Position numbers and translations under genes: made by a program
Source: Paracoccaceae bacterium
GTDB taxonomy: Bacteria > Pseudomonadota > Alphaproteobacteria > Rhodobacterales > Rhodobacteraceae
Reading direction: 5' to 3'
Length of the DNA: 43,160 bases
Assembly (NCBI GenBank): GCA_007126375.1
Contig: SLBI01000094.1
Coordinates: 1 to 43,160 of the forward strand
In this document: positions 1 through 43,160 of the stretch, one piece after another
Layout: each line of letters begins with the position of its first letter
Position numbering within the stretch: the stretch's first letter is position 1
Notes under the pieces: generated by a model
The model's database searches: none
The model's input: only the letters and a program-made list of their open reading frames with translations
What the model was told of the DNA's origin: nothing

Positions 1-310
1 GAGCGGACGAGGAAGTTCAGCAGGTCGGCCATGCCTTCGGGCACGCCGGTCGCGGTCTGCACCGTCAGGCGCAGGATCGTCCGCTCGCTGCTTTCGCTGC
101 GGGTGAAGCCGAGCCGCGTGTCCGGCGGAAGCCCCTCGCCCGGGTCAACGGCGAGAAGGGTCATCGCCGCAGTGCGCCAGCTGACCTCGAACACCAGTTC
201 GGTGACGCCGCCGCGGCTTTCGAACAGCAGCGGCAGCAGGGCAAGGTGAGCGTCCTCGCCCTCGGCCCGGCCGGGATCGCCGAAATGCAGCACCCGCTGC
301 GACAGGCAGA
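1..310 (-). other. Cohesin-like domain at the left edge (partial)
   Basis: The last visible residues (about 12412-12514) read RVLHFGD, then GGVTELVFEVSWRTAAMTLL, then ERTILRLTVQTATGV and MADLLNFLVR. The pattern of a G-V-x-x-L-x-F-x-x-x-Y/W strand followed by a-x-x-L-x-x-V and, about 30 residues on, L-x-L-x-x-A-x-G is that of cohesin-type domains. The rest lies outside the window. The match is by eye and the domain is truncated. Confidence 0.5.
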
Positions 311-3300
311 AGGGTGCACCGGGTGCGGCAGTGCCGCCCGAGAGGAACTGCGTCCTCGGCGCCTGGATCGCGGGGAAATCGGGCCGGAACGGGGCGTTGG
401 GCATCGTCACGCGGATCGGCGGCGCCTCCGGTCCGCGCACCGTCAGGAACGGCGGTGCCGGCATGCCTGCAGTGGCCGGTGCGGGCACTGCGGGCGGCGA
501 CCGAACTTCGATATCGAAACTTGTCCGATCGCTCAGCCCGTCGCTGTCGGTCACCTCCAGCACCACCGTCGCGGTTCCGAGTTGGCCGGCGCTGTCACCG
601 GTGAGGCGGCCGGTGGCGGGGTCGACACTGAGCCAGTCCGGTCCGTCGATCAGCGCGAAGCTGAGCCCGTCGGGCCCGCCGTCGCGGTCGCTCACGCTCG
701 GTTGCAGGTCCACCCTCTCGCCCTGCTCTATGAGGAGGTCACGGATGCTCTCGAACACCGGGCGCGTGCGCACCGTCACCTCGAAGAAGGCGCTGTCGCT
801 CAACCCGTCCGGATCGGTGACACCGACAATGACGGAATAGAGCCCGGCGGCGTCCACGCTGTCGCCGGTGATCAGCCCGGTCAACGGATCGATGCCCATC
901 CAGTCGGGCGCCGCGATCAGCGCAAAGCGCAGCAGGCCGTCATCCCCATCCGGGTCGGTCGCCGTGGCAGTCGCTTCAAGCGGATCGCCGGCGAGCAGGA
1001 TCGCCTCGCCCGGAGCGGTCAACACCGGAGCGGCCAGCACGGTGACGGCGAAACCGGTTTCGGCGGTCAGGCCGTCGGCATCGGTGACGCCCAGGCGGAT
1101 CGCGAAAGCGCCGAAGGCACCGGCCGGATCGCCGCCGATCTCGCCGGTCACCGGGTCGATGGCGATCCAGTCCGGCGCCTCGATCAGCGCGAAGCGCAGC
1201 GCGGTGTCGTCGCCGTCGGGATCGGTCGCACTGGCCGTCAGGGCCAGCGGGGTGCCGGGAAGGAGAACGATATCGGCAACCGGATCGAGCACCGGAGCCA
1301 CACGGTCCACCGGCAGCACGGTGACGCTGAAATCGGCCTCGGAGCTCAAGCCATCGGCATCGGTGACGCGGATCGTCAGCGTGAGCGTCCCATCGCGGCC
1401 GGTGCTGTCGCCGGTGATCAGGCCGGTGACCGGGTCGATGGCGATCCAGTCCGGGGCGCCCATCAGCGCATAGCGAAGGTCGGCGGCATCGCCGTCGGGA
1501 TCGGTGGCGGTCGCGGTGGCGGCGAGCGGCGCGCCGGCGGTCAGGATGATCGGCGCCGGCGCCGTCAGCAGCGGCGCCGCCAGCACAGTGACGGCAAAAT
1601 CCGCTTCGTCCGTCAGGCCATCGGCATCGGTGACGCCCACGCGGATCACGAAAGCGCCGAACGCAGCACCCGGATCACCGGTGATTGCGCCGGTAACCGG
1701 ATCGATGACAAGCCACTCCGGTGCCTCCAGCAGGGCGAAGCGCAGCGCGGCATCGTCACCGTCCGGATCGGTCGCGGCCGCGGCGACGGCCAGTGGCGTG
1801 CCGGGCGCAAGCACGACATCGGCGATGGGCTCCAGCACCGGCGCCAGCCGCTCCGCCGCCACGACGCGCAGCAGGAAGCTCGCCTCGCCGGTCAATCCGT
1901 CGGGATCCGTGGCGCGCAGCGTCACGATGACCTCGCCCTCGCGGCCGGCGGTGTCGCCAAGGATGCGGCCGGTTGCGGGATCGAGCGTCAACCATTCGGG
2001 CGCGTCAACGAGCGCGAGCACGATCTCCCCGGCCGGCGTGTCGGCATCGCTGACGACATAGGGCACCGAGAGGGGAGTGCCTTCGGTCACCACCATATCT
2101 GCAATCGGGGCGAAAACCGGAGCCGCGAGCACAGTGACGGTGAAGGACAGCTCGACCGTGGAAGATCCGTCGCCGACCGTCACGGTGAAGCCGACCGGCC
2201 CCGGCTCGCTTCGCCCGGGCCAGGTCAGCCGGCCGGTGTCGGGATCGACCGCCGCCCCCTCGGGCCCGGTGATCAGGCCGTAGGTCAGCGGATCGTCCTC
2301 GCGGTCGATCGCCTCCAGATCGAGAACCAGCGCTTCGCCGGGGGCGAGGCGCGGCGCCTCGGGCACGACGAACTCCGGTGGCGCGTTGACCGGAGCAACG
2401 ATGATCGTCAGCGTTGCCGGCGCACTCTCGGCGGCGCCGTCGAACGCGACATAGGTCGCAGTGAGCTCGCCCGAGAAACCCGCCTCGGGGGTGAATCGGT
2501 AGAGCCCGGCCCCGAGCGGTTCGAGCGTGCCCGAGGCCGGCGGGGAGACAAGGCGCACCAGCAGCGGATCGCCATCGGCATCGCTGTCGTTGGCAAGCAG
2601 GTCGATGGTGGCGCTGGTGCCCTCATCCATCACGAGCAGATCGTCGACGGCGACCGGAGCGGTGTTGTCGGCGACCCCCAGCAGGCGCAGGCCGGAAATA
2701 CCCACGGCGCTGTCGATCCGGGCGAAGCCGATCAGATCGAAGGCAAGCGTTACCGCTTCGGGCCGCAGCGCGAGACCGGACAGATCGACGGTGACGATCA
2801 GGTCGTCGCCGTCGCGGATCGTCGCGACTCCCGGCGCAAGATGCAGCGTGCCGTCGGCCTGAAGGTTCAGAATGGCATCGGTGCCGGGCAGTGTCTCGAT
2901 CTCCGGCAGGACCGAGGCGAAGGACGGCCGGCCGAACAGCGCAACCTCGAACGCGTCGGGCGGGAACCCGTCACGGGTGTTGAGGTCGATGTCCTGCAGG
3001 CGGAACTGCAGCCCGCTGGCCTCGGCCGGCAGGGCGAAGCTCTGGTAGAGGCCGCTGATCCGTGCCGCATCCTCGCGGATCGTGGCGACGCCGTCGGCGA
3101 AGGAAACGCTGCCCACCGCCTTCCAGCGCGCATCGTCGCTGCCGGGCGGGATGGCGAAGTCGCCGTCGCCGAAAGCGGCCGCGGGATCGTCGGAGAAGAG
3201 CCCGCCGCCGTCGAGCACGCCGCCGGCAGTGCCGAAGCCCGGGCCGGCGGGCGCCGGTGCCGGGCCGAGCGGCGAGAGATCTCCGACGAAGGGGTCTTCG

Positions 3301-6300
3301 GCCGGCGGCAGGCTCCAGTCACCGATATCCGGGCCCGAGGGAAGGCGACGCATGCCGGTCTCCAACATCGGGCTCATCAGATGGCCGGGCAGGGTGGTGT
3401 CGAGATGATCCTCGAGCCCCATCGCGTTGCCCATCTCGTGCAGGAGCACGGTCAGCAGGTCGATCCGCCCGGCCGCCGGGCCGGCATCGGCGACGAAGAG
3501 ATGCGGCTGCGGACCGGCGACGAACTCCTCGGCATCGAAGGGCGTCGGATCGACGAACCAGCCCCAGTCCGCCGCGGTCGCATCGAGGGTGATCACGCCT
3601 TCCTCGTAGAAGCCGACCTGCGCACCGTCGAGATCGCCCAGCCGGATCTCGATGTCGCGCAACCGGCTCTCGGCGTTCTTGATCAGCCCGCTTTCGGCCC
3701 AGATGCCGCTGGCGACCTCGGCCAGCGCCTGCGCAGCCTCCAGCGTCAGCGTCGCCTCGGCGCCCGGCCCGGTCCCGAGGGCCGTCTGCGGCGATCCGGT
3801 GCGCACCATACGCAGATCGTCAAGCAGCATCATCGACGAGAAGGCGCTGGGGACCGCCCCGAGGACACGGCCGGCGAATTCCAGCGCCGCCCCGACCATG
3901 GTCGGATCCTCGTAGAACGGATCGACCTCCAGACCGATGTTGCGGATGGTGACATTGGCGACCTTGCCGCGGATCTCCTCGGGGATGCGGAAACGGGCGG
4001 TCTCGGAGGCGAAGAAGCCCGTCGCCAGTTCGTATTCCGGCCGGTCCACCAGCCCGGGACCATCGCCGTCGAGCTGGATCGCGCGGGCCTTGTATTCCGT
4101 GCCCTCCATGTCGGTGAAGGTGAGTGTGATCCGACCGGGCCGCCCGAAGCTGATCGGCGTGGTCACGTCGATGTCGAAGATCGAGGCATCCTTGGGAATG
4201 AACAGGCGATTGTGTGTCAGACGGTCGAGTGTGCCGAGCGCGTCGATCGCCTCTTCCATCGCCTGCAGCGGGTTGTAGGTGAAGTGGAAGATCGACACAT
4301 CCCCCTCGGGGATCATCGTGCGCAGAACGTCCTTGACCGCCTGGGTGCCGCCAAAGAACAGCGCATAGTCGGGCTTGGTGTCGAACCCGAACTTGGCGAC
4401 GAGAATCGCGCTGATGTTCTTCGTCACGAAATCGATGAGGGCCTTGATGTTGTTGGCCTGGGCCAGCCGGCTGTCCTTCTCCGTATCGGGGGTGGAATAG
4501 TCGATGGGCGTGGTGAGGATCTTGACCAGCGAGGGTACACCGCCCTCCGTCGTGACGTCGGGGCTTCCCGTCCAGGGCTGGAGCAGGCTGGTGATGCCGG
4601 CCGTGGTGCCCGTGTCCTTGAGGATGGCATCGATCGCCCTGGCGAAGAAATTTATGACGTCCTGATCCTCGATGATGAAGTTCGCGAGGTTGCTGGCGTT
4701 CGACGACAGCTGGCTCGCGGTCATGAAGACCTCGCCGTCCTTGGTGATGATCTTGTTGCCGTCGGCGTCGGTGGACAGCGCGCCGCCCTCGATGGTGCGG
4801 GCATAGTTGCTCTTGGCCCGTTCCTGGCGTTCGGCGGCGGTCATGCCGGGGTCGTAGAGGCCGGTATCGCTCTTGGTCAGGATGGATTCGAGCTTCAGCG
4901 CGAAAGCCTTGGTGACCGCCGGTCCGATCATGTCGACCAGTTCGAAGAACCAGTTGGTGTTCACCACGAACATGCCGGTAACGTCGATCGGGCCGTTCAG
5001 GCCGGACCACTCCGGGGCGATGCCCTCGAACAGGTCGAAGGTGAAGGAAACGCCCTCGTCCGCGTCGCCGCCGAGGGGACCGCCGGGAATGCCGCCGTGC
5101 ATCGACCAGCCGGGCAGGTCGTAGCTCATCGGGAAGCGGCCGGATGTGGCCGGCAGAGAGGGCAGGAAGCTCAGGCCCTTCTTGACCGCCGCCTCGTATC
5201 CGTTTTCCAGCGCCTCCCGCTTGATCTGGTCGAGCTTGCCGGACGGCAACGGTTGTTTCTCGCTCGCCGTCGCGCCCTCGGCCGGCGTCACGGTCGGGCC
5301 CAGTGCCCTGTCCACCACCGTGGTCAGCTTCGAGGTCAGCATCGCCTTGATCAGGTTCGCCAGCGACTGCCGCGAGCCATGGGCGAAATCACCGTTGAAG
5401 ACGGTGGGCACCGCCGGATGGGCGGCGCCACCCGCCAGTGCCGGACGATCGATCCGCGTATTGTCGAAATCGAGCGAGGTGCGGGCGATCTGCTCCGGGG
5501 TCGGCAGGATCGTCGGATCCACCGACTGCGGCGCGAAGTAGAACCCGGTGCCGATCGCCTCCATCCGCGTGGTGCTGGTGGTGGAGCTGCCGACCGGCGC
5601 CTTGGGCGCGATGCCGGCGTAAAGGAAGTAGTCCGCGAAATGCGCCTTGACGTTGGTCCAGTCCCCACCCTCGCGGAATGCAAGCGGATCAACCCCATAC
5701 CACGGCTGGCGGGTGAACTGCTCGCGGGTGATGCCGGCGATGGTCTCGAAGGTGCCCGGATTCACCGAGGCGCCGACAATCAGCCCCTCGTCGCCCGCCG
5801 TGCGCGGCACGTTCACGCCGTTGACGAACAGCGCGTTCACATCGACCGTGCCCATGTACCAGTGCTTGGTGCGGAAATGAGGCGTTGCGCGCCAGTTGTC
5901 GGTGCCCTTGAGGAAGCCCGGCACTTCGGCATCGGTGAAGTTCAGCTCGATATCCGGCTTGCCCATGCCGAAGTCGGCGGGCTGCTTGGCGCTGCTCTTG
6001 GCGGTCGGGATCGCGGTGCCGTTGGGCGTCAGCGTCGGGCGGAAGGTGGGCAGCAGGCTCGCCACACCGCCATAGCTCTCGGTCGCGGTTTCCTGGAAGT
6101 AATTGTCGGCGAAATCGACGTTGGTCCAGACCTGAACCGAGGGGTCCTTGAAATCGTCCCAAGGAATTGAGGTGACCTGGATCATCATCAGGCCGGCGAG
6201 TTTCTCGACCGCCTCGACCGCGGTGCTGGCGACCGAAAGCACCTTGTTGATCGCCGCCGCCGCCGGCGGATTGACGAGAGCAAGGAACGCCGAACCGACG

Positions 6301-9300
6301 CGCATTGCCTTGAGCCAGTTGTCGACGATGCTCTTGAGATCGAGCTTCAGCGTTGACTGGCCGAATCCGCCGGGATCGAGCGAGGTCATATGGATCTTCA
6401 CCGGATCGCCGGCGTCACGGCCCAGGTGCTTGGGATAATAGATACCCATCCGCTGGATGATCTCGGAGTTCACGACGGCACCGCGGCCGTGGCCGATGAA
6501 GTGCAGCGGGCTCTGGAACAGCTGGTTGCCGGATTGCTGGTGCAGGTTCACCAGCGCGGCGAAGAAGGCGTCTGCTGCCGCCTCGGCAAAGCCGGAGTCC
6601 GAGATCGAGCTCTCGCGGATCCAGTCCATCACCAGCACGACCGCTTCCGCCTCGGCCAGGTCGCTCATCTCGACTGGCGCGCGGTCGATGCGGAAGCCTT
6701 CGGGCTGGTCGGCCTCGTATTCGTGGAAGAGCCCGGTCTGCCGGTTGTAGACGAGGATCATCCCGCCCCCGGCGCTTTCGGCCGAGGCCGCGGCAATCGC
6801 CTCGGCGAACTGCAGCCACTCCACGAGGTCGTCTTCGTTCAGCGGCGTGTTGGCGTAGTCTGGCAGGATCTTCAGATGCTTGCCGTGCGTCAGCACGGTG
6901 ACCGAGTTGAACGGGGTGCCGTAGTTGGTGGGCGCCACCCGGAACTGTTCGGACCCGCGCAGCCAGCCGCCCGAGCGCTGCACCTGCACGCCCCAGTGAT
7001 AGGTCTGCCCGCCGGTCATGGCCCGCAGGAAGCCGGCGGAAAGCTCGATCTGCACCGCATGCCGCGGATCGACCCCGTCGGTGGTGGTCGCGGTCGAGAG
7101 ACGTTCAATCTGCGCCACCCGCCCGAATTCGTCGATCTCGTATTTCCAGCCGGACTCCAGCGAGAAGGCGCCGTCGGTCTGCCGGGTGTTGACCAGGCGG
7201 AAGGTGTGATAGTCATCCCGGCGCACCGGTGCGCTCGGTCCCCAGCTGCCACGCTCGCGATAGGGATCGCCCGGGAACAAACCCTCGCCCGCCTTCTGGG
7301 TGGAGAGAAAGAAATCGAGACTGAAGGTCCGCTGGCCGAGCTTGGCGGGATCGAGCTGGATCTCGAACACCGGCTGCACCGCATCCGGTCCGCGCAACTG
7401 GATCGTGTCCACCGGCTTGAGCAGTTTCAGGAAGCTCTCGGCCTGGATGTCCAGGCCGCGCCCCCAGAACAGCACATCCAGCGGCGGACCGAACACCTCT
7501 TCGTTCACGACGGGCGAGAAGAGCGTGCTGAGCGGGCGGAGCAGATCGACCGGCACCTCGCGGTTGCGGCCCAGGTCTTCGCCACGGGCGCCGCCGACAT
7601 GCGCGTCCGACGCCCTGATCAGCTTGTCCACCTGGAAGGTGACCATCGCGCCCGACTTGCGGTAGTTCGCGATCAGCTGCGAGCCGTCCGGACGCAGCGC
7701 GATCTCGGTCAGGAACTGGTTCGGGATCGGGCTGGTGGAACCGACATGGCCCGGCGCGCCGAAGGTGTAGGGTTCCTCGCCCTCGTCCCAGAGCGAATTC
7801 CACTCCGGAAGGGTGAGGGCGAAGGGATTGCGGATCAGCCCGACCTTGTTCCCGAGTTCGAAACGCAGCTCGATCTCGTAGGGAATGCGCGCGTCCGAGA
7901 CGAGCAGGTATCGCGACAGATCGTAATCGGCAACGAAGGCGTAGCTCATGTTCGGCAGCAGCGCCACCGAGGCCGGATTGCGGATGTCGAGGTCGTATTT
8001 CTGGCCGCTGATGGGGCGGTAGTTGTCCACCACGATCGACGTCCAGAGATACTGGATCGGGTAGTTCTGCACGCCGATCACGCCACGGTTGAGCTGCAGC
8101 GGCTGTCGCCCGCCACGGTCGTCGGCATCCGTGATCGAGGGCAGCCTGCGCACCGTCGCGGCATAACTGCCGGGGTTCAGGTTGGTGACCTCGATGGTGT
8201 AGACCCCGGACCGGACATCGCCGCGCGAGACGAACATCAGCTTGGTCGGGTCTTCGGCCGAGGCGGCGATGTCGAAAGGCTCGCGCCCCGCAGGCAGCCC
8301 GTCTTCGGGGCCGATGACCGTCAGATAAGTCGCCGGCACCCCGTCTCCGCCGGTGTTGGACGGATTGACGTCGATGACGAATATGCGACCCTCGTCGTTG
8401 TCGCCGCGCACCCAGCTCTTGAGCCCGAACATCTGGCTGTAGGGCACGGCGACATAGAGCTTCTCGCCCGAAGCATCGAGTTCGAGCGCTGTGATCCGGC
8501 CGGCGGTGGCGGCGCGCACATCTTCGGGTATCGGCAACGAGACCGCGGTGTAGTCGAGATAGCGGTCCGAGCCCGGATCGATGTCCACGACGAAGATCTT
8601 GCCCTCGCCGGCGGCATAGAGCGTGTTGCCGTCACCGCTGAGCGCAAGCTTCTGGATCCTGTTTCCGGGCACTTCGATGAGATGGCTGCCGGTGCCGAGC
8701 GAAGCGTCGAACTGCTTCAGCGTCAGCATGTCCACCACGGCAATGCCTCGGTCATGCGCGACGAAGGCGGCCGAGAGATCGCCGGCCATCAGCACATCGT
8801 TCGGCCAGCCCGTCAGCGGCGACGACCCGTCCGTCAGGAAGACATCGGTGACGATCTCGGTGTTTTCCGGCAGTGGCAGGTCGGGATCGACCGGTCCGCC
8901 ACCGGGGCGGCCTTCGGCCGGCAGCACGTCGAAGATCTGCAGAACGGTCTGGTTGTCCGGACCCTTGCTGCCGCCCACCGCCCCATAGCCCCGGGTATTG
9001 GCGATGTTGAAGCTGTTGGAACTCGACGGCCGGGTGGTCTCGCTCCAGCCGTTCAGTGCGCCTGCGCTGCCGCCCGGAAGCGGGCGCTCGTAGCTGACCA
9101 GCGCCCGTGTGGCGAGGATGCTCTCGGGCACATCGACAACGAAGCTGGCGCCGTTCGTGCCCATCGGCACCACATCGCGGAACCGCTCGCCGGTGACATA
9201 GACCGAGTGATCGCCGATCTGGAACCGCACCCGGCCATGCGCCAGATCGTTGCCGAACTCGCTGGCATGCACGCTGCTGGGGCTGTAGAAGAGATTGAAA

Positions 9301-12300
9301 CCCTCAATCCTGAGCGAGACCGTGCCATCGTCATTCTGCTTGCCGCGCGCAAGCGTAAGCGCCGGATTCGCGCCGGCGGTGACGAAGGTGGGTGCATCGG
9401 GCAGCGCGACCGAGACGTTGACGCGACCGATCGCCCCGGCCGGATCCACCTCGGCGAGGTGGCGCGTCCAGTCACCGACCCGGCCGTCTTCCTTGAGATA
9501 CTTCGCGAAGACATCGGCGCGCTGAACCGCGAAGTCGGTCTTGACGCTGATGAAGGCGGCCGCACCGACGCCGGCGATGGCACCCGCCGCGATCACGCCG
9601 CCCAGCGAGGGCGAGGCGACCGCGGCGACCGCGGCGATCGTGAGGGCGGGGAAAATCACATTGGCCGCCGCCACCGCTGTCGGCAGGTAGAAGGTGGCGT
9701 CGAGAACCGGCTGGTTCGCCTTGGCCACCAGCACGCTGCCGCGGGTGGAAAGGCCCGGGTAAGGCGGCGAGGCGGTGCGGGCAATGCCGTCCGCATCGAC
9801 CTCGCCGGTATCGACCAGCGTCCACATCAGCCCGTGTTCGCCGTCGGTGATCTCGCTGAAATCCTGCAGGACGAAAAAGATCACCTCGTCGCCCGGCGCC
9901 GCCGCGGCCGGATCGAGCTTCGCGGCGAACTGCACCGGGCCGGTCAGATCCCCGCCTATGACGTCCAGTTCGGCCGCGGCGAGAAAATCGACGATGGGCG
10001 GAATGTCGATCGGAAGGTCGGCGTGGTCGAGCCGCTCCAGCGTGACCACCGGCGCCTCGCCTTCGATCTGGCCGGCGGCGACCGCCACCTCGATGCCGTC
10101 GGCGGTGCGCAGGACACCGCCATCGGCGCCGATCGCCGCCGCCGCCCCCTCGACCGGGGCGACCACCGACACATCGACCCGATCCTCGGCGCCGCCATAG
10201 ATCACCGTCACGGTCGTGCGGCCGGTGGAGAGCGCCTCGATCAGCCCGCCGGCGCTGACCCGCACGATGTCGCTGTTGCCCGAGACATAGACGACCCCGT
10301 CTCCGGCCCCGGCGACGAAGGTATCCTGCGAGACGCCGACCGATGTCACCACCTGCCGCGTGCCGCCATCGACCGGCAGCGTCACCGAACCCGGATAGGC
10401 GTCGATACCGATCAGCTGGGCGATGCGCGCCAGCGGCTCGTCCGGCAGGCCGACCGAGGCGGCGGTGGCGGCGGCGACGTTGCCGCGTTCCACCAGGAGA
10501 TGTGTGTAGCCCGGGCCGACGCCGACGATCAGCCCGTCGCCGCCGATGCGCACCACATCCGGGTCGGCCGAGGTGACCGTCACATAGTCCATCGGCAGGA
10601 TGACGTCCTCGGCATCGGCATACTGGCCGACGGCGACAAGCTCGGCGACCTGGCCCGGTTCCTCGAAGCGGAGATCGCGGAACAACAGGTCGATGCGCTC
10701 CAGTGGCGCATCCGACACCGAGATATCGAGCGTGATCGGGTCGGAGGCGGCGAAACCGTCATCCGCAACCAGGGTCACTGTCGCCGTGCCGGCAAAACCC
10801 GGATCGGGCGTCAGGCGCAGGTCGCGACCGTCGGCGGTGAAGCGGGCGGCGCCATTCGTGGCCTCGAGGATGCGGAAGAACACCGGATCGCCGTCAGGAT
10901 CTCGGGCGATGTCGGACAAGGGCACGCGCACCGCGCGGTCCACATGGGTCAACACATCGGGCAGCACCTCCAGCGCCACCGGGGCGGCATTCTGCCGGAC
11001 GCCGAAATTGACGTTCAGCACCTGCCTGTCGGAAAGGTCCGCCACGCCGTCGCCGGTGATGTCGGCGCCCGGTCCGCCGGCGGTCATCAGCGCCGAATCC
11101 ACCCCGTCCACAGTGCCGTCGCGATCGAGATCGCCGGCAAGCCCGACCTCGAAGCGCGTCGCCCCGCCTTCGGGAATGTCGAGCCTGTAGAGCCCGCCCT
11201 CGGTGACCGAGAAGAGCGCCACGGTGTGCTCGCCCGCGGTCTGCACCGACAGAAGCTGCGCGCCCGCGAGCAGCGGGGTCCGCCCGGCCTCCTCCACTGC
11301 GACGCGCAGGATCAGCCGGCCGCCACTGGCGCCGCGGATCTCGCTGTCGCGCAGGCTGAGCGCATAGCTTGACGTGACGCCCGACTCAGCCACCGCGACG
11401 GAGCGGCCGTTGAAGGCGACCAACCCGCCCAGATCCCCGGCCACCGGCCGGGTGACGATGCCCCCGGCCTCGCGCAGGATCGCGGTGCCGGCGCCAGCGA
11501 TCTCGACCGCGAGTGCAAGCCCCTCGCCATCGTGGCCGTAGCGGGCGCCCGAGCCGTCCTGCAGAGCGCGAACCCCGACCAGCCGGCCAGCGGCGTCGTA
11601 GAGATAGGCCAGCACTTCACCGTCGGGAGAGATCGCACGGCCGATCCGCCCCTGTGCATCGCGCTGGAAGGACAGCGCCTCGCCAGTCTCGGCGACGATC
11701 CCGGACGAGCCGACGAAGAGCCGACCTTCCGCGCTGCGGATCTCGCGCAGGCGGCCGTCGGCACCGACGACGTACTCGGTTCCGTCCGGCGCACCCAGCA
11801 CGAAGGGTGTGTCCCCCCCAAGGGCCGGGTCTGTCACATTGTAGGGCGTGCCGCCGGCGACGGTGTAGAGGCGCCCCCCGGCGAGCTTGAGCAGCGCATC
11901 GGCCGAAGTCAGCGTCCAGCCGGGCTGGTCGGCCTCCCACCCGGCACGGTAGAAGGCAAGATCCCCCACCCGTTCCTCGGACGGGGCGAAAGTGAAGCCG
12001 AGCCGCGTGCCGTCCGGAGCGGTGAGATAGAGCCGGGCGCCCGGCGCCATCGCCGGGTGGATGCCGCGTGCGTCGGCGCCGCCGATACCGAGCGAGAGAT
12101 CGACGGCAAGGCCGGCGCCCCAGTCACCGAATTCGCCGGTGCCTGCGGCATCGCCCAGATAGCGGCGCTGCAGCTCGAAGGGCACCGCACCCAGCATGAC
12201 GGCGAGGTCGGTGCGGGTCTCGACCGGCACTGAGGCCTTGTCGGCCCCGTTCACCTCGATCCGGGTCTCGGCCCGGGTCTCACGGCCGCCGATGTCGCGC

Positions 12301-15300
12301 GCAACCAGCCGCAGGCTGTAGAACCCATTGGCGAGCCGGGTGGTGTCGAGATCGGCCAACGGCCCCAGCCGCGATGCCTCCCCGGTCGCCAGCGTCTCGA
12401 TCAACCGGTTGCCGGTGACGTCGCGCAGTTCCAGCCGCCAGACGTCTATATTCGCGTCGGCGACGATCCCGCCGACCGACGTCACCCCGGAAAGCTGCCC
12501 CAGCACGGTCGCCGGATCGAAGGCTGCAACCGGGGCTTCCCGGTCCTCGGGATCGCGGACCTTGAGCGGCAGTTCGGCCACGCCGGTGAGCCCGTCGGCA
12601 TCGGTTGCCTCGGCCCGCAGCGCGATCTTGCCCGGCGCCTCCGGGGTGATCCGAGCCCGGCCGAAGCCGTCGAGCGCAAGCTCCTCGCCATCGGCAAACA
12701 GACGCAGACCGGCGATCGCGGCAAGGCTGTCGCCGACGACCTGAACCAGCACCTCCTGCCCCGGCCGCGCCGGGAAGCTGGGCACGAGTTCGATCCGGAC
12801 CGCCGGCGCGACCGGCTCCAGCGTGGCGCGCATCAGGATGGTCTGCCGGCCGGTGCGCTCGCCGTCCGAGGCGAGGAAGGTGACGTAGTAATCGCCCGCC
12901 TGTCCGGGGCCCGGGGCCCAGGTCACGGTACCGGTGGCGGGGTCCAGCACCGCGCCCTCGGGCAGATCGAGTGCCGAGAAGACGAGCGTATCGCCATCCG
13001 GGTCGGCGGCCTCGAGCGTGAAGCTGCGGCTCTCGCCGATGACGAAGGCGCGGTCCGAGGCCGTCAGCACGGGCGCCCGGTTCACCTTGGCAACCTGCAG
13101 CGTGACGTCGAGGAAGGCGGTGGCGCCGCTGGGGTCCTGCGCAGCGAAGCGGACGACATGCGTGCCGGCCTGGCCGTGCCGAGGCTGCCAGACGAATTCA
13201 CCCCGCTGCGGCGAGAACCCCGCGCCGTCCGGCATGCCGGAGACGACGCTCAGCGTCACCGGATCGCCGTCGGGATCATCGGCGAAGACGGTGAAGCGGA
13301 TCTCGCTGCGCTCGCGGCCCAGTTGATCGAACAGCGGCACGAAAACCGGCGGGCGGTTGACCGCCTCCACCACCACGGTGACCGCCTCGCGACTCTCGGC
13401 ATGGCCGTCGGAGGCGGCAACCTCGATGGTGAAGCTGCCGCGCTGGGCCGGCGCCGGTGCCCAGACCAGCCGGCCGGTGGCGCGGTCGAATACGGCACCC
13501 AGCGGCAGATCCCTGGCGCTGAAGGTGAGCGCGTCGCCATCGGGGTCCGTGGCGCCGAACACATGGTCCAGTGTATCGCCGCCCAGCACGGTCAGGGTGC
13601 CGACCGGATCGAGAACCGGCGCGGCATTGGCGGTGCGCACCGAGATGCCGAATTCGAGCAGCGTCGTGGCCGGATCGGTCAGCCCGTCGGCGCCGGTGTC
13701 TGTGGCGCTGACAACAGCGGTGTAGCCGCCCGCATCGGCCGCGGTCGGGGTCCAGGCCAGCTGGGCGCGGCCGTAGACCAGCGGATCGGCGGTCAGCACC
13801 GCCCCGTCCGGCAGACCGTCCAGTGCAAAGGACAGCGCGTCGCCGTCCAGATCCTCGGCGCGAAGCTCCAGCACCAGCGGCTGGCCCACCACCGCCACCA
13901 CATCGCCCTGGTGGCGGAATTGCGGCGGCTCGTTGTCGGCCTCGACCTCGATGACGAAGACATAGGCGTCACCCAGAGGCGTGTCGGTCTTGCCACCGTC
14001 GTCGCGGGCAAAGAGGACGAGGACATGCTCGCCGCGATCGCCGACCTGCGGCGCGAGGCGGATCGTGCCCGTCCCGTCGCCGTTGTCGACAAATCCGACG
14101 AAACCGGGGAGCGGCATGCCCGGGCTTTCGTTCACCAGATCCAGCGTGATCGGGTCACCGTCGGGATCGGCGGCGCGCACGGTGATCTCGCGGACCTCGC
14201 CGCGCGCCATGGTGACGGTATCGACCGGCTGGATCGTCGGGGCGATGTTGAAGGGCAGAACCTCAAGCTGCACCGTCTCGGTTGCACTGAGGGGGGTGCC
14301 GGTGCCGCCGCCGTCGTCGGTGGCGCGGAAGGTGATCTCGTGCAGCCCGTCCTGACCGGGGCCCGGCCGCCAGACGAGTTCCCAGGTCTCGGCATCGAAG
14401 CTGGCGCCCTCGGGCAGCGTGCCGATCACCTCGACCTCGACCGACCGCGGCCGCGAGAACGGGGTCTGCAACTCGCCCTCGCCGTCGCGGAAGCCGGGCT
14501 CGTACCAGGGGTTGTCGGGATCGAAGGCGAAGACGCGCAGGCGGAACTCCTGCCCCTGATAGGTCCGCAGCCCGTCGAAATTGTCGAAGATCGGCGCCGC
14601 ATTACCCGGCAGCACCTCGAACTCTGTGCGGCTGATGGCGATCCCGGTCTCGTCGGCAACGGCAAAGAATACAGGATAGGTGCCGGCCTGGGTGAAACCC
14701 GGGGTCCAGTCGAACACCCCGGTGGCGGCGTTCAGCGTGGCACCGAAGGGCAGCGAGTCGTTGAAGGCGCCGAAGCTGAGCGGCACTCCGGGCTCGCCTT
14801 CGGCATCGAGGGAAAGGCGGATGCGATCGCCCTCGGTCAGGGTGATCCTGGTGGGCGTCTCCAGCCGGATCGGCCGGGCGCGCTCGGCGACGAGGATCGT
14901 CAGGGTGTGGGAGGTGATGCGGTGGCCATCGCTGACACGGAAGGTCAGCGCGTAGGTACCGGCCTGGTCGTAGTCCGGGGTCCAGGAGAAACGCCGCAGC
15001 CGCGGATCGAAGCTGGCGCCGCCGGGAAGTCCGTCGGCCCAGACCACGGTGTCGTCGAGGTCGGGATCGGCGGCGATCACCTCGAAGGCGATGGTCTCGC
15101 CCTCGGCTGCAGTGATTTCCAGCGGCACATTGGTGATCAGCGGCGCCCGGTTGCCACCGATCACACCGATGACGAAGCTCTGCACGGCCACCGCGCCGCG
15201 GCTGTCGAAGGCCTGCAGCGCCACGGCCACGCTGTCCTGCGTACCGGCCTCGGGGGTCCAGGTCACCGCGCCGGTGACCGGATCCAGCGTCATGCCCTCG

Positions 15301-18300
15301 GGTCCGCTCAGCAGATGGTAGAGCACCGCCGATCCGTCGGGATCGAGCGCCTCGACGGTGAAGGCAAGCTCCTCGCCGATCTCGGCCACGTCGGGCGGAA
15401 GGCTGGTGAACTCCGGCGCGCGGTTGGGTGACTGCGCCGCGGCGATGCCGGTGGTGAAGTCGAGCCGCTGGCGATCGGGCGTGCCGATGGCGACGGTACG
15501 GCCCAGCGTCGTGCCGCCGGGCGCAAGCCGGCCGTCCGGCGGCAATGCGCCGGCGAGGTCGATCATCCACAGGCCGTCTTCGGTCTGGCCCAGGGCGTCC
15601 TGCGGCAGCCCGGAAAAACCCGCCGCCGGATTGAGCAGAAGCATCGCCGGCAGGAGGACATCGGCATCGCCGCGGTTGGTGATCTCGACGTCATAGCTGA
15701 CGGTGCCGGTGGTGCGATCGAACCTGGTGGCGGCAAAGCGGACATCCAGAACCGCCGAGAGATCGTCGATGGCCTGAAAGCCGGTGACGTGGTCCATGCC
15801 CATACGCATGCCGAAGGCCGAGGTGACGGTCTCGCGCACGGTCAGCGTGTAGTCGTCGGGCAGCAGGCCCGGCAGCGAGAGCAGCACCCTGCGGCTGGCG
15901 ATGTCGTAGGCCACCGACACGGGGTGCACCCGGCCGACAGCCGCCCCCTCGATCACGTAGTTCCCGGGGTTGCGCACCGAGGCCGCAGAGTCGGATGCAG
16001 CGAAGAACATGTCCTGATCGAACTGCACGGTCAGAACCGGCAGCGGCAGCGGCACAAGCGCATCGGCCGGCGGGTTGGTGGCCCGCACGCTGGGCGCATA
16101 GGCGGGCGCGATCAGGTCCACCTGCCCGGACTGGCTGAGCAGCAGCCGCCCGTCCGCGGTGGCGATGATCGCATCGCCGCGGCTGCCGCCGGCGGCTATG
16201 TCGATCCGCCGCAGCGTGGCGAGGTCGACCATGGTCAGGGCGGACCCCTCCGCCGCCTCGCCCGTCCGGCCCACCGCGCCGGTGTTGGCCGAGACGAACA
16301 TCAGGTCTTCCAGCACCGTGCCGGGCTGGCCGAAGGCGATGGAGTCGATGCGGCTGTCGAAGGCGAAGACGGTTTCGGCGCGCTGTCGCTCGGTGAAGCG
16401 GACGACCTGAGCCCGGTCCGGCCAGGTGACCGCCCAGAGATCGCCATAGGCGTCGAAGGCGAGGCTGCCGACGCGCAGATTCTCGTCGCGGCTCCACTGA
16501 AGGAAACGGCCGGTCAGCGGATCGAAGGTGGAGACGCCGCCGTTGGTGCCGAGGTAGAGCAGCCCCGTCGCCTCCTCCCAGGCGAGACCCAGGGTGACAC
16601 CTTCACCGTGCCGTCCGAGGATGGCGCCGGTGTCCGAGTCGATCTCCAGCAGCGCGCCGCCGCCAGTGGTGGCCCAGAGCCGGCCCTCGCCGTCCTGCAG
16701 CATCTGGAACACCGGCTGGTCCAGTTCGGCCAGCAGCGTCGCTGCCGAGGCTTCGCCGCCGTCGCGGGTGAAGGCATGGATCTGGCCGCGGTTGGCGCCT
16801 CCCGATACAAGGATGCGCCCGTCGTCGAGTTCCACCAGCGCCATTGGCGCGATGCCGATTTGCGACGCCTCGATTCCGACGGCGAAGGCCGAGGCGACGA
16901 AGGGGCTGAGCACGCGGTCGAACTCGGCCGGGAAGGTCAGCGGATCGGCAGCGGGGATGCGCCGCTCGGCGAGATCGAAGATCACGCTCGGCGAGGGAGT
17001 CTCCACCGGCGGCGGCGGCTCGCCGAAATTGGGCGGCGTCGTGGCCGCAACGCTGGCCGGCGCGCCGAGGTTGACCGGCTGGCCGTCCGCGGCAACCGCC
17101 GCACCGTCGCGCGGGCGTTCGACATTGCCGGCGACATCGGTGGCAAGCGCGAGGAACTCATAGTGCCTGCCGGCCTCACCGTCGAAGATGCGGCTGCCGC
17201 TGGCCGCTTCGATCCGCCGCTCCAGGATGCGGAAGTCGCCGCCGTCCTCGGCGACATAGAGGGTGACATGGCGCACGCCCGAGCCGCCGCGGTCGTCCTC
17301 GGCGGCCCAGCTCAGATCGTAGCTGTCGGTGCCCGCGACACGCGTCACGGTCAGCGCGGTCTCGGGCGCGGCGCCGTCCACCTGCTGGATCAGCTCCAGC
17401 GTATCCTCCGGCAGCAGGTTGTCGAACAGCACCCGCGCCGAGGCGACGATCTCGGTGCCGGTCGGCACATCGGCGCGCGGGCTGACCGTCCAGGAGACGA
17501 AGCCATCGCCGCGCTGGCCGCCCGAGTTCGGCGGCAGCAGGCCCTGAGTGGTGCTCTGCATCTCCTCGCCGGTGAGCGGGTCGATCGCCTGGATCACCCA
17601 GCGCACCGCGGCCGGATCCTGGAACAGGTCGATCCCGGCGCTGACCTGCACGGCAAAGCCCAGCGTGTCGGTGAAGTCGATCCGGTCCTCGTAGAACCAG
17701 CGACCGGGCGGCACCTTGATCTCGATGTCGCCGATGCGGATGTCGCCCAGTTCGAAGCTGCGCGGATCGAGATCGGAATCGAGCCTTGTGACGATCTCGA
17801 CCCGGTTGGCCCAGGTGCCGGACTGCCCGTCGTTCTCGAAGCGCACGGAATAGGGCAGCCGCTCGGCCCCGGGCAACCAGCCCATCGTGTCGAAGGTCTG
17901 CGGACCGGCCAGAGACGCCAGCCGCCCGGCATTGGCGGGATCGGCGAAATAGTCCGAGAAGTCGAGCGAGACGAATTCGCCCACATCGACCGGCCCCGGC
18001 CCCATGATCTGGAAATCCGCCGGCAGCGCCGCGCCGCGGGCATCGAAGGGGACCCATGGGGTGTAGATGCGCACCGCCTCCCAGTGGGTGCGGTTGGTCA
18101 GGCCGAGGTCGTAATCCTCGAAGCGCGGCAGCTCCGGCACCGGGATCTCGCCCACGCGGTTGCGGCTGCGGCGCTCCTCCCAGAACTCGATCTCGGCCAT
18201 CAGCGTCGGGTCGTGGCCATACCAGGCGCGGACCTGCTCGAAGAACTTCAGCACATTGGCGGTAGAGCGGATCTCCTCGCCGCCGGGGCCGAACAGCACG

Positions 18301-21300
18301 CCCGAGGCGAGAACCGCCATCATCGAGATGATCTGCGGATCGAGCCGGATGGGCGGCAGATCGTCGATGTCGCGCAGGATGCCGGCCTGCTCCAGCCCGG
18401 CGAGGTAGAGCCCGACCCAGGCATCGGGATCGGCCGCCAGCGCCACCAGCGCCGGCAGCGCGGTCTCGTCCGCCAGCACCTTCTCGCGCAGCGCCAGCGC
18501 CTCGGCGGTCTGGAAGGCGACGAATTCCTCGCGCGTCATCGAGGTGGCGGCGGCGAAGATGTGGAAGCGGAAGGGGATGAAGGGGATCTCGTCCTCGCCC
18601 GGGACGGCCGCGTTCGCCTCGTAGAGCTCGACGAAGGGGAAATCCGCCAGCACCGCGCCGAGGGCCGGATTGATCTCGCTCGCCCGGTCCACCAGCGCGT
18701 CGAACCAGTCGGCGATGCCGCTCGGGCCGCCGGCGAGGAACTCGTCGAGGTCGGGCAGCAGGTTGCCCATCCGGGCGCGAAAGGCATCGAAGGCCTCGTC
18801 GTGCAGCTCTCGCAGGCCGGGGTAGGTGGAGATGTTGAAACTGAAGCCCGAAAAGCCGTCAGCCGGCGTATCGAGCAGAAACCCCGAGGTGGTGAGCTGG
18901 CCATCGGTGTTGACGATGCTCTCGAGGCCGGCCCAGAAGACATCCTCGTTCGGCCCGCCTGCGGCACCATCGGGCGTGCCGCGGACATTGGTGAAGAACT
19001 CGAGGAACGGCAGCCCGTAGACATAGGGGTTGAGGTGCAGTTCGGGCACACCGACCTGGAAATGGGTATAGGGCGCGTCGAGGTTCCGCAGGTTCTGAAA
19101 GGCGACCGAATAGGTCTCGGTGTCGCCGGCGAGCACCAGACGCGGCCCGCCGATGCCGATGGTCACGTCACCCTCGATCGCGCGCTCCACGAGGAAACGG
19201 TAGGGCAGCACCGCCTGTTCGCCGGAGGGGTTGGTGACGACGACGTCGTAAAGGCCGCGCTCGGCGCCGCGCAGGTCGAATACTGCCTGGATGCGGGTGG
19301 AATCGATCACACGCCAGTTCACCGGCGCGAATTCGGCAATGCCGGGGCGGATCAGGCGCACGGTGGCACCGGGGGCGAACTGCGCACCCTCGATGACCGT
19401 GGTGACATAACGCGAGTCGCCGCCGCGGTCGGAGCGGACATCGGTGACGACCAGCGGCAGAAGCTCGGCCATCAGCGTGATATCGGCGCCCTCGGCCGGG
19501 CCGGAGAAGTTGCGCACCGAGATGTAGTAGGTGCCCGGCTCGGTATCGGGCACCAGCGCAGTCAGGTTGGCCGAGATCGGGCCGCGATAGGTCGCGTCGA
19601 AGGCATTCGGCCCTGGCAGCGCATCGTGGCGCACGAAGATCTCGTTCGACTGGCGCGGGTCGGAGGAGGTGAGCGTGACCCGCATGGTCTCGCCCGGCGG
19701 CACGGTGATCCGCCACAACCGCTCCTGCCCCTGTGCCATCGGCACGGTGACCGGCGTGTCGAAGATCAGCGTGTCCACCGCCACCGTGATGGTGTCGGTC
19801 GAGGCGGTGGTGTTGTTGACGGCGTTTTCGGCCTCCCAGATCTGGTTGAAGATGTCGGTGCGCACGATGGCGCGATAGCTGCCTGGCGTGACCGCAGGCA
19901 TGATCGTGGTCAGTGTCATCTCGCGGGTCTCGCCGGGCAGGAGCGGTCCGCCGGCCTGCACCCGGCCAAGCGGTGGGTCGGAGAGATCCCAGGTGCCGTC
20001 GGTGGAAAGGAACACGCTGTCGGACCACTGCCCCTCGACCGGTACGTCGGAGTCGTTGCGCACCGTCCAGCGGATCGCAACCTCCTGGCCGGCGCGGGCA
20101 TTGGTCGGCACCACCACCTCGGTGACCACCAGATCGGCCGGCGGCGGGCGCTCGAAGATCACCGGAATGGCAGTGCGGGTGGCATTGTCGCCCTCGGCCG
20201 CGCCCTCGAACACGTCGCCACGCGGGCCGTAGCGGGCGGGATCGGTGACGACGAAGAGGTAGTAGGCATCGGTGGGAAGGTCCGAGGGCGCGACCAGGGT
20301 GCGGGTGACGGTGTAGCTCTCGCCCGCGCCCAGCCCGGTAAGGTGGCGGTGCTGGGTGACGAAGCGGTCGGCGCGCAGGTCGAGATGCGCGTCGCGGCTG
20401 AAGAACACCAGATCATCCCACTCCTGCTGCTGGAACGGCACCGGGCCGCCGAGGTTGGTGACGGTCCAGTTCAGTTCGAAAGGCTGGCCGCGCACCACCC
20501 GCTCGGGCATCGTCACGTCGCTGACGACGAGGTTGGGCGCGACCGCGGGAGCGATCGTCACCGCGGCCGAGGTGGTGTTGTTGCCCTCGCCCTGGAACTC
20601 GCGCACCGCACCGGTGGCATCGCCGCGAACGCCGGGCAGGCGCGGCGAGACGGTGGAGCGCACCAGCCCGCTGTCGGCCAGCCCGCTGTCAGCCACGGCG
20701 AGAACGTTGAAATCGCCCTCGATCTCGAAGGGCAGGGTTACGGTGACGGTTGCGGTATAGCTTTCGCCCGGCGCCAGCGCACCGTCGCGGCGGTGTTCGG
20801 CGGTGATCTCGCGACCGGCGACCTCGCGCCGGAGCAGGAAATCGCCCTCGTCCAGTGTCCGGTCCAGGGAGAGATAGACGCGGTCGGTCCAGATCTCCTC
20901 ACGCGTGGCACGGTTGCCGATGTTGGTGACGGTGAAGGTGATGTCCAGCGTCTCGCCGGCGGTCAGACTGTCCGGAACCACAAGGTCGGAGACCACCAGA
21001 TCGGGTTCGCGATAGACGATGGGCAGGTCGGCGCGCAATTCGCTGCCGACCGGGCTCTCGTAGCTCGCCTTCTCCAGCGCGCTGACACGGGTCGCGAGAT
21101 TGCCCTGATCGACGAAGAACCATGTGCGCTGCGCCTCGGTTCGTGCGGCGTGGAGGCCAGTGCCGTGCACGTTGGCGAAGACATAGACGTAATACGCGCC
21201 GTCGATGCCCGGCGGCAGGGCCGCTTCGATCTCGCGGGTATAGCTCTCGCCGGCGCCGAGCGGCGTCGCGTTGGAAACGGTTACCGACGCCAGCGGCGAG

Positions 21301-24300
21301 GCCCGGTTGTAGATGAACACCGGATCGCGGCTGACCCAGATCTCGTCGCGCCAGCGTTGCGTGAGATCCCACACCGGCACGTCGCTGTCGTTGGTGACGG
21401 TGTAGCGGATCGTCACCTTCTCGCCTGAAAAGGCGGTTTCCGGCGGCTCGACGGAGACCACGCGCAGGTTGGGGATGGCCGGCGTGACGTTCGTCACCGC
21501 GAAGGCCGAATTGTCCTCGGGCCGGGTGTCGCCGGCGGCAGTGGCACGGACGATGACATAACTGCCCGCGGCCGGTGGCGGCAGGCGCAGGCTTTCGGTC
21601 AGAGTGACGCTCTCGCCGGCGGCGAGACGGGGCGCGGTGGCACTGCGGATCGTCCAGTTCTTCGCCCCCGGTGCGTCCTTCACCGGCACGTTCGAGAGCA
21701 GAACCTCGTAGCTGAAGCTGGTGGTCGGCCCGGTGCCGGAGTTGGTGAGCCGGAAACTGACCTCGAACACGTCTTCGCCGGCGAGACCCGAGACCGCGCT
21801 CTCGGTCACCGACAGCACCTCGACGCCGATCTCGGGGTTCACCACCGGTGGCGGAACGCCGATCACCTGCATGACCGTGGGGCGACCCAGCGCGTCGGCG
21901 CCGCCGGCCTTGTAGTTGTTGGAGTTCACTTCGGCCGGATCGTCGGGGTTGACGTTGACGGCGAGCGTATCCTCCAGCACCTGGTCGTAGGGATCGACCC
22001 AGGGGGTGATGTAGTAGTTGCCCGACACCAATTTTTCGGGCAGCCGGACGGTGACGGTGCGGTCGTAACCTGCGCCGACCTCCAGCGCGCCTGCGTTGTA
22101 GTTCAGCGTGGTGAGGAGCACGTCGCCCTTGGCCGGATGCGGACGGGTGCGGTCGCGGGTGAGCCAGACCTGTTCGGTCCAGGCCCCGATGTTGGTCGGC
22201 CCGGCGCCGCGGTTGGTCACCGTATAGGTGACGGTGACGTCGCTGCCCTCGAAGGTCTGGAACGGGGTGACGACGTCATGCACCACCAGGTCTGCCAGCG
22301 GGATGCCCTCGACGAAGATCTCGTGCAATCGGGTGTTGTTGCCCTCGTTCGGCCATTCCTCGACCCGGTTGCCGCTGTCGGTCACCACGATCAGATAGAC
22401 CGTGCCACGGAAGCGATCGGGAATCCGGAAGCTCGCCTCGCGGCTGAGATACTGTTCGCCGGGGGCCAGCGCGGCCTCGTTGGTGAAACGCCCGATCAGG
22501 ATGTCGTCGCTCGAAACCTTGTCGTCGAGCGAGAGATAGACGCTGTCGGTCCAGTTCGGCACGTCCGTGGGCACCGGGCCCTGGTTGATCACCGTCCAGC
22601 GCAGTGCCCCGGTCGCACCCGCGGTCAGCCGGTCGGGCGCCTCGATGCTGGCGACCTGAAGGTCTGGCCGCGGCTGCACGGTTACGGCGATCTCGCTGAT
22701 CGAGGCGGTCTCGTTGTTGCCCTCGCCGTCGTGTTCGAACACGCTGTTGGCGGCATCGGTGACCACCACAACGCGGTAGATCCCGCTGATCTGCTTGGGC
22801 AGGACCACCTGCGCCGTGCGGCTGTAGCTGGTGCCGGCCTGCAGCGGACCGGTAAATGTGTAGCTGCCCAGCGTCACGTCCCGTTCGCTGGCCCCGCCGG
22901 TCTCGGAGACACGGCGCAGCAGGATGCGGTCGGTCCACTGCCCTTCGGCCGGGCCGGTGCCGTCGTTGCGCACCGTCCAGGAGATATCGACGGGCGTGCC
23001 CTCGGGCGCGGTTTCGGGGATGGTGACGGCGGCGACCACCAGATCGGGCGGCGGGCTCAAGGCTACATCCACCCGATCCGACCGCCCCGCGTTGCCGGCA
23101 TCGGTATAGATGAACTCGAAGGGCGCGCCGAGGGCAGTGCCCGAAACCCGGTCGCTGCCCGGCGTCTCGACGAAGAACCAGCTCGGACCGGTCCAGCCGA
23201 CCGGCAGCGTCACCGTCACCTCGCGGTCATAGGCATCGCCGGGCGCGAGGAAGCCGATGCGGTTGAATTGCCCAAGGGAGACCCGTCCGGTGCCGTCGGG
23301 ATTGTCGGCCACGAACACCCGGTCGTTCCACGAGGCGCTGTCGGTCAGCCCGATGCCGTCGTTGCGTACGGTCCAGCGCAGCGTCACCGGAAGCCCCGAC
23401 TCTGCCTCCGCGGGCGCCTCCACCCGCTCCACCACGAGATCGGCGTAGGGGATCGGCATGACATCGACAAAACCGTCAAGCCGCAGGGTATTGTCCGCCT
23501 CCAGCCCGTTCTCGAACACCGAAGACCCGGCATCCGTCGTGACGAACAGCCGGAACCGGCCGGTGAATCCGGGCGGCAGCAGCACCTCCTGCGTGCGGCT
23601 GTAACTTTCGCCGAGGTCGAGGCCGCCGTCATGGGCGACGCTCGCAAGTTCCAGCAGCGCGGGCGTCCCCGAGGGGCCGGAGATGCGCTCAAGCCAGATC
23701 CGGTCCACCCAGGCATCGGTCAGCCCGCGGCCGGTACCGGCGTTCTCCACCGTCCAGCCGACCGTCAGCCGGGCGGGATCGTTTACCGTCAGCTCGGGGG
23801 CGGTGATCGCGGTGACAACGAGATTGGCATAGGGCGCCAGCGCGACGGTCAGCGGCGCGGCGGCGGTGTTGTCGTCCTCGGCACCGGGCTCGGCCACCGC
23901 CTCGCCGGCATCGGTCTCGACCACCAAGAACCACGCGCCCGAGACATGTACCGGCAGCGTGACGTCCATCACCGCGCCCACCGTGGCGCCCGAGCCAAAG
24001 GGGATCGTCACCTCGGCCGGTCGCTCGGCCAGAAGGATCGCGCTGTCGTCCACGGCACCGGTGCGGCTGAGCCAGACGCGGTCGGTCCAGGACGCCTGCA
24101 CCGGGCCGGTGCCGGTGTTGGCGACGGTCCAGGCGACCTGCACGGTGTCGCCCGACTGGAACGGCCCGTCCGGCAGGGTGACGGCCGGCACCGTCAGGTT
24201 CGGATGGCGCAGCGGCACAGCCGTCGTTTCGGCCGTGTTGTTTCCCAGGCGGCCGGCCTCGAACACCCGGTCAAGCCGGTCGGCCTCGGCGGCGAAGCGG

Positions 24301-27300
24301 AACTCGCCCTCGCCCAGATTGATCGGCAGGGTGACTTCGACCGTGACCTCGTAGCTCGCCCCCGCGGCAAGATCGAAGTCGCGGTCGATCAGCGCGAGCT
24401 GCGTGCCCGCGGCAGACAGCCCCGGGCCGCGGATCAGGATACGGTCCTGCCATGGCGCACGGGCGACCGCCTCGCCGATGTTCTCGACCCGGAAGCTCAG
24501 AGCCACTCTCTGGCCGGGCACCAGATCCGCCGGCCCCTCCACCAGCGTCACCGCGAGGTCCGGCGCAGGCGCCGGCGAGAGCGTGAGATCGCCCGACGAG
24601 CGGGAGAAGTTGTTGGCCGTGGCGCCGCGCTCGTAAACCGCGGCCTCGGCATCGGTCACCACCAGCACGCGAAACGTGCCGGACACGCCCGGCGGAAGCG
24701 TGATGGTCTCGACCCGGCTGTAGCTGGCACCGACCGCGAGTCCTCCGGCGCGGGCGAACTCGCCGATCAGCACGTCGCCCGGGCCGGGCGCAGTGCCGCT
24801 GGCCAGATAGACCCGGTCGAGAATGCCCCCCGAGGGCGCGGGCACGGGATCGGGGCCGAGGTTGGCCACCCGCCAAGACACCTCGACGGTGGCACCGCCG
24901 ATAAACGCCCCCGACGGTGCGCCCACCGTCTGCACCGCAAGATCGGAATGGGGCGATGACAGCGTCAGTGCTGTGCCGGCGACGTTGTCGGCCCTCGTGT
25001 CGGGCTCGGTCACGGCGGCCAGCGCATCGGTCTCGACGAGGATGAAGGCGCCGCCCTCGATCCCGGTTGGCAGCAGGATGTCGGCGCTCACCTCATAGGC
25101 GCCGCCGGGATCCAGCCCGCCGCTGCGCGGCACTTCGGCCAGCAGAAGGTCGCCGGCGTCCAGCGTCGCGTCGGTGGAAAGCCACACCCGGTCCACCCAG
25201 CCGGCGGCGTCGGTGGCAACGCTGCCGGCGTTCTCCACCCGCCAGGCGATGCTGGCGACCTCGCCGCCGCGCGGATCGCCGGGCGCGCCGGTGATGCTGG
25301 CGACGAGATCGGCATAGGGCCGGGCGACCGACACGATGTCGGTGAAGGCGTAGTTGTTGCTCTCCGCCTGACCGATGGTCAGCCCGTCGCGCGCCTCGGC
25401 GATGCTGCCGGTGCCGGCGGCGTTGCTGTCGGCCCAGACCTCGATCCGGATGGTGCCCACCCCGGCGGCGCCGTCGGGCAATTCCAGCGTCACGCTGCGC
25501 AGCGCCTCGCCGCCGGCGGCGATCGGACTGTCGGTCACCGCCACGGCGACATTGTGCAGGATCTGCCCGGTGCTGAGGTTGCGCACCCGGACCCTGTCGA
25601 ACCAGCTTGGAGGCGTCGCTGCGGCGCCCTCGTTGCGCACCGTCCACGAGATCGCGAGCGGGCTGCCGGCAGCGGGCTCCACCTCGGCCACCGCAACCGC
25701 CGCGACCACCAGATCGGGCGCCGAGGCCCGGCGCATCGTCAGGCTGTTGTTGCTCTCGCCGGTGCCCTCGGGATTGGTCTCGAACACATCGCCGAAAGCA
25801 TCCAGCACGACCTGAAAGTCATAAAGCCCGGTCCCATCGATGCCCGCGGGCCAGCCGAAGGTGAGGCTGCGCGCCGCCACGGTGCCGGCTGCGACCGCCT
25901 CGTCGGCCGGGACGCGCAGGTCCTGGCTGAACACGATGCGCCCGGTGGACAGGTTGCGCAGCACCAGCCGCTCGGTCCAGCCGGTTTCGGCATCCAGTGT
26001 TCCGGCGTTACGGGTCTGCCAGCCGACCGTCACCGCCTCGCCGGCGGTCCAGCCGGCCGGCGGCGTGACCTCCAGCGCCTCGGGTAACAAATCGACATAG
26101 GGCGCCAGCGCCACCTCGATCGGCAGGTCGGAGGCATTGTTGAGTTCCGCGTCGAGCGTGACGTTGCGCTCGTCCACATCGTTGTTGACATCGAGCCGCA
26201 GCGACACCACCAGATCGCCGACTGCCACGACCCCCGGCGGCAGCATCAGCGTGACCGACTGCGTCACTGTGCCGTCGGGCGCGATGTCGCCCTGCGCGAC
26301 ATGGTCGTAGGGCACGATCACATCGGCCAGGATCTGTCCGGTGTCGACGCGCCGGATCGTTACCCGGTTGGAAAAGTCTGCCTCGACAGCCCGCTCGCCG
26401 CCGTTTCGCATGGTCCAGACCACCGGCACGCTGCCACCCGAGACGAGGTCTTCGTCGGTGTCGAGCGCAAGGCTCTGCACCAACAGATCTGGCCCGGGTT
26501 CGTATTCCAGCCCGGCCAGGCGGATCGGCGCCCGCTCCGGGTTGGCGTAGACGTTGAACGAGAAGTCGCGGCTCTCGGGATACCAGATACGCCCTTCGAC
26601 CAGCAGCAGATAGCGGCCGGTCTCGGGCATCTCGACGGTGCCGGCATCGTTGCCGAGATGGGTGCCGAACACCTGGCGACCATAGGGATCGATCAGCCGC
26701 CAGTAGGATCGCGAGTTGCCCTCGGTGCGGTCGAAAAAGAAGCGCGCACCGGCCTCGGCCTCGAAAGCATAGAGTTGCGTCTCGGTGCCCGGGGCGAGCT
26801 GATCGGTGACCGGCGTGCCGGGTGTGAGCGGTTCGGCCGCGGCAAGGTCGAGAACCTGGAAGGCATAGGCGCCGGTTGCGCCCCCGGTGGGGCGAAGGGT
26901 CAGGACATAATCGCCCGGGATCAGCCGCAGCAACGGCGCGCTGCCGGCCTCGCTGGCGTCCGAAGCGGTGAAACTGCGCGACGCCTCCACGCCCCGCGGG
27001 CCGCGCAGCTCCCATTGCCAGGCCGAGGAATCGGGCGCCTGAGCATCGACATAGACGACACTCTCCACCGTCACCGTGAAACCGTAGCGGTCGGTCTGGC
27101 CGGGCAGGTCGATGCTGCCCTCGACGCGACTGTTGAGATCGAGCGCCGAGAGGCTCGACTCGAGCGGCAGCAGGCGGAAGGCATGGCTGGCGCTGGCGGC
27201 ACCATCCTGGATGCGGCCTTCGACCAGCAGATACTGCGCCCCGGTCGATCGCAGCGTCACCGTGGGGATGTCGGTGCGCAGATCGGCCGAGGCGACGAGA

Positions 27301-30300
27301 TTGCCGTAGGTGTCGACGATCTTCCACTGGCCGATCAGACTCCCCTCGATCTGGTCGAGATAGAACTGCTGCCCGGCCTCGCCCTCGAAACGAAAGACGC
27401 GGCTCATGTTCGCCGGATCGTAGTCCGCCTCCACCCGCTCGCCGAGGGCCAGCGATCCGGCGGCGGCGAGGTCGTGCAGCACGAAGGCAAAGTCGCCGGT
27501 GGCGCGGCCCGATCCCGTAACGGTCAGCCGGTAGTCGCCGGCGGGCGCCGCCATCACGGCGGCGGCCGAGCTGCGGCTGTAGGCATCGGCCGCGCGCAGC
27601 GTGGTGCCGCCCAGCGTGCCACCCGGACCGGCGAGCGACCAGTTGAGATCGTTGCGATCGGTCAGGCTGTCGAAATAGAGCAGCGCCGCTTCCGCGAGGC
27701 TGAAGGTGAAGACCTCGCGGTCACCCGGGTTTCCCAGCGTGCCGGTCGCGATGGCCCCGAGGGAAAGGCCGGTCTGCGCCGCGGACGTCAGATGCGGGGT
27801 GATGCGAAACGCGGTCGGCTCCGTGTTCGACCGCCGCCCCTCGACCATCAGCAGATAGGCGCCGGCGACGCCGAGCGGCCGGCGTTCCAGATCATTGCCC
27901 AGCGCGGTTGGCCCCTGAACCAGCGTCCCGTCCGGCGCGATCAGCCGCCACCACGCGGTCGGGCCCGAGACGTTGACAGTTTCCAGGAACAAATCGGCGT
28001 CCGCAGGCCAGTCGAGCCGGTACAGACGCGTCACGTTGCCCGGATCGAGCGACGCCTCAATCACCGTGTCGGGTGCGAGCGGCTCTGCCGCCTCCACGTC
28101 CAGCAACGCGAGCGCGTAACTGCCGGTAGCGGTGCCGGCGGTGCTGACACGCAGGAAGAACTCGCCAGCCGGCAGTTCGTAGACCGTGGTGCCGGAACGA
28201 TCCACGGAGTCCGTGGAGGTAAAGGCGATGTCGCCGATGCCGACCGGCCCCTCGAAGGCCCAGCGCAGGGCCGAATTGTTGGTCCGGCTGTCCACGACAA
28301 TGCGCTTCGGCGCATCCAGAACCAGCCGCCAGCGGTCCACCCCGGCGCCGTCGACGATGGCGCCGGACAGTTCGGCGCCCAGCGTCGCGGTAAGCGCGGT
28401 GGTCGCGGGGGTCGTGGCGATGGCGACAGTGTCCAGCGTCATCCCCATCAGATTGGCGGTGCCCGACCGGGCCTGGATCGCCAGCCGCCCCTCCGCCAGC
28501 TCCATGCCGGGCACGAAACGGTCCGAGATGACAGCGTGGTCGGTGCCGTCCAGCGTCAGGGTCAGGCTGACTTCGGTGCCGCCGGACACGCGCTGCATTG
28601 ACAGCGCCAGCGCGGCCGGGACATCGACCAGATCGGCCTCGGTCAGCCCCAGAGTGCTCAGCGGCACCTGCACCAGCTGGCTGCCGAAATGCAGCCCGAC
28701 AGCCGGACCGCCCGAGCTGCGGAACATATCGAAGGCCACGCCCAGCACACCCGCGGCGTTCGGCGCGACGCCGAGCCAGGGCAACGCGCCGGCGGTGCCA
28801 TGGCTCCGTGTCGGGAACCATGCAGCGGTGAAGCCGTCGCCCGGCAGCCCCGCCGCCGGCGCGTCGATGCGGAAATCGAAGCCGATATCGACGCGCTCGT
28901 GCCGCCCGGTGGCGGTGGAGGAGAAGGCAACACCGTTGCGCTGCCCCGGTGCGTCGGGGGCGAGAAGCCGCAACACCGCATTGCCGCCGCTGGCGTCGAC
29001 CTCGACCGTAGCGGCCGGACCGTTGTCGTTCAGCAGCGCATGTGCGATGCCGGCGCCGCCCTCGAAATCCTCGACCGTGGCGCCGAAGGCCGGATCGACC
29101 GGGCTGACCGCGGCGGTCACGCGATAGGCGTTCTCGGTCGTGCCGTCGCGCAGATCGCCCTCGATCAGCAGGTGATAGCGCCCCGCCGAGGGCGCGACGA
29201 AGCTGTCGGTGCGCAGCGTCTTCGGCCCGATCAGCTGATAGCCGTCGGGCGAGATCAGCCGCCAGGCGGTGCGGCTGGCGGGAAACTGGGCGACCTGCAG
29301 CGCCACGGCCTGATGCCGGTCCAGATCGAGCGCCAGCACCTGGGTGCCGATACCGCCGTCCGGCAGGTTGCCAAGCCGCTCGCTGTTCGGCGCCAGCGTC
29401 ACCGCCTCGGCGGCGATGTCGCGCAACCGGAAGGCATAATCCCCGGTGGTGTCGCCATTGCCGCGGACCGTGAGCAGATAGTCGCCAGCCGACAGCCGCA
29501 ACACAGGATCGCCCGGGAACTGACCGCCGTCGGTCTGGTCGAAGCGGCGGTTGGCAACGACGGTGCCGTCCGGGCCGGTCAGAGTCCACAGCACCTGCGA
29601 GGTGCTGTGGTAGCTGTCCATGACCAGTTGCGCCGCAGTGTCCAGCGTGAAGGCGAAGCTCCGGCTCGCCCCCGGAACGTCGATGGCAGCCGACATCAGC
29701 GCGCCCGGTGTCAGCGGGATCGGCACCGGCGTGACCACCGGATGGACGGTCAGGCTGTAGGGCGCCCGGCCGCCAGCATTGACGAACCCTTCCAGCAGCA
29801 GCGTGTAACCACCCGCCGCCGGCAACAGCACATTGGCGCGGTCACCGGGGCTGACATTGCCGAAGACCTCGCTGCCGTAGGGATCGATCAGCCGCCAGCG
29901 CATGTTCGACGATGTCGCAAGGTTGTCGACGAACACCCGTTCGCCCGGCGCCGCATCGAAGCTGTAGAGCCGGGTCAGGTTTCCGGGCTCGAGGTCACCA
30001 GACACCGGGGCGCCAAGGGTCAGCGCCTCGGCCGTCGCCAGATCGCGCAGCACCAGGTTGAAGTTTCCCGTGCCTGCGCCGGAGGCGGTCACCATCAGCG
30101 TATAGTCGCCCGGCGGCAGCGCCAGCACCGGGTTGGTCGATCCCGACCCGGAGGCGTCGGCCTGCGCCAGATGGCGGTCCACCACCTGCCCCTGCGGCCC
30201 GGTCAGCCGATAGCGCAGGTCGTTGCGGTTGGTCAGGCTGTCGACATAGAGTTGCGTCGCCGTGTCCAGCGTGAAGGCATAGCGCAACTCCTGCCCCACG

Positions 30301-33300
30301 CGATCGATCCGGCCGGTGATGCCCTTCGGGATAAGATTGACCAGCGTGCCGTCCAGCCCGTTCGGCCCGGCGTCCGCCGTCGTTGCGCCGGTCACGGCAT
30401 CGAGCGGCAGGCGCAGCCGCAGCCCGGACTCGTCGCCCGCGAGCGGAGCCGACATCGTCGCAGCGATCTCCTCGGGCGTGCGCGCGACGGCCCAGAGGCG
30501 GACCTCATCGATCGCGCCGTCGAACATCCCGGTGGTCGAGAAATCCTCGGTGGCGCGGCCGATCAACAGCGGGTCGGAAAGGGTCCTCCCGGCGGCGGTG
30601 CTCATGTTGCGCGCCGCGGCTTCCTCGCCGTCGATGTAGATGATCTGCCGGCCCGTGGCCCGGTCGAACACCGCGGCGATGTGCACCCACTCGCCGAGCG
30701 GCACCCGCCCGCCCGAGGTCTGCAGCGTCTCGGACTGCCCGGTGGCGCGGTCCGCCCGGGTCCATACCGACCCGTTGGAGTTCAGCCGGATGCCATAGGC
30801 CCAGGCACCCTCGCCATCGCCCTTGTAGATCACCGGCACCCAGGGGCTGGTATAGCTCTCGACCTTCACCCAGGCCTCGAGCGTGAACGAACCAGTCAGG
30901 TTCAGCGTCGCGTCGTGTGGCACCTCGACGAATTCGGCGCCGCGCAGGGCCAGACCCTGCCCCAGCGCGCCAGGCACCGCCTGCGACGCAGCGCCCGGGT
31001 TGTCGCCGCCGACCTCGACCGCGACCGGGATCGCCTCGATCCGGAAGACCGAGACGGTGAAGGGCACGGTCTTCTGCGTATCGAGTGTGCGGTGGCTTTC
31101 CAGCACCAGCCAGTGGCGGCCGTCCACCTCGGGGCGCAGGTCGGCGATGTCGTTTGCCGCAAGCGGGCCGCTCAACTGCCGGCCGAACGGGTCGATCACC
31201 CGCCAGCGCGCCTGCGACGGGCTCAGCCCGAAATCCGACAGCTGCACATAGATGCGGTCGCCGGCCAGCGCATCAAGGGCGAAGGCCGTGGCGCTGCGGC
31301 GCATGTCCAGCGCCCCGACGATCCCGTCGCCGTCGATCTCGATCACGGGCGCCGCATCGAGGTCGAGCAGCCGGAGCCCGTAGGCGCCACGCGCGGCGAC
31401 ATTGCCGGACACCGTCAGCGTATAGTCGCCCGCCGGTGCGTGAAACGCGAAGTTGCCGCCCTGCGTGGTGCCGCTGTCGGTGAAGGCACGGTCGATGCGC
31501 ACCCCGCCGGGGCCGGTCAGCGTGGCGCGGATGTCGGACCGGTTCGACAGTGTGTCCCAGTAGAGCAGACGCCCGGCGTCAAGCGTGAAGCTGTAGACAT
31601 CTGTCTCGCCCGGCACGTCGATCCGGCCGGTGAAGGCCCCCTGCATCCCGGCGGTGAAATCCACCACCTCCGCATCGCCGCCGGCACTGCCCGTGTTGGC
31701 CACCGTCTGCGCCGGCACCGCCGGATCGTCGGCATCCTCCATCGCCAGCCGCAGCACCGGATCGGGCAGGCCCGCACCCCCGGCATAGGCCAACGCGGCG
31801 TCCTCGGCATAGAAGGCGACATCCCACAGCGAGAAGCCCGCCATCGCGCCCTCGAACGCGTTCTGATGCGCGGTTTCATGGCTCGCGCCCAGCAGCAGCG
31901 GCCGCGTCACCGCCCCGGCGGGCGAAACCCCGCGGATGCCATTGGCCAGGAGCCGCGGGCTGAAGGAGTCGAAATACCCCTCGCCGCGCAGCGTGCCGTT
32001 GGTCTCGATGTCGAAGGCCACGCCATTGCCCGTGGACACGACATCGTGCAGGGCAAAGCTCCACCGGCCGGGCCGCGCGAATCCCGGCGCCGGATCACCC
32101 ACCACCGGCGGGTCCCGCAGCAGCCCGCTGGTCTGGATGTTCACCGCGGCATCGCCGGTGTCCGGCCCGCTGACATTCAGCGTCAGCGCCTCGCCGCCGG
32201 TGCGCTCCCAATAGCGCAGCTCGACGTCATAGGTGGTTCCCGCCGCCAGCTCCACATCGCCCCAGCGCATGGTGTTGCCGGCGACGTCGTTGTCGAGATA
32301 GTCCAGCACCCCGCCAACCTCGTTGAGCACCTCGACAAGGTTGCCCTCGGCGTCGCGCAGCCGCAGCGTCGCGCCGTCGTCGGCGCCCAGCGTGAAGCGA
32401 TAGGTCCCGCCCGTCTCGACCTCCAGCTTCGAGCGGTAGACGATCCCGAAATGATCCTGGTTGGCCTCGGTGACGGAGGTGGCGGCCGACACCGGATTGC
32501 CGTTCAGATAGAGCCGCGTGATGTTGCGGTCGCGGTCGATCACGCCGACGACATGATTCCAGTCGTTCCAGTTCACGCTGCCCGAGGCGGTGGATACCGA
32601 CCGCTCCGTCCCGCCGGTCGCGACGCTCAGATGCGCATAGCCCGAACTGTGCAGCCACAGCGAATACTGCCGCGTCGCACTGCTGCCCTCGCCGCTGTAG
32701 ATCAGCGGCGTCCAGGTGGTCTGCGGCGTGTCGGGCCGGAACCAGAGCTCGAAACTGACACTGCCGGTCCGGTTGGTTGCCGGATCGTCCAGCTCGGCCC
32801 GGTTGAAGCCGTTGAACGCCAGCGCCGGCCGCCCGCCCGGCCCGGCGATGTAATCCAGCCCGGCATACTGCCCGGCGGCGTCGAGATCGGCGGGGAATTC
32901 CTGCACCACGGCGGGCTGCAGCACGAAACCGTAGGAGATCGCCCCGGTCTCGGGCTCGCGGGTTCGACCCTCGATCAAGAGCGTGTAGGTGCCACTGCGT
33001 GCGAGGCTGTGCAGATCGCGGTCCGAAAACCGCGGGCGGTTGATCTCGACATTGCCGGCCGGGTCGATCAGCCGCCAGTAGACGCCGAATTGCGAATTCT
33101 GCTCGCGCAGGACATTGAAGAGGAAGCTCTCGCCCGCCGTGCCCTCGAAACGGTAGATGTCGGTCTCGCGACGCGGTTCCAGCGTCGCCTCGACACGCTC
33201 GCCGATGGCAATGGCGGCTCCGGCGGCGAGGTCGCGCAGGGAGAAGTCATACGCCCCGGTGCCGGCGCCATCCTTCCATATGGTCACGGTGTAGCTGCCG

Positions 33301-36300
33301 GCGGCAGCCTTCAGCACCGGGTTGGAACTGCCGAAATCGACGCTGTCGGCGTCGCGCAGCCGATAGGTGCGGTCCAGCCCCTGCGGCCCCTGCACGCGAA
33401 GCCGCATGTTGAAATCGTCGGTAAAGCTGTCGAGGTAGAGGAAACTGTCGGCGTCGAGGTCGAACTCGAACACATGCCGCTGGCCGGGGCGCGCAACCTC
33501 TCCCTGCATCCGCTCCTCGAGGATCAGGGAACGGGGCGCCGGGCTCTGCGGATCCTGCAGTGTGAAACCATAGGCGATCGCATTGTCGGCTGCGAAATCG
33601 CCGCGCCCCTCGACCAACAGCAGATAGCGGCCGGCGAAAGGCAGCACCCGCGGCTCCTGCGCGGCGAGCGATGTGGTGCCGACCAGTTGCCGGCCAAAGG
33701 GGTCGATGATGCGGAAATTCGCCGTCTGCCATGAAACGGCGCTCGAGTTGGTCACCTCGGCGAGGGTGAAGACCTGCCCCGCTTCGGCCTCGAAGGCGTA
33801 GAGCGCCGTCGCGGCGGCCGGGTCGAGCGTGCCGCCGACCGGCTCGTCGAAGCCGATTTCCGTGGCCAGCGCGGCGTCGAGCAGACGGAAGGCGAACTCG
33901 GGACGCGTGTTCTGCGATCCGGTCACGGTGACGGTATAGGCGCCCGCCCCCGGCGCAAGCACTGGCGCGGCCGAGGACAACCCGCCGCTGCCGTTGCGCA
34001 GGTTGAAGCTGCGGTCGATCGCACCCGGGCCGGTGATCCGCAAGGTCGCATTGCTGTCGCCGCTCAGCCCGTCGAACACGAGGGTCGTCGCGGCGTCGAG
34101 CGTCAGGCTGTAGGCGACCGATCCACGCGGCCCGGGCACCACGCCGGCCAGCGTCTCGCCGGGGGCGATGGTGCCGTCGTCGGCCGCAACCACCTCGCGC
34201 AGCGCGGTGCTGTAGTCGATCGTTCCGTCGCCCTCGTAGACCCGCCCCTCGATGAGCAGCGTGTAGGTGCCCTCATGCGCCAGCGTCAGGACGCCGGCAT
34301 TGACGATGCCCTGCCCACGACGGATCTCGCGGCCCCACGGGTCGATCACCCGATAGGTCGGCGTCCAGGAGGCGCCGGCGACCGAGGCGGTGTCGAGCAC
34401 GAGGCTCTGCCCGGCGCTGCCCTCGAACCGGTAGATGTGCGTGGATCGCTTCGGATCGAGCGTGCCGGAAAAGGGATTGTCGAGCGCGATCGGCGCAGCG
34501 GCATCGAGATCGAGCAGACGAAAGCCGTAGGTGCCGCCGCCAGATCCGCTCGCGATGCGAAGCCGATAGGTGCCGGCGATCAGCGCGAGGCTGGCATCGG
34601 CATTGAAATCCGCGCCATCCGAACTGACCAGCGCGCGGTTGACGATCTCATCGCCGCGCGGGCCGGTCAGGCTCCAGGCCAGCGACCAGTGCCCTGCCTC
34701 CAGAACATCGAAATACAGACGGCGCGCGGTTTCGAGGGTGAAGACATAGTCGTCCATCTCGCCGCCGGCGGCCACCATTCCGCTGACCGACGTGCCCGGC
34801 ACATGCGCCATGCCTTCCAGCACCGGCGGTTCGTCGAAGCCGGCGTCGGCGATGGTGAAGCCATGGGCCTGGCTGGCGCCTTCGTCCCAGACGAAGCCCT
34901 CGACCAGCAGGGTGTAGCGGCCGGTCGCCTGCAACCCGATCTCGCCGACCGTGGCAAGGCGGCTGTAGTTCATGGCCACACGACCGAAGGGGTCGATCAG
35001 CCGGGCGTAGGGATTGCCGCTGATGTCGGCAAAACCGATGCGCTCGCCGCGCTCGGCGTCGAAGCTGAACAGCGCGGTGCTGCGCGCCGGCTCCAGAGCG
35101 ATCTCGACCGCGGCGTCGCGTGCCACGGCCGTGGCCGCGGCGAGGTCGAAGAGCCGGAAGGCGAACGCGCCGGTGGCGGCGCCGACGCCGTCGACCAGGA
35201 GGGTGTAGGCGCCCGGCGGCAGGTCGAAGGCCGGGTTGGCCGACGAGGGCAGGCCGGAGGCATCGGAGGCCGAGAAGGCGCGCTGGGTAATTTCGCTGCC
35301 GCGCGGGCCGACCAGCGACCAGACGATATCGCTGCGGTTGGTCAGGCTGTCGAGATAAAGGCGCGACGCCGTGTCGAGGGTGAAGCCGTAGGCAACCGCC
35401 TGACCGACGGCCGCGATCTCGCCGTTGACGACGGTGCCAAGCGTGAGGTCAAGCTCGGCGGTTGTCCTGGGCATCAGCAGGAACGAGAAATCCCGGGGCG
35501 CATTGTCGTAGGCATAGCCCTCGATCAACGTCAGATAGCTGCCGTCTTCGGGCAGAACCAACGGATCGACCACCGCCAGCCCCCGCGCCGCGATCTCCTG
35601 CCCGGAGGGACCGAAGACGCGCAGATAGATGTTGCCGCTGCCGTTGGGGGCGAACACCATGCGGTCACCCGCCGAACCATCGAAACGAAACAGCCGGGTC
35701 TCGGTGCCCGGCCCTTCGGTGTAACCGATGTCGAGGCCGCGGCCGGCACGGTCCGTCGGGGCCGGCCCGACGCCGTGATCGAAGCCCAGCGACAGCGCGA
35801 GCCCCTCGGCCGCCCCGGCGATCCGCTGCGCGTGGCGGGCGGCGATAGCCTCGGCACTCTGGGCGCTGTCCCACAGGCGGAACTCGTCGATGGCGCCACG
35901 CAGCCGGTACGACCCGTTCGCCGAAGCGCCGAGGACCAGCGGCGCAAGGCTGTGGGTCAGGCTGCCGTCGAAGTCCTGCTCCGCCACCACCTCGCCGTTC
36001 AACTGCAGCCGGAGCGAGGCGCCGTCGAAGCTTGCCGCGACATGCACCCATTCGCCGGCCTCCGGCAGCGCCGCCGTGACCGAACTGTCGGCGCCCGACC
36101 AGTTGTCCACGAAGAAGCTGATCGTGCCGTCGGAATTCAGATACAGCCCGTAGCCGTCGCCCCATCCGGTGCTGGTGCTCTTCATCCAGACCGTGCCATA
36201 CTGATCGAAGGCATCGACCCGCAGCCATGTCTCCACCGTGAAGGTCTCGGGCCGCAGCAGATCGTCGTCGGCAACCGTGATCAGCGGGCCGGTCTGGCCG

Positions 36301-37544: not shown

Positions 37545-37684
37545 GAGCGTACCAAGCGCCGCGAAATTGCGGACTCAAGGAATAAACGTTAACGGCTGCG
37601 CAGATGATTCTCAACGAATCTCTTTGTCGGGACCGCGCTGCGCGCGTAAACATCGGTTCGCGACTGCGAACCCATGGAACCGTG
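37545..37684. promoter_or_regulatory. Divergent intergenic region between the giant gene and the HlyD-type gene
   Basis: This 140-bp gap is more AT-rich than its surroundings and must hold both promoters. Weak sigma70-like elements are visible. On the minus strand, TTGAGA (37614-37609) and TAACGT (37591-37586) are 17 bp apart, for the giant gene. On the plus strand, TTGTCG (37624-37629) and TAAACA (37647-37652) are 17 bp apart, for the HlyD-type gene. A dyad TTCGC-GACT-GCGAA (37657-37670) lies just before the plus-strand start and could be a regulator site or an mRNA hairpin. The promoter matches are poor and alternatives exist. Confidence 0.35.
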
Positions 37685-38515
37685 ATGCCTGCCCGCTACG
37701 CCGCCCAATTCGCCGCCGCGACGATCATGGCCGCACTTTTCCGGGCCGGCGCCGCCGCGGGTGACGTGCCTGCACCGGTGACCTGCCTGATCCAGCCCGA
37801 GGAGACGGTGCGACTGGCTACGCCGGTCGCCGGAATCGTCGCCGAGGTCCTGGTGGAGCGCGGCGACATGGTTGCTGCGGGCGATGTGGTCGTCCGGCTG
37901 GACGGAGCGGTCGAGGAGATGGCCCTGTCGCTTGCCGTGGCGCGTGCCGAGAACCTGACGCGCATCCGCGCGCTCGAGGCGCGGGTGGCGTTCCTTGCCG
38001 CGCAGCTCGACCGTGTCGAGCAGTTGGCGGCGCGGCAGGCGGTGGCCGGAACGGCGGTCGAGGATGCGCAACTGGAGCTGGACGTGGCCCTGCTCGACCT
38101 CGACGAGGCCCGGCTTGCCCGCGCCCTCGCCGGGATCGAGGCCGAGCAAAGCCGCGCGCTGCTGGATCAGAAGACCCTGCGCGCCCCGATCGCCGGCGTC
38201 GTCAGCGAGCGGCTGCTCAGCCCCGGAGAATTCCGCGATCCGCAGACCCATGTCATCACCATAGCCCGGCTGGATCTGCTGCGGGTCGAAGCCTTCGCGC
38301 CGATCGGCTATTTCGCCGATCTCAGCCTCGGACAGGCGGTCACGATCCGGCCCGAAGAGCCGATCGGTGGCGCCTTTCCCGCCACCATCACCATCATCGA
38401 CCGGGTATTCGACGCCGCCACCGCGACCTTCGGTCTGGCGATGCGGCTGGAGAACCCGGATCTGGCCCTGCCGGCCGGCCTGCGCTGCGAGCTTGACTTC
38501 ACCGCTCCGGACTGA
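37685..38515 (+). CDS. HlyD/RND-type periplasmic adaptor (membrane fusion protein), small
   Basis: 276 residues with the chosen ATG. The start was picked because it gives a short basic N terminus and hydrophobic signal (MPARYAAQFAAATIMAALF, then AGAAAGD); the frame is open back to an upstream ATG at 37604, but that extension would bury the signal. The mature part shows the two halves of a lipoyl/barrel-sandwich fold (TPVAGIVAEVLVERGDMVAA and LRAPIAGVVSERLLSPGEF) joined by a coiled-coil hairpin of Leu/Ala/Glu/Arg repeats, then a beta-barrel (LRVEAFAPIGYFADLSLGQA) and a short C-terminal domain. These adaptors link an inner-membrane pump to an outer-membrane channel. No pump or channel gene is visible. 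It is short compared with typical HlyD. Divergent placement suggests, but does not prove, a link to the giant protein. Confidence 0.85.
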   Translation: MPARYAAQFAAATIMAALFRAGAAAGDVPAPVTCLIQPEETVRLATPVAGIVAEVLVERGDMVAAGDVVVRLDGAVEEMALSLAVARAENLTRIRALEARVAFLAAQLDRVEQLAARQAVAGTAVEDAQLELDVALLDLDEARLARALAGIEAEQSRALLDQKTLRAPIAGVVSERLLSPGEFRDPQTHVITIARLDLLRVEAFAPIGYFADLSLGQAVTIRPEEPIGGAFPATITIIDRVFDAATATFGLAMRLENPDLALPAGLRCELDFTAPD

Positions 38516-38715
38516 TCGGGCACCTGCCGGGCGTTCCGGCCTCGCCCCGGCACGCAGATGCTCGATATCGACGCAAAGCCGCGCACAGGGGCAAACAGCG
38601 ACCGACGGCCGATCGGCGATGAGGATGGCGTGCCGCAGGACCCCCGCCGCTGCAGCCATGACAGGGTCGGTTCCGCAGGGCGGCGTCGCCACAGCCTGCG
38701 ACGTGCCCCCTGCAA
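38516..38715. other. Intergenic gap between convergent genes
   Basis: 200 bp separate the ends of the HlyD-type gene and the LysR gene. A stem TGCCGGG (38525-38531) / CCCGGCA (38546-38552) with a 14-base loop lies 10 bp after the HlyD stop and could help end transcription, but it has no T-run. I see no convincing gene here. Confidence 0.4.
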
Positions 38716-39675
38716 TCAGGCGTAGATCCGTTCGGCGATCGGTGTCGCGGCGATCCGTGCGTGCAGACGATCCAGCAGCGACCGCTCCGCCCGGTTCAGC
38801 ACCGCTTTGGGATTCCAGACGAGATGCACGTCGATCGCAGGCGGAGCTTCATGAGGCGGCAGACGCCAGAGCAGCCCGTCGGCAACATCGCGGGCCACCA
38901 CATGCAGCGGCAGCGGGCCGATCCCGAGACCGGCAATCACCATCCGCCGGACCTCCTCGAGATGGCTCGAAGTCCCGATGACCTGCTCGCTCAGATCGGA
39001 TTCCGCCCGCAGCATCGTGACGGCGCGCAGCGCGTCGTGCAACCGGTCGGTCTCGAAGCTGACGGCCGAGTGGCCGGCGAGGTCCGCCTGCGTCAGATCC
39101 CGCCGACCGAACAACGGATGCGACGGGCCGCAGAACAACCCGAAGAACTCGCGATAGAGGCGCAGGTATTCCAGGTTCGGGTCGCGCCGGTGCACGAGAC
39201 AGATCGCCAGCGAGGCGCTGCGGGCGGAGACGGCCGCCAGAGCCTCGGCCGAACGATGGACGCTGATCGACAGGGTCGCGCGCGGGTGCGCCGCATGGAA
39301 CTCGGCCAGAACCTGATCGAACAACGGGCAGACGACATGGCTGGCCATGGCGAGGCGGACGTTGCCTGTCACCTCGTCGGTCATGTCGCGCATCAGCGTC
39401 GAGAGCCTGAAGATCGCCCCGTGGATCTCGACCGCCTCGCGATAGAGCAGATGCCCGGCCCGGGTCAGTTCGAAGCGGCCCGGCGCCCGGTCGATCAGTT
39501 TCTTGCCGACGCGGTCCTCAAGCCTTTTCAGTGCGGTGGAGACCGAGGGCTGGGTAAGCCGCAGCCGTTGCGCGGCATCCGTGACCGATCGGGACCGCGC
39601 CAGCACGACGAAGGTGCGCAGCAGGTTCCAATCCAGTTCGCGGGTCAGGCGCTCGGCGTTCACGGGCGTGTCCAT
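38716..39675 (-). CDS. LysR-type transcriptional regulator
   Basis: 319 residues, normal for the family. The N-terminal winged helix-turn-helix is clear (LLRTFVVLARSRSVTDAAQR and QPSVSTALKRLEDRVGKKLI, about residues 18-58), followed by ELTRAGHLLYREA. The rest is the two-lobed LysR substrate-binding domain, with NVRLAMASHV, LFCGPSHPLFGRRDLT and GLGIGPLPLHVVA near the end. LysR regulators bind as tetramers upstream of a divergent target and respond to a small molecule in the C-terminal domain. It is divergent from the ABC importer (108-bp gap), so it most likely controls that operon and itself. Its start codon overlaps a 15-bp dyad. Effector unknown. Confidence 0.95.
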   Translation of the reverse strand: MDTPVNAERLTRELDWNLLRTFVVLARSRSVTDAAQRLRLTQPSVSTALKRLEDRVGKKLIDRAPGRFELTRAGHLLYREAVEIHGAIFRLSTLMRDMTDEVTGNVRLAMASHVVCPLFDQVLAEFHAAHPRATLSISVHRSAEALAAVSARSASLAICLVHRRDPNLEYLRLYREFFGLFCGPSHPLFGRRDLTQADLAGHSAVSFETDRLHDALRAVTMLRAESDLSEQVIGTSSHLEEVRRMVIAGLGIGPLPLHVVARDVADGLLWRLPPHEAPPAIDVHLVWNPKAVLNRAERSLLDRLHARIAATPIAERIYA

Positions 39676-39783
39676 AGGCGCAGCCTATAGTCGGAATTCA
39701 CGCTATCTATTTGATATATGGTTATCGGACTTGCAAGCATTGACGGGCTCACGGCGAAACACTGTGCAGGAGGGGCGCGCGCA
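39674..39783. promoter_or_regulatory. Divergent control region for the LysR gene and the ABC importer operon
   Basis: Two dyads are visible. ATAGGC-GCA-GCCTAT (39674-39688) overlaps the LysR start codon. ATAG-N12-CTAT (39687-39706) follows directly, over an AT-rich stretch with TATCTATTTGATATATGG. LysR-type sites are usually interrupted dyads with a T-N11-A core, so one or both may be operators. The importer's first gene has a strong ribosome site, AGGAGGGG at 39768-39774, nine bases before the ATG at 39784. No experimental support; candidate sites only. Confidence 0.4.
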
Positions 39784-40650
39784 ATGTCGGTGGAGGCCCG
39801 CGAGCGGCGGCAGCCCTGGATCCTGTTGTCGCCCGCCCTCGGCGCGGTGACGCTGCTGCTGCTGGTGCCGCTGGTCTTCATCGTGGTCTATTCCTTCTGG
39901 CTGCGCTCGGCGGTAGGCCCCGACATTCCCGGCTTCCATCTCGACAACTGGCAGCGCGCACTCACCGACCCCTTCTATCGCTACATCCTTCTGAACACGC
40001 TGAAGATCGCAGCGATCACCACGGTCTTCTGCGCCCTGCTGGGGTATCCGGCGGCCTATTTCATCACCCGCGCACGGGGCAACAAGCTGCTGTTGCTGCT
40101 GTTGCTGATGTTGCCGTTCTGGATCAGCTACATCATCCGGACGATGAGCTGGATCAACATCCTCGGCGCCTCGGGGGCGCTGAACACGGCCTTGATATCG
40201 ATGGGCGTGATCTCGGCGCCGATGCAACTGCTCTACAACGAGGCGACCGTGATCCTCGGCCTCGTGCATTTCCTGCTGCCCTTCATGGTGCTGAACATCT
40301 ACGTCAGCCTCGAGGGCATCGACACCAATCTGGAGGATGCGGCAACCTCTCTCGGGGCCACGCGGTGGCAGGCGTTCGTGCAGGTGACGCTGCCTCTGTC
40401 GTTGCCGGGCCTCGCGGCGGGGGGGCTGCTGTGCTTCGTGCTGGGGGCGGGCACCTACATCACGCCGCTGATCCTTGGCGGTCCGCGCGACGCGATGTTC
40501 GCCAACCTCGTGTTCGAGGCGATCATCACGCAACTGAACTGGCCGATGGGCTCGGCACTGTCGCTGCTGCTCCTGCTGGTGCTGGGCGCGCTCGTGGCCA
40601 TCTACAACCGCTTTCTGGGCATGTCGCAGCTGACCAAGGGGCTGGGCTGA
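39784..40650 (+). CDS. ABC importer permease, PotB-like (polyamine type)
   Basis: 288 residues. The ATG at 39784 was chosen because AGGAGGGG lies nine bases upstream and because the protein then begins with a short basic tail before the first membrane helix (WILLSPALGAVTLLLLVPLV); an open extension to 39718 lacks such a signal. About six membrane helices are visible. The permease EAA loop is EDAATSLGATRWQAFVQVTL from residue 184, which docks on the ATPase. The layout and the downstream partners match the spermidine/putrescine family (PotB class). The true substrate could be a polyamine or another small cation or organic acid. The stop codon TGA shares its last base with the ATG of the next gene, so the two permeases are translationally coupled. 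Confidence 0.93.
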   Translation: MSVEARERRQPWILLSPALGAVTLLLLVPLVFIVVYSFWLRSAVGPDIPGFHLDNWQRALTDPFYRYILLNTLKIAAITTVFCALLGYPAAYFITRARGNKLLLLLLLMLPFWISYIIRTMSWINILGASGALNTALISMGVISAPMQLLYNEATVILGLVHFLLPFMVLNIYVSLEGIDTNLEDAATSLGATRWQAFVQVTLPLSLPGLAAGGLLCFVLGAGTYITPLILGGPRDAMFANLVFEAIITQLNWPMGSALSLLLLLVLGALVAIYNRFLGMSQLTKGLG

Positions 40651-41435
40651 TGGGTTGGTCGCTGATCCGCCTCTACGCGATACTGGTGTATCTGTTCATG
40701 TTCCTGCCGGTTGCGGTGGTGGTGCTGCTGTCGTTCAACGAAAACCAGTGGGGCAGCTTCCCGATGACCGGGTTCTCCTTCCGCTGGTTCGAGGCGCTGT
40801 GGAACAACGACGCGGTGATGCGCGCCTTCCGCACCTCGATCGTGCTGGGAACCCTGACGGCGCTCATCTCCACCACGCTCGGCGTTCTGGCGAGCCTTGC
40901 GCTGGTGCGCTATTCAGTGCCTGGCAAGAACCTGATCACGACCGTGCTGATCGCGCCCATCCTGGTGCCCGAAGTGGTGCTGGCCGTGGCGCTGCTGCTG
41001 TTCCTCAACTGGCTCGGCATCGGCAAGAGCTTCGCGCTGCTGCTGGCCGGGCATGTGATCTTCACCCTGCCCTTCGTGATCCTCGTGGTGCAGGCGCGGC
41101 TGGTCAGCATCCGACGTGATGTCGAGGAGGCCGCCCTCAGCCTTGGCGCATCGCCCGTGCAGACGTTCCTTTCCGTCACGCTGCCACTGCTGATGCCCGC
41201 CGTGGCCGCCGGGGGGCTCTTCGCCTTCACGATTTCCTTCGACGACATCACCGGCACGCTGTTCTGGAAACCCGGCGGGGTCGAGACCGTCCCGACACAG
41301 ATCTTCTCGATGCTGCGCAATTCGATCAGCCCGGAGATCAACGCACTCGGCACCGTGATGATCATCATGACCGTGGGCCTGCCGCTTCTCGGCGCGGCAA
41401 TCGCCCGCAGACTCGCCATCAAACGCGGCGTCTGA
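40650..41435 (+). CDS. ABC importer permease, PotC-like (polyamine type)
   Basis: 261 residues, starting at the ATG that overlaps the preceding stop (TGATG at 40648-40652). The frame is open further upstream, but that part is antisense-quality sequence inside the first permease. The protein begins MGWSLIRLYAILVYLFMFLP and shows about six membrane helices. The EAA loop reads EEAALSLGASPVQTFLSVTL from residue 159. The segment FDDITGTLFWKPGGVETVP is typical of PotC-class permeases. It forms the heterodimeric channel with the PotB-like protein. Overlap and order match the usual pot operons. Confidence 0.93.
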   Translation: MGWSLIRLYAILVYLFMFLPVAVVVLLSFNENQWGSFPMTGFSFRWFEALWNNDAVMRAFRTSIVLGTLTALISTTLGVLASLALVRYSVPGKNLITTVLIAPILVPEVVLAVALLLFLNWLGIGKSFALLLAGHVIFTLPFVILVVQARLVSIRRDVEEAALSLGASPVQTFLSVTLPLLMPAVAAGGLFAFTISFDDITGTLFWKPGGVETVPTQIFSMLRNSISPEINALGTVMIIMTVGLPLLGAAIARRLAIKRGV

Positions 41436-41472
41436 GAACCGCGCCATTCCACCCGACAAGGAGACCACACCC

Positions 41473-42615
41473 ATGGACAACACCAAACGCTACGAACGTC
41501 TGCTGGAGCGTTTTCGCAACGGCGATCTCGACCGGCGCAGTTTTCTCGGCCTGATCGGCGCGGCCGGCGCAGCCTATGGCGTGCAGACGCCCTTCGCCCG
41601 CATGGCCCTCGCGCAGGAGGTGACGCAGGTCCGCTTCGACGGCTGGGGCGGCGTCGTCTCCGAGGCCTTCCGGCGCCACGCCTTCGACCCCTACACCGAG
41701 GCCACCGGGATCGCCGTGGTGGACGGCACCTTTGCCGGCGGCGACGAATACCTCGCGCAGGTGCGATCCAGCCGCGAGGGCGAATACAACATCGCCCATC
41801 TGTCGGGCGTATTCGACTATGCCCGCTACGTGAACTTCGGGCTCGACGTGGAACTGAACGTCGACAACATCCCCAACATGGCTCTGGTGATGGATGCCCT
41901 GACCAGCGCCTACCGCGGCATCACGCCCGACCATCTCTCGGCGGTGCCCTACAACTACGGCACCACCGGTCTCGCCTACAATCGCAAGTTCATCTCCGAC
42001 GAGGAAATGCGCGAGAAGGGCGCATCGATCCTGATCGACCCGGCGCATGAGGGCAAGATCGGCGGCTGGAGCGACTGGCGCACGCGGATGTGGTATGCCG
42101 CGCTGCAGACCGGCCAGCACCCGAACAACATCGGGGATCTGGAAGCGGCCTGGGACGCGATCCGCGCGCATCGCGACCTCGCGCTCAAGTACTGGGGCTC
42201 GGGCGCCGAACTCATGAGCCTGCTGGCAGAGGAGGAGATCCACGTCACCGAGGGCTGGTCGGGCCGCATCGCTGCGCTGCAGGAGCAGGGCCACGACATC
42301 GGCTACTACGACCCGCCCAACGGCTTCGGCTGGCAGGAATGCCTCTTCGTCATCAAGGGCTCGCCGGTCGAGGCCTGCGAGGAACTCCTGAACTTCATGC
42401 TGGCGCCGGAAACCTCGATCGCGGTGGCCGAGGGGCAGAACTATCCGCCCGCGCTCGATGGCACCAAGGTCGATCTGGGCGAGAAGATCCCCACCCTGCC
42501 GGCCTATGACCCGACCGGCACGCTGGAGGCGCTGACCTTCGCCGATCCGACCTACTGGAACGGCAACGAGGCCGAGTGGTCCGAGACCTTCGCCCGCGTC
42601 CAGCGCGGCTTCTGA
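41473..42615 (+). CDS. ABC importer periplasmic binding protein, PotD-like, Tat-exported
   Basis: 380 residues, 37 bp after the second permease, with AAGGAG at 41458-41463 nine bases before the ATG. The N terminus has a twin-arginine signal (DRRSFLGLIGAAGAA, Arg21-Arg22) and a likely cleavage after Ala47 (ALA/QEVTQ). The mature part is a type II (bilobed) binding protein of the spermidine/putrescine class: VRFDGWGGVVSEAFRRHAFD, NIAHLSGVFDYARYV, SAVPYNYGTTGLAYNRKFIS and IHVTEGWSGRIAALQEQG. It captures the solute and delivers it to the two permeases. Tat export is seen in part of this family. The substrate cannot be read from the sequence; polyamines are the family default. Confidence 0.94.
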   Translation: MDNTKRYERLLERFRNGDLDRRSFLGLIGAAGAAYGVQTPFARMALAQEVTQVRFDGWGGVVSEAFRRHAFDPYTEATGIAVVDGTFAGGDEYLAQVRSSREGEYNIAHLSGVFDYARYVNFGLDVELNVDNIPNMALVMDALTSAYRGITPDHLSAVPYNYGTTGLAYNRKFISDEEMREKGASILIDPAHEGKIGGWSDWRTRMWYAALQTGQHPNNIGDLEAAWDAIRAHRDLALKYWGSGAELMSLLAEEEIHVTEGWSGRIAALQEQGHDIGYYDPPNGFGWQECLFVIKGSPVEACEELLNFMLAPETSIAVAEGQNYPPALDGTKVDLGEKIPTLPAYDPTGTLEALTFADPTYWNGNEAEWSETFARVQRGF

Positions 42616-42624
42616 TCCGGGTCG

Positions 42625-42649
42625 CCCCGCGCCCGCACCGGGCGCGGGG
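42625..42649 (+). terminator. GC-rich stem-loop after the binding-protein gene
   Basis: CCCCGCGCCC (42625-42634) and GGGCGCGGGG (42640-42649) form a perfect 10-bp stem with a five-base loop (GCACC), ten bases after the stop codon. It is followed by CCTTCTT, a weak T-rich tail. It could be a leaky terminator or a 3-prime stabiliser that raises the level of binding-protein mRNA over the ATPase, a common arrangement in importer operons. The ATPase gene starts only 24 bp later, so full termination is unlikely. Confidence 0.7.
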
Positions 42650-42672
42650 CCTTCTTGCAGGGAGGCATCGGG

Positions 42673-43160
42673 GTGAGTTCGGTCCAGCTCAACGAGATCG
42701 TCAAGCGGTTCGGTAACCTTGTGGCGGTCGAGAAGACATCGCTGACCATCCCGGAGGGCGCCTTCGTCACGCTTCTGGGCCCATCGGGCTGCGGCAAGAC
42801 GACGACGCTGCGGATGATCGCAGGGCTGCTCGACCCGTCCGAGGGCGAGATCGTCATCGGTGGAAAGCGGGTGAACGAGGTGCCGATCCACAAGCGCAAT
42901 CTCGGGCTGGTGTTCCAGAACTACGCGCTGTTTCCGCACAAGACGGTGGCCGACAACGTCGCCTTCGGCCTGCGTTACCGCAACGTGCCCAAGGCCGAGA
43001 TCGCCCGCCGCGTGCAGGAGGCGCTGGACCTCGTGCAGCTGCCAAGTGTCGGCAACCGCTATCCCAAGGCGCTGTCGGGCGGGCAGCAACAGCGCATCGC
43101 GCTGGCCCGTGCCATCGTCATCGAGCCCGAGGTTCTGCTGCTCGACGAGCCGCTCTCCGC
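42673..43160 (+). CDS. ABC importer ATPase, PotA-like (partial, C terminus off the right edge)
   Basis: The first 162 codons are present. GTG start at 42673, preceded by GGGAGG (42660-42665) seven bases upstream. The nucleotide-binding domain is intact as far as visible: Walker A GPSGCGKTT (residues 36-44), Q-loop Gln82 in LVFQNYALFPH, the ABC signature LSGGQQQR (134-141) and Walker B VLLLDEP (154-160). The domain order and the tail of neighbours match the PotA class, which powers import through the PotB/PotC-type permeases. The C-terminal regulatory (TOBE) domain would lie outside the window. Confidence 0.95.
   Translation, partial: MSSVQLNEIVKRFGNLVAVEKTSLTIPEGAFVTLLGPSGCGKTTTLRMIAGLLDPSEGEIVIGGKRVNEVPIHKRNLGLVFQNYALFPHKTVADNVAFGLRYRNVPKAEIARRVQEALDLVQLPSVGNRYPKALSGGQQQRIALARAIVIEPEVLLLDEPLS

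Follow-up and report, generated by a model that had tools for sequence, protein, structure and literature searches.

The DNA analysed here (the window) is a stretch of 43,160 nucleotides, which is the whole of contig C382 from a Paracoccaceae genome of 75.66% completeness. It contains a giant gene with a LEPR-XLL domain and a small adaptor gene divergent from it. The features are listed below, with the evidence for each in brackets.

3..37544, minus strand: LEPR-XLL giant gene, 12,514 aa in the window, with no stop, running to the contig end (ORF)
37329..37397, minus strand: LEPR-XLL domain of the giant (NF012209)
37545..37684, no strand: divergent intergenic region of 140 bp between the adaptor and giant genes (ORF ends)
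37651-37676, intergenic: dyad with 11-nt arms, 91% complementary, not conserved
37685..38515, plus strand: small periplasmic adaptor of the HlyD/RND-adaptor type, 276 aa (Pfam, TIGR01730, AlphaFold2 model, Foldseek)
38012..38047, plus strand: codons of the hairpin-tip RLS-type motif, Arg110, Leu114 and Ala121 (column counts in alignment A2)
38716-39675, minus strand: LysR regulator, to the right of the adaptor (ORF, Pfam)
39718 to the contig end: ABC uptake operon with two permease-type ORFs, a binding protein and an ATPase (ORF, Pfam)

The initial annotation described a 276-residue adaptor lying 140 bp from the giant gene and divergent from it, which the ORFs and the Pfam matches confirm. An alternative reading from 37604 would give 303 aa instead of the 276 aa from 37685; the N-terminus of the 276-aa reading is, by eye, a signal-peptide-like segment. 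The start codons in alignments A2 and A4 were picked by a script and carry no evidence for the true start. The adaptor was also said to have no transporter or channel gene on its right. This stands for export genes, none of which is found among the right-hand neighbours, but not for transporters in general: the nearest one, about 1.2 kb away, is the ABC uptake operon, a solute importer. Shared regulation of the gene pair through the dyad had been suggested as well. It was rejected because the dyad core (7-bp arms) occurs once in the window and is absent from the loci of five relatives; in addition, no sigma-70-type site was found in the intergenic region (other promoter types were outside that search).

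The giant gene starts with GTG at 37544 on the minus strand. A second contig of the same genome, C29, adds about 220 aa, giving a total of about 12,734 aa; LEPR-XLL giants are among the largest bacterial proteins. The LEPR-XLL model NF012209 matches residues 50-72, near the N-terminus, with 31.3 bits (cut-off 17). The other domains are laminin-G-like, PPC, PA14, CARDB, Ig-like, and cadherin-like. A search of the window part for RTX nonapeptides gave no strict match and one relaxed match. The N-terminus is basic; behind it, residues 26-40 are weakly hydrophobic, with a 15-residue hydrophobicity peak (1.5) that equals that of the signal-like segment of the adaptor. The giants of several relatives show no such stretch ahead of LEPR, as judged by eye. 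LEPR-XLL itself is mentioned in passing in the accessible parts of two papers. A second LEPR-XLL gene running to a contig end was seen in two relatives, at G000:C101 (L061, 10812-12875) and G003:C116 (L062), with no adaptor match there.

The adaptor passes the Pfam models HlyD_D23 (59.1 bits, cut-off 30), HlyD_3 (58.5, cut-off 22.2), and Biotin_lipoyl_2 (32.2, cut-off 29.8), and also the RND/MFP adaptor model TIGR01730 (127 bits, cut-off 94.9). It fails the type I HlyD model TIGR01843, reaching 27 of the 208.65 bits required. The AlphaFold2 model (mean pLDDT 91.9) has lipoyl, hairpin, and barrel elements. Foldseek showed likeness to MacA, AcrA, MexA, and EmrA, with a TM-score of 0.72 to MacA (3fpp); all of the 50 PDB matches listed were tripartite-pump adaptors or annotated efflux parts. 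In the predicted model the chain stops soon after the barrel, and therefore probably leaves no room for a membrane-proximal domain. AcrA, MexA, MacA, and EmrA share the lipoyl, hairpin, and barrel domains and an RLS-type motif with the adaptor family. However, the adaptor cluster contains no RND or MFS partner gene, and the family carries its own cysteines, Cys34 in 24 of 28 members and Cys268 in all 28. A Cys34-Cys268 disulfide is possible; the other four members do not have Cys34.

The RLS motif has a role in docking to the tips of TolC-type channels. Among the 28 members of the adaptor family, the hairpin tip has R in 28, L in 26, and S or T in 24. The name RLS for this hairpin signature was taken from a figure legend. 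The fold and the motif together point to a part that would reach an outer-membrane channel, as judged from the sequence and the predicted structure.

The adaptor had been proposed to belong to an export route with its other parts elsewhere, and a look for type I secretion genes left of the window had been advised. The first 121 bases of C29 are identical to the end of the reverse complement of the window. Therefore C29 continues the window, with the remaining parts of the cluster beyond the far end of the giant. After the end of the giant come four genes that share one strand. Their products are a DUF3467-type protein, a GAF-HlyD-type protein of 622 aa whose single hydrophobic segment spans 354-381, a 717-aa PqqD-M50-HlyD protein, and a SecA-like ATPase, with an ATG at 5252. 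GAF-HlyD and M50-HlyD are thus directly upstream of the SecA-like gene, and the adaptor is at the other end of the giant. The Pfam names of the C29 proteins were taken from orthologues in the relative G004; for the HlyD, PqqD-M50, and SecA proteins, they are borne out by NCBIfam scans of the copies in the genome itself. An R-L-S pattern after residue 380 also matches in one of seven GAF-HlyD rows and two of seven M50-HlyD rows, at scattered places. Export-type genes are accordingly found beyond the left edge of the window, as proposed, but they differ from a canonical type I set: HlyD-type parts are present together with a SecA-like ATPase, and no ABC exporter was found in the window or the C29 cluster. 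The adaptor is real and is not an orphan.

The SecA-like proteins have 606-699 aa, compared with 896-993 aa for housekeeping SecA. The G004 orthologue contains SecA_DEAD, a P-loop, and PP_bind, with no SecA_SW match in Pfam. In the window's own genome, the best stretch of TIGR00963 covers 3-473 of 787. The scores lie under every SecA and SecA2 cut-off; for the SecA2 models they are 494.7 bits against 930 (TIGR03714), 521.9 against 1085 (TIGR04397), 423.7 against 725 (TIGR04221), and 400.3 against 1100 (NF012136). All 13 rows of alignment A3, which leaves out one G014 row in the wrong frame, agree in Walker A (TGEGK), DEAD, and the motor residues further downstream. By pattern, Walker A occurs in 66 of 66 SecA-like proteins and a DEAD-type motif in 61. 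In a quick SecA tree, the 66 SecA-like rows fall on one side of a branch with SH-aLRT 100, opposite 22 housekeeping copies that all come from loci of the 41 relatives. The M50-HlyD protein has several hydrophobic segments within 155-452, and the HExxH and NPLLxFD residues are conserved in 40 of 40 proteins. Its PqqD-M50 half (residues 19-404) is nearest to NF041824, the daptide RiPP protease model, with 147.9 bits under a cut-off of 300. The daptide-type maturation protease has the same PqqD and M50 layout; however, the M50-HlyD protein here carries an added HlyD arm.

The genome of the window and 40 relatives formed the first comparison set (41 genomes). A close adaptor (E<1e-30) was found in seven of them. 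A close M50-HlyD (at least 473 bits) is present in the same seven genomes, as is a second SecA with a score higher than that of any housekeeping copy; these seven are also the genomes with LEPR-XLL among the 25 searched for it. The adaptor lies within 1 kb of the LEPR-XLL start in six of the seven, five divergent and one tandem, and in the seventh (G005) it is on separate short contigs. The full layout was also found on the plasmid NZ_CP085155.1 of Pseudosulfitobacter sp. DSM 107133, in the order adaptor, divergent giant (43731-81944, with the LEPR-XLL motif), DUF3467, a second adaptor-type protein, a PqqD family protein, and a 'translocase'.

For a wider survey, a single scan used the M50-HlyD alignment as query and yielded 80 loci (of 146 relatives), which belong to Alphaproteobacteria, Gammaproteobacteria, and Thermodesulfobacteriota. 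GAF-HlyD precedes M50 in all 74 loci with room for it, and a SecA-like gene follows M50 in 66 of 74 (65 by script, and L157, which the filter missed). DUF3467 is present in 39 of the 80 loci. Of 64 loci with room, 24 have the adaptor behind the SecA-like gene and in the same orientation. In the eight loci without a SecA-like gene, the adaptor directly follows M50, and a LEPR-XLL ORF is next in five. These eight genomes (seven Candidatus Thiodiazotropha and one Ctena symbiont) showed only a housekeeping-type SecA, which suggests that the housekeeping SecA can serve in some versions of the route.

Of 50 genomes chosen through M50, 49 were searched; they contained LEPR-XLL in 43 cases and the adaptor in 49, counts that show position and not independent co-occurrence. 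The adaptor places were counted at 149 bits or more, with rows of 117.6 bits and less set aside. Of the 68 places, 52 flank a LEPR-XLL giant: 30 on its 5' side (22 divergent, 8 tandem) and 22 on its 3' side (17 on the same strand). Of the rest, one lies at a greater distance and 15 lie on contigs with no LEPR match. Adjacency in other genomes, which the initial annotation had named as a check, is supported, with six of seven genomes in the first set and these 52 places.

Several loci of the survey deserve separate mention. At L063 (G003:C129), a SecA-like fragment at the contig end is immediately followed by a second adaptor paralogue. The G014:C3 locus (L056, L057, L108) has an adaptor with an internal stop, a giant spread over several frames, and a broken SecA-like frame; it looks decayed. 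In L164 (12463-13650) and its Thiodiazotropha relatives, the adaptor has a C-terminal extension that is SPOR-like by eye, with no SPOR match in Pfam. Between DUF3467 and GAF-HlyD at L049 (4555-5214, G006) is a protein of 219 aa whose tail looks PEP-CTERM-like by eye and which has no Pfam match. On G006:C9 (L110, 2-10930), genes for a large LEPRMMFDGAA protein, for a relative of M50-HlyD with 31% identity, and for a small adaptor-like protein form a sister arrangement, in a stretch without a SecA-like gene. An apparent adaptor-giant fusion in L161 and L165 was rejected, because the joined frames cross stretches that read X.

An even sample of 398 Pseudomonadota genomes was drawn independently of the locus. 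The searches scored few candidates per genome, so absences in the following counts are soft. LEPR-XLL was found in 41 genomes and the adaptor in 27. LEPR-XLL is present in 25 of the 27 adaptor genomes and in 16 of the other 371 (Fisher p 1e-26, a value that overstates independence since the genomes are related). M50 matches occur in 89 genomes, in 25 of them at 560 bits or more, a line that was chosen after the scores were known. All 25 of these close M50-HlyD genomes have the adaptor, and 24 have LEPR-XLL. With respect to M50, their adaptor is no more than 2.3 kb downstream and on the same strand in 20, far upstream and divergent in two (each about 1 kb or less from the LEPR-XLL start), near upstream in one, and on another contig in two. 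Among the 64 genomes with M50 matches below 560 bits, 12 have a best score of 400-535 bits; LEPR-XLL is found in eight of these and the adaptor in one. Seven of the 16 LEPR-XLL genomes without an adaptor match hold this second M50 type, and therefore other versions of the export route seem to exist. Across genomes, the adaptor and LEPR-XLL giants tend to occur together.

A locus of this type has been described before. Kamneva, Poudel and Ward 2015 (PMC4452313) reported, in the part of the paper available, secondary SecA_DEAD proteins without SecA_SW that are linked to GAF/HlyD, M50/HlyD, and HlyD/biotin-lipoyl genes. They proposed SecA as the ATPase and M50 as the pore, and called the broader role completely unknown. 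The locus here agrees with that description in its second SecA without SecA_SW and in the co-encoded GAF/HlyD, M50/HlyD, and HlyD proteins. The order GAF, M50, SecA, HlyD given there for the Methylobacterium extorquens AM1 operon (META1p2402-2399) also matches the order here, with the adaptor family last. The locus here differs in its LEPR-XLL giant, DUF3467, and PqqD domain, and in the position of the window adaptor, which is 5' of the giant and not behind SecA. The available text of PMC4452313 does not mention LEPR, giant, PqqD, DUF3467, or cadherin. In M. extorquens AM1, a protein of 15,831 residues, META1_2412, lies in the island META1_2402-2415 (Vuilleumier et al. 2009, PMC2680597, available part). 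According to the two reports together, the island that holds this giant has the secondary-SecA operon META1p2399-2402 at its edge. The open literature yielded nothing that links LEPR-XLL or giant proteins to the secondary-SecA locus and no established export route for LEPR-XLL giants; most subscription journals and preprints were outside that search. The locus type is thus known but uncharacterised, and its tie to the LEPR-XLL giants is new as far as the search extended.

Two other known systems have parts in common with the locus. Type I secretion (HlyB-HlyD-TolC; LapBCE) shares HlyD-type parts and, probably, a TolC-type exit. In contrast, here a SecA-like ATPase replaces the ABC exporter, the adaptor remains under the TIGR01843 cut-off, and the window part of the giant has no RTX repeats. 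The cargo of the Gram-positive accessory Sec system (SecA2) consists of very large surface proteins, so that a second SecA stands beside a special, very large surface cargo in that system as it does here; however, the SecA-like protein here has no C-terminal SecA part, and its partners are HlyD and M50 proteins.

Based on these results, the adaptor probably forms the outer component, facing TolC, of an export machine dedicated to the adjoining LEPR-XLL giant, and the machine would be the secondary-SecA locus. The direct basis of this export model is gene content and order, co-occurrence, the predicted adaptor fold, and the conserved motifs; the cargo role of the giant, the pore, the channel, leader recognition, and leader cleavage are what we infer. 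The parts would be the SecA-like motor without scaffold and wing, the PqqD-M50-HlyD membrane protein, GAF-HlyD, DUF3467, and the soluble adaptor. A first step might be recognition of the LEPR-XLL leader region in the cytoplasm, either by the motor or by the PqqD domain. The motor would then drive the giant across the inner membrane, via SecYEG or the M50 protein, and the leader could be cut at the M50 site. The HlyD arms and the adaptor may guide the giant to a TolC-family channel encoded elsewhere, and the giant would end outside the cell or on its surface. On a more speculative level, it is possible that LEPR-XLL is the leader mark of a separate, ABC-free and SecA-powered Gram-negative secretion system for proteins of about 8,000-15,000 residues, in which the PqqD-like domain reads the leader as in RiPP enzymes, the SecA-like protein pushes, M50 cuts, and the adaptor couples to a TolC-type channel. 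The secondary-SecA locus had no known cargo in 2015; its link to the LEPR-XLL giants supplies a likely partner for each of them and opens both to testing.

Several observations count against the export model. No outer-membrane channel was identified for the cluster, and the window adaptor has Ala at the third RLS position. The DEAD-type pattern is missing in five of the 66 SecA-like proteins, and eight genomes have M50-HlyD and the adaptor without a SecA-like gene. G274 has the adaptor and M50 with no LEPR-XLL match, and in the even sample 16 of 41 LEPR-XLL genomes show no adaptor match, although some of these are likely to be misses.

Alternatively, housekeeping SecA and SecYEG might take the giant to the periplasm, with the cluster, whether or not it includes the SecA-like protein, handling only the outer-membrane step and leader processing. 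The Thiodiazotropha-type genomes, which keep M50-HlyD, the adaptor, and in five of eight loci the LEPR-XLL ORF with a housekeeping-type SecA alone, are consistent with this, as are the basic N-terminus and the weakly hydrophobic residues 26-40 of the window giant. However, the SecA-like gene is kept in most loci (66 of 74) with its motor residues conserved, and the hydrophobic stretch before LEPR is not seen by eye in the giants of several relatives; this division of labour is rather unlikely. A further possibility is that the giant exits via a canonical LapB-type type I system encoded elsewhere, and that the secondary-SecA cluster has another job. LapA-type giant adhesins use LapB-type type I systems, and the genome of the window does have a LapB-type ABC exporter on contig C9 (TIGR03375, 865.7 bits, cut-off 693.1), which also counts against the export model. 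Nevertheless, TIGR03375 is over its cut-off in only three of the seven LEPR-XLL genomes (and one of 18 others), and it is absent from G006, G012, and G014, which are 99-100% complete and contain LEPR-XLL. Considering also that the part of the giant inside the window has no strict RTX nonapeptide, and that the adaptor fails the TIGR01843 model, canonical type I export was put behind the export model and is clearly unlikely. The adaptor could lastly be a stray RND/MFP efflux adaptor beside the giant by chance, as its TIGR01730 score and efflux-like fold would allow. This was rejected as very improbable, because its position is conserved, either next to LEPR-XLL giants or following the SecA-like gene; the co-occurrence in the even sample also speaks against it.

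The genes around M50 in the 80 loci were also grouped. The largest groups are HlyD (73 loci) and SecA-like (63 loci). Two groups of 23 are DUF3467 itself and an ORF that ends just before it, taken as the end of the giant. Three smaller groups, of 14, 9, and 6, consist of ORFs that run antisense to the cluster in the members listed. In 13 loci there are ABC ATPase genes, at varying places outside the cluster in the eight inspected; the three representatives scanned have no ABC_membrane domain, and one has an importer-type TOBE_2 domain. LysR genes are found in seven loci (two representatives scanned), EAL/GGDEF in eight, and MscS in six (one representative scanned per group). A SapC-family gene, whose name is S-layer-associated (one copy scanned), is present in or behind the cluster in seven loci: between M50 and the SecA-like gene in four (L137, L138, L142, L147), and behind the SecA-like gene in three (L143, L144, L146).
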